This document shows positions 1 to 64,000 of a DNA stretch of 64,000 nt, in pieces. Within the stretch, counting starts at the first letter, position 1, and the number at the start of each line of letters is the position of its first letter. The translations under genes were made by a program, and so were the position numbers. The notes below the pieces were generated by a model that made no database searches, had not been told where the DNA came from, and saw nothing but the letters and a program-made list of their open reading frames with translations. Source of the stretch: Sinonovacula constricta (lineage: Eukaryota > Mollusca > Bivalvia > Cardiida > Solecurtidae); the NCBI GenBank assembly GCA_007844125.1, contig CM017570.1, positions 53,667,327 through 53,731,326 of the forward strand, given 5' to 3'.

Positions 1-820
1 ATTTCAGTAAGCATTCCATATATAGGTGTTGCGCTCCAGAGCGTCGCCAATAACATTTAGGTTAAAAGTATTGAATTATTTCAATACGAAAGTTAGTCTT
101 CTGTTTTAAATTTGGTATTTTTTGTTTGATATCTAAGGTTTTGGTTGCAGTCCCCATCTCCAGCCAGTGAACACAAGGAAGTAAAGAATGCATCCTTGTA
201 AAAAGGCTATCTTAAAGGTGGTATCCGACAGTTTAGACAAATTTTGTTTTCTCAAATAACCAAAACAGTTTTTATCACAAGAATAGATCCTGTAAAATGC
301 TGCTTATTGATGGCCTTGGTCTGTGTAAACAGTGAAGCATAAATACCCAGTCATAATTGAAAACGGGTATTTCCTATCTGAGCCACACTGCAGAGATACC
401 GGTATTTCCTATCTGAGCCACACTTGCAGAGATACCGGTAGTTATTTTTAAACTAAGAAAACCACATGACAACTTACTTTTGAGATCACGTCATATCATC
501 GTTCGGGTAGTCCACGCTGTCGTTGGTATCTGTTTTTAGCAGAGATCACTATCGTGCTTATTAATATATACTACTCAAATTTTGCTAAGGATCACATTTT
601 ATAACGTGTAATACTTTTATTAAGTTGTGGTGACATGCTTCTAGTGCAAAGTGTACATATCAAATCGTGAAATTCACGTATATGAAGCCTGAAGACCTGT
701 TAATTTTTTTTTGTAAGCAAACTGATGTTATATATTGATAATATGAACAAAATACCTAATGTCACAAAAGTGGTACTTTGCACACTTTGAGTAGTATTTG
801 GAAAGAATGAAAACTGAAAT
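1..820. other. Non-coding flank, no gene seen
   Basis: No open frame of useful length and no RNA gene recognised. A short direct duplication of a segment around 'ggtatttcctatctgagccacact' (cut here as GGTATTTCCTATCTGAGCC) occurs near 366-385 and 400-420. Otherwise this is AT-rich unique-looking sequence leading into a tandem array. Confidence 0.5.
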
Positions 821-2115
821 GAGTTTATCACATTATCTACTCTCTTACAATATAGGTGGTGTTCAAAATCATCTAAAGTATGAGTTTATCACATTTTCTA
901 CTGTCTTACAAAATAGGTGGTGTTCAAAATCATCTAAAGTATGAGTTTATCACATTTTCTACTGTCTTACAATATAGGTGGTGTTCAAAATCATCTAAAG
1001 TATGAGTTTATCACATTATCTACTGTCTTACAATATAGGTGGTGTTCAAAATCATCTAAAGTATGAGTTTATCAAATTTTCTACTGTCTAACAATATAGG
1101 TGTTGTTCAAAATCATCTAAAGTATGAGTTTATCACATTATCTACTGTCTTACAAAATAGGTGGTGTTCAAAATCATCTAAAGTATGAGTTTATCACATT
1201 ATCTACTGTCTTACAATATAGGTGGTGTTCAAAATCATCTAAAGTATGAGTTTATCACATTTTCTACTGTCTTACAATATAGGTGGTGTTCAAAATCATC
1301 TAAAGTATGAGTTTATCACATTATCTACTGTCTTACAATATAGGTGGTGTTCAAAATCATCTAAAGTATGAGTTTATCAAATTTTCTACTGTCTAACAAT
1401 ATAGGTGTTGTTCAAAATCATCTAAAGTATGAGTTTATCACATTATCTACTGTCTTACAAAATAGGTGGTGTTCAAAATCATCTAAAGTATGAGTTTATC
1501 ACATTATCTACTGTCTTACAATATAGGTGTTGTTCAAAATCATCTAAAGTATGAGTTTATCACATTATCTACTGTCTTACAAAATAGGTGGTGTTCAAAA
1601 TCATCTAAAGTATGCGTTTATCACATTATCTATTGCCTTACAAAATAGGTGGTGTTCAAAATCATCTAAAGTATGCGTTTATCACATTTTCTACTCTCTT
1701 ACAATATAGGTAGTGTTCAAAATCATCTAAAGTATGAGTTTATCAAATTTTCTACTGTCTAACAATATAGGTGTTGTTCAAAATCATCTAAAGTATGAGT
1801 TTATCACATTATCTACTGTCTTACAATATAGGTGGTGTTCAAAATCATCTAAAGTATGAGTTTATCACATTATCTACTGTCTTACAATATAGGTGGTGTT
1901 CAAAATCATCTAAAGTATGAGTTTATCACATTATCTACTGTCTTACAATATACATGTAGGTGGTGTTCAAAATCATCTAAAGTATGAGTTTATCACATTT
2001 TCTACTGTCTTACAAAATAGGTGGTGTTCAAAATCATCTAAAGTATGCGTTTATCACATTATCTATTGCCTTACAAAAAAGGTGGTGTTCAAAAAATCAT
2101 CTAAAATATGAGTTT
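821..2115. repeat. 61-bp tandem repeat array, about 21 copies
   Basis: The unit begins GAGTTTATCACATTATCTAC and ends ATCATCTAAAGTAT. Starts at 821 and 882 give a 61-base period. Copies differ mainly by TTATC/TTTTC, TACAATA/TACAAAA and GTGG/GTTG alternatives, and one copy near 1950 has a 4-base insertion. Variant copies recur in blocks: the TCAAATTTTC plus CTAACAATATAGGTGTTG combination appears three times, which suggests multi-unit duplication. A short open frame inside (1917-2111) is just translation through the repeat and is not a gene. Confidence 0.95.
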
Positions 2116-3726
2116 ATGCAGAAATGATACATATATCCCAGAAACTGTGGAAATACATTGTTACATGCATTAGACATAGGTAAACTGTCGGAAACCACCT
2201 TAAAAGCAAATCATCTGAATACAAAAATGGTTTTCAACCCAGCTCTAGTAAAACATCAGTTGGTGAATAATGTATTCCAGTAAAGTGCAGTCTATCAGAA
2301 AAAAAAAGAACACATACAAAATATCTATTGGCTTTCTAACCAACCACAATAAAGCTGCCACAAACACCAATTAAGGGGTTATTGCAAGGCTACAACAGCT
2401 CTGTCTTTATTGTATATGAGTTACAACTGTATTGCTCTTCTCCCTCGAAATGTCACTTAAGCTTTACAGACAGAAAGTTGTTCAAGTCAATTTACAGTTT
2501 CCTTCCATCCAATTAAGGTTAAGTTAGAAGGTACCAGAGATATAAAAGGTGGTGCACAAGAAGCTGCATCAATAAAGATTCAGTTATCAAAGATGCCAGT
2601 GATTTCTGGGCACGATAAATCCTGGAATTACATGGTAGCCCACTGAGCTAATAGGATTTTTGCTTGGTGGCAGGGACTTTCTGGTCGCGTATTTATTGCT
2701 GTAGATAGGATTATATATACACATTTCAACAAAGACAGGACTTTGTGGATGTGTTTGGACTACATGTTAATAATAAAACACTTCTCAGGTTGTTTACTTT
2801 ATTTACACATTAGTATGGAAAACTGTAGGATAATTTGATAATAAGAATAAATTATCATTGTCTCATATCATGTGCATCCTTTGCCAATAGGATATTTATG
2901 ATATAAGTAGCGCATAATCTCGTCATATCCTCGTGCTCGGTTAACTACATACATAGCATACAAAAGAACATGCGTGATTGACAGCGAGAGGTCAAAGGTG
3001 ACGAAATCAGTAATTATACATATGTGTTGTTTTTACAAGTGTCATAACATTTCCTGCTTATTGGAAATTTCAAAACCACCGTTGATTGGCCAGGCAACCA
3101 ACACGGGAATTTTAAGGTGGCCCGCCGGACACTCTTTGGATTTTTTTGGTAGTCCACCGGGTCGAATGCGGTAGCACGTGGAAACTGGGCAATGAATTTG
3201 TCGTGCCCTGGATTTATACAGCTGCCACATTTCCTACAAGGGAGTCCCAAAAACTTAAAATGTAGGTTGTACAGTGTAAAAAAAAGTGTTAGAATCACAT
3301 TTCTGTCAGAAAAGAAAAAGTCAGGATTTTTATAGTTGGGAATTATTTTCCTTTTTCCTTTTTGCTTCTTGCAAAACATCTTTTTTTGGTGTGGAGGTGA
3401 ATCTTTGTTGATTAGATTGCTTTTATTTGGATAATATAAAAAAGGGGAAAAATGTCAATAGAAATGACTTAAAAATTAAATGATGCAAGACCTTGACCTT
3501 GAGGGTTGCACTAGAAAATGGTATGAGGGACATGCCTGCAAGTGAATGTCTGTAAGACAGTGATGTTTGATTAAATACCTGTCATGGCTGAGACACTAAA
3601 ATATAGATTAAGGAGCAATTTACAAGAATAAGCTAAAATATATCCTTTAACATGTTCTTAAGCATTAAATAAGACCTGTAAGATGGTAAACCAAGGGACA
3701 GTGAAGCCGTTTTATGACATTTGTGT
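2116..3726. other. Intergenic sequence without a supported gene
   Basis: Small open frames on both strands around 2974-3379 overlap each other, lack recognisable domains and have no convincing splice context. I see no gene here. Confidence 0.5.
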
Positions 3727-5470
3727 TTAGGGTGAGGAGGCAGGGGTGAGGGAGCAGGGGTGAGTGAGCAGGAGTAAGGAGGCAGGGGTAAGGGAGCAGG
3801 GGTGAGTGAGCAGGAGTAAGGAGGCAGGGGTGAGGAGACAGAGGTGAGGAAACAGGGGTGAGGAGACAAGGGTGAGAAAACAGGGGTGAGGGAGCAGGGG
3901 TGAGTGGGCAGGTGAAGGGGCAGGGGTAAGAGAGCAGGGGTGAGGGAGCAGGGGTGAGTGGGCAGGTGAAGGGGCAGGGGTAAGAGAGCAGGGGTGAGTG
4001 GGCAGGTGAAGGGGCAGGGGTAAGAGAGCAGGGGTGAGTGTGCAGGTGAAGGGGCATGGGTAAGAGAGCAGGGGTGAGTGGGCAGGTGAAGGGGCAGGGG
4101 TAAGAGAGCAGGGGTGAGTGGGCAGGTAAAGGGGCAGGGGTAAGAGAGCAGGGGTGAGTGGGCAGGTGAGGAGGCAGGGTGAGGGGGCAGGGGTGAGGAG
4201 GCTGGGGGCAGGGGGTGAGAAAGCAGGGGTGAGGAGGCAGGGGTGAGGAGACAGAGGTGAGGAAACAGGGGTGAGGAGACAAGGGTGAGAAAACAGGGGT
4301 GAGGGAGCAGGGGTAAGTGGGCAGGTGAAGGGGCAGGGGTAAGAGAGCAGGGGTGAGGGAGCAGGGGTGAGTGGGCAGGTGAAGGGGCAGGGGTAAGAGA
4401 GCAGGGGTGAGTGGGCAGGTGAAGGGGCAGGGGTAAGAGAGCAGGGGTGAGTGTGCAGGTGAAGGGGCAGGGGTAAGAGAGCAGGGGTGAGTGGGCAGGT
4501 GAAGGGGCAGGGGTAAGAGAGCAGGGGTGAGTGGGCAGGTAAAGGGGCAGGGGTAAGAGAGCAGGGGTGAGTGGGCAGGTGAGGGGGCAGGGGTGAGGAG
4601 GCTGGGGGCAGGGGGTGAGAAAGCAGGGGTGAGGAGGCAGGGGTGAGGACACAGGGGTAAGGGAGCAGGGGTAAGTGGGCAGGGGTGAGGGGGCAGGGCT
4701 GAGGGGCAGGGTTGAGGAGACAGGGGTAAGGGAGCAGGGGTGAGTGGGCAGGGGTGAGGAGGCGGCTGAAGGGGCTGTGATGAGGGGGCAGGGGTAAGGG
4801 AGCAGAGATGAGGAGGCAGGCGTGAGGGGGCAGGGGTGAGGAGACAGAGGTAAGGGAGCAGGGGTGAGTGGGCAGGTGAAGCGGCAGGGGTGAGGGGCAG
4901 GTGAAGAGGCAGGGGTGAGGGGGTAAGGGGGCAGGGGTGAGGTGTAAGGGGGCAAGGGTAAGGGGGCAGGGGTGAGGGGGCAAGGGTAAGGGAGCAGGGG
5001 TGAGTGGGCAGGGGAGAGGAGGCAGGGGTGAGGGGGCAGGGGTGAGGGGGCAGGGGTGAGGGGGCAGGAGTGAGGGGGAAGGGAGAAGAGGGCAAGGGTA
5101 AGGGTAAGGGGACAGGGGTGAGGGGACAGGGGTGAGGGGGAGGAGTGATGGGGCAGGGGTGAGGAGTGAGGGGGGCAAGGGTGAGGGGGCAGGGGTGAGG
5201 GGGCAGGGGTGAGTGGGCAGGGGTAAGAGGGCCGGGGTGAGGGGGAAGGTGTAAGGGGGCAAGGGTAAGGGGGCAGGGGTGAGGGGGCAGGGGTGAGGGG
5301 GAGGAGTGAGGGGGCAAGGGTAAGGGGGCAGGGGTGAGAGGGCAGGGGTGAGGGGGGAGGAGTGAGGGGGGAGGAGTGAGGGGGCAAGGGTAAGGGATCA
5401 GGGGTGAGTGGGCAGGGGTGAGGAGGCAGGGGTAAGGGGGCAGGGGTGAGGGGGAAAGTGTAAGGGGGCA
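3727..5470. repeat. G-rich minisatellite (CAGGGGTGAGG-type), with a ~400-bp higher-order duplication
   Basis: About 1.75 kb of degenerate short units of the form CAGGGGTGAGGG/CAGGGGTAAGGG. The plus strand has four or more G-runs of 3-5 bases per 60 bases. All three minus-strand frames stay open for 511-619 codons and read as Pro/Leu/Ser/Cys/His repeats, because the unit contains no stop on that strand. Simultaneous openness in three frames marks these as artefacts rather than genes. A block starting about 3835 recurs at about 4248 (offset 400-413 bases) with the same order of variant units, so a higher-order duplication is present. Confidence 0.95.
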
Positions 5471-5795
5471 ACACCCTGACTTCATGTTCTCAAGTGCGCT
5501 ATCTAACAGAGAAATAAGTCGCAAAACAAGAAAGTTGTGGGGAAAATTGCTGATACAAAACTATTAAGCATGATGCATAAAATACAGTATAACTTGCTTA
5601 CCGATGTGTACCAGAAGATCAACCTACTGAGGTTGTAGTTTTAGTTGGAGTTACCTAATGGACATAAGAAACCAATAAAATAACTATGGATGTAATGGAC
5701 AGTCGTTGCAGCAAACATACTGCTGGCTGGCAGGCTGTTTTACCTTCAATAACAGTTTAACAGTTGTGAATATGAAAATTAAAGAAAACAAATAG
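5471..5795. other. Intergenic, nothing recognised
   Basis: Unique-looking AT-rich sequence between the G-rich minisatellite and a repeat fragment. No gene seen. Confidence 0.4.
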
Positions 5796-5925
5796 AACAA
5801 GAGGGCCATGATGGTCCTAAATAGCTCATGGGCTTTTAGAAGGCTCATATCTGGCAGCAAGTAATTAAGAGTTATTTACTTTAGAAATCTTTGGTGAAGA
5901 CTGGACCATTAGTGGTGCCACGTTC
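5796..5925 (-). repeat. Fragment of the GGGCCATCATGGCCC interspersed repeat
   Basis: Starts with AACAAGAGGGCCATGATGG and runs through ATTTACTTTAGAAATCTTTGG. The same order of blocks is seen at 7753 onward. Orientation is called minus because the terminal palindrome lies at the left, as in the longer copy at 7753-8955. Confidence 0.75.
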
Positions 5926-6124
5926 AGTACACCCTCAAGCGGGTACAAGCGGGTGGGGCAGGTAGGAGCAGGAGTCACTACTCCGTCTACATTGGCTGCC
6001 AGGTTGGTTTGCTTACGCTGCAGCTAAAGCCAACTGGTTGCCCTTTCAGCAGCTTTACCTACAGCATGGACAGCAGTTTTCTGGGCTCTTCCCTCGACTC
6101 GGAACATTTCTTTTAGCATCAAGA

Positions 6125-6412
6125 CTTTATCGTCCCACCAACAGTATTTCATTCATCAGGAGATGGTGTCCTCTTGAAGCAGATATAATGCTGCCTTTCC
6201 TGTGTACAGCATGCCGTGAACACATGGCATAATACCAGAATCGGTCAAATTATCCCATTGCTGGGTGGACCTGTCATGGAACTACCCTCATATTTTCATA
6301 TTTGCTTAGGCAAGGGAGCTATACCCCTACCATTTTAATGACTTTGGTACGTCGGGTTCCGGGATCAAACCCTGGGCCTCCTGTACCTGGAGCCGATGCT
6401 CTACCTGGGATT
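6125..6412 (-). repeat. tRNA-derived SINE, degenerate copy
   Basis: The same sequence family as 11691-12005 and 50955-51273. On the minus strand it reads, from the right: a tRNA-like A box (AGGTAGAGCATCGGCTCC region), a B-box-like block in the GGTTTGATCCCGG region, then the shared body with the CACTAACAGT/ACTGTTGGTGGG tail segment at the left. The A-box side is disrupted at about 6403-6412, and no target-site duplication was found. Confidence 0.75.
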
Positions 6413-7752
6413 GTAATCCAACACTACTAAATCTCAATTTAGTGACATTCATGTCTTATGAATGCCAGATTGTGTGCATGCAAATCCATAAAGCACATTA
6501 GCATGGACATCCGCAAAATAATATTTGATCCTTATATGTACATTTATATTACTGATTTAGACACAACTTTTGCTTATCGTTTTAAAGCAAGTTTTTCCAA
6601 AGGTGAAAAGATAATCGCAAACAGGCAGGGCAATTCACTTTAATTTAACAGCCACACACTTTTGCAAGACACATCCATTTGCAAAATTCATCTCTAGCCC
6701 GAGTGAAAAGTTTGCTGAAAAACATACATTTCCTATGAAATAAACATAACCTCAATGGTTTATACATTATCAGGACAGAGCCAAATAAAACTGAATGTTT
6801 TTGATGAGTTAAAAAGATTTTAGCATCTTTTCAATGATGAAATACAAGATGCACATGCTTGTTTATTTAAATGCATGGCATCAGGCATTCACTCGTATTC
6901 TGAAATTATTCAATGTTCAGGTGGGCAATGCTGGTTATAAAAAATGAACATCATTTTTTTTTCTTTCTGAAAGGTATATGGAGATTAAATTATTTAAATA
7001 CAAATGATTTACTATAGGCTCATACTGACATATATTTACAAACAAATGTTGTTTTCTAATACATATTCTGTCTCATCTGTTTATATATAATGGATGAGAA
7101 ATTATTACTAGGACCATTAATACAAAGTAGTAGAGAACAAACATAACAGAACTGTCTGTTTTCCCAAATAATTCCCAATATCTCAACTGTAGTGGCCTTC
7201 TGAAGGACAGTGATCATTAACTGCCTTAACAGAACCACAGAACAAATTTTATTGGCATAAAATATTAACAATATTTGTAGCCAAACAATGTAAAATAACA
7301 GATTGTGGTGAAAATAACATTAACATAGAAGAACAAATACACAAGTGTCTACATTTAGGATTGTCCATGTCTTTCAGCTGCTTATTATAAATATCTGAAG
7401 TTTTTAAACAACTTAAAACATTGTAGAATTTTACAATGCAGCTTTTTCTATATTATAATTATTTTCTATGTACAATTTTATGCAGTGTGCCCAATAACAG
7501 TTCAATAAAAATATTAGCGCAACAAGCAGTGCTCCCTCACATCCTCACATTGTGTTGATTGCTTGTCCATAAAACAATCCCTCAGTGACAATTAATAAAT
7601 TTAATGAACCCTTTCGCTCATCATTTGGCTTGTTTATGCCATAAGCCCTAGACTCATTGTTGTTGATCTTGGTAATGGATTTTGCAACCATAAGAATCAT
7701 GGCGACATTGATCAGGATTCATGAAAAGTATAAGTCACCAGTGTCAAAAAGG
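6413..7752. other. Intergenic, nothing recognised
   Basis: AT-rich sequence with only short, overlapping open frames (longest 71 codons). No domain, RNA gene or clear repeat boundary seen. Confidence 0.45.
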
Positions 7753-8955
7753 TAAACAAGAGGGCAATGATGGCCCTTAATCGCTCACCTGATGACACAG
7801 GCTTTTAGTAGGCTCAAATCTGGCATCAAGTAATTAGGAGTTATTTACTTTAGAAATCTTTGGTGAAGATTGAATCATTAGTGTGGGGTTGATAACATGA
7901 CTCACTTCAAAACATATGTAAAATTTCATACTGGCAAACATGCTGACCAAGTTTGGTGAAGATTGGGCCATCAATGTGGCCTCTTAAGTGTTTGCACAAG
8001 TTTTTTTTCTAAATTGTGACCTAGTGACCTACTTTTTCACCCCACATGACCCAATAATATACTCATCTAAGATCTGATTCAGACAAACAATCTGATCAAG
8101 TTTGGTGAAGATTAGGCTATGAATGTGGCCTAGTGTATTCACAAGCTTTTTCAAAGATTTGACCCACTGACCTACTTTTTGACCCCATGTGACCCAGTTA
8201 TTAACTCATTCACGATTTCATGCAGGAAAACATTCGGATCAAGTTTGGTGAAGATAGGGCCAAAAATGGGGTCTCTAGTGTGTTTACAAGCTTTTTCTAA
8301 GATTTGACCTTGTGGCCTACTTTTTGACCACACATGACCCAATAATGAACTCATCCCAAGATTTCATGCAGGCAAACATTCTGACCAAGTTTGATGAAGT
8401 TTGGCCAATAAATGTGGTTCTTTGTGTGTTCATAAGCTTTTCTAAAATTTGACCTAGTGACCTACTTTTTGACCACATGTGACCCAATAACTTACTCATC
8501 TAAGATTTTTTTGTAGACAAATATTCTGACCAAGTTTGATGAAGATTGGCCTTTAAATATGGCCTCTAGTGTGTTCACAAGCTTTTTCTAAGATTTGACC
8601 TAGTGACCTACTTTTTGACACCACTATCCAAGATTTCATGCAGACAAGCATTCTGACCAAGGTTGGTGAAGATTAGGCTATAAATGTGGTCTATAGTGTG
8701 TTTACAATTTCTTCCTAAAATTTGACCTAGTGACCTTCTTTTTGACCCAAGGTGACCCAATAATGAACTCATCCAAGATTTTTTGTCGACGAACATTCTG
8801 ACCAAGTTTGATGAAGATTGGATAAAAACTGTGGCCTGTAGTGTGTTCACAAGCTAAAATGTTGAGGCCGAATGCAGGACGACGAATGACGTACACCGGA
8901 CAAAGCGGTATCACAAAAGCTCCCCTTGATCATGTTGTGCTCAGGTGAGCTAAAA
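7753..8955 (-). repeat. Interspersed repeat with ~145-bp internal tandem units
   Basis: Left end AACAAGAGGGCAATGATGGC, right end GCTCAGGTGAGCTAAAA. Read on the minus strand, it starts TTAGCTCACCTGAGC and ends with the GGGCCAT palindrome, matching the layout of 33205-35715. Internally the block CAAGTTTGGTGAAGATTGG recurs at about 7948, 8097, 8240, 8385, 8530, 8658 and 8802, a spacing of 128-149 bases and mostly 143-145. Small open frames here are translations of the internal units. I cannot assign the element to a named class; it has no coding capacity. Confidence 0.85.
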
Positions 8956-9808
8956 AAAAAAGCTCCCAGCTTGATATATGATTTTGATGCTATCTCTTTT
9001 CCTTTATTGTTAATTGAAATGCATGAAAAAATGTTGGTACAAAAAAGTCTAAAGGCATACAATGTGAACTTTTCTGAGGTCAAAGTAGGAGATTTTCACT
9101 TGCAAAGTGGGAGATTTATTATTTTCATATTAACAAAGAAGGAAGTTATCTGTTTCAAAGTAGGGAGATTTCAGAAAATGTGTAAAACAGCCCTCCTTTT
9201 CAAATAATTTTAAACCTTAAAAGAGGGAGTCTCCCTTCAAAAGTGGGAGCATTCACATGTATGCATTGAGAATTCTAATGTAATATTAAACTTTAAGCAG
9301 TGGACAAAACTGTGTTAGTTAAATTTAAAATTGATAAAAAATTGCTGAGACCTGACTAAAGACAAATTGATAAAAGGGAAAGGTTATTATATTAGAATGG
9401 TCAGTTTACTATAAAGGACCAAGTGGGGTTGGACAACCAGGCTAAAAGAAGCTCTCACTTTACTTTTTCTAATAAAACAGTTTTATGATTTCAGATGAAA
9501 CAGCTTCAGGACTGGAGAGAGGAAAACAAGAACAACAACCTACCAGACGTCATTACAACTGACTTGCCTCACACAACTTATATATACATTTGAACTTCCT
9601 ACTTCACTTTGGTTGCCTTGATCAACTCAATCTTTGTTAATTAATTAAAAAAGTCCAAGTAATATGTGCTCTAAGCAAACAAAGACTATAAAGTGATATA
9701 TAAGACCGTATAAAGTCCAAATATTGCCTAAACATGTTGTTCTTGAGCAATGCTTTTGGTCTAACAATGAGCTGCTTTCATAGGGAAAAGTAAAAGCTTC
9801 AAGGGTTT
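8956..9808. other. Intergenic, nothing recognised
   Basis: No supported gene. A GGGAGA/GGGAGT-rich stretch around 9090-9250 gives short open frames without recognisable domains. Confidence 0.4.
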
Positions 9809-9990
9809 GGAAAAGAGACAGAGTGAGAGGGAGAGGTATAAAAAAGGGGGAAGTGAGAGGGGGAGGGAAGAAGGAGCAAGGAGGAGGAAGACAAAAGGAG
9901 GGAGAGAGAAAATGTGAAAGAGGTGAGGGAGGAAAAGGGAAGCATAGTGAAGAGACAGACAGAAAGAAAGAGGGGCAGGGAAGATAGTTG
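9809..9990. repeat. Purine-rich (GA/GGA)n low-complexity tract
   Basis: About 180 bases almost entirely A and G on the plus strand. The Ser/Leu/Pro-rich minus-strand frame over it is an artefact of composition. Confidence 0.85.
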
Positions 9991-10185
9991 GGAAGCTAGG
10001 GAGAGATTTTCTGGAAAATCACTGGATATGCAAAATTGCATACATAAATAGTTCAGAGATACTGTACTAGGGATTTCCCTACATAATACAGGATATAAAA
10101 AACAGCATATAAATAAGGATGACAAACGAACATAATACAATGTATTACAAGCAGATTCTCACAAAAAACAAGAATACACTTATAT

Positions 10186-11145
10186 AAGGTTGAAGAAAGT
10201 ACACAGGATTAAGAGACAAGCATATAATTATATAAAGTTAAGTACATGGGATTAAGAGATTAGCATATAATTATATAAAGTTGAGAAAGTACATGGGATT
10301 AAGAGATTAGCATATAATTATATAAGGTTGAGAAAGTACATGGGATTAAGAGATTACAATATAATTATAAAAGTTGAGAAAGTACATGGAATTAAGAGAT
10401 TGGCATACAATTATATAAAGTTGAGAAAGTACATGGGATTAAGAGATTTGCATGTAATAATTTAAGGTTGAGAAAGTACTTGGGATTAAGAGATTATAAT
10501 ATAATTATATAAAGTTGAGAAATTACATGGGATTAAGAGATTGGCATGTAATAATATAAGGTTTAGAAAGTACATGGGATTAAGAGATTGGCATGTTATA
10601 ATATAAAGTTGAGAAAGTACACAGGATTAAAAGATTGACATATAATTATATAAAGTTAAGAAAGTACATGGGATGAAGAGATTATAATATAATTATATAA
10701 AGTTGAGAAAGTACACAGGATTAAGAGATTGACATATAATTATATAAGATTGAGAAAGTACATTGGATTAAGAGATTGGCATATAATCATATAAGGTTGA
10801 GAAAGTACACAGCATTAAGAGATTGGCATATAATCATATAAGGTTGAGAAAGTACACAGCATTAAGAGATTGGCATAGAATTATATAAAGTTTAGACAGT
10901 ACATGGGCTTAAGAGATTATAATATAATCATATAAGGTTGAGAAAGTACAAGGGATTAAGAGATTGGCATAGAATTATATAAAGTTAAGAAAGTACATAG
11001 GATTAAGAGATTGGCATATAATTATTAAAAAAGTCAAGAAAGTACATGGGATTAAGAGATTGACATATAATCATATAAGGTTGAAAAAGTACATGGGATT
11101 AAGAAATTGGCATAGAATTATATAAGGTTGAGAAAGTACTTGTGA
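10186..11145. repeat. 47-bp tandem repeat array, about 20 copies
   Basis: The unit is built around GGATTAAGAGATTAGCATAT, then AATTATATAAAGTTGAGAAA and GTACATG. Successive GGATTAAGAGATT blocks at 10249 and 10296 give a 47-base period. Copies vary as ATTAGC/ATTGGC/ATTATA and ATGG/ACAG. Confidence 0.95.
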
Positions 11146-11434
11146 CATAAATGGATTTCCTTCCAAAAGGCTGGATTTTAAAACTGTCATATATATTTAT
11201 CAAGCTCACTATGTTGTGTAGGCAGACAGGATCTATCCATTGGGAATTCATGATTGTGGGGTTACAAGGCAACTTCGGCATAAATAAATCAACAAGAAAC
11301 CTTTAGCCAGACATTCTATGTTGAAGATATAATGATTACATTTTCATTACTATTATTTCTGGCTCAAAGTGTCTTGACACCACCTTTAAATCCAACCTCA
11401 ATAAACATCTAGGCCTCTCAAATGTATTTTTCTG

Positions 11435-11612
11435 ACAGCCTTGTTATTTTTTATATATGGCTTCCTTAACAATATACATTTCTCCCAGTTGATGAAGATT
11501 CATAGCAAAATTTACCATAAACCATTTCTTATCTATTGACAGACTGTTTGACTGGTTAGTTGGACCTAGAGTTAAAGAGACCTGTATCCAGCAAGGTCAA
11601 GAAATAAAAATG
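11435..11612. repeat. Diverged copy of a segment also present at 14455-14645
   Basis: The block CAGCCTTGTTATTTYTTATA is followed by TTCCTYWACAATA, then an ACCATTTC segment, GACAGA...TGTYTGAC and AAGGTCAAGA in the same order at both places. The two copies lie on either side of the 34-bp array in the same orientation. They are either two copies of an unclassified dispersed repeat or an old local duplication in which the array expanded. Confidence 0.6.
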
Positions 11613-11637
11613 ATATCTTGTCGCATAAAGATACAAT

Positions 11638-14332
11638 GTAAACCAAGGAATAGAATCTTAGTGCCATACAGTTAGACCAAGGAATAAAGTTGTTGTTGTT
11701 TATTGTTTATTGGGTTTATTGTCCAACCAACAGTATTTTAGTTATCTGTCCACTTGAAGCAGATATAGTGCTGCCTTCACTGTGTATAGCATGCCATTAA
11801 CATCTGGCATGATACGACACCCAGTCACATTATCCTGACAACTGGGCCAACCAGTCGTGGAACTACCCTTATATTTGCTTGAGCTTTAGCAAGGCAGCTA
11901 TACCACTACCATTTCCAACGATTTTGGTATGTCGCGGCCCGGGATCGAACCGGGGCCTCTGGTACCTGGAGCCGACGCTCTACCAATTGCGCTACCAGGT
12001 CCAGTAAGGAATAAAGTCTTAGTGCCATACAGTAAGACCAAGGAATAAAGTCTTAGTGCCATACAGTTAGGCCAAGGAATAAAGTCTTAGTGCCATACAG
12101 TTAGACCAAGGAATAAAGTCTTAGTGCCATACAGTTAGACCAAGGAATAAAGTCTTAGTGCCATACAGTAAGACCAAGGAATAATATCTCAGTGCCTTAC
12201 AGTTAGACCAAGGAATAAAGTCTTAGTGCCATACAGTTAGGCCAAGGAATAAAGTCTTAGTGCCATACAGTTAGACCAAGGAATAAAGACTTAGTGCCAT
12301 ACAGTTAGACCAAGGAATAAAGTCTTAGTGCCATACAGTTAGACCAAGGAATAAAGTCTTAGTGTCATACAGTTAGACCAAGGAATAAAGTCTTAGTGCC
12401 ATACAGTTAGACCAAGGAATAAAGACTTAGTGCCATACAGTTAGACCAAGGAATAAAGTCTTAGTGCCATACAGTTAGACCAAGGAATAAAGACTTAGTG
12501 CCATACAGTTAGACCAAGGAATAAAGTCTTAGTGCCATACAGTTAGACCAAGGAATAAAGTCTTAGTGCCATACAGTTAGACCAAGGAATAAAGTCTTAG
12601 TGCCATACAGTTAGACCAAGGAATAAAGTCTTAGTGCCTTACAGTTAGACCAAGGAATAAAGTCTTAGTGCCATACAGTTAGACCAAGGAATAAAGACTT
12701 AGTGTCTTATATTTAGACCAAGGAATAAAGACTTACTGCAATACAGTTAGACCAAGGAATAAAGTCTCAGTGCCATACAGTTAGACCAAGGAATAAAGTC
12801 TTAGTGCCATACAGTTAGACCAAGGAATAAAGACTTAGTGCCATACAGTTAGACCAAGGAATAATATCTCAGTGCCTTACAGTTAGACCAAGGAATAAAG
12901 TCTTAGTGTCATACAGTTAGACCAAGGAATAAAGACTTAGTGCCATACAGTTAGACCAAGAAATAAAGACTTAGTGCCATACAGTTAGACCAAGGAATAA
13001 AGACTTAGTGCCTTACAGTTAGACCAAGGAATAAAGACTTAGTGCCATACAGTTAGACCAAGGAATAAAGTCTTAGTGCCATACAGTTAGACCAAGGAAT
13101 AAAGTCTTAGTGCCATACAGTTAGACCAAGGAATAAAGTCTTAGTGCCATACAGTTAGACCAAGGAATAAAGTCTTAGTGCCATACAGTTAGACCAAGGA
13201 ATAAAGTCTTAGTGCCATACAGTTAGACCAAGGAATAAAGTCTTAGTGCCATACAGTTAGACCAAGGAATAAAGACTTAGTGCCATACAGTTAGACCAAG
13301 GAATAAAGACTTAGTGCCATACAGTTAGACCAAGGAATAAAGTCTTAGTGCCATACAGTTAGACCAAGGAATAAAGACTTAGTGCCATACAGTTAGACCA
13401 AGGAATAAAGACTTAGTGCCATACAGTTAGACCAAGGAATAAAGACTTAGTGCCATACAGTTAGACCAAGGAATAAAGACTTAGTGCCTTACAGTTAGAC
13501 CAAGGAATAAAGACTTAGTGCCATACAGTTAGACCAAGGAATAAAGTCTTAGTGCCATACAGTTAGACCAAGGAATAAAGTCTTAGTGCCATACAGTTAG
13601 ACCAAGGAATAAAGTCTTAGTGCCATACAGTTAGACCAAGGAATAAAGACTTAGTGCCATACAGTTAGACCAAGGAATAAAGACTTAGTGCCATACAGTT
13701 AGACCAAGGAATAAAGTCTTAGTGCCTTACAGTTAGACCAAGGAATAAAGACTTAGTGCCATACAGTTAGACCAAGGAATAAAGTCTTAGTGCCATACAG
13801 TTAGACCAAGGAATAAAGTCTTAGTGCCATACAGTTAGACCAAGGAATAAAGTCTTAGTGCCATACAGTTAGACCAAGGAATAAAGTCTAAGTGCCATAC
13901 AGTTAGACCAAGGAATAAAGACTTAGTGCCATACAGTTAGACCAAGGAATAAAGACTTAGTGCCATACAGTTAGACCAAGGAATAAAGACTTAGTGCCAT
14001 ACAGTTAGACCAAGGAATAAAGACTTAGTGCCATACAGTTAGACCAAGGAATAAAGTCTTAGTGCCATACAGTTAGACCAAGGAATAAAGTCTTAGTGCC
14101 TTACAGTTAGACCAAGGAATAAAGTCTTAGTGCCATACAGTTAGACCAAGGAATAAAGTCTTAGTGCCATACAGTTAGACCAAGGAATAAAGACTTAGTG
14201 CCATACTGTTAGACCAAGGAATAAAGACTTAGTGCCATATAGTTAGACCAAGGAATAAAGACTTAGTGCCATACAGTTAGACCAAGGAATAAAGACTTAG
14301 TGCCATACAGTTAGACCAAGAATAATGATCAT
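11638..14332. repeat. 34-bp minisatellite array, about 70 copies, interrupted by a SINE
   Basis: The unit is AGACCAAGGAATAAAGTCTT then AGTGCCATACAGTT (34 bases). Two units lie at 11638-11690, a SINE occupies 11691-12005, and the array continues to about 14332. Copies are very similar; the commonest difference is AAAGTCTT versus AAAGACTT, and the two types alternate in blocks. That pattern suggests recent expansion by multi-unit steps. Confidence 0.95.
11691..12005 (-). repeat. tRNA-derived SINE inserted in the 34-bp array
   Basis: On the minus strand the right end reads GGACCTGGTAGCGCAATTGG then TAGAGCGTCGG (A box), followed by GGTTCGATCCCGG (canonical B box, near 11936-11955). The body and a tail of T/TTG repeats (A-rich on the minus strand) lie at the left. 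The 12-base string AAGGAATAAAGT flanks it at 11679-11690 and 12006-12017. It looks like a target-site duplication, though the array itself contains this string. Three related copies occur in the window, all on the minus strand. It fits the tRNA-SINEs described from bivalves, but I cannot name the family. Confidence 0.9.
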
Positions 14333-14851
14333 ACAGTTAAACCTGGATATTCAATATATGTCACGAACAGGCTAAGAAACAAAACCCTGTATCCTAAACA
14401 TCAGCAGCTTTAGAGATGTATCATAACTGCAAAGACACATTCTGGTCCAGACTGGTCATCTGGCAGCCTTGTTATTTCTTATATATTGGTTCCTCTACAA
14501 TAGACCAGTCTCACAGCAGACGGAACGTTCGTAACGTAATTTCCGTAGTAACAAAAACCATTTCCCAGCCAATGACAGATTGTCTGACAGGCCAGTCTGA
14601 TCTACAGTCAAACAGTCTTGTATTTGGTAAGGTCAAGACACAAGGGCTGTCACAGAAACAGTGTGCCAAGCTATTCAAATGCTTAGTTATATGATGTTAG
14701 CCTGAAAGATCTTGTATGCAAAACATTAACCTAAACATTACAGGGATGGTAATGCCAAAACCAATGCTGTGGGAGTGGACCAACTGTCCTTATTTACAGA
14801 CAAGTCGAGATAATATAACTTGGCTACACAGAAACCCAATCATGCATAAAC
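14333..14851. other. Short unique segment between two arrays
   Basis: Contains the partner of the 11435-11612 segment (14455-14645). A 92-codon frame (14416-14694) runs over that repeated segment and has no recognisable domain. No gene is called. Confidence 0.5.
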
Positions 14852-17800
14852 CTTACACAGTTACATATCAAAGTCTCCTTATACAGACAAAATGTCTCTA
14901 CTTAATAAATAAGTCAGACCAAAACATTATACAGTTACATATTTAAGTCTCCTTATACAGACAAATTGTTTCTACTTAATAAATAAGTCAGACCAAAACA
15001 TTATACAGTTACATATTAAAGTCTCTTATACAGACAAATTGTCTCTACTTAATAAATAAGTCAGACCAAAACATTATACAGTTACATATTAAAGTCTCCT
15101 TATACAGACAAAATGTCTCTACTTAATGAATAAGTCAGACCAAAACATTATACAGTTACATATTAAAGTCTCCTTATACAGACAAAATGTCTCTACTTAA
15201 TGAATAAGTCAGACCAAAACATTATACAGTTACATATTAAAGTCTCCTTATACAGACAAAATGTCTCTACTTAATAAATAAGTCAGACCAAAACATTATA
15301 CAGTTACATATTAAAGTCTCCTTATACAGACAAAATGTCTCTACTTAATAAATAAGTCAGACCAAAACATTATACAGTTACATATTAAAGTCTCCTTATA
15401 CAGACAAAATGTCTTTACTTAATAAATAAGTCAGACCAAAACATTACACAGTTACATATTAAAGTCTCCTTATACAGACAAATTGTCACTACTTAATAAA
15501 TAAGTCAGACCAAAACATTACACAGTTACATATTAAAGTCTCCTTATACAGACAAATTGTCACTACTTAATAAATAAGTCAGACCAAAACATTATACAGT
15601 TACATATTAAAGTCTCTTATACAGACAAAATGTCTCTACTTAATAAATAAGTCAGACCAAAACATTATACAGTTACATATTAAAGTCTCTTATACAGACA
15701 AAATGTCTCTACTTAATAAATAAGTCAGACCAAAACATTACACAGTTACATATTAAAGTCTCCTTATACAGACAAAATGTCTCTACTTAATAAATAAGTC
15801 AGACCAAAACATTATACAGTTACATATTATAGTCTCTTATACAGACAAAATGTCTCTACTTAATAAATAAGTCAGACCAAAACATTACACAGTTACATAT
15901 TAAAGTCTCCTTATACAGACAAAATGTCTCTACTTAATAAATAAGTCAGACCAAAACATTATACAGTTACATATTAAAGTCTCCTTATACAGACAAAATG
16001 TCTCTACTTAATAAATAAGTCAGACAAAAACATTATACAGTTACATATTAAAGTCTCTTATACAGACAAAATGTCTCTACTTAATAAATAAGTCAGACCA
16101 AAACATTATACAGTTACATATTAAAGTCTCCTTATACAGACAAAATGTCTCTACTTAATAAATAAGTCAGACCAAAACATTACACAGTTACATATTAAAG
16201 TCTCTTATACAGACAAAATGTCTCTACTTAATAAATAAGTCAGACCAAAACTTTATACAGTTACATATTAATGTCTCTTATACAGACAAAATGTCTCTAC
16301 TTAATAAATAAGTCAGACCAAAACATTATACAGTTACATATTAAAGTCTCTTATACAGACAAAATGTCTCTACTTAACAAATAAGTCAGACCAAAACATT
16401 ATACAGTTACATATTAAAGTCTCGTATACAGACAAAATGTCTCTACTTAATAAATAAGTCAGACCAAAACATTATACAGTTACATATTAAAGTCTCCTTA
16501 TACAGACAAAATGTCTCTACTTAATAAATAAGTCAGACCAAAACATTATACAGTTACATATTAAAGTCTCTTATACAGACAAAATGTCTCTACTTAATAA
16601 ATAAGTCAGACCAAAACATTATACAGTTACATATTAAAGTCTCTTATACAGACAAAATGTCTCTACTTAATAAATAAGTCAGACCAAAACATTATACAGT
16701 TACATATTAAAGTCTCCTTATACAGACAAAATGTCTTTACTTAATAAATAAGTCAGACCAAAACATTATACAGTTACATATTAAAGTCTCCTTATACAGA
16801 CAAAATGTCTCTACTTAAAAAATAAGTCAGACCAAAACTTTATACAGTTATATATTAAAGTCTCCTTATACAGACAAAATGTCTACTTAATAAATAAGTC
16901 AGACCAAAACATTACACAGTTACATATTAAAGTCTCCTTATACAGACAAAATGTCTCTACTTAATAAATAAGTCAGACCAAAACATTATACAGTTACATA
17001 TTAAAGTCTCCTTATACAGACAAAATGTCTCTACTTAATAAATAAGTCAGACCAAAACATTATACAGTTACATATTAAAGTCTTTTATACAGACAAAATG
17101 TCTCTACTTAATGAATAAGACAGACCAAAACATTATACAGTTACATATTAAAGTCTCCTTATACAGACAAAATGTCTCTACTTAATAAATAAGACAGACC
17201 AAAACATTATACAGTTACATATTAAAGTCTCTTATACAGACAAAATGTCTCTACTTAATAAATAAGTCAGACCAAAACATTATACAGTTACATATTGAAG
17301 TCTCCTTATACAGACAAAATGTCTCTACTTAATAAATAAGTCAGACCAAAACATTATACAGTTACATATTAAAGTCTCCTTATACAGACAAAATGTCTCT
17401 ACTTAATAAATAAGTCAGACCAAAACATTACACAGTTACATATTAAAGTCTCTTATACAGACAAAATGTCTCTACTTAATAAATAAGTCAGACCAAAACT
17501 TTATACAGTTACATATTAAAGTCTCTTATACAGACAAAATGTCTCTACTTAATAAATAAGTCAGACCAAAACTTTATACAGTTACATATTAAAGTCTCTT
17601 ATACAGACAAAATGTCTCTACTTAATAAATAAGTCAGACCAAAACATTATACAGTTACATATTAAAGTCTCCTTATACAAACAAAATGTCTCTACTTAAT
17701 AAATAAGTCAGACCAAAACTTTATACAGTTACATATTAAAGTCTCTTATACAGACAAAATGTCTCTACTTAATAAATAAGTCAGACCAAAACATTATACA

Positions 17801-19063
17801 GTTACATATTAAAGTCTCCTTATACAAACAAAATGTCTCTACTTAATAAATAAGTCAGACCAAAACATTACACAGTTACATATTAAAGTCTCCTTATACA
17901 GACAAAATGTCTCTACTTAATAAATAAGTCAGACCAAAACATTATACAGTTACATATTAAAGTCTCTTATACAGACAAAATGTCTCTACTTAATAAATAA
18001 GTCAGACTAAAACATTACACAGTCACATATTAAAGTCTCTTATACAGACAAAATGTCTCTACTTAATAAATAAGTCAGACCAAAACATTATACAGTTACA
18101 TATTAAAGTCTCCTTATACAGACAAATTGTCTCTACTTAATAAATAAGTCAGACCAAAACTTTATACAGTTACATATTAAAGTCTCTTATACAGACAAAA
18201 TGTCTCTACTTAATAAATAAGTCAGACCAAAACATTATACAGTTACATATTAAAGTCTCCTTATACAGACAAAATGTCTGCTTAATAAATAAGTCAGACC
18301 AAAACTTTATACAGTTACATATTAAAGTCTCTTATACAAACAAAATGTCTCTACTTAATAAATAAGTCAGACCAAAACTTTATACAGTTACATATTAAAG
18401 TCTCTTATACAGACAAAATGTCTCTACTTAATAAATAAGTCAGACCAAAACTTTATACAGTTACATATTAAAGTCTCTTATTCAGACAAATTGTCTCTAC
18501 TTAATGAATAAGTCAGACCAAAACATTATACAGTTACATATTAAAGTCTCTTATACAGACAAAATGTCTCTACTTAATAAATAAGTCAGACCAAAACATT
18601 ACACAGTTACATATTAAAGTCTCTTATTCAGACAAATTGTCTCTACTTAATGAATAAGTCAGACCAAAACATTACACAGTTACATATTAAAGTCTCTTAT
18701 TCAGACAAATTGTCTCTACTTAATGAATAAGTCAGACCAAAACATTATACAGTTACATATTAAAGTCTCTTATACAGACAAAATGTCTCTACTTAATAAA
18801 TAAGTCAGACCAAAACATTACACAGTTACATATTAAAGTCACTTATACAGACAAAATGTCTCTACTTAATAAATAAGTCAGACCAAAACATTATACAGTT
18901 ACATATTAAAGTCACTTATACAGACAAATTGTCTCTACTTAATAAATAAGTCAGACCAAAACATTATACAGTTACATATTAAAGTCTCTTATACAGACAA
19001 AATGTCTCTACTTAATGAATAAGTCAGACCAAAACATTACACAGTTACATATTAAAGTCTCCT
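14852..19063. repeat. 73/74-bp tandem satellite array, about 57 copies
   Basis: The unit runs TTACATATTAAAGTCTCCTT, ATACAGACAAAATGTCTCTA, CTTAATAAATAAGTCAGACC, AAAACATTATACAG. The CTCCTT form is 74 bases and the CTCTT form 73. Each unit contains a small perfect hairpin, AGACA-AAA-TGTCT, and a second dyad, ACTTA...TAAGT. Stops are frequent, so it is not coding. The array ends in mid-unit at 19063, exactly where the CCCAGC terminus of the proposed transposon begins. Confidence 0.95.
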
Positions 19064-19530
19064 CCCAGCCACAAAAGAAGCATGTGCTTCAGATTAGCCT
19101 CCCTGCTTAGAATACACCTCAAATGTACTTCAAATGTACTTCCAATAAAACTGACCTGCTTTATTGGAAGTCCCAGGGACTTTAATTATGCTTCCAAATC
19201 ATGCTTCAAATGAAGCCTGTGGGACTTCAGTAGTATTTTTTTATGTACACACATGCTTCACTTGAAGCATTAGGGACTTCCTTTGTAGTACTAGGGACTT
19301 TGTTGGTGCCTCATAAACACTGTTAAGAGAACAAATATTGCAGGTGTACTTCAATGATACCTTAAACACTTTGGGAGAATAAACATGCATTACTGGGGGA
19401 CTTCATTTGTACTTTCAAGACTTAAACTTTTTTTTATCAATATTTTATTTAGAGGAACTCCAATGGTACCTCAAAAACATAGAAAGAATGTCAGAGGGAC
19501 TTCATTTGTACTTATGAGACTTGTAAACAT
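19064..19530. repeat. Left terminus and subterminal motif cluster of the proposed transposon
   Basis: Terminus CCCAGCCACAAAAGAAGC. Variants of the motif follow: AAATGTACTTCAAATGTACT near 19120-19142, GTACTTCAATGATACC near 19345, GGGACTTCATTTGTACTT near 19397 and 19497, and ACTCCAATGGTACCTC near 19455. GGGACTT is a recurrent sub-motif. These resemble the closely spaced subterminal sites of CACTA elements. Confidence 0.65.
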
Positions 19531-20314
19531 TTTGATATAAGACTGTGTCTGACTCTTTCTGTCTAAAGTGTTTGATAAGGTAAAAAAAAACATTTTTTTA
19601 TTTAATAAATAATTTTAATTTACTGACAGTATTCATTCAGACATTAAAACCAATCAGACAGTAAGTTCTAAAAAAAGAGACTACCAAAAATATAGCCAGT
19701 ACAACAAGTAATGTTTTTGCACATATTTTATATCTTATTTCTATAATATTTAAAATTTGTATTTTCATTTCAAAATGAGTAATCATTTTAGTGACATGTA
19801 ATTATTTGTCAGTATGCAAGCTGGTTCATATTGTTTAAATTTAAGTAAAATATATTTAAACTTACAAATTGTTTAACATCCTTCCAATGCTATATACATG
19901 TAAATCTTTTCAAAATATTTATATATAAAGAATATATGACCCACTGAAAAAAAATCTCAAATATGGATTACTGACAGGATCTACTGACCCAGCTAGAATC
20001 TTATCAAAAGAAAATATGACGTACTGTTTGCAAACTTGATCTTTCCTATTAAAAATGCTAGTATTACTTGCAAAATTTTAACATTAGCCATATGGATTTT
20101 TGTACACAATAAAAGGAGAGTAATTATTCTTATTTTTCCAGCATAGCGTTAATTCATAATACATTGTAATAGAGGTCAAAAAAGTTAGATTAAATTTCAA
20201 AAGTAATAGCTCTTCTTTCATGTAACTCAACATGCATTCAGACTTGAATTTAACTTCAGATAGCCCTCTCTCCCTACTAGGGCTAGTGAATCCATCTATC
20301 TTGCCAACATTTTC
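19531..20314. other. AT-rich 3' flank of the transposase gene
   Basis: No open frame or clear repeat. This lies downstream of the minus-strand transposase stop and probably holds its 3' untranslated region, but I could not pick a polyadenylation site with confidence. Confidence 0.4.
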
Positions 20315-23300
20315 TTAGTCACTTTCACTGAATATTGGAATCTTTCCAATAAAACATGTGTCTGAATTACTTAAACATGCAAAATAGCACATATCTACAA
20401 TATTCTGTACATCTGCAGTGTCTGTTTCATCTGACTCTCTCACTTTGAAAAAATGACAAGGTAGCTTTATGTCACATTCTACTTTCTGTAATCGCTTAAT
20501 AACAGCCAAAAACTTAGTACATGAAGATAATGTATCTACCTTTAAGTAGTACAATATTTTTCCAAAGTAGGAAACATTATCAAGCACATATTCAACTGTG
20601 TAACTATTTCTTTTTGTTACAGACATGTACATTTTTGAATGAAACATAATTCCATGATTAAGTAACCTATAGAATTTGTATACATTGTTAACTGGCCCCA
20701 AAAGACCTTCAATTTGTTGCCTAGTTTCAGGCAAAAGCTGACAGTTAATTTGCCTTCCAACAGCTAATGAATGAGTACTGATATATTCTCGGTTTTTGTA
20801 CTTCTGATGATTAGTCAAACGCTGGTACAGCTGGTCAATCTCTGAGCCTTTTGGGATGGTTTTCACCAATTTTGGTAGCTGTTGGTGTATAGTGACAGCT
20901 GATGCTATCTGAAGTTCTATTTTTGTTGTTCCATGAAACAAAGAGCGTAAATCCCCATTTAAGTCTTCAAAAAAGAAACAAGACTGAGACCATAGTGGCC
21001 CAAGCTCTTCAACTTTTTCTGTAAGGTGCAGTAAACAATGTACGTTGTATGTTTCATAACGTGGTGCATACAAGTAATCAATTTGTGCACAGAATTTTTG
21101 AAGAAGCACTCTAGCTCTTGAAATATCTGATCTGGATATAGATGACTGAAGCAGTAGATATATTCCCTCCACAAATAGCATGTAATGTAGATAATATTCT
21201 TCAGATAGGATTCCTTGTAAACAACATACAGAATGAAACAGGAGAAATGACCTGAACTCTGTTGCTTTCCAATGTTTCAAGTCAGCAATACATCTTGGGG
21301 ACCTGTTAATCAGGTTAGGTGTTGTTAGTGCCTTCATGCGGTCATCCAAAACGGGTATGAAACCACCAATATAAAACTTTTCTGATTTATTGGTAGTATC
21401 AGTCCATAAGGTCAGCAGCATTTTCTGAACACCAAGCAATACACAGTGCATATAATCAACAGTAACACCTCTGATAATATCAAAGTAGCCTAAGTTTGTC
21501 AGGATAGTATGACCCTTCACACCATATTGTGATTTACCAGTCACTTCTGCATCCATGGAATGTCTCACAGTTTCTGAATGTGTGCGGAGAGGGGAATGTC
21601 CACATTCAGATGGATCTTCTGTATACTCGTACGGGTATGACAACATGGATCCTTTGGCACTTGTTTTTACTGACAGTCCCTTTGTGATACAACATCCACA
21701 ACCATAAAATCCATTAAACTGTACAAAGTTTTGAACCAGACATCTTGCAGGAGCATCACATACCACATTTAATAATACTGCACGAAGGAGAGTTTTCTTT
21801 CTGTTCAGTATCACTGATACCCCTGCACAAAAAAAAAAAATCGGTTTATATTGTTTCTCAAGACAGCACACATACTTACTTAGATTTATATTATTTTATA
21901 AAAAACATTTACCAGGTTGCAAATTTCAATAATTTTCAAAAGAATGTAAAAACATCAGTGGAATCGTGGATGCTATCTGATGCTCTTCAAAACAGACTTG
22001 CTAAATGATCCTTATGTCAGTATAAATGGTTTCCAGACTGAATAAAAAAGTAAAAGAAAGAATGACTTGAAACATATTCCAACAAAAATTATAGTTCCTG
22101 TTTGTATAAGCAAAGTCATGATTCTTGAGTTCTGCATGCCCATTCATTGAGATGTATTTTTTAAATTTCATTTTTATCCTATAAATTCAGCATTGTAGAG
22201 TTACACGCCTAACGATGAATTGATAAAAAGATTTGTAAGTGGCTTGTTTTTATTTCTCCCTACTGGGTGTTTTTTTCCTAACATAAGAGCATTTAGCCAC
22301 AGAAAAAATAAAATGTACAGATTTACATTTACCCATTGTGTAATAACCACAGGGCTCACACTGGCTGAAATTTGTTTTTAGCCAAATTAGCTTAATTTTT
22401 GACGATTTTACAGAAAATTTTGTAAAATAGCATAAATTAAGCTAAATTATTATAGCCAATTTAAAAAATTTGTAGCCAAATCTGTAAAATTTTAGCAAAT
22501 GGCTAAATTGGCTAATGGCAGGGTGAGCCCTGGTTTAACCATGAACATGTGGTCAGATAGACACTGGAAAAGGCAAGCCAGAGTGACCACAACAAGCCTG
22601 ATGGCATAAAAATTGTACCTTACCTTTTTCATACAGCGTTTTCAGCTCTTCAATAAGTGGTAGCAGGAAAACATTCATCAATGGTTTCACACCCCCAAAC
22701 CATAGTCCAGCAAAAATTCTATTGCGACTGTTAAACCTGTTAAAAGATTGTGAAAAATTTCAGTAAATATTCCAATCGAAAAAGATTATGCAGAGCAAGA
22801 AACAAAGCATTAATTTCATGTATTATAATGTGTTCAGAAATAGAGGATAATTGTTTGTTTCCATGAAGATAGAGATATAGCATGGCTAATATTATGATGG
22901 GGAACAAGTCGACCGGAAGAGTAAAATTATACGTTTTTATTATTTTCACTAGTGAAATTTTCAGAACATAATTTCACCGTTATATTTCAGTAATTCACCT
23001 AAAGCACGAAATAAAAACACTAGTTTTCTCCAAGTTTGAAACTTAAGATTAAAGCAAATAGAAATTACTGTTTATTTGATAAGTGAGAATATCTTTTTTA
23101 CCAACATACCTTTGTTTAGGGTGCAACTCATTTATGATGAGATAAAGTGGCCACACGCTGTAAGATGATGACCTAAATATAGAAACACCATCTGTGTTCA
23201 GCTGTAATGAAATATGTAATTCCTTGGACATATTTCTTTGCTGTGTGCCTATGAAGTGAGATCCGTTGAAGTGACTTTTGTATAAGTCACCATCAAAAAC

Positions 23301-25669
23301 ATCATCAATGTTACTTCCTGTCATCTTCTCCCTGTTTTCCCTGTAGTTAACTTCTTTTTCCGATAAACCTGTAATATCATAGTTTTTTTTAGAAATTATT
23401 TATGAAACAGAATTACACTAGTCAGATTTCTGATAGAACTTGAAATATTACAAAAAAGGAAGTTATAAATGCTAGCAAAACACTGGTCTTAATTCAAAGT
23501 AATAATTCCTATTTTTTTAGACAAGTACAATACTATTATCTACACTGTATCATACCAGCAATTTATGATACCAGAACTTTCTAGCATTCTCAAGTATAGC
23601 AGATATTGCAAGGAAACTGTTTTCAGTCAGCTTAGTGTCACTGTTGTGAATCCCTGACTTTGGACCTTACAAGTCATAAACAATAAGGCCTTACAGCTCT
23701 CCATAAGTAATCATCTGAAATATTTGACCAATTACCATAATGGACACAGTAGGCTAAAGTTCTCAAATTACTACAAAGACGCTAAGTGGTCTACACACTG
23801 GCTGACATAAGCAAATAAATAAACTCCCTTTTCTATGACATATTTTGTATGTTTTTAGGCTTCTTGTTAACCAAAACTTTTTGATCCTATTTTTAAACAA
23901 AAATCGATGAAAAAGAAAGAAAGAATGTAAGGAAAAATATATTTTACCTGAAAGAATAGACTGTAACTGACCAGCAATTGGAATGTACATGAAGTATTTT
24001 TCTTTCTTTTTGCCACAGAATGTGCACTCTTCCCTACTTATAATGCCAGAGTACTCCTTACAAAAGTCACAGAAATAATGTTTTTGCACAGGTGAAGTCA
24101 ATTCACTAAAGAAATTGTAAAACATGTGCATAGTGCTCCGACATAAGTTTGGTGTCAAGCAGTGTAATTCCAAAAGGCTTAACAAATCTTTCGTAGCTTC
24201 TCTTGTCAGCTGATGTCTCATTACAAATGTAATTATCAGAACCATACTCTCCAGAACAGATATTCTTGAACCACTATATAATGGTACATCTTTGGAAGCA
24301 TTCCTTGGATCTGAAAAAAAAATTGATTTATTTGTAAAAAAAAATCTTTATTGAAAATAAATATATAAAATACATAAACATATGTTAACAACAGAAAGCA
24401 GTATTTGTACTATTTGTGCAGGACAATATGAGTTCAATCCCTTATTGTGCTATACCAATACATTAAAAAATTTATTGGTGCTCATCTCAGCTGGCCTCTT
24501 CTCTCACATCTTCATAGCTAGTTGTAAAAATTTCTTCCAGTCCAACGAAAATTTTTTACGACAAACCAAACTTTTTGTGCGTAAAATTACCTCCCTAAGT
24601 AACTGAGTTTTAAATGCAGAAAATACCTTAAATACCTTCACTTTCTTCCTCTTCTGATTCTGAATCCTCTTCATCATCAGCAAAATGGGAATACACATTA
24701 CCACTTGCAGTACTCTCTGTAAAAAACTCCTCATCAACATTCTCGGTAGCATCACTGGAAGCTACTGTAATATTATCAGCTCCTTGACATTCAGCTGATG
24801 CTGTATGAAAAAAAAACAAAAACATAAATGATTAATTTTAGGAAAACATGGAGAATGAAGTAATTGTTTAAAAGCCACTTTTAAGCTATGATTATTTTCA
24901 ACCATAGGGTAATTTATCACCAAATATACTTTTTCATCGCATTCGACGACAATGGCAACCAACAGCGCCAACACTGGTTTCGGTCTTAAACGCTGTCTGG
25001 TGTCTGTTCTACCAAAAGTGCAGTGTACATTCGCCATTATTAGCATAATTATAATACACATTATGTGTAATTTTCCTAGTAAAATGCCTTGGTAGTTTGG
25101 CGCAGAGGAGAGGGGTCTTGTACTGGTTCTTCCCAGGAAAGATGGTTAGGAAACTACCTGCCCATATGACTGAAATACTGTCGAAAAGGGCATTAAACCA
25201 CAAAAACAAAACAAATCCTAGGAAAATTGATATAGTAAGTCAGAAATATGTAACTGTTTCATATCGTTTGAGTGGCATTTTCTCAGCTCCTTTTATTTTT
25301 TGTATTACAAGCAAAAAACATATAAATTATACTAGTTCCTCAAAGAAAGTTCTATAACTTAATAAAAGTTTACATTTTAGCAAAATCTGTTTCCTGATAC
25401 CATAACATGGATTCAAAATTGTTCATGTAGTTTGTAAACGTCAAGAAATTTTACCTAATGTTGTATCATTTAAATCTTGGTGGGTAATTAAGTGTACGTC
25501 TTCATCAACAAGACTTGTAGGCATGGAGCTGCTGCTTAGTCTTTTCTTTTTGAACCAAGTTGTACATCTAGGTTCTTTGACATTTTCTAAATGTTTTGAT
25601 TTATTATATGGTCCCCTTCTCTTTCTTTTTCCTGGAATATTGGCATTGTTCTCTGCCATATTACTGAAC
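20315..25669 (-). CDS. EnSpm/CACTA-type (TNP2/DUF4218-like) transposase, 870 residues, six coding exons
   Basis: Coding exons on the minus strand: 25659-25455 (ATG at 25659), 24800-24636, 24310-23948, 23368-23110, 22736-22624, 21822-20315. All have GT-AG borders and every phase agrees, giving 2613 bases with no stop until 20315. Residues 1-68 are basic (GKRKRRGPYNK, a probable nuclear signal), and about 95-123 are strongly acidic. Residues 204-222 form a CxxC...CxxC zinc ribbon. LNTDG (D304), CDAPA (D391), VDYMH (D491, H494) and FEDLNG (E654) are family blocks likely to hold the DDE acidic residues. The segments around LNTDGVSIF...WPLYLIINELHP and GLWFGGVKP, and the GPLWSQSCFFFEDLNG block, are typical of animal TNP2/DUF4218-like proteins. 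It should cut and paste the surrounding element in the nucleus. It is intact despite repeats in its introns, so it may be active or domesticated. Confidence 0.85.
22350..22532. mobile_element. MITE with CAGGGCTCAC terminal inverted repeats, in a transposase intron
   Basis: Left end CAGGGCTCACACTGGC; right end GCAGGGTGAGCCCTG, whose complement is CAGGGCTCACCCTGC. Length 183 bases. The body is AT-rich and itself partly self-complementary, with repeated AGCCAAATTAGC-like segments. CAGGG termini are typical of hAT-type MITEs. Flanks AATAACCA (left) and GTTTAACCA (right) share TAACCA but do not align as an exact 8-base duplication. A second, interrupted copy is at 27091-27776. Confidence 0.8.
25095..25212 (+). 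repeat. 5'-truncated SINE in a transposase intron
   Basis: The body ends in ACTGTCGAAAAGGGCATTAA followed by ACC and an A/C-rich tail, ACAAAAACAAAACAAA. This 3' end type is shared by bivalve tRNA-SINEs. No tRNA head is visible upstream, so the copy is truncated. The intron's splice sites are unaffected. Confidence 0.65.
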
Positions 25670-25974
25670 CTAAAAAAAAGTTGAGTGTAACAGTAACTGC
25701 ATACGGGTGTATCACAATAAATTTTCTCTTACCACGCTTCTAAAATCATTACTTTCAAAGGATTTCACTGGATCACTTTCATGATTCTTCCCAAATCTTG
25801 AACATCAAATGTTTGTACATGTATATAAATGAGATTTTTAGCAGACAAGGAAAACAAAATCAATTAAAAAAAGAATATTTAACTTATTGACTGGTACATG
25901 TAGTGTTTTTTTTACGTTTCTTTAACGTAAATTAATTTACATAAAATATAACAGCCGTATTTCCAGCCAAATTG

Positions 25975-26335
25975 CTATGATACGGGCCCGTATCTGTAGT
26001 CCACAGGCTACCAAAACATCCCATATCTGTAGCCACTTCTTTCACAAAAAGATAAGGTAATTGTTTGTTTTACTATTAGCAAAATATAATTGCGCCTTTT
26101 TAAACAATTTAAAGGAGAATGTTGCCCTCTGAAATTTGTCAAATTTGACATTTGTTTGCCCAACTTAATATAAACAAACATAGTCATAGATATAAATAAG
26201 GCCGTATTCATAGCAAAAATGCGTAGAATAGACTACCAATACAGGCCCGTATATGCAGCCTACTGGCTATGAATGCGGGCCTGTATCTGTATCCCACAGG
26301 CTACCAATTGAGCCCTGCATCTGTTGCCACTTCCT
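25975..26335. repeat. Pair of ~70-bp direct repeats in the 5' UTR intron
   Basis: Segments 25975-26043 and 26267-26335 share GGGCCYGTATCTGTA, CCACAGGCTACCAA, CATCTGTWGCCACTTC in the same order, about 292 bases apart. They lie inside the inferred 5' untranslated intron of the transposase gene (25672-26601). They may be regulatory or part of an unclassified repeat; I cannot decide. Confidence 0.55.
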
Positions 26336-26602
26336 TCTAAAAAACAATTCACTGGCTTTATGTTCAGACACCTGTTAATAGTTATCATCCAATATAAATT
26401 CATTGGCTTAAAAAATTGCATGCAATATTTAAAACATTCTGGCGCTTTCCGTTATAATCCATTTTTTTTTACTTTTAATAAAGTTTCATAATCGGCAAGT
26501 TCCGATTCTGCAAATTCATATTTCTCGGGTTTTCACCGTCTTATGAATATAAATTACTTAAAAATTCGGAAGAAACGAACAAAATAAACTTAACACATTA
26601 CC

Positions 26603-26875
26603 TGAGTCACTGCAGAACTATTAAATCAATGCCTGGTTGGAAATAGAAAATTTAGAAATTATCCGGAAGTTCCTGAAAATTCTAAGACGCCATGTTCTTA
26701 CAACTGCTTCCTGTGAGTCTATCGAGTAAATTGATTGGTCCGATCCAAGAACGTGCCAGCATCCTCCAAGAGTTATCAAAGCTGATTGGTCGAATCCGCA
26801 AAAAAGCGCGCTATTACTCTGTGTAAACACAATCGTCTGTATCAGTTCTTAAGCGTGAATCTTGCATTTGAAAAA
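26603..26875. promoter_or_regulatory. Bidirectional promoter between transposase and BEN-domain genes
   Basis: A minus-strand 5' UTR exon ends with a clean donor at 26602/26601 (CTCAG|GTAATG), and its acceptor lies just before the transposase ATG (TTTTAG at 25671-25670). The plus-strand BEN ATG is at 26876. The 270 bases between hold two ATTGG (inverted CCAAT) boxes in the contexts TTGATTGGTCCGATCC and CTGATTGGTCGAATCC, about 50 bases apart, and an ETS-type CCGGAAG. No TATA box is obvious. The layout implies shared control of both genes. Confidence 0.6.
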
Positions 26876-29800
26876 ATGTTTCTGTTAGTTTTATGGGTTC
26901 TTGAGGGTTCGTACAGTGTGATAAAGGCATCTGACGTTCAACAGCCGCGGCGAGAATTTGAAAATTACGAATGTGGTGAACGAGTGCAAGCAAAATTTCA
27001 GAAAAAAACCTATCCGGCGAAGATCATGAAGAAAGGAGGTAAGCACAGGCCAAATCCTTTTTTTTTAATTTATCATCGTTTCTTTGAAGCAGGGCTCACA
27101 CTGGCTGAAAATTATTTGTAGACAAATGACCGTAATTTTCAGTGACTACAGAAAATTTTGTGAAAAGCCATAAACAAGCGTAGAAATGAGGCGGAAAAAG
27201 GTTTACAGTCAAAACACCCCCAGTCAAAACGTCCCCTAGTCAAAACACCCCCTTTTTGGTTAAAACACCCACCTTTTCAAGTCAAAACACCCCCTTTGTG
27301 AAAAAACCTTGTCAAAACACCGTACGAATAGCCACTGCCAATTATTTATCAGTATTCAGTAATAATCAGTTTATTTATAATTACAATTTCAGATAATGAG
27401 TTTTGAATAAAAATAAGTTGGGGGTGTTCTTCAATTTAAAGGAGGGGGTGTTTCGACCAAATTTCAAGTACAATTGGGGGTGTTTTAACCAAACCAGGGG
27501 TGTTTTGACTAGGGGACGTTTTGACTGGGGGGTGTTTTGACCTGATACCCGGAAAAATCAACCTGGTATTTGCACATTCAAGCAGCTACTTTTTATCATT
27601 TTTTCTTCTGTTTTACTTAAAAGAGAACCTCAAATTGATCGCCTATTTTTGAAGTTAAACAGACTACATGAAATCATTTCTACACCCCTGCATAAAGATA
27701 AATTGAGCCAATTATATGTAGCCATGTCTATAAAATTTTAGCAAATGGCTAAATTGGGAAATGGAAGGGTGAGCCCTCTTGGAAGGAGCTTGATAATTAG
27801 ATATTCTCGGTATTGGCATGACAAACTGACCAATCACTCTCAGCTAACGCCTCATCCGTGTCCTTGAAGTTTCGGACTTTATTATCCGTGATTAAGCAAA
27901 TTTAGCTTTTCTTTATGCTTATTCTTTATTTTATTTTGGCTAAAAATCACTGGAATTCAAAATTTATACCTCAACATATTTGAAAAGGCTATCAATAAGC
28001 TTTTTTGTGTTATTAATGCCCGAAGTTACATAGGTTCGGTGATTATGTCCGAAGCTTTCATCTTTTACGGGTATGATTTTTCATCGCTAATCAAATGTCT
28101 AAGGGGTGTGGTTTTCTCAGGAAATACTGTTTTGATCAAGGTCAAACTTCAAGCTCAAATGCGAAAAATTGACCAAAATTAGCTTGTCCGGACTGTAACT
28201 CTGTCATTTGATGAGGGAATTTTAAATAACTTGGCACAAATGTTAACCATCGTGAGACGTGTGTCATGCGCAACAACCATGTGGCTATGTTTAAGGTCAA
28301 GGTCAAACTTCAAGGTCAAATGCGAAAAAATTGTCCAAAATCAGCTTTGTCCGGACCAGTACTAGATGTCATTTGTTGCGGTTATTAAAAAGGTCATATG
28401 CGAAAAAAAAGCTAATCTGCTTCTTGCTTACTGCTGTAAATGCTGTATTTACCATTGTGTAACATCTGCACCAGTTAATGAATGAAACCTGCTTCTAAAA
28501 ACATGCTCGGGCGTATTATGCCCCTGTGTCAACGGAGCTTATGTTTAAGTGCTGTTTTAAATTTTACAGACAACAAGAAAGACTTGACACTGGAAATGGA
28601 TCGAATTATATCAAGATGTAATCAGAAAATTCTGTCTGCACTAGAAATTGGTAAGTGTTTTTTCAGGTTAGCAATGGTTGCTATGCTTCGATAGAAAAAT
28701 CAGTTTCACACCTGTCATCAACTGCTGTATATGCTAATATCGCTATCTTCAGCTTCAATAAGCTGCAGTAATGATGGACAGTTTCAGAAATCTTAAATTT
28801 TATGCTTGATATGACTGTAATATTGAGTCTCTGAATACCAAAGAAAAAAAGAATATCAGCTTTATGTAAAATATATGATACTGCTATTGCTCTTGCTATT
28901 CTTAAAGTAATCACTCTCACTTGAGTATTTGTTTTTCCTTAAAAATGTAACAGGAATGAGTCAGTCATGTATATGTATATTTAATTGTTTCATTGTGTCC
29001 CCACCACAAAGTGGGGGGACACTTAGAGTTGCTCTTGTCCGTCCGTCCGTCTGTCCGGTTTGTGAACGCAACTCCTCCTAAACAATAAGGCGGATTTTCT
29101 TCAAACTTCTGCAGATTAACAACCAGGACTGGGGTATGTGCATGAAGCTTGGATTTTTGATTGCCGCCCTTTTTACCAGAGTTATGGCCCTTTGTTGTTT
29201 TTCCCTATATAATGTATATGAAATCATGTAAACGCAACTTTTCACTAAATATGTGCAAGTTTCACTATATAAGACAATTACTACTTAAGTATTCATTATA
29301 CAAGCAGTTAAAGTGTTACTTATTTGGTTAAGATTTCTGACAAATAGGCCAGGTGGGGACACGCGTGTCCATCAGACGCAATCTAGTTTCTTTTTAACAT
29401 GCTTGGGTGAAGTAATTTTCAAACCTCATGAGTAGCTTTATTAACCAGGTTTTCAATTTTGAAAATCCTGGTTATTAGATTGGGGTATGGCGGGCGGATG
29501 GGCGGGCGTCAAACGAAATTGTGTCCGCTCTGTAACTCTTCAACCCTTTGAAGAATTTTGATGAAACTTCAGACAAATGTTTACCACATCAAGATGACGT
29601 GCAGAACGCATGTTCCGCATGGCTGGCTCCAAGGTCAAGGTCACAGTGACATTAACATTGAAAATCCTGTCCGCTCTGTAACTCTTCAACCCTTTGAAGA
29701 ATTTTGATGAAACTTCAGACAAATGTTTACCACATCAAGATGACGTGCAGAACGCATGTTCCGCATGGCTGGCTCCAAGGTCAAGGTCACAGTGACATTA

Positions 29801-32800
29801 ACATTGAAAATCCTGTCCGCTCTGTAACTCTTCAACCCTTTGAAGAATTTTGATGGCTCCAAGGTCAAGGTCACAGTGACATTAACATTGAAAATCCTGT
29901 CCGCTCTGTAACTCTTCAACCCTTTGAAGAATTTTGATGAAACTTCAGACAAATGTTTACCACATCAAGATGACGTGCAGAAATTGTTGTCTCATTATTA
30001 AGTATACTCCTTGCAGACAGTATTGTTAGCCGAAATTTACATCCTACTCATTATCATGTATTCTCATGAATATTATCTTTTCCTTCATGTCATGTTATAA
30101 TCTTTTGAATATTCATAGCAATCTTCATTCCAAAATTCATACTATAGTATAGAATCAGAACAACATTTTTGAAAACCTGGTTTCGTGGCATTGCCATGTT
30201 TCTTGTTTCATTTATTTCAGAAGAGGCAGAAAATGGAAAACAAACAAAGAAATGTCCAGAACGACCCAGCACAGAGAAAGCAGGTTTGTACTTCAAATAC
30301 ATGTGCTAACTGCAAGAACATTTAATTATTTGGGTACAAGTCTAAACTTTTGTTGGTTTTGTCTGAATGCTGCTTTTTCCTGTTGAATTTAATACTGATT
30401 TATGATTATAACTTTCAAATAAAGAACGTGAAACTTAATAAAACAGTGTGACATAATTTAATTACATTAATTTTGAGAAACATAAAAATATCGCACAAAT
30501 ATTTCGCAGTATAGTGACAGTATCCAGTGATTATTATTTATCCCACTTGTCAGTGCGCAATATCTTCATCTCCAATACCTCTGGTCCAATTTTAATGAAA
30601 CTTCACAGAAGTAATCAGTATAAAGTCTACTTCTGTATATTGTCATCTTGTTCCACTCCAAAGGATGTTTCACTGAATTATGGCCCTTTAATAGTCACTT
30701 TAGAATAAAATTTAACATTAACCTACATGTATACCACAAGACCTTAATTGTAAAATGCTACTTAATTCTTTCAGTTGCTGTGTTATACTTCATATTTAGA
30801 TGAGTAAATGTAAAATAATGGAACTCTTTCTTGCACTGTGGGTTCATTGCAGTAAACTGTAATACATGTACATATATATATATTTTGAATGAAAACTTCA
30901 TAAGTTTTTTCTTTCTTGTACAATAGATAATCTGAAAATTAGGGCCTCGGAGATGGAGAAAGAGGCATTGAATGAAAAACGGCAGAAAATTCTTGAAGCA
31001 AAGGAAGAGAAACTTTTAAGAGAAGAAACCCTAAAGAAAAAAAAAGAGAAGGTCATCGCAAGTCTTGAGGAAAAATTGAGTACCGTACCTGAATTTCCAT
31101 CAACTACTTGGTCTTATTCAAGCCCAACTTCTACATCAACCTGCAGCCCAAGAAGATCTCCACGAACCAAAACTGTTCCGAGATCTTTGTCTTTCACTGC
31201 ACCACAAGTGAACAGGAAAGGATACCAGACCACAGCTCAAAAGCAGCCGAGATCTTACTATACAAGCCCCACCACCTCAGCTTCACCTCTTTCATCACCT
31301 GAGCCATCACCAATCAAAGAAACAGGACAAAGCATAACAATGCTAAAACCAGTATCTCCCTCCTTGTTTCAGAAGAAGAGACCTGCCCAGGATTGTGCTA
31401 GCTGCGAATTACTCAGAACGGAAAACCATGAACTGAAGAGGCAACTAGATGATTTGAAGAAGAGTGAGTGTTTTAATGAATCACATAATTTGTTCATCGG
31501 TAGAAATTCATGTTTAAAACATTTTCACATAGAAAAAAGTTAAAGCCATACCACTCCTGAACAGACTGTTAAACCCAGTCTGCTATTATTCATGCTTGGT
31601 TGAATTCTGCCCTTCTTGGGGATCTTTCTACAGATTTTATTAAATGTAGGCAAAAAATTACATGTTCCAGCTACATTTCGCAGTTCATATAAACATTTTA
31701 GCATTAAAACACATGATTGATGTGCATTTTAAGCACTATTTCTTCTGTTACATAACCTAGTTATCTTAAAAAAAAATGTTCATTTCGGTCCAGTATTCCT
31801 TCTATTTTACCCTCTGAAGAGACTCACCACAATCTCCCACCCAACCCTACCCCCCCAAAAAAAGAACAGTCTTTTATTTGAGACTGAAACTGATTATCTT
31901 GGTATTTATTCATTTAAATGTATTGTTGTTTTTTTATAGGATTGTCACAAAGCGTAACAACTTCTGACCAATACTCTAGGCCAAAAGCAGGTGTTCATGA
32001 TCCAGAATATGCTGCAGCAAATGGAGTAAGTAAACATTCATTGATAATAGTTCATATCTTATGCATGTTTTATATAGACATTTCAAGACACTTAGCTTAA
32101 TATGGAGAATGCAAATCTATTGACCAAGTTAGGACCCTAGGTAAGGTGTATGTTCTCCGTGATGTTTTGATAGACTTAGTTGTATGAAATAATTCCTTCT
32201 CCACCCCTTATCCATGTGGAGATGGCAGTACCGGTACAGAATCATGGAATACTGGTTAGATTAACTGCCCCATTTTGTAGCTGAAATATTGTTATATATA
32301 TAAAGTGTAACAACACTTGACTGTAACAGCATTCTTTGCTAAGTGACATTAATCCTGTCCTATTTATTTTCCAAAATAATTATAATTTGAACCTTGTTGT
32401 AATAACACCTGTATTGCCCAATAGCTAAAAATACTTCTAGGACGAGTAATGGTTGTATTGAGTAAAAATACTCATTTTCTAGCCCTTTGCAGTATGTGTA
32501 AAGTCTTGTATCATTTAAAATGCAATTTTATAATCATCAGCTAGAAAATGACATTAAAAATGTTTCTCAGAAATTGACATATGTAATAGTGCCCATGATA
32601 TGTTTGAAATAATTGAACAGTTCAGCATTCTTTTCAGAACCAGTAAATATGCAGTTCATTGACCTAGTTTTAGGATTGTTGTATCATAAAGATGTATTTA
32701 ATGTACTAGAATTGCTTATTGTATATAGGAAGTTTTATAAGTGAAAATGATAACTGCCATACAGATTCTTTTTGTCTTAATTTACTGTTTTCAATTATAC

Positions 32801-35800
32801 AGATGAAAGAACTGGTTCAAGGAATGGGTGTGTTCCTACACATGGACCAGTTCCACACTGCACTTAATAAGGCAGCACCATGTGTGTCCCCCAGAGCCAA
32901 GGGCAGTGGAGGCAAAGAAGTTCAGGATGGCAAGAGAGTTGCAAGATACCTTCTTACTGCTTTCTTTTCAAAAGAAGAACTGGCAAACAGCAGCCTGACC
33001 AACTCACAACTTAGCCAGTACCCTGCTCTGAACAAACAAATTGTGGATGCTATAATTGGTAAGTTTTATAAGATAAAGGCAGTGACATAATTTACAGTTC
33101 ATTGTCAGAAGGATAGTACAATACAGCAATAGCTTCTCACATAAATTTAGTAAGAATTACATTTATGGCGGTTCAATACATGCATGTATAGTGGGAGCTT
33201 GTTAGCTCACCTGAGCATGCTCATGTGAGCTTTTAGGATCATTGATTGTCCGGCGTCCGTCCGTCCGTCCGTCCGTCCGTCGTCCACAATTCATACAAAC
33301 GACATCTCCTCTGAAACCACCAGGCAAAATTTAATGAAACTTGCCTAGAATGTTCCTTGCATGAAGCTCTACCAAGTTTGTTCAAATGGTTCCGGTTCAT
33401 TGCATTTCTGGGTCACAGGAGCTAAAAACAGATTTTAAAAGTTGGATCTTTAAAAATCTTCTTGTCAGAAACCACAAGGCCTGGAGCTTTGATATTTGGT
33501 ATAAAGCATCATCTAGTGGACCTCTACCAAGTTTGTTCAAATTATGATCCTGGGGTCAAAAATGGCCCCGCCCCAGGGGTAACTTGTTTTACATAGAGTT
33601 ATATAGGAAAAACTTTAAAAATCTTCTTGTCAGAAACCGTAAGGCATAGAGCTAAGATATTTGGTGTGTACCATTGTCTAGTGGACCTCTACCAAGTTTG
33701 TTCAAATCATGGCCTCTGGGTCAAAAATGGCCCCGCCCCAGGGGTAACTTGTTTTACATAGAGTTATATAGGAAAAACTTTAAAAATCTTCTTATCAGAA
33801 ACCAAAACGCTTAGAGCTAAGATATTTGGTATGTAGCATTGTCTAATGGACTTCTAGCAAGTTTGTTCAAATTATGATCCTGGGGTCAAAAATGGCCCCG
33901 CCCCAGGGGTAACTTGTTTTACATAGAGTTATATAGGAAAAACTTTAAAAATCTCCTTATCAGAAACCGTAAGGCATAGAGCTTAGATATTTGGTACGTA
34001 GCATTGTCTAGTGGACCTCTACCAAGTCCGTCAAATTATACATCTGGGGTCAAATTTGGCCCCACCCTGGGGTCATTGGTTTTACATAAGCTTGTATAGG
34101 AAAAACTTCGAAAAATCTTCTTGTCTTGTCTGAAAGGTTGCTTTGATGATTTCTAGGTCAAGTTTAAATATAGGTCATCTGGGGTCAAAAACTAGGTCAC
34201 AGAGCCCAAAAATAGAAACATCTTGTTAACACTCTAGAGGTTACATTTTCAGCCAAAATAATCTTGAAATTTGTCAGAAAGGTTGCTTTGATGATTTCTA
34301 GGTCAAGTTTAAATATAGGTCATCTGGGGTCAAAAACTAGGTCACAGAGCCCAAAAATAGAAACATCTTGTTAACACTCTAGAGATTACATTTTTAGCCC
34401 AAATAATCTGGAAATTTGTCAGAAAGGTTGCTTCAAAGATTTCTAGCACAAGTTCAAATATGGGTCATCTGGGTTTAAAAACTAGGTCACAGAGCCCAAA
34501 AATAGAAAAACCTTGTTAACACTCTAGAGGTTACATTTTCAGCCAAAATAATCTTGAAATTTGTCAGAAAGGTTGCTTTGATGATTTCTAGGTCAAGTTT
34601 AAATATAGGTCATCTGGGGTCAAAAACTAGGTCACAGAGCCCAAAAATAGAAACATCTTGTTAACACTCTAGAGATTACATTTTTAGCCTAAATAATCTG
34701 GAAATTTGTCAGAAAGGTTGCTTCAAAGATTTCTAGCACAAGTTCAAATATGGGTCATCTGGGTTTAAAAACTAGGTCACAGAGCCCAAAAATAGAAAAA
34801 TCTTGTTAAAACTCTAGAGGTTACATTTTCAGCCCAAATAATCTGGAAATTTGTCAGAAAAATTGCCTTAAGGATTTCTAGATCAAGTTTGAGTATGAGT
34901 CATCTGGGGTCACAAACTAGGTCACAGAGTCCAAATATGGAAAAACCTTGTTAATATTCTAAAGGTAGCATTTTCAGTCCAAATAACCCGGAAATTTGTC
35001 AGAAAGATTCTATGGATGATTTCTAGCTCAGTTTTGAATATAGGTATTCTGGGGTCAAAAACTAGGTCACAGAGCCCGAAAGTAGAAAAACCTTGTAAAA
35101 GCTCTAGAGGTTACATTTTTAGTTTAAATGTCCTTGAAATTTGTCAGAAAGGTTGTTTCAATGATTTCTAGCTCAAATTTGGATATGGGTCATCTGGGAT
35201 TAAAAAATAGGTCACATGGTGCAAATATGTAAAAAACTTTTTAACACTCCAGAGGTTACATTTTCAGTCCAAATACCCTAGAAATTTGTCAGACAGGTTT
35301 TTTTGATGATTTCTAGCTCAAGTTGGAGTATGGGTCATCTTGGGTCAAAAACTAGGTCACAGAGCCCAAATATGGAAAAACTTTGTAAACACTCTAGAGG
35401 CTACATTTTAAGTCCAAATGTCCTGGAAATCTGTCAGATAGGTTGTTTTGATGATTTGTAGCTCAAGTTTGGATATGGGTTATCTGGGGTCAAAAACTAG
35501 GTCACAGAGTCTAAATATTGAGAAACCTTGTTAACACTCTAGATGCTACTTTTTCAGTCCAAATATCCTGCAAATTTGTCAAAGAGATTGTTTCAATAAT
35601 TTCTAGGTCAAGTTTGAATATGGGTTATCTGGGGTCAATTAAAAAGGTCCATAGCAACTTTGTTAAAAGCAGTCATACTCAGGTGAGCGATACAGGGCCA
35701 TCATGGCCCTCTTGTTTAAAAATCAGTTGCCGAATTTTTGGGATGTTTCATGTTTTTTTTTGTTTTTTTTTTGCGTTGGGTTTTAAGTCACACCGACACA

Positions 35801-36424
35801 TATTAAGGTCATATGGCGACTTTCCAGCTTTAATGGTGGAGGAAGATCCCAGATGCCCCTCCGGCCATTATTTCAGGCACGGGCGGGCATCTGGGTAGAA
35901 CCACCGACGTTCCGCAAGCCAGCTGGATGGCTTCCTCACATGAAAGAATCTCGTCCCGAGTGAGGCTCGAACCTACAGCGGGAGGGGCAAGTGATTCGAA
36001 GTCGCAGCGACTCTAACCACTCGGCCACGGACGCCCCTGTTTCATGTTTAGCATTTTGTATGTGATATACACCAAAGCAGTTTGAAATGTTTGTCTTTGT
36101 GAAATCTGTTATATCACCAGATGGTAAAAATGTAGGTCATGCAAGTTTTGATCAGTGCTGAGTTTCAAGTATCTAGGTGAGTGACTCGGTGCCTCCATGT
36201 CCCTCTTGTTACTTACCATGCGTCTTATGAACAGTCAGGATCAAATTATTGTTTGGTTCCTAATCTAGATGCACAGACTTTTAACATGTTACTTTGTCTT
36301 AATTTCAGCTTTTTCAGTGTCCAATTCAAACACTCCACGCGGAGAAATTTTAAGAGCGTTGAGGGCCAGTCTTACATCAAAAAGATGCAAGCTAGTCAAG
36401 AAGGTGGAACAAACAGAAGCCTAA
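26876..36424 (+). CDS. BEN-domain protein, 433 residues, seven exons
   Basis: Exons 26876-27038, 28570-28650, 30221-30283, 30927-31463, 31940-32025, 32803-33058 and 36309-36424 all have GT-AG borders. Phases agree throughout (1302 bases, stop TAA at 36422). ATG 26876 is preferred over an upstream in-frame TTG. Residues 1-54 form a small N-terminal module (MFLLVLWVLEGSYSV...) of a type I associate with animal BEN-domain proteins. Residues about 103-153 are a highly charged coiled coil, and 154-258 are Ser/Pro-rich. Residues 259-281 form a second coiled coil beginning CASCE. Residues about 311-425 are the BEN domain: a helical block with GKRVARYLLTAFF, then ELANSSLT and PALNKQIVDAI. BEN domains bind DNA or chromatin. 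Its head-to-head pairing with a transposase suggests an accessory DNA-binding role in transposition. A polyadenylation signal AATAAA is at 36594. Confidence 0.85.
27091..27776. mobile_element. Second CAGGGCTCAC MITE copy, split by a foldback element
   Basis: The left part (27091-27180) begins CAGGGCTCACACTGGCTGAA and the right part (about 27700-27776) ends GGAAGGGTGAGCCCT. Both match 22350-22532. About 500 bases of other sequence, including the foldback element at 27208-27541, sit between the halves. This gives the order of insertion: MITE first, foldback later. Lies in intron 1 of the BEN gene. Confidence 0.75.
27208..27541. mobile_element. Foldback/MITE with long GTCAAAACACCCC inverted repeats
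   Basis: The left arm starts GTCAAAACACCCCCAGTC and continues AAAACGTCCCCTAGTC. The right arm (27497-27541) is its near-perfect reverse complement, over about 45 bases. Each arm is itself made of direct copies of GTCAAAACACCCC. Non-coding. It would form a strong hairpin in single-stranded DNA or in intron RNA. Confidence 0.8.
28090..28545. repeat. Unclassified interspersed repeat with AAGGTCAAACTTCAAG units
   Basis: Two related internal units (about 28130-28200 and 28293-28360) share AAGGTCAAACTTCAAGSTCA, AATGCGAAAAA and GCTTTGTCCGGAC. It ends with GGGCGTATTATGCCCCTGTG, a palindromic terminus seen in many molluscan repeats. Lies in intron 1, just upstream of BEN exon 2. Confidence 0.6.
28997..29394. 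repeat. Unclassified interspersed repeat with GTCCCCACC inverted ends
   Basis: Left end TGTCCCCACCACAAAGTGG followed by a GTCCGTCCGTC run. The right end contains AGGTGGGGACACGCG then ATCTAGTTTC. GTCCCCACC and GGTGGGGAC are inverted. No coding capacity. Lies in intron 2 of the BEN gene. Confidence 0.65.
29437..29985. repeat. Interspersed repeat with near-identical 146-bp internal units
   Basis: Begins AACCAGGTTTTCAATTTTGA. The block GTCCGCTCTGTAACTCTTCA recurs at about 29523, 29669, 29815 and 29900: two 146-base steps, then a unit shortened to about 85 bases. Copies are almost identical, so the amplification is young. Minus-strand frames of 60 and 88 codons here are translations of the unit and not genes. 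Lies in intron 2 of the BEN gene. Confidence 0.8.
33205..35715 (+). repeat. Long interspersed repeat with 165-bp and 145-bp internal arrays
   Basis: Left end TTAGCTCACCTGAGCATGC, followed by (GTCC)n. Right end TCAGGTGAGCGATACAGGG, then CCATCATGGCCCTCTTGTT. The ends contain inverted AGCTCACCTGA/TCAGGTGAGC. About four units of 165 bases (for example GGAAAAACTTTAAAAATC at 33606, 33771, 33936) are followed by about ten units of 145 bases (GGTTGCTTTGATGATTTC at 34136, 34281, 34426). Same layout and ends as 7753-8955. It fills most of intron 6 of the BEN gene. Confidence 0.85.
35756..36037 (-). repeat. tRNA-Ser/Leu-like SINE with 12-bp target-site duplication
   Basis: On the minus strand it starts GGGGCGTCCGTGGCCGAGTG, GTTAGAGTCGC (A box), followed by GGTTCGAGCCTCACTC (B box). 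The body contains GGCTTGCGGAACGTCGGTGG, and it ends in a poly-A tail (poly-T at 35751-35776 on the plus strand). The 12-base string TGTTTCATGTTT flanks it at 35744-35755 and 36038-36049. It is a complete, well-bounded insertion in intron 6 of the BEN gene. The type I tRNA head with a long conserved body recalls domain-sharing SINEs known in bivalves; the family was not determined. Confidence 0.9.
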
Positions 36425-36974
36425 ATGGAAATGAAAAACAATGAGAAAACCACACCTTTGAAGCTGAAGTGAACCCACAGAATTGTGTTTAGCTCACTTG
36501 GATTAATCTCTTTAAAGAACAAAGTTGCTATCACATATTTAATTAAATCTGTCAGAATGTTTAACTCTGTGAATTCTTGACCATTTTTTTTTAAATAAAA
36601 TGTGTCATGTCAGATAAAAAAAATAAGACTGGATCAAAGCATAGTAAATCCTTATTAACAGGCCAGAAGTCAAATTTTCAAACATTCAAAAATCATGGTC
36701 ATTAGATTATGATAGAGTAAATTTAACAGCCCAGAAGACATTTTTAAAAAGTAAAAGTTTTGATCATTATTAACAAAAAACTGTAGTCTGATTCTGGTGA
36801 TCAATGCAGGGCCTTCTGGGCTCTCTTGTTCATTGTGTGTACGCATAAATATATGTGTATAAAGGGATGTTTTACTTTAGATAATAAAAAGAGTTATTTA
36901 CAAAGGGAATTATTTATTTTGATTTATTTCAACTGTGAGCATGACTTTAGTTTTTTAATAGCATGTATCCAAAT

Positions 36975-37493
36975 AAGGTGGTGCTTTAATAGTACTTCTT
37001 GAAAATGTTGCTATAAATATGCTTGTCTGTTTTGCTTAGGTACTTAAATGATACTTCAAAGGTACATCATATGTACTTCACTTGTACTGAATGTAATGCT
37101 TCAATGGTACTTCAAATGTACTTTGTTTTAACCCAGTATGATACTTCAATGGTGCTTCAAATGTACTTCTTAGAGCTTCCTTCTGTGATACTTCAATGGT
37201 ACTTCTGACACTGATACTTCAAAGGTACTTCATTGTCCAGTATGAGGAGCTTCTGTTGTGCTTCCAGTGTACTTCAAAAACGCTTCTTTTGGCAAAGTAC
37301 ATTTGAAGCATAATTTAAATATTTTAGACGGAACTTCAAATGTACTTCACCTAAACGTTGGTAACTACTAGTTACTGCCAGGAGTATGAAGTACATATAA
37401 AGCAGGTACTTAATTGATACATGATTGGTACTGCAGTAGGGGGCTTTAATTGTACTTCTTTGGTACTTTAAATGTACTGTATTTGCAGCTGGG
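36975..37493. repeat. Right subterminal motif cluster and terminus of the proposed transposon
   Basis: At least ten copies of a GTACTTCAAATGTACTTC-like motif are packed into 500 bases (for example near 37045, 37075, 37103, 37143, 37190, 37217, 37270, 37330). The region ends AATGTACTGTATTTGCAGCT then GGG. The reverse complement of the end, CCCAGCTGCAAA, pairs with the left terminus at 19064. Confidence 0.7.
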
Positions 37494-38560
37494 TAGGAAT
37501 ACTTTCCATACATATTTGTTTTGTTATGGGTATATTTTCAAACATTCTGCTTTTGTTTTGTTTTAATTTTCATACAACGAGGAGCACCCGTGATAAGGCA
37601 TGACGAGTTGATGTAAATGGTCAGTTTGACCATATTGAGGTCACAGGTTTAGGGATGGTAAAACAGGTATGGACTCCTGAAGTGATGTGTTTTTAGGTTC
37701 ATGTGCAAATAACCATTCCGGCAGTGAAATGTGTGTCCACACCTAGGAAGCCTGGAAGGAGGATTGCATAAGCTTGGATGAGGAACATCTAGCTGGGCTC
37801 GCTTTGGTATATAACACCATCTGTCCTGAGGAAATAGACGTCTCATGGGAAGTGACATTCCATGTGATAACTATGTTGAGTTTGAAAAAAGGAATGACTC
37901 TTGCACATTTTAAATTTTTGTTTTGATCGGGTACTATTATTGAAACTTTGTGTTTGTATTTTGATTTTGAAAATTGAATTTGTTTTGTTGATATATGATC
38001 TTTCGTTGAAATATATCATGCTGTTTTGTTGTCATACATAGGAATTAACATAGTTATAAACTTCCTGGTGGAGTGTACACTATTCACATATAAGGACAGC
38101 TACCAGTTAAGGGGAAGTCATTCGACTTCAGAAAAGAGTTAAAGGGAAAGTCACTTGACTTTAAGTTGGAAATAATCAGGGTTTATTTTGATGATAGGAC
38201 TTAGAAATCTTATTTAACTGTTGTTTTTTTTGTTTTGTTTTTTATTTATTTATTTTATATGACATAGGAATTTGGCTGACCTAGTAAAAATAGGACATTG
38301 TCGTAGTCACCTTTGAAACACCTAGTACATAGACACGATGTGTCCAGAGACACTGTCATATTACTTGACCAATTATTCTTTTTCTATATTAGGAGGAAAT
38401 AAACCGGGTGTTACATATCCAACTAGGGGATTATGGCCTGAGAACTGCCATAAGGAATGATAACCCCACCGTCAGTAACACCCTTGTTTACATGTTTGGA
38501 CACTATTTGTCAAGTCCAGTAAGATGGACAAGGTCGTGATAGAAGCAGTACATAAGTCTT
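37494..38560. other. Intergenic, nothing recognised
   Basis: No supported gene. A short near-duplicate of AAGTCATTCGACTT/AAGTCACTTGACTT lies near 38115-38160. Confidence 0.4.
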
Positions 38561-38569
38561 CTGGCTCTG

Positions 38570-38639
38570 ATTGGCTGAGAGAAAATGACCGACTCAGAAT
38601 ATTATATTTCTGCCCCGCACAAATCTAACTAATATAAAT
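38570..38639 (+). promoter_or_regulatory. Possible core promoter (ATTGG box and TATAAAT)
   Basis: An inverted CCAAT box (TGATTGGCTGAG, ATTGG at 38570) lies about 60 bases before ATATAAAT (38632-38639). About 710 bases downstream are histone-type 3' stem-loops in the same orientation. The pairing is suggestive only; either motif could be chance. Confidence 0.3.
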
Positions 38640-39323
38640 CCGACTAGCCACTTGAACTCGTGGCCATTTCCCTATTTTCTACAACCCAAACTGGTCAAGG
38701 GAAGAAACTCATCAGAGAGAGGGAGAAATCTTTGTGTTTGTTGGATTATTTTATAAAGATAAGTTCATATTGTTATTCTGACACTCGAAGCATTTAGAAA
38801 TAATTATTAGAATTATTGTTGCGTTAAGTTGTTCTTGTGAAAGAAAGAAAGGACGAGAATTTCATACACCCCAACAGTTCTTGTCACAACAGAAGCAAGA
38901 AGAAAAAAGTGCAAAAAAGATTACAAAAACACTACATAAGAGGAAAGAAGGAAGACAGAGCTAAAGAGAGTGGTACTTTTAGTGACATGTCAGCTAGAAC
39001 TAGAAACCAGACACCAATCTTCCATGCATGGTGCATTAAAAATGAAACTCCCTTTTCATTGAAAGGCAAGGTGTGTAAAGAAAGGTTGCAACATGGCTTT
39101 AAGAAAAGCATATAGACAAATCCCTGTCTCAACAAGTGAAGAAAATGAGAAGGTGGAATGTATGCAACTTGGTATGCAGAGGGCCAGCATATATTTACAC
39201 CTTCCAGGAAGATGAGAAAGCCCAAACTAGACAAAATATGTCGATGGATAAAGGCCTCGTGCCGTTCAAGAAGTGCTGCATATAAAACAGCATGGATGAA
39301 CAAGAAGATGACATCCAAACAAC

Positions 39324-39402
39324 GGTCCTTTTCAGGGCAAACTAGCGGCCCTTTTCAGGGCCAGCCAACGGCCCTTCTCAGGGCCACAAATTCACAAGAA
39401 AA
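39324..39402 (+). promoter_or_regulatory. Three tandem histone-type 3' stem-loops plus purine-rich downstream element
   Basis: Stem-loops GGTCCTTTTCAGGGCA (39324-39339, one mispaired end), GGCCCTTTTCAGGGCC (39347-39362) and GGCCCTTCTCAGGGCC (39370-39385) recur every 23 bases. The last two are perfect six-base-pair stems with four-base loops and match the metazoan replication-dependent histone mRNA consensus. The last is followed by ACAAATTCACAAGAAAAG, which resembles the histone flank and downstream element that pairs with U7 snRNA. No histone coding sequence precedes them. Confidence 0.75.
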
Positions 39403-39565
39403 GTGTGCCTTCAATTGTCAAAACAAGAATCAATTTGACCTCGGTATAAATCTTTGTACATATCTAAGCTTAAATGCCGAAATTATGTAATGCGCGATCA
39501 TCGCTGTCCATTACATAAAGCAAGACATCTGTTGCTTTTAAAAACCAAGTTGAAGTGAAAAGGAG

Positions 39566-39606
39566 TTACAAATTGGCGACCCTACCACTACACCACGGGC
39601 ACCCCT
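39566..39606 (-). repeat. Fragment of a tRNA-like SINE head
   Basis: On the minus strand the segment reads GGGGTGCCCGTGGTGTAGTG then GTAGGGTCGCC. It resembles the 5' half of a tRNA (Gly/Asp type A-box region), but the 3' half is missing. It is a truncated SINE or tRNA pseudogene. Confidence 0.5.
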
Positions 39607-39636
39607 TTTTCTTCAACACTATTTACTTATAAAAAA

Positions 39637-39710
39637 ACAAGAGGGCCATGATGGCCCTTAATTGCTTACCTGAGGTAGGCTCATATTAGCATCAATTAAT
39701 CAGGAGTAAT
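39637..39710 (-). repeat. Fragment of the GGGCCATCATGGCCC interspersed repeat
   Basis: Starts AACAAGAGGGCCATGATGGC and continues through GCTTACCTGAGGTAGGCTCA. This is the same terminus as at 5796 and 7753, in the same orientation. Confidence 0.75.
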
Positions 39711-39989
39711 TTTTTTTATATTATTTTATATTGCTTTATAAATATTACGGTACTTAAATTTGTTCCCCCAAAAGATCACAAGGCCCCACGCATCCCTGCC
39801 ACAGAAAAAATGAGCAGTATGGCAGGTTAGAGAGAAAATAGAAGATTTTTATGCAAGGAAGATAGGTATGCAAATGTAAACAATATTTATACCCGATTCA
39901 TGCGTACATATATTGTCTTTCTATGTGCAGATAATTTTAAGATATAAAGAAAATTGACAACTCCTCCACATCATGTACAGGGAAAATAA

Positions 39990-42905
39990 GATATTAAAAG
40001 AGAAAAGAAGGTACATATTATAAATATGTGCCTCAAAAGTGCACTTTGGTTACAGATCAACTGTGACATCTGGTAGCAATACACAGTGATAAAGTAACAA
40101 GGCTCAAAACAATTACAGATCTGTTGTGACCTCTGGTAGCAATACACACTGATAAAGTAACAAGGTTCAAAACAATTACAGATCAACTGTGACCTCTAGT
40201 GGCAACACATGCGGACAAAGTAACATGGCTCAAAACAATTACAGATCAACTGTGACCTCTAGTGGCAACACATGCAGATAAGGTAACATGGCTCAAAACA
40301 ATTACAGATCAACTGTGACCTCTAGTGGCAACACATGCGGACAAAGTAACATGGCTCAAAACAATTACAGACAGATCAACTGTGACCTCTAGTGGCAACA
40401 CATGCGGATAAAGTAACATGGCTCAAAACAATTACAGATCAACTGTGACCTCTAGTGGCAACACATGCGGACAAAGTAACATGGCTCAAAACCATTACAG
40501 ATCAACTGTGACCTCTAGTGGCAACACATGCAGATACGGTAACATGGCTCAAAACAATTACAGATCAACTGTGACCTCTAGTGGCAACACATGCGGACAA
40601 AGTAACATGGCTCAAAACAATTACAGACAGATCAACTGTGACCTCTAGTGGCAACACATGCGGATAAAGTAACATGGCTCAAAACAATTACAGATCAACT
40701 GTGACCTCTAGTGGCAACACATGCGGACAAAGTAACATGGCTCAAAACCATTACAGATCAACTGTGACCTCTAGTGGCAACACATGCGGATAAAGTAACA
40801 TGGCTCAAAACAATTACAGATCAACTGTGACCTCTGGTAGCAATACACAGTGATAAAGTAACAAGGCTCAAAACAATTACAGATCAACTGTGACCTCTGG
40901 TAGCAATACATAGTGATAAAGTAACAAGGCTCAAAACAATTACAGATCAGCTGTGACCTCTGGTAGCAACACAGGCAGATAAAGAAACAAAGATCAAAAC
41001 AAATTACAGATCAACTGTGACCTCTAGTGGCAACACATGCAGATAAAGTAACATGGCTCAAAACAATTACAGACAGATCAACTGTGACCTCTAGTGGCAA
41101 CACATGCGGATAAAGTAACATGGCTCAAAACAATTACAGATCAACTGTGACCTCTAGTGGCAACACATGCGGATAAAGTAACATGGCTCAAAACAATTAC
41201 AGATCAACTGTGACCTCTAGTGGCAACACATGCAGATAAGGTAACATGGCTCAAAACAATTACAGACAGATCAACTGTGACCTCTAGTGGCAACACATGC
41301 GGATAAAGTAACATGGCTCAAAACAATTACAGATCAACTGTGACCTCTAGTGGCAACACATGCGGACAAAGTAACATGGCTCAAAACAATTACAGACAGA
41401 TCAACTGTGACCTCTAGTGGCAACACATGTGGATAAAGTAACATGGCTCGGAACAATTACAGATCAACTGTGACCTCTAGTGGCAACACATGCGGACAAA
41501 GTAACATGGCTCAAAACCATTACAGATCAACTGTGACCTCTAGTGGCAACACATGCGGATAAAGTAACATGGCTCAAAACAATTACAGATCAACTGTGAC
41601 CTCTGGTAGCAATACACAGTGATAAAGTAACAAGGCTCAAAACAATTACAGATCAACTGTGACCTCTGGTAGCAATACATAGTGATAAAGTAACAAGGCT
41701 CAAAACAATTACAGATCAGCTGTGACCTCTGGTAGCAACACAGGCAGATAAAGAAACAAAGATCAAAACAAATTACAGATCAACTGTGACCTCTAGTGGC
41801 AACACATGCAGATAAAGTAACATGGCTCAAAACAATTACAGATCAACTGTGACCTCTGGTAGCAATACATGCAGATAAAGTAACAAGGCTCAAAACAAAT
41901 TACAGATCAACTGTGACCTCTAGTGGCAACACATGCGGATAAAGTAACATGGCTCAAAACAATTACAGATCAACTGTGACCTCTAGTGGCAACACATGCG
42001 GATAAAGTAACATGGCTCAAAACAATTACAGATCAACTGTGACCTCTGGTAGCAATACATGCAGATAAAGTAACAAGGCTCAAAACAAATTACAGATCAA
42101 CTGTGACCTCTAGTGGCAACACATGCGGATAAAGTAACATGGCTCAAAACAATTACAGATCAACTGTGACCTCTAGTGGCAACACATGCGGATAAAGTAA
42201 CATGGCTCAAAACAATTACAGATCAACTGTGACCTCTAGTGGCAACACATGCGGATAAAGTAACATGGCTCAAAACAATTACAGATCAACTGGGACCTCT
42301 AGTGGCAACACATGCGGATAAAGTAACATGGCTCAAAACAATTACAGATCAACTGTGACCTCTAGTGGCAACACATGCGGATAAAGTAACATGGCTCAAA
42401 ACAAATTACAGATCAACTGTGACCTCTAGTGGCAACACATGCGGATAAAGTAACATGGCTCAAAACAATTACAGATCAACTGTGACCTCTGGTAGCAATA
42501 CATGCAGATAAAGTAACATGGCTCAAAACAAATTACAGATCAACTGTGACCTCTGGTAGCAACACATGCAGATAAAGTAACATGGCTCAAAACAAATTAC
42601 AGATCAACTGTGACCTCTGGTAGCAATACATGCAGATAAAGTAACAAGGCTCAAAACAAATTACAGATCAACTGTGACCTCTGGTAGCAACACATGCGGA
42701 TAAAGTAACATGGCTCAAAACAAATTACAGATCAACTGTGACCTCTGGTAGCAATACATGCAGATAAAGAAACAAAGATCAAAACAAATTACAGATCAAC
42801 TGTGACCTCTGGTAGCAACACACTCAGATAAAGTAACAAAGCTCAAAACGAATTACAGGTACACTGTATCTTTGGTAGCAATACACGCAGATAAAGAAAC
42901 AAAGC
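39990..42905. repeat. 63-bp satellite array, about 45 copies, with 21-codon periodicity
   Basis: The unit runs GTAACATGGCTCAAAACAAT, TACAGATCAACTGTGACCTC, TAGTGGCAACACATGCGGAT, AAA (63 bases, a multiple of three). Length variants with an extra A (64) or ACAG (67) and sequence variants (GGTAGCAATACA) recur in blocks. Where the unit ends GGACAAAGT instead of GGATAAAGT the plus frame stays open and reads as a 21-residue repeat (MAQNNYRSTVTSSGNTCGQS...), as in 40418-40648. Most units carry the TAA, so coding is unlikely. Confidence 0.95.
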
Positions 42906-44460
42906 TCAATACAAACAACATACCAGACAAAATTATATTTAAATAATGATTGCACTGCAGGAACCTGTACACGGTCAAAGTACTTGATATACAGAATGAT
43001 GACAAGCAATATATCTGCTGTGCATGCCAAGAGAGAAAATATGAGGTTCACAGAGCCAAACAAGAGTCTTCATCTGAGAAATCAACAACAACAGACTATA
43101 AATACTTTAATGAATGTTTCTTATCTGCATTGGTATTTTTTTAAATCATGATAATCATGAATACTTCTTAAGACCATTAATTTTATTAAAACCTTCAATC
43201 CTTTTTCACATCCAACAAAAATGTAACCACTTTTTACATACATGAAAACATTCCATACTGTTTAGAATTAAAGGTATCATCAGTCAGACTACGGTGATAG
43301 GTGCATAAAAGCTGTAAAATCGCCATCGAATATATGGTGGGTGATGATTCATCCACCTGGATGGATGACACTCCAAGCATCATTGTCAAGATGGGATCTG
43401 GAGCAGAGGTTAGATGAAAGGTAAAAAAAACAGTTTGATGATGTGCTACTACAAAGTCGCAATGCCATAACTTAATGGTTGATGTAGATGCCCATACCTG
43501 GCACAATTAGAAAAGTATGCATGAAATAATTTAAATAGGAAAAACACACATATAAAAGGAATAATGAAAGAAAGTCAAATACATATGCATTGAAGTAATA
43601 AAAGCGTAAAATAAAAAAACAAGACCCATATTTTGTCTATTTCAGGATATGACAATGAATAGGGTCAGCATAATGAAGCTGAAAGCAGAAGAATCCTTAA
43701 AAGAGTTCCAGTAGTTGCACAAAGGGCAAGAAGACAGGTCCCAGCTCAACATGGGCAACACCAGAGACGTGAACAAAATCTCAACTTAGGTGAGAGATGT
43801 ACTTATGGGATGATCCTTATGGGCTATATGACTATTTAACACCACAATTATTCGACCCCTACCTGTTCTAGGAGAAAATTCACCTCCTTGACTATTCGAA
43901 CCCAGCTGAAAACATAAAGGCGACTATTCGACCCCAATAGTTATATGACCCTATGTTGGTTAACTGACGCCTACATAAATTGATTCTAAAAGACTTTTTA
44001 TGTTATCTTATTCAAACAAGTAAGCAGTAAATTAAATACAGTTATTATGTTTGTTATTAACAAACTAAGACAGTAATTACAAGAGGAGTATTAATAAACT
44101 TAAATTTACAAAGGCCAAGCTACATCAGCAGCAGCATTCTAGGAGATGGTACCTGGACGGTACCTTTAAGGTTGTGGCTGCCATTCGCACAGCTTTGGTC
44201 GATATACATTTTTCTGAAGCAAGAGGAGTTCATGAAGGAGGTCCCTTTATACTTTTTTGATGTGAAAATGCCACAAACATGACTACACAGCAGTAAATTC
44301 TTTTCTTTACTTTTATTCATTTACAAAACTATTCCTGATGAAAGATAAAAAAAAAAATGTTATCTATGAAATAGCCAAGTCTAAAGATGTATGTTAATTA
44401 GTAGTAAATATTTCTGCATGTTCATCTGATCTCCATAGCAACTATTATCACTTCTTCCAG
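42906..44460. other. Intergenic, no supported gene
   Basis: Short frames only. A stretch at 43679-43793 encodes a Gln/Arg-rich segment ending at a possible donor (CTTAG|GTGAGA) and might be an exon of the decayed MULE-type gene downstream. Repeated GACTATTCGACCCC-like strings occur at 43850-43960. Confidence 0.4.
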
Positions 44461-45430
44461 GTGCTGGATAAGGTCATCGAAATGATGAACCTCCTTTTAG
44501 TGGAGGGTTTATGATGGATTTTGAAGCAGGTAAATATTTTTGTCATATGCCTTTTCATTGAAATTATCACTGGTGTGCATGGAAATATACTTACGTACAA
44601 CAAAATAGTGATGTGCTTCCCAAATACATAGTATACGTTATTTTTACTGCTTATTTATTTACTATAATTCCCACATGCATGATTTCCAGGCCTATGGCAG
44701 GCACTGAGGGGACTTTTCCCCAGAAGACAGATGAAGGGCTGCATCTTTCACTGAACGCAGGCGCTAATGAGGAAGGTGGGAGAGGTGGGCCTAAAAACTA
44801 GGTATGATAGAAGAGAAGGAGCCCATTATTTTATAAAGAAGCTGCTTGTCCTTTCCTTCCTGCCAGCAGACATCCCACGAGCATTTGAGAAGCTGTTACA
44901 GAAAGCAGACTTAAGCAGCACGCAGATGACAGACCTTTTTACGTACATCAAGGACCAATGGCCAGGCAGCAGCCTTTGTCCAATTGAGGAGTGGTCTATC
45001 TACCCCCAGGTTGTTAGGACCAACAATAATGTAGAAGGTATAGCAATTAATCTTTTCTTTAGATTATAATATCTGTTTAAAATATCTGTCCTAGATTTAT
45101 TATGAAATTTTATTTGATCTTTTATGGAATTTTATTTGAAAACAATGTTTTGAGCCAAATCTATTGATTAAATTGCCATGTATTGCCTAATATGCTATAG
45201 TACATTTGTATATATATGTTACTTAATCAGCAAAAATGGTGGCCTAGGTGCCCTGTTGTTCTATGTCCTGCTTTGACTGCTCCTGGGAGAGGCAAAGATG
45301 GTACCACTGACATGCCAGCATGTTTCTGAGTCTGCCCTGGCGAGACAACACCGCCCCGAGAATGTGACTAATGATATGTTACCTGTGAGGAGTTCCTCCG
45401 CACAGTGGGCAACACCTACACAATTCGGGT
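44461..45430 (+). pseudogene. MULE-type transposase pseudogene, partial
   Basis: Two exons are readable. The end of 44461-44529 encodes ...GGFMMDFEA and joins in phase (GT donor at 44530) to 44690-45047. The second encodes GLWQALRGLFPRRQMKGCIFH, then a TGA where the family has Trp, then TQALMRKV and on through WSIYPQVVRTNNNVEG to a donor. 45238-45427 continues the family pattern (GGLGALLFYVLL, stop, LLLGEAKMVPLTCQHVSESAL). The DFE-x-GLW, GC-x-FHW and TNN-x-EG blocks are typical of MULE/FLYWCH-type transposase-domain proteins. At least three in-frame stops (TAA near 44468, TGA in FHW, TGA near 45278) make it a decayed copy. The zinc-finger N-terminus was not found. Confidence 0.75.
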
Positions 45431-46592
45431 AAAGATATTCAGGACTTGCTCAACCCACTTTTATAGTGTAAACCTCAAGTTGAGATTTAAATACTACATA
45501 ACTTAAACTTATTTTATTATAAAGGTGCATAATCTTATCAGCATATGGGCCAAGTGTTGGGTTCACATTTGAAGGCTCTCAAATTGTATTCCTTTTTTAT
45601 GTTATGTACTGCTTTGATTTATTTAGGAATCGACATAAGTGTGCAAGAATGTAAGAGCAAGATTGTGGTCAAAAAATTCAAACTGAGTAGTGAAGTGGTT
45701 TTCGAATATTAACAATTTTAATTAGACTTTTTTTGTTGTTTTTTTGTTTTGACCATATATAAACAAGAAAGTATCAGTGCTTGCGTCCAGTGTTTGATAT
45801 CCATTTGAATGTTGTATTTTTTATGTCTTTTTGTGTGTGATATACTGAGTGAATATATTTGGGAATCACCATAAGTGAATGGTATTGTTTGAGTGAGGTT
45901 TGGTGAAATTTCAAAATTGAGTAGTGTTGTGATTATTTAAAAAATATTAGCAATTTTGAAAGGATTTTTTATTTTCAGAAGTGGTTTACAGCTAATGCCT
46001 GCTTGAAAATTGTTCTTGGCATCTGATCATTTAATCACTGTGCTGATTGCATGCTTTGCTTTACTTTCCAGCTTATCTTTTACGGCCAAGAGGGAATGCC
46101 ATTGCGAAGCCCGCCACCTTTACATTGGAATCTGCTTTAGCAACCCCTGTGTCTGCTACAAGTACAATGTAAAATTCAACTACATCAACAACTGCACCAT
46201 CTGAAATATCGGGTCCTCCAAGCACACTGCCAGCTGCCACTTACCATGAACTGACCGTGCCTGCGGTCAGCACACAATCAACATCATCGACACAAGCAAC
46301 ATCACCGACACAAGCAACATCTCATACAGAAAGTGCATGGTTACCTTTACCAGAATCATCATATAATCCACCTCCCATTTTCAATTTGAACTCACATCAG
46401 ACCCAAATTATTACTCATTGTCACCTTGTCACAGAGAATACATCCACCAACAAAATTTCAGAAAACTAATAGCGACACAACATGAAAATTACGGAATTTC
46501 TGCAGCATACTACAGCCTATACAATACTGAAAACTGGCACTCCACAACAGATACTTACTCCGGTCATGACCGTGTTGGCATTGGAAGAGCAG
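45431..46592. other. No supported gene between two transposase remnants
   Basis: Mostly AT-rich. 46200-46400 encodes a Ser/Thr/Gln-rich low-complexity stretch in one frame, which might be decayed N-terminal coding of the EnSpm copy that follows. There is no recognisable domain. Confidence 0.35.
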
Positions 46593-47218
46593 TTAAAGCA
46601 GCTGGAGGCAAACTGAATCAACTATGGTTTGACCCAGGACACGCCTCAGAAACATTCAGTATTTATGAAGAGATCAAAAGTGTTGATGAAGATCTGAAGA
46701 AAAAAAAAAACTCCCTATGTTGTACATAGATTGCCACGTGTAATAACCAACACTCACTCACACTGGAAAGCATCAGAACTAAGGAACTGGCTGCTCTTCT
46801 ACTCTCTGCCATGCTTAAAGGATCGTATTCCAAATGTGTACATTGTACACTACAGTTGTCTTGTAGAAGCTATCTATATTCTTCTTAGAGAAGGAATCAG
46901 TTCACAAGATCTTAGAAGAGCTGACCAACTTTTACAGACATCTGTCCGCAATGTTCAAGTATTATATGGAGATTTATGAATCTGAATGTGCACAATCTTA
47001 CCCACATGGTTCAGTTTGTAAAGTCTTGGGGTCCACTTTGGGCATGGTCATGCTTTGCATTTGAGTACTTTAATGGGGAGATCAAAAAGTCTGTTCATGG
47101 AACAGGTAATGTTTGCAAGCAGATATTTTGGACACTCCAAGCACAAAAGCATGTGGAATCCAAAGCCAGACAGTTACCTGCTGAAAATAGTGTAAAAATG
47201 TATGTGCAAGATGTCACA
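46593..47218 (+). pseudogene. Second EnSpm-type (TNP2/DUF4218-like) transposase copy, frameshifted, cut by the gap
   Basis: It aligns by eye to residues about 493-680 of the intact transposase at 20315-25669. The first part (LWFDPGHASETFSIYEEIKS, VDEDLKKK) is in one frame. After an 11-A run at about 46700-46710 the match moves to another frame (TPYVVHRLPR, HWKASELRNWLLFYSLPCLK). At about 46968-46975 it shifts again, into MNLNVHNLTHMV, SWGPLWAWSCFAFEYFNGEI and KSVHGTGN. The FEYFNG block corresponds to FEDLNG. Divergence from the intact copy is high, so it belongs to a different subfamily. The shifts could be real, or consensus errors next to an assembly gap. Confidence 0.75.
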
Positions 47219-47318
47219 NNNNNNNNNNNNNNNNNNNNNNNNNNNNNNNNNNNNNNNNNNNNNNNNNNNNNNNNNNNNNNNNNNNNNNNNNNNNNNNNNN
47301 NNNNNNNNNNNNNNNNNN
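47219..47318. other. Assembly gap (100 N)
   Basis: Exactly 100 N, the conventional placeholder for a join of unknown size. Sequence left and right may not be adjacent, and a transposase remnant runs into it from the left. Confidence 0.98.
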
Positions 47319-48569
47319 GAGCAATGTATATACATGTGTGTTTGTTCTTAACACGTACGCATGTCTTGAATTATGATGCATTCGTCTGGATTCTGAATTT
47401 AAAAAAGAACGAATATAAAAAATGCTTGTTTTTGTTGAAACAAGTTATAGAATATATGGATTAATGCATTAAAACTTTACCTTTGACATTTAACAATCAA
47501 AGATAGTAACACCTGATGTATAATTTATAACATTTCATATGCAATATTATACTGCAAAGAAACGTTTAAAGCTAATGCAATGTTAAAGAGATCGTGCCCA
47601 CCATGTGCACACTAAGTATTACGTTATGTTGTGTCATACTTTACCTATTGTTTAATGTATGACCTTGATGTTTTACACAAGTTCCGCATGTGTCATAGTT
47701 CTGCCTGTATCATGCAAAAGGCTTCTCATTCTGATTCGTCAGTGCCATTCTTCACAAAATCTGCATTTGTGTCATTAGTATTTTGTATCAGGTTAGTAAA
47801 TCATCATCTGTATGTTCATGCGTAAACCAGCTGTGATATTGTCAAAGATAAATGTGTGCATACATGGTTAAAGTAGTAGTTGCATAAGGAATTTCCAAAA
47901 ATCCTGAACTTTTGAGTCTCTAGGATCTCCGGTATGCTCAGGGCAAACCCTGGCCAGGGGACCAGAGGCTCACGGAAGCTCCCGAAAAACAGTACATAAG
48001 ACATAGAAACTGGTCTTTTCCGGAGACGAGAAACGGATTCGTCACAGAAACTCCTTCCGATACATTTATTAATATTTTGACAATGTCTTTGATTATTCAT
48101 CTCTAGTTTAAATGCTTATGAACAGTTTCACAAACGAGCGTAAGTTTCATTGAATAAACTCTAAAGAGACCAACAGTTTAGCAACCATACCATCCCACAC
48201 ATTTATAAAAGCAAACTAGTCAACAAGGCACGTCATAATTAATGACCAATATGCCTACAATCGCTTGATTATTTTCCATGTTCTTTTTTATGCGATCAGC
48301 TTGAGGTTCTTGTTTTTTTTTCCACTGTTTTTAGCGGGTACCAACCGCCAAAGAATGTCGCTAAAATAGTAATATAGTATGGCTAACGCAAATGTTGTTT
48401 ACGGACGTAGATCGCAAACTGTACCATATTGAAACCGGCAATCATTAGTTTCCTCGCAGGCAGATTGCATGGTCGTTTGCTTTAAACAAGTTACGTGATC
48501 GACATGAACAAAATAGACTGGGAATGTCACACCAAAATTTCCAACTATATAACTTGATTTGCATAACTA
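47319..48569. other. Intergenic, nothing recognised
   Basis: Short frames without domains on both strands. No RNA gene recognised. Confidence 0.4.
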
Positions 48570-48791
48570 TCAGCGAAATATTGACACTTGTACCTTATGA
48601 ATTATCGCATTTCTTGAAAAGACAATGACGGTTGAGCCATGTTCTAAGCGGGAATACCTCAAACTTGGTTGAAAATTCACAAGTGCAAAATGTATTATGT
48701 CAGCATATTCATCTGCCTCATCCAGTGTGACAGTAGACAATGCAACATACATTATATTGTATAATTTAATTGTGCTGTTAAGGTTCGTACT
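48570..48791 (-). CDS. Possible alternative cytoplasmic-tail exon with tyrosine motifs
   Basis: On the minus strand an acceptor (CCTTAACAG) at about 48792 opens a phase-2 frame to a stop at 48570. The frame contains YVALSTVTLDEADEYADI: a YxxL, ten residues, then a YxxI, which fits the ITAM spacing. A later YSRL is also present. The phase matches the donor of the 50345-50378 exon of the receptor gene upstream, so this could be an alternative or additional last exon, or the tail of a neighbouring paralogue. A shorter stretch at about 57398-57425 (minus) reads DEYAGIIHFA and may be a decayed relative. Support is weak: no transcript evidence, and the exon lies past a complete terminal exon. Confidence 0.3.
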   Translation of the reverse strand, partial: STNLNSTIKLYNIMYVALSTVTLDEADEYADIIHFALVNFQPSLRYSRLEHGSTVIVFSRNAIIHKVQVSIFR

Positions 48792-49695
48792 TTCTTAACA
48801 GTCTATGTAAACATATGATATATTAATAAAGGCCAATGTACTTTGTTTTTTTATTTCACCTAGGACAATAAGGCAAGCTGAAAATGTCGGGATGTGTAGT
48901 GTTTGGCTAGGAAAAGTAAAGGGAGGGTTTTCCTATCAAAATTGCTTGAGAGGAAATTTTAGAAAGGTTTTGAAGTTGACTGTTATTTTAAATATCTTTA
49001 CAAATAAATATAATTTAGACAAGCCTAACTACATTGACACGAAGTCATTCATTTTAAGCGCAGATACGCGAAGTCCGGCTAATATTTCGCCACTCCATTT
49101 TGCCGCGAAGTGACTTCATTTCTTTGATGGAAATGTCTGTTCTATGCGAAGTCACTCTTTTTCTATTTACCCCACACTTCGCGTTAGCAGGACGTTCCTC
49201 CAAAGCTGTACTGTATAATAGGTAACAGATTTACTGTCTGACATTTAAAACTGCGGTAACTGTTAACTTTTCCAAGACAAGAATATGGATAAAGTCGCAA
49301 ATCATGTATGATTATATACACATATATCCTACCATTAGTTACAGGATTATAATGGTTATTTGATCTTTTTGGGTTGATATATGCATTTACATCTTACTTA
49401 ATATGGCACCTTTCAGCTAAACGTGTATAGAAATACAAATATAGAAATAGACTCTTGGTTGTTGTGGATTTTAGGTTACCTCTAACGGGTCCAGCATGTG
49501 CATCCTGCAGTATGTGGTGTATCTATTGTTTCTTAACAAGAGTCAACCGGTATATTTAGGTTTTTATGATATAAATGATATTAATTTGTATATACGGTTG
49601 CCTATGCACTCCGAGTTTTTTTTATTCATTGCATTCTGTACCAATGCATCAATGATGTAAATAAATGTTACGCGTTAAACTATTCTAATTGCTGT

Positions 49696-52600
49696 TTAGG
49701 ATTTATTTGTTTTAAGTGTTTCGTACATTTGATGGTCTCTTTCCTCTTGTAAGGTTTCGTAATAACCGTGGGGTTGTGGTCCACCAATGACGCAGTCGTT
49801 GTAAACACGAATGTCAGATCGTGTTGTGTCCAACTCGTTCACGTACGCGGTGTTAACACTCGACAGTGTAGTTCTGAAAGACAAGTTGATTTAAGATGGA
49901 ACATATAGTAAAGTTGGTTTGTCTAGGTTAAACGTTTAACAAAGTCTTTAAGTATCATCATGGCACCGACGTAACACTCATTTGAACATTAAGTGTAAGC
50001 AAGTAAGCTTAACCAGCACAAACACTCAAGATGATGGTGTCAAGATGTGGCATCGAGCACATATCTTTCTGAAGAGGGAATCCACGTCATATGCCATAAA
50101 ATTACAATCCATTATTTGTGGATTATTCAAGATAACATAGACAACTATTTACTTGCACTAACACAATGTTTCAAATCGTAATAAAACAGTGATGTGTTTT
50201 AGACTAAAAGGCCACAATCAATCAGTATTCCTAACAAAACATCTCGAATACATTTTTTATTTATTATAGCAATTACCTTAATAAATGAAGCCGTTTTATC
50301 TCGTATTTGTTGATAATTAGAGATATAGAGATAGAAATACTTACGTTCCGCTTGCGGCTAGTGTGGTACTTACAGTCCCTGTAAAAGGAACAAGTTGGAG
50401 TATTAAGAGGGTCTATACATTAACAATAATATCATTTTCTATGTATCCTTTCTAATGAGACAAAAACATTAAATTCAGAAAATCATAAACGATATTCAGT
50501 AACAATTTAAGGTGTTAATTATAAGTAATAGACGTTGCGAAAAAACGGTTGATCGGAAAACGACAGTTTTTTCCCTCAATAGGCCATCATAACGTCAGGT
50601 GTGCTTTTAACCAAATGAGCTTATGTATAAGTACTCGTTCGGCTTGTCATCAGTTCTTTTAAATCATTATATAGTTATGACTACCCGATTGCAGTCATAT
50701 TGACCATTTACAAGCTTTTTCATCAAAATTCATTGATATTCTTTTTTATGCAATATTTGTTTTGCTTTCAATATTCACGTTGTGTATTGTAGCAATTTTG
50801 AAGACGTTTCCGGTAGATTCAGTGCAGTTAAACTTTAGCCCATTATTTGGTGAAATTTACAACATTTTTGTAATGAAATATCGAAAAGGTTAACATATAG
50901 GTGTTATTAAAAACCAGTATTATTGAACCGGTATTAAGACCCCTAAGATAATTTGTTTGTTTATTGGGTTTATCGTCACACCAACAGTATTTCAGTTATA
51001 TGGACACGGTGTTCAATTGAAGCAGTTATTGTGTTGCCTTCACTGTGTATGGCATATCTGGAACACCTGGCATGATAACACACCCTGTCACAGTATCCTG
51101 CCAACGGGCCAACCAGTCGTGAAACTATCATTATATTTGTTTGATCATTAGCAAGGAAGATATACCACTACCATTTTTCCGACTTTGGTATGTCGCGGCA
51201 CGAGATCGAACCCAGAGCCTCCCGTATCTGGAACCGATGCTCTACCGATTGCACAACCAGGTCCGGTCGTAACATAATTTAAATTGTAATCTGAGTATTC
51301 ATCGTGATAACATAGACCGTGAAATTAATTTCCGATTGCCAACACATAGGATAAAAAGGCATAGTATGCAATTTAATTTATTTCTCAATACTTAACTTGT
51401 TTAGAGAATTTCGCAGTGCGCACAGTAAAATATAGCTATAGTGTGTCCGCAATGTAAACAATTAATTGCAAACAGCACAGCTTGCAATCTAAATAATTTT
51501 AGACACCAACCTAAATTGCAGTTTGTGTTTCTCTGGTTTACCAAGCCAGCTTTAATAAAATCAGTCTCTTGAAACATACTTAAAATGTTACATACGTTTT
51601 ACCATGAATCACATGTTGTTTGTAAGATTATTAACATATCTACATTGTAGTTTTTGTAATAAAACAAACCTAGTATGCCATGCAGGTTTCAATTTTACTT
51701 AATCAGTTGTTGACAACGTTATTTGTCATTGTAAGGATACAATGCTAGGATTGAGTTTTATTTTGCCTCCTCAAATAATCATAAGCATAACCATGAGATG
51801 TAGGTTAACCATGGATAGCTACAATCTTCATAAAGTGTGCCTTTATTCGACTTAAAACAAACCTTTTTGGAGTTGGCGGCACTGGATCACAATGATTACG
51901 ATACAGATTGCGAGGCACACCCAGATCACGGTAGTCACGACAACGAGGGACACTGATAGATCCGATGTCTTGGCATGTGTTGCATAATTGGTCGCTCATC
52001 GAACCTTTTCATTTGTGTTGAAGTAAAGTAAACACAATAAAGATCACTACACCAGCTTCTTGCTAGCTATAACTAGAAAGCAAGTATACAAAATCAAATA
52101 TATTAATAAATCATACAACTCACCACCTGTCAGTTGAACACTGTTTTATGTTGCATTTCGTCTACTCTGTAACCGATCTAGGGCTGTGTATTGGTTATTG
52201 GCAATAAATCGGTTCAAACTTTAGGCAAGAAGAAAACTAATGATTATATCAAAAATCATGTTTTGACGTGTAAAGTGAGAGTTATCTATAAAATGTATGC
52301 ATGTATATACATCGTTTGATATCATGCAAGCCATACGTTTTGGTATTCTGTTAATGAGGAATGAGATATTGATACTGTTGTGTTTTGATAAGGCTTATGA
52401 TGTATATTTACATCAAATCAAATATACCCACTTATCCTCTAAATATGAAGACAGCAGTGCATATGTATATAATATATGCACATATTGATTAAAGCGAACT
52501 CACCAACTTTAAAGTATATTGTTGGGGGGAATCTGTAGTTCATATTCTGTCAAGTCATTGACGGAATACGGTAATGACACTTTCACTGTGCAGCGAATTG

Positions 52601-53234
52601 CTTGTAAATTCCTTCGACTTGCATCTATTGATGTCATAGTGTAGGATGTTTTTGAGGATGTACGGTATTGACAGTCGGATGGTCAACCAACAGCCCCATC
52701 AGTTTTGTTTCCCGGGAATGCAACAAAACTACCACTCAACTCACTGCATATTTAATGTATATTTGTTGGACGAGGCTTTCCTACCCACAACATACATGGG
52801 TATTTATACAGCGAAAAAATAAGTAAGGAATATATGCATAACTTAAAAGAAAACAAATATTTTCGACAGAAAAGGGGTGTTTAAATCTCGGAATATGTCG
52901 GAATATACCGTCGTATGTTTATATATGTCAATATAAAACAGCTATAATTACTTAGTCATTAGTCTTCCTTATTCTCAATACATTGATTTTTAACGTGCGT
53001 TTTCTTATGGTGAATCTGTGATAAGCCCAAATGTTAGCCATTGCATTGTTAGTGTTTGTTTTAATGTTTACATTTCATGATCCGACTGTGCCTTGAAGTA
53101 AAACAAGTCCAATTAACAAAATAATTTTCTCTACCTTCGTCGTTATTTCAAATTAAACATTTCGAATTTTCTTACATACCTGGATACGCTGCCATGGCTA
53201 ACAAAACGCATAACTTCAGTAAAAACGTATGCAT
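49696..53234 (-). CDS. Putative Ig-superfamily receptor with ITAM tail (five exons; Ig exon disrupted)
   Basis: Exon 1, 53234-53180: MHTFLLKLCVLLAMAAYP, a signal peptide, with TATATA at 53299. Exon 2, about 52743-52504: an Ig-like segment (CQYRTSSKTSYT...AIRCTVKVSLPYS) with an in-frame TGA (52685-52683). It also seems to have one extra C in the six-C run at 52529-52524, which shifts the frame just before its GT donor. Exon 3, 51994-51863: a short stalk, then a transmembrane helix (LSVSLVVVTTVIWVCLAICI and VIIVI) and QCRQLQK. Exon 4, 50378-50345: linker. Exon 5, 49873-49696: the tail, ending YETLQEERDHQMYETL (YxxL-x8-YxxL, an ITAM) and KTNKS. Exons 3-5 join in phase with GT-AG borders. The upstream border of exon 2 is unresolved. 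The product should signal through Src/Syk-type kinases at the plasma membrane. It may be a pseudogene, or the lesions may be consensus errors. Confidence 0.6.
50955..51273 (-). repeat. tRNA-derived SINE in a receptor-gene intron
   Basis: Third copy of the 11691-12005 family. Its minus-strand head (right end) reads CCGGACCTGGTTGTGCAATC then GGTAGAGCATCGG, with a B box near GGGTTCGATCTCG. Its tail lies in the TTTGTTTGTTTATTGGG region at the left. The 7-base string ATAATTT flanks it at 50948-50954 and 51274-51280. It lies between exons 3 and 4 of the receptor gene. Confidence 0.85.
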
Positions 53235-53304
53235 ATCTTCCTCTATTAACAACCTTCAAAACACGACTATTATCAACTGTCTTCACTTGATGACCAGGTA
53301 TATA

Positions 53305-55856
53305 AATCCTAGAGGTAGGGGTAACAAGAAGTCAACCGTGTATTTACTTCCTGAATAGCAGTTACACAGCAATATATATATTCTTCGTGAACAAAGGATG
53401 CAGAAACAATCTAACCTACATACAAAAACATTTAGTAGAAATTTACTGACAGTGTTATCTTACACTTTTTTAACTTCGAGGTAATTATTAAAGAGGTTAT
53501 GTTCTTATTAAAACAATGATGCGAGTGTTTCCTTTCATACATGCAAGAAGTCAATGATCACAGGAATAGGGAAAAAACAGTACAATATACATCAATTTTC
53601 ATTTCGTTAATTTAGTTTGTCGTATCTTTTATAATATATAGCTTGGTTCGAGTCGCAGAATGTTAACTCAAGTTCTTATTTAAAACAAGAAATAAAATCA
53701 AAATTTTACAGAACTGATAAAATAGTTAAGTAAATTCGTCTTATTTTTTTCAGGTTGAAAAGACAATATAGTAATATGTATCTAGCTGTGTTTCTAGTCT
53801 GCATTTGGTTTGTATCTAGAACCTTATTCAGTTTAAAATCTAATTTATAACTAGAAACCACTACTGAATGCAACCTAATTTGTAAAAAGAAATCTGTCTT
53901 GTCCGCATAGCAATTTGCAAATAGAAATCTGTTATGTTCGCAACGTAATTTATACATATAATTCTGTATTGTCCGCCCTGTTTATAAATAGAAACATGCA
54001 TCTACGTAGTCTACAGTTAAAAATAATACCACAACACTTCACAGTCGGTGATGTTTTTGTATATATAGCTACTAATGTGGAGAATTATTTGTATCTTTAA
54101 AGAGCGAGGAACGACAAAAGGGACCTTCCAACAGTTTTTACGTTTCGACATAAAGGCGCGAGAAATAGCTAGTTTGTGGTGTTTATATTTCAATATTGAT
54201 AAATGATGCTGTTAAATATATCATTATGTGGCTCTAATATGTGTTTTCTTTATTCTTATTCAGTTTGCATTACTTCTTTAAACAGAAAAGATATATTGTT
54301 GATGTCGGCCGCAAAAAAAAAATGGTCTATAGACGATGAAGGTTATCAAATCCCAATAAATCCTGACTGATATGTTAACAATTTTGTCACGATTTCTCTT
54401 ATATATACTTTAACATAGTTTAATTTTGTGGGTATTGGAGGCCCGATTTAACCCAAACAAACATTATATGTTGTAAAGATTCGACATATAAACATAAATA
54501 CGTAAATAAAGCGCTGGAAGGCGTTGTTTTATGTATGTTTTATGCAAATTATGGTTACTTAATTTTTTTTTGTAGTAATCGATTACGCTACTCACTGGAA
54601 AGTTAGCAAGACTTAATCTGAGAAACAACCACCCTATCTAAATAATGATTTTACATTGATACAAAATCAGCAACACTGTTTTTAGCAACCGATTATAGAA
54701 AATTCTACGTGCATATTAATCATACAATACTATCTTATTATTCTATTTTGATTAAATTTAGGTCTAACATTACTGCTCATAATCGCTAGCGGTCGAGACG
54801 AAGTGATTTCAAAAGTAACAACCAGTTATAAGTTATTTTTTTCATTTTGCATGTTAATTCCCTGAGTGAGATTCCGTTGTCGCGTTGTTGATTCATATAT
54901 CAGCATTTCACGTATAACTGCATAACACAACCTAAACAACATCTTGATAAAATAGATTATAACAATTTTAAAGCTAACATTTGAAGCATGGATGGACACA
55001 GTTGACTTGTATTCTTTGTTCGTGCTATATAAACATATGTTACAATGTCGTAATATATTAAGTGTTACAAAAAACTGTTGACTCCGAATTAAATGATCGC
55101 CTGCTAATATTGTATTTTGTTTTTAAATAACACTCAAATGTAAAGGAATATTCCAATGTATCTATTATTGAAATTCTGGATACATCGATCATTTCATGAA
55201 AGATACCAAAAGTTATCAAACAATGGTACATTCTTAATTTTGCCTTTCAGAACAACTCGGCTATTTTACTTTTAGAAAATATATACAGCAATATGTTGAA
55301 AGGAAAACGACAGAGAGAAGAATTATTAAGAAAGAGAGAGATTCATTTTGAGCTTTCAGTTCACCGTGATCTATATTTTAAAATAACTACCTGATACTAA
55401 AATGAAAATAAAAAAAAACAGACGTCTAAATGTTACATAAACTGAAACATGACTCATAAATAAGATACGAATAAATGCAGTTTATTTTATATAAACATGT
55501 ACGCGTATCTGATACAATGACGTAGGTGCTGTTGTAGAAATAACGCGCCCTTTCTCAACCGATTCATGTACTGTAGTCTCGATTTGAACTGGAAGACAGC
55601 TTTCAACAGCAAAGTTTAATGTATATAATCAAAGTATCGTTCAAAAAATCAAATGATTGATTGCATTACTTCTATCTGAAAGCCTATTTCTTTAAAAATG
55701 TGCAAGAGCTACCTAGCGATATAGTACGACCGAAGTCCGTATCGGGAATCTCAGTGTATTCATACGTTTAACTTCGAGGTTCTTTTGCAAACGCATACGA
55801 AAAGGGCGGGAAAGGATGCCAATGTAACTTTACTATTGCATACACAATATTACCAT
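53305..55856. other. Intergenic, nothing recognised
   Basis: AT-rich, with only short frames. A local cluster of AATTTGTAAATAGAAATCTGT-like repeats (about 53845-53985) is loosely tandem. Confidence 0.4.
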
Positions 55857-56545
55857 TAGCTGCCTGGAGAACAGACTGAAGGGAAAGACCAACAGAACTG
55901 ATGGACAGGACAGACTGACAGGACAGACTGAAGGGACAGACCAACAAAACAGACAGAAAGGACAGATGAACAGAACAGATTGGCAGGACACGTCATCAGG
56001 ACAAACCAACAGGAACCACTTAGAGGACCAGCAGAAGAACCAACAGGCCTGACAAGAAAGACCGACACGACAGATCGACAGGGCAGACTGACATGACAGA
56101 ATGACAGAACATACTGACACGACAAACTGACAGGACATAGTGATAGTGCCGACTGACAGGACAGACTGACTGGACAGACTAAACGGATGGACTAAAAGGA
56201 CAGACCGAAAGTCAGACTGACATAACATACTGACTGGATTTACTGACAGAACAGACTGACAGGACAGACTTACTGGATTGACTGACCGGACAGACTGGCA
56301 GGATAGACTGACAGAACAGAATGACAGGACGGATGACAGGACAGACTGAACGAACAGACCGACTGTCAGGGTGACATAACAGACTGACTTGATTGACTGA
56401 CCGGACAGATTGACAGGACAGACAGACTGGATTTACTGACATGACAGACTGAAAGGATATACTTACTGGATTGACTGACCGGACAGGCTGACAGGACATA
56501 TTGACTAGATTAACTGACAGGACAGACTGAGGCCTACCAAGTCCG
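55857..56545. repeat. Degenerate short-unit minisatellite (AGGACAGACTGAC)
   Basis: A unit of about 13 bases, AGGACAGACTGAC, with frequent variants (GGATTTACTGACA, GGATTGACTGACC), repeats over about 690 bases. Minus-strand frames rich in Ser/Val/Cys/Gln over it come from the repeat and are not genes. Diffuse related sequence continues to about 56800. Confidence 0.9.
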
Positions 56546-59500
56546 GCTCTCTTGACGGATGGAAATTAACTGATGGGAATGGTGGAAAGGGCTGGACTGA
56601 CTGCAGAAACAGACAGGCCAGATCAACGAGTCTCATTGACGATTGGATTGATGGGATAAACTAATAGGGAGGAACCCACATTGCTGGGTTATTGGGCGGG
56701 TCGGACCATTGGAGACGAATTATATTAAAGTAACAACAAGAAGTAATGACAGGACGGAGTGATAGGATGAGAGAAATCAGGACGGATGGGATTGACATCA
56801 CAGAAGTGACATCTTAGATCGATCTGAAGAAAATGTCCTACCGAACGGTCGTTAATGGTAATTTGTTATAAAAACGTACATAAGTCTTTATCTCGATACC
56901 GTGGCAATGTTTGCAAATTATGAGACAGTAGAGAATGTGATTTTACGAATGTAAAAAATATATGTAAAATATATTATAACATAATTTTTGAAAAATCTTT
57001 GTTTACAGGGCATCGATGGTAATAAGAAAATAAAAAAGTAACATAGTGAAGACATTACCAATTTTGAATATGTTATGTACACATCTTTTTAATTGTAGCA
57101 CTTTATCAATAAAAGACATGATTGATTTGATTTACTGTATTAATTTTCAATGTATTTAAAGTCTTGTCTTTTCTTTTTTCTCATGCAAGTAAAATATCTT
57201 TTAAAGGAAAGTGTTTGGGTTTTATTTTGTTTTCCACCAGATAAAATAAAATCAAACGCTGATGTTGATATAACAGCGAAAATGTTCTAATTATAAACCT
57301 ATTTGAACGACACCATCTTTACAAGCAATGCAATTTAGCTATGCATGAGAAAGAAAGAGAAGACAGAAAGCAAGATACAAGTTTAAGCAAAATGTATAAT
57401 GCCAGCATATTCGTCTGGTCTAAAGACTTAGCAAAGATGTATTCCGATTTCAAGTCTAAATTTCTGTACGTTATTTGGTTCAATTATATATAATATTTCA
57501 ATAAATAAGTTGCCTTTAAAGCCTTTTTTCTTGACAAATTGATCGTATACATGTCAGCCACGATTTCTAATTATTTACTAGACTAGACGACTGATTCGAT
57601 TTCAGTGGTATAATTATCGTTTTTGCAATGAAATGTAGGAAATGGTTTGTGCAGGATGTTTGATTGGATTTTACCAGAGATCACCGTATAAGTGGTAAAG
57701 TTTAACTTATTAATGTAACTACACATGTTACATTGTTCAAGGGATGGGAAAAGACGACTCCCTCTGTCTATATATGTTAACCCAATCATTTTAATCGCTC
57801 GCCAGTAGGAACCGTCTATTCTCATTCCCTATCTTTGTTTTTTTCGCGACTGGTGTCAGGCTTGGACTTATTTCGAAGACAGTCTTTGGTGCAGACGTAC
57901 ACATATTGTTTTCTTTAATCCGCTCTGAGATTGCGATTTCGGACGTTCAGATTTTCCAAAGAAAATGACCAAAGAAGTGCAAATGTCATGCTGTTTGATT
58001 GAAAATCGGCTGTTAATGAAAACTCTGCAGCATGGGTCAGCATATACACGAGTTGGAAAAATGATCCTTGTCAACGCAAAACCCCTCCGGAAATTTCGGC
58101 ATATGCCGAAAAGGTTTACACATTAATACTTTTTTTCGTAAATAAGCCATGTTTAGCACATGTACTTTTAAAACCATTGTCAGAGAATTTAAAAATTGCA
58201 ATTAATATTTGGGAAATGCATTTGTAAACTATATAAAAGCTTCGTGTAGCAATTTGGCAATATTAAAACGCAAATACAAAGAAGGGCTGAAAATACGAGA
58301 AACAACTTCACTTCCATGTAATGCTGAATATTGCACACCGTTATAGTCCTAATCATTAGCTCATTGGGTCATTCACTTTATAATTTACATCACACATTGC
58401 AACAACCGACTCCTACAGTGCCATTTGCGCTTTGAATATGACTATATAACACTTTGGCGGAGGTATCACTTAAGTGCCATATGGTAAAAATCAGTTTGTG
58501 TATACATGAGAAGCTCCCTTGGGTCTGTAAACATCACACCTCATAGCGCTTGCTTTGTCACTGAATTTTAAGAGTCAAAGGTACAAGACTCTGATTGAGT
58601 GGTTGATAACACCATTCTAAACCAAGCGAGTCGATTTAAAATAAGGTCAAGTTAGACCAATGTCCTAGAGTATTATCGTAGACGTATATTGCAAGCCAGT
58701 TGAAACAATGCAATTTTAGTAATTATTCACGTTCATGCTCATACCGGCAGACAAACTCTGGCTTACGTTTCAATTCCTAAAACGTCGCGGCAGGCTGTGC
58801 TTAAAGAGTCATAAACTGTAGATGTTAAAACAGCTATAGATGAACGTTTCACAGTTTTTATTGCCCTTCATTCATAACAAAATTGTCAGCATTTCTGAAC
58901 TACTTAAGTAGATGTCGCTCGCGAAGTCATACTTTGAAATTTCAGTTTAAGACAACGCCTTTTAATGATGATTTCTTTAAACCAGGAATAAGAAATGCAG
59001 ACCAAACTTTCAGAATATCCCACACCAATCTTCAATGGATGGCAGAGGACTTTGCACAGACATATACAAACGGTATATGCATACAGATGCATAAGTACTC
59101 AATTTATGAATAGCTGAACAAATATATGATAACAACCTGAGCCAGTTTGGCTGACATGCATTTCTATGAATACTGTTAACTAAATCAATGTTTCTTTTAA
59201 GTTTTACATACGAGCCCGTCGGCCCATGTACTCCCGCCGGTGGTGTGGCACTTAATGGGAAACGATCCACATTTCGGGCGAAAGTCATATAGCCTTTTAA
59301 CATAACCCAAGTCCTACACAAAGATTTACAGCGCAACAAGGTAGGTTCTCTTACAAGTGTCTGTATTGTAACAGTTTACCCATGGTGTGTCTGGTAATAA
59401 TAGTAGTTTTGGTTATCGTACAATTGTATGGATGTGTATGTCGAGATCTGGATCCGATGCGTTAACATACGCACTTGTGTGAAAGTAGTGTTAACCCCAC

Positions 59501-62500
59501 TTACTTGCAGGGACATCAGGCGGTTTTAGATGGTCTGACAGTGTCACCCTGTGTCAAGTCTGGGCAGGCGGGTGGTTTAGATTGACCCGCCTTTAGGGAA
59601 GTTTTAGACTTAGGTCTGTACAGTGTAACAGTCCTTGGTATGACATTAAACTGTAGCTGTGTGTTAAAAAGAGGAGAACGAACACATAAGCATACCGTAT
59701 CATGGCTGATTAATCGAGCCAGAGATAGGTAACATGTGATATATACATGTAACATACGCAAGGCATACCGAGAGGCTTTAACGTTGACAACTTTACCTCC
59801 ATTTTTAAGTAAGGAATCACAACTACTTAGCATGTCCCAGATCTATACTCCCGTCGGGAGTATAAATAAGTTTAAATCTTTGTTGTTTAACACATTATTA
59901 TGTAATCTTCTTTCCATTCGAAATATTTATTATTGTCATTATTATGCAATGTCTGTTTTACGTGTACATACATAGAAAGGACATTTTGTAGCTTTATGGA
60001 CAGGAGGAATTAGTGCAAATCCGGATAGGACAGCTCTCTCGCACCGTCGGACATCCACGACCGATCCATTCCGTTACTCTCCATTCATCGCCCGTGGGAT
60101 TAGTTGACCTTTTTCGCCTTTCCTGGAAATGATATTTCATTGGTCGCTTCATAGTTCGATGAAGATTTCAGTCCACTGCTAAAGCTCTTTCTTTTATCGT
60201 TCCGGCATTCCTTCTAGAACGACGTCATCAGTGCAAAGAGAATTCAAGTTTCCAGATCCTTAGCTACCTCCACACTCACGAGTAGCGGAAATGTAATCGG
60301 TGTTTTGATTGGCTGACATCTATTCAAATATAACCCTCAATACGGCGATATCGTGGATTAAAATCCCACAGTGTATGAATGGAGTAAAACATATTCAGTA
60401 GCCGAGGTCGCCGAGGTCGCCGACGACGGCTCTCACGATGCCAATGAGGATATACATAATTTGCATAAGTTTTATCAGTTTGTGCTTGTATGAGGCACTC
60501 ATTTTTTTAATGATTGTAAAAATTTTGATTAAATTATTATTTTTTTTCCGAAGCAAATTTGTCAAATTCTTTTGAAATTATATAGGGAAAATCCGGACCA
60601 GCCTGTCAACAAAAGCGGCCACGTTACTGGTTCATTGACATATCGACGTGAACTTTTCAATTGAAGATAGTAATGTTGGTCAAATATCGTTTTCATTGGA
60701 CAAACTATAAACACGTTTGTTCACTGATAAAAAACAAACAAACTTCTCATAATGTTTTTATATATTTTTTTACCTGACATAAATTGTTAAAATTAATCAT
60801 GTAAATGGACTTCATTATAATTCACAAATAGCGGATTAAATATTTGAACAATGTTGGGAACACGTTTATCCTCAAACAAAGGTTTATTCATATTAATGAG
60901 AAAATAAAGGAAATTTGACAAAAGACGTTGTGTCCATGTTGTTTTGTAGAACCAATGACATATTTTTATTTGAGTAATAGATGACCTGTTATGAGTGTTA
61001 ATTAGATCCTAAACATATTAAACGAGTTGGAATAATATGATACGAAACGAGGCTCTTACCGAGTTTCTTATCATTTTAGACAACGAGTTTAATATTTTCA
61101 TGATCTACTGAAGACTTATAACAGATTTTTATCTCATAACCAAAACATCAGCTGTTTTTGTTTACAATGCATCACCTTTTTAAAGTATGAAAAGTCTTCC
61201 TTAACATGTGTAATTCGGTTTGGGATAATCCGCACAAAAATAGTTCTTCCAATCTGTACTCGACTATTTTCCTGTAGCAAGGGAACAGATTCGTTTATAA
61301 CACAACTAAAAATGTTATCTTTTAATTAATAGAAATGAAATTATCCAACAGAACGCATGAAACGGAGATAACAAAGTGATCAGCAAATGGCATGTACACT
61401 ACACATACTTACCGACGTCACTACGATATCGAACTAGTGTGTTACCAAAAAATAATACATGAGTGTCACCTCACGATCGTGCGCTATAATATGTGATAAC
61501 ATTCTTTATCGTGTGCATACACATCATAGTCTTTTCTTATGATCAACTTAGAGAGAATAAGAAGTACAAAAGAAGTTTGCTGCTAGAGTTTTATTTGAAA
61601 GGGAACATATATTATATATTTTCAAAAAGTAGACCATATGGTCCAAGGAAATGGAAACAATACTGTCATTCAAATGGAAATCCGTTTACGAAAAGATCAC
61701 CCCTTGGATAAAACTGGTGCAATGATATGTACATACTTGACATTTTGTCTGCCGGACGAAGAAAAGTTCACCAACAGGACTTGAGAAGTGTACAGGACTG
61801 TGTCCAGAAACTTTCATTTATTACTTTAAAGATCACATTGAGTGACATATACAATTGTTAATGCACGTCTAATTGAAATGACACAAATAGCTTTGTTGAT
61901 TTGGTGACATCAAAGGCACCATTTATTTCGGCAGGCTCTTTTCCGTTGTACACCCGAGAGCTGGTTCGTGATTCGTGAATTGTCGGACATGTTTCCATTA
62001 ACTATTATCGTGGCCGGAAACTGTCGATTATTAAAGATATAAAGTTCAATGGTCTGAAAAAAGAAAGGGGACGCCAAGTGCATAAACAAGATTGCAATTG
62101 TCAGGGCGGTACTGCGTGGCTTTACTGTTGTTGTTGATGCATCACAATATTGATCGTTATGTTAACTCCCTGCGTTAATGACATAATTCGCCAGGAGTTG
62201 TGACAAACCATTTGGTAGACCTCACTACACGAACGTTTTTATTTCTCACCCAAACCTACATGTTGAGACGGATGTTTACTTATAAAGTTGCAACCCTAAC
62301 TCTTATGAATGCAACAAGGATATAGGTAAAACCGGATATTGTTAGCAATATAAAACTTTAATGCACTGCACTTTAGTACGACCAATCCAAACAAGCGTAT
62401 TATTGACATGAGTATGCATGAAATTTACGTTGTTGTTGATCTGCTGGTTTAGATATTGCTTGAAAACATCCAATTTCTTCAACTCTGGCCTGAAATGTAA

Positions 62501-63138
62501 AAATGCCGTTTGTCTGATGTAAAAGTATGTAGTGAGTTTTCTGAGCTAATATCACATTTTTTTTTTAAATTAAGGATGTGTTGATGGGGTTTGTGAGCAT
62601 ATTTTCATATGAGTTAATTTTGGCTGGAATCAAGGTATTAGCATACCATCGTACGAACCATTATACTTGAGATAGGATAACGATCCGTATCAACGGAAAT
62701 TTAACCCTGAGAATTACCATTTTTTAAACAAAATGTAGCATCCTAAGGCTAAAGTCCAGATTTGTCTCAATAAATGTGCTGATCCTAACTTCGAACGTGA
62801 GTTCATCCTTTTTAACATTTGATATTACGAAGTGTAAATTTAAGTGAATTATCATTGGACCTAAGGACATACGTAAAATTCTCTCTCTTACACAAAACGC
62901 CATTAAACACATTTTATCCATATGCACTTACATGTGGTATCATATACATTTCATTTACACAAATGAGTATCAGCGAATATAGTTATACAATACAAATACA
63001 TTGGAATATAATTGGACTATAATTACCAGAGCAGATATTTTGGCGCATCCTTTCAGCTTTTAAGTCAACGTTGTAAACCGTAACACATACGTTTCCGTAT
63101 TTTGTCACAGACTCACATTTCGGCGGAGGATTTCCGTC
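56546..63138. other. Long stretch without a supported gene
   Basis: Only short frames (up to 109 codons), none with a domain I recognise. A small CTCCCGTCGGGAG palindrome lies at about 59849 and a GCCGAGGTC direct triplet at about 60400. Isolated exons cannot be excluded: minus-strand frames at 57583-57825 and 57868-58074 were considered and not called. Confidence 0.4.
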
Positions 63139-63236
63139 TAAGTAGTAGTAGTAGTAGTCGTAGTAGTATAATAATAATAATAATAATAATTATTATTATT
63201 ATTATTATTATTATATAAATCATCATCATCATCACT
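63139..63236. repeat. Compound trinucleotide microsatellite (AGT)n(AAT)n(ATT)n(ATC)n
   Basis: AGT repeats pass into AAT repeats, then ATT repeats, then ATC repeats. The adjoining (AAT)n and (ATT)n blocks are reverse complements and form a hairpin with essentially no loop. ATC/ATA-type repeats continue diffusely to about 63335. Confidence 0.95.
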
Positions 63237-63336
63237 TTAATCATCATCATAATCCTCCTCCCCCCTCATCATTATCATATCTGTCAGCATAATAACAACC
63301 ACACATTTATTTTTATTTATAATAATAATAAACGTC

Positions 63337-64000
63337 AACAGCAGCAATCATGACAACATCAGTAACTTACTGGACACGTATAGTGACATAAAGTCTTCGC
63401 CATCTACTGTTATAAGTACTGTCAACCCTGGGGGTAGCTTGATCGCTCAAGTGGCAGCACATACTGATTCGGAAAAAAACATAACAAGAAAAAAGACAAA
63501 GGTCTAAAACAAATTGAAATTAAAATAAATACACCAAGCAAATCCATGTCAATCAGTTGTAACAATGACAAATCCACGAAAAATTACACAAATAGAGAAA
63601 TTCCATTGTAATAGTTCCGCCTTAAAACCATCGTCGGAACTCACGTTCACTTTGACCTCTCAGCTTCAGAGTTTGTAGGATATTTGGCTGGCAAAAGTTC
63701 GTTTTCAATAATATCCAATTGAAGATAAAGTATTATTGTTCAATGTCAAGATGTCAGCAATAACCTATTATGCTTGTTATTTACTTAAAACATTTTATTG
63801 ACTGAATGTGTCGTTTTGGACACGACTCAAATTAAAATAATAATGAATAAATCAAATTATATTAAATTGTCTCACTGAGATAATGCTAATGAGTACCAGG
63901 TATACTTCAATTGCAGCGGAGATAAAGGAGTTAGCAGGAGCTGTATAATTATATTTCTCAACCAAACCATATATTGTGGGTACTCATTGAAATTGTCTCC
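63337..64000. other. Intergenic, nothing recognised
   Basis: No open frame or repeat of note up to the window edge. Confidence 0.4.

Follow-up and report, generated by a model that had tools for sequence, protein, structure and literature searches.

A complete two-gene transposable element lies within the 64,000-nucleotide stretch of Sinonovacula constricta DNA that we analysed (the window). It is probably an animal CACTA (TRC) DNA transposon with two divergent genes, in which a BEN-domain protein is predicted to bind CTTC arrays near the ends and a transposase to pair and cut these ends. The complete element, with both genes in each copy, was found at 7 unrelated loci of the genome, the window copy included; since copy counts obtained by genome searches are lower bounds, this means at least 7 complete copies.

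Table 1. Features of the element (positions in the window; exons are numbered in the direction of transcription).
Feature	Positions	Strand	Basis or remark
Whole two-gene element	19064..37493	.	18,430 bp here; both ends and both genes in 7 genomic copies
Left terminal inverted repeat, CCCAGCCACAAA	19064..19075	+	exact start in 8/8 left-end copies
Left subterminal CTTC cluster	19064..19563		11 plus, 4 minus; motif count
Transposase exon 6, stop codon	20315..21822	-	gene model, domain search, P0002 junction
Transposase exon 5	22624..22736	-	gene model; P0002 junctions
Transposase exon 4, Transposase_21 match begins	23110..23368	-	gene model, domain search, P0002 junctions
Transposase exon 3, with CxxC...CxxC pair	23948..24310	-	gene model; P0002 junctions
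Transposase exon 2	24636..24800	-	gene model; P0002 junction
Transposase exon 1, start codon	25455..25659	-	gene model
Head-to-head intergenic stretch, putative two-way promoter	25660..26875	.	1.2 kb; promoter role inferred
BEN-protein exon 1, start codon	26876..27038	+	gene model
BEN-protein exon 2	28570..28650	+	gene model
BEN-protein exon 3	30221..30283	+	gene model
BEN-protein exon 4, lysine/glutamate-rich coiled-coil-like stretch	30927..31463	+	gene model; coiled coil judged by eye
BEN-protein exon 5	31940..32025	+	gene model
BEN-protein exon 6, bulk of BEN domain	32803..33058	+	gene model, domain and profile comparisons
Satellite arrays (165- and 145-bp units), last BEN-gene intron	33448..35638	.	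intron length varies among copies
BEN-protein exon 7, BEN domain end and stop (36422-36424)	36309..36424	+	gene model
Right subterminal CTTC cluster	36981..37493		21 plus, 2 minus; motif count; 10 pairs exactly 11 bp apart
Right terminal inverted repeat, inward CCCAGCTGCAAA	37482..37493	-	exact stop in 7/7 full right ends

Read 5′ to 3′, the element begins with CCCAGCCACAAA and finishes with TTTGCAGCTGGG, the right inverted repeat being identical to the left one at 10 of 12 bases. Searches of 1.22 Gb of genome retrieved 8 copies of the left end (the window copy counted) at 100% identity over 501 bp, all with the identical first base and with unrelated flanks. The right end was retrieved as 7 full copies at 100%, each assigned to one of the 8 left-end loci; since every full right end pairs with a left end, the BEN gene is carried along with the transposase. 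At the eighth left-end copy the sequence gives way to N, and the readable part retrieved there showed neither a BEN exon nor a right end. A sequence-only reading of the window had inferred a single element and had named separate occurrence of the two genes, without shared boundaries, as the finding that would speak against it. In the animal's own genome the opposite was observed: both genes lie between the same two termini, with unrelated flanks, in 7 copies. These full copies also rule out a separate element lying beside a host gene.

As had been read from the letters, the two genes are intact, consist of multiple exons and are arranged head to head, with GT-AG introns throughout. The transposase gene, on the minus strand, runs from 25659 to 20315 in 6 exons and encodes 870 aa free of internal stops; its product contains a Transposase_21 (tnp2) domain that scored 60.8 bits against a cutoff of 28.6. 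The exon structure is matched by P0002 (786 aa, encoded by a 3,838-base contig), a spliced transposase contig that joins exons 2 to 6 at their junctions and crosses four model introns; identity is 100% across 89% of the query length. Of 7989 candidate proteins scored, 300 from across the animals are relatives of the transposase at E≤0.001; a scan of viral contigs added none.

The second gene lies on the plus strand (7 exons, 26876 to 36424, 433 aa). Its product had been called a BEN-domain protein, a call that proved weaker than stated when Pfam was used and correct when profiles were compared. The Pfam BEN scores, 15.7 bits for the whole protein and 17.1 bits, are below the curated cutoff of 23.2, and the domain is therefore termed a diverged BEN domain. 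Profile-profile comparison with structurally solved BEN domains by hhalign gave a probability of 87.4 over 61 columns and a score of 35.9; the best of 40 column shuffles reached 18.7, about half the real score. The profile alignment of the element's BEN signature covers NACC1, BEND6, Insv and Bsg25A. As judged by this comparison, the second protein contains a strongly diverged BEN domain. Structure models of the protein, which were poor (mean pLDDT about 50) and had no Foldseek match at E≤0.001, lent the BEN call no support. A word-based protein search, which misses distant relatives, yielded one relative, Ruditapes P0001 (7.5e-44), with likeness confined to the C-terminal third. This relative had no Pfam hit and lies on a contig that differs in length from that of the Ruditapes transposase listed; the same search turned up no BEN-gene transcript. 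The combination of a BEN domain with a coiled coil, the latter judged by eye here, is shared with BANP, which forms oligomers according to the available part of PMC11472053. BANP, NACC1, BEND6, Insv and Bsg25A are host proteins, whereas the BEN protein of the element is carried by a transposon and strongly diverged.

Both ends of the element are rich in CTTC/GAAG, which occurs 15 times per 500 bp at the left end and 23 times at the right end, against a window mean of 3.2 (sd 3.1). The 18-mer motif described in the sequence-only reading was matched 12 times in the window at ≤3 mismatches versus 0.13 expected, and all 12 are located at the element ends (2 left, 10 right). The coordinates, matching termini and motif clusters reported there hold. 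CTTC pairs spaced by 11 bp number 10 at the right end versus 0.8 expected. The left cluster is sparser, with a single such pair. The orientation of CTTC is equal at both ends (mostly plus) and is not the mirror image expected for simple end-pairing sites.

We propose that the CTTC arrays of the two ends would be bound by the BEN protein, which may coat them cooperatively, the right-end sites being one helical turn apart. It would then draw the ends together and recruit the transposase, which would pair and cut the CCCAG termini. By analogy with maize En/Spm, the BEN protein would do for this transposase what TnpA does for TnpD, and such a TnpA-like role is plausible.

A less likely, though still serious, explanation casts the BEN protein as a regulator encoded by the transposon (of transcription or in anti-silencing) that binds the DNA of its own element, while the transposase alone recognises the ends. 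Chromatin and transcription factors make up most of the BEN proteins (PMC11472053, in the part available), the 1.2-kb head-to-head stretch common to both genes contains a duplicated block and a perfect palindrome of 16 bp, and a figure legend for SmTRC1 of Schistosoma gives one predicted ORF (PMC1636069). However, the dense motif arrays are at the ends, and none of the top windows listed lies between the genes. Moreover, maize TnpA is credited with both promoter control and binding of subterminal repeats (in the available parts of PMC1636069 and PMC2613891). With both roles credited to TnpA, regulation and end binding need not exclude each other.

The copies themselves bear on whether the BEN gene takes part in movement. 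Outside three satellite blocks, pairwise difference between copies is ≤0.04% of bases; among the 7 copies, a single substituted site was found in 3915 coding positions and 9 in 11247 noncoding positions, and 31 noncoding sites are gapped in one copy or more. Copy length ranges from 18.4 to 24.4 kb, with variation mostly in the BEN-gene introns. Such a young element may still be mobile. All 13 exons are present in each of the 7 full copies, the transposase is free of internal stops in 6 of them, the BEN gene likewise in 6, and both genes in 5. We consider it improbable that the element took up the BEN gene from a host as a passenger with no part in movement: the contrast between 300 transposase relatives across animals and a single BEN relative would fit a passenger, but the gene is kept in all full copies and its frame, spread over 7 exons, is mostly intact, which is weak evidence because the copies are so young. 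Seven near-identical copies, 5 with both genes intact, make a tractable system for studying a BEN protein as a candidate transposon end-binding factor. C10 carries an additional weak match to the right end (about 70 bp at 79%); it was rejected as a further element, with neither the transposase nor BEN matched at E≤1 across 40 kb.

Alignment of the copy ends, suggested in the earlier reading, fixed the inverted repeats to the base and revealed target-site duplications in some copies only: matching 2-bp flanks are present in 3 of 7 copies (chance probability 0.011) and absent in 4, including the window copy. The three-base flanks agree in 0 of 7 copies, i.e., there is no 3-bp duplication. One insertion lies inside a 25-bp satellite that contains the empty site (an exact 18-base match), with a 2-bp duplication. 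Very high identity between copies and the 4 copies without matching flanks could point to segmental duplications or assembly repeats instead of transposition products, but the similarity has the same two end points, to the base, at 7 loci, the flanking 100 bp match position by position at 15 to 35% between copies, and the unrelated flanks together with the empty site rule out segmental duplication, so that we give this explanation hardly any weight.

The transposase was recognised as EnSpm/CACTA-type from the outset, and it proved to be of the animal kind. With its Transposase_21 protein, CCC-core ends and 2-bp duplication, the element matches the animal TRC group of the CACTA (CMC) superfamily. 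TRC elements (SmTRC1 and those of Aedes and Tribolium) have a Transposase_21 protein, termini starting with CCC (the Aedes inverted repeat is CCCAGTCAAC) and a 2-bp duplication, seen in 7 of 14 SmTRC1 copies, so that its presence in part of the copies is common to both (PMC1636069, in the part available). The element is larger than the TRCs of Tribolium and Aedes (5.2 and 9.2 kb); it also differs in its dense subterminal arrays and separate head-to-head BEN-protein gene, no second TRC gene being named in the available part of that paper.

Plant En/Spm and Tgmt*, the latter also about 20 kb, share with the element a tnp2 transposase and asymmetric subterminal repeats, and possess a second DNA-binding protein, whose counterpart here is predicted (PMC2613891, in the part available). 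In contrast to plant CACTA elements, which have CACTA ends and a 3-bp duplication and produce TnpA and TnpD by alternative splicing of one transcription unit, the element ends in CCCAG and has two divergent gene models (PMC2613891). Two-protein CACTA systems are known from plants. No published description of a transposase and BEN-protein pair was found in the open-licence literature searched; the parts of it available describe an animal CACTA-type transposase, and no description of a helper protein was found in them.

The wider reading is, in our estimate, evenly balanced: an animal CACTA lineage would have independently built a maize-like two-protein machine with BEN as the end-binder, would perhaps still be able to jump, and the BEN domains of chromatin and of transposons may share a history. 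If true, a chromatin-factor domain would be tied to animal mobile DNA, beside a bacterial case, since a BEN-like fold domain, DBD1 of the Tn3-family TnpA, reads transposon terminal repeats (PMC9579193, in the part available). DBD1 is bacterial, fused into the transposase and part of another transposition system, whereas the BEN protein of the element is a separate protein.

The two-gene element was searched for in the 1.22-Gb S. constricta genome by its ends. Its left end (first 501 bases) occurs at least eight times at 100% identity, a lower bound on the copy number. All eight left ends begin at the same base, and the sequences upstream of them are unrelated. The right end (last 501 bases) was found seven times at 100% identity, in every case paired with a left end from that set of eight. 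The one unpaired left end leads into N, and neither a right end nor BEN exons were seen in the readable part of what was fetched at that locus. The paired ends delimit seven full copies of 18,430, 18,724, 19,207, 19,225, 19,228, 21,413 and 24,410 bp, each of which keeps all exons of both genes. Given the common termini, the unrelated sequence before the left terminus and the presence of both genes in every full copy, the transposase gene and the BEN gene are parts of one element, as the sequence-only reading had proposed. An additional weak right-end match (79% over about 70 bp) lies at locus L036 (G000:C10:35725824-35725893), which is a cluster of GTAC/AAGTAC repeats resembling the right-end array; no transposase or BEN match was present in the 40 kb fetched there.

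The transposase is free of internal stops in six of the seven full copies, the exception being the copy on sequence C17, where exon 5 carries a one-base gap and a mismatch. The BEN gene is likewise uninterrupted in six (exon 4 of the C9 copy shows a one-base gap), and both genes are in five. With three satellite blocks left out, 31 of 11247 noncoding sites are gapped in some copy and, gaps also excluded, pairwise substitutions amount to 0 to 0.04%, which points to a very recent spread of the element. As judged by exon positions, most of the variation in copy length, up to several kb, lies within BEN gene introns 1, 2 and 6. The window copy carries satellite arrays inside introns 2 and 6, and the C5 copy has 5.2 kb extra inside intron 2.

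Alignment of the ends of copies had been suggested as a way to fix target-site duplications. Identical 2-bp flanks were seen in three of the seven full copies (TT, AA and TT; chance probability of three or more, 0.011 from base composition) but not in the other four, including the window copy (CT versus TA). The copy at 17.1 Mb of C13 is inserted within a 25-bp satellite. Its flanks, joined minus one TT, read GGATTGTGTTTACAGGGC, and the same 18 bases are found uninterrupted in other units of the array; the insertion thus matches an empty site cleanly and shows a 2-bp duplication. For comparison, 7 of 14 copies of SmTRC1, the Schistosoma member of the animal TRC group of the CACTA superfamily, are described as having a duplication of this kind; ends of TRC elements are reported there to begin with CCC, that of Aedes being CCCAGTCAAC (PMC1636069).

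The transposase matches Pfam Transposase_21 (tnp2) with 60.8 bits (cutoff 28.6). Its family is wide: 300 of 7989 candidate proteins scored reached the threshold, and the named relatives among the best 120 of these come from bivalves, gastropods, a brachiopod and corals. The closest matches listed include a Mercenaria mercenaria protein (77%) and P0002, a 786-aa protein that is 100% identical over 89% of the query and bears the source label lgn, which we take to stand for Logan assemblies. Since its coding sequence runs unbroken over four transposase introns, and since its contig is 3,838 bases long against a genomic span of 4,486 bases for exons 2 to 6, the contig represents spliced sequence, most likely derived from RNA. 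The first ten residues of P0002 correspond to a different frame of exon 2.

The assignment of the second protein to the BEN family fell short at the Pfam cutoff of 23.2 bits (15.7 for the whole protein, 17.1 for its C-terminal piece) and was upheld by profile-profile alignment. A profile built from the window BEN region and a Ruditapes relative, itself without a Pfam match, was aligned to a profile of the solved BEN domains of Insv, Bsg25A, BEND6 and NACC1, with a probability of 87.4 and a score of 35.9, compared to at most 18.7 in 40 column-shuffled controls. On these comparisons, we refer to the domain carried by the second protein as a diverged BEN domain. Structure models from two- and three-row alignments were too weak to contribute to this assignment. 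The Ruditapes protein, which has the C-terminal third in common, was the one relative found by a word-based search that is blind to distant relatives. Exon 4 encodes a charged stretch that looks coiled-coil-like by eye. BANP likewise combines a coiled coil and BEN in one oligomer-forming protein, and its oligomers are reported to be needed for selecting unmethylated DNA (PMC11472053).

No description of this transposase and BEN protein pair appeared among the matches listed in open-licence literature. A curated bivalve library is reported to contain two CMC consensus elements (PMC10294476), and a term look-up gave no occurrence of BEN in the main text of a survey of metazoan transposon-derived transcription factors (PMC10027918). 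In maize, the transposase is TnpD and a second protein, TnpA, attaches to subterminal repeats; dissimilar subterminal motifs of plant CACTA elements are described as being served by dissimilar DNA-binding proteins (PMC2613891). By analogy, the BEN protein probably takes the place of TnpA and would bind the subterminal repeats of the element; we infer both the binding and the pairing steps. Ends of the bacterial transposon Tn3 are reported to be read by a BEN-like fold (PMC9579193), so the fold is suited to such a role.

Counting CTTC together with its complement, the element has 15 motifs in its left 500 bp and 23 in its right 513 bp; the window averages 3.2 per 500 bp, and the next-richest stretch elsewhere reaches 12. 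At the right end, ten motif pairs are spaced by exactly 11 bp; random placement, a control that ignores local tandem duplication, gave 0.8 and never reached ten in 20,000 trials. Sites one helical turn apart would suit cooperative binding to one DNA face, but the orientation of the motif, mostly alike at both ends, and the single 11-bp pair in the left cluster argue against a simple picture.

The two genes are transcribed divergently, and every intron of both has GT-AG boundaries. The stretch between the two start codons contains a 16-bp perfect palindrome, GATACGGGCCCGTATC, as well as a duplicated block with CACAGGCTACC in common. Within the BEN gene, intron 1 holds an inverted repeat (54 bp, 94% complementary, arms 207 bp apart) that looks like a small nested element. 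Outside the element, a 4.2-kb tandem array stops two bases short of the left terminus and is not resumed in the right flank; other long arrays are also present around the element.

Features of the element and its surroundings (window coordinates)
Feature	Position	Strand	Details
Transposase gene	within 19064-37493	minus	6 exons, 870 aa, frame open
BEN-protein gene	within 19064-37493	plus	7 exons, 433 aa, frame open
BEN gene intron 1	27039-28569	plus	variable length between copies
BEN gene intron 2	28651-30220	plus	variable length between copies
BEN gene intron 6	33059-36308	plus	variable length between copies
Palindrome	25979-25994		
Duplicated block	26002 / 26295		
Inverted repeat	27217-27531		
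Tandem array	14848-19061		73-bp units
Tandem array	12006-14325		34-bp units
Tandem array	40050-42914		63-bp units
Tandem array	10180-11139		47-bp units
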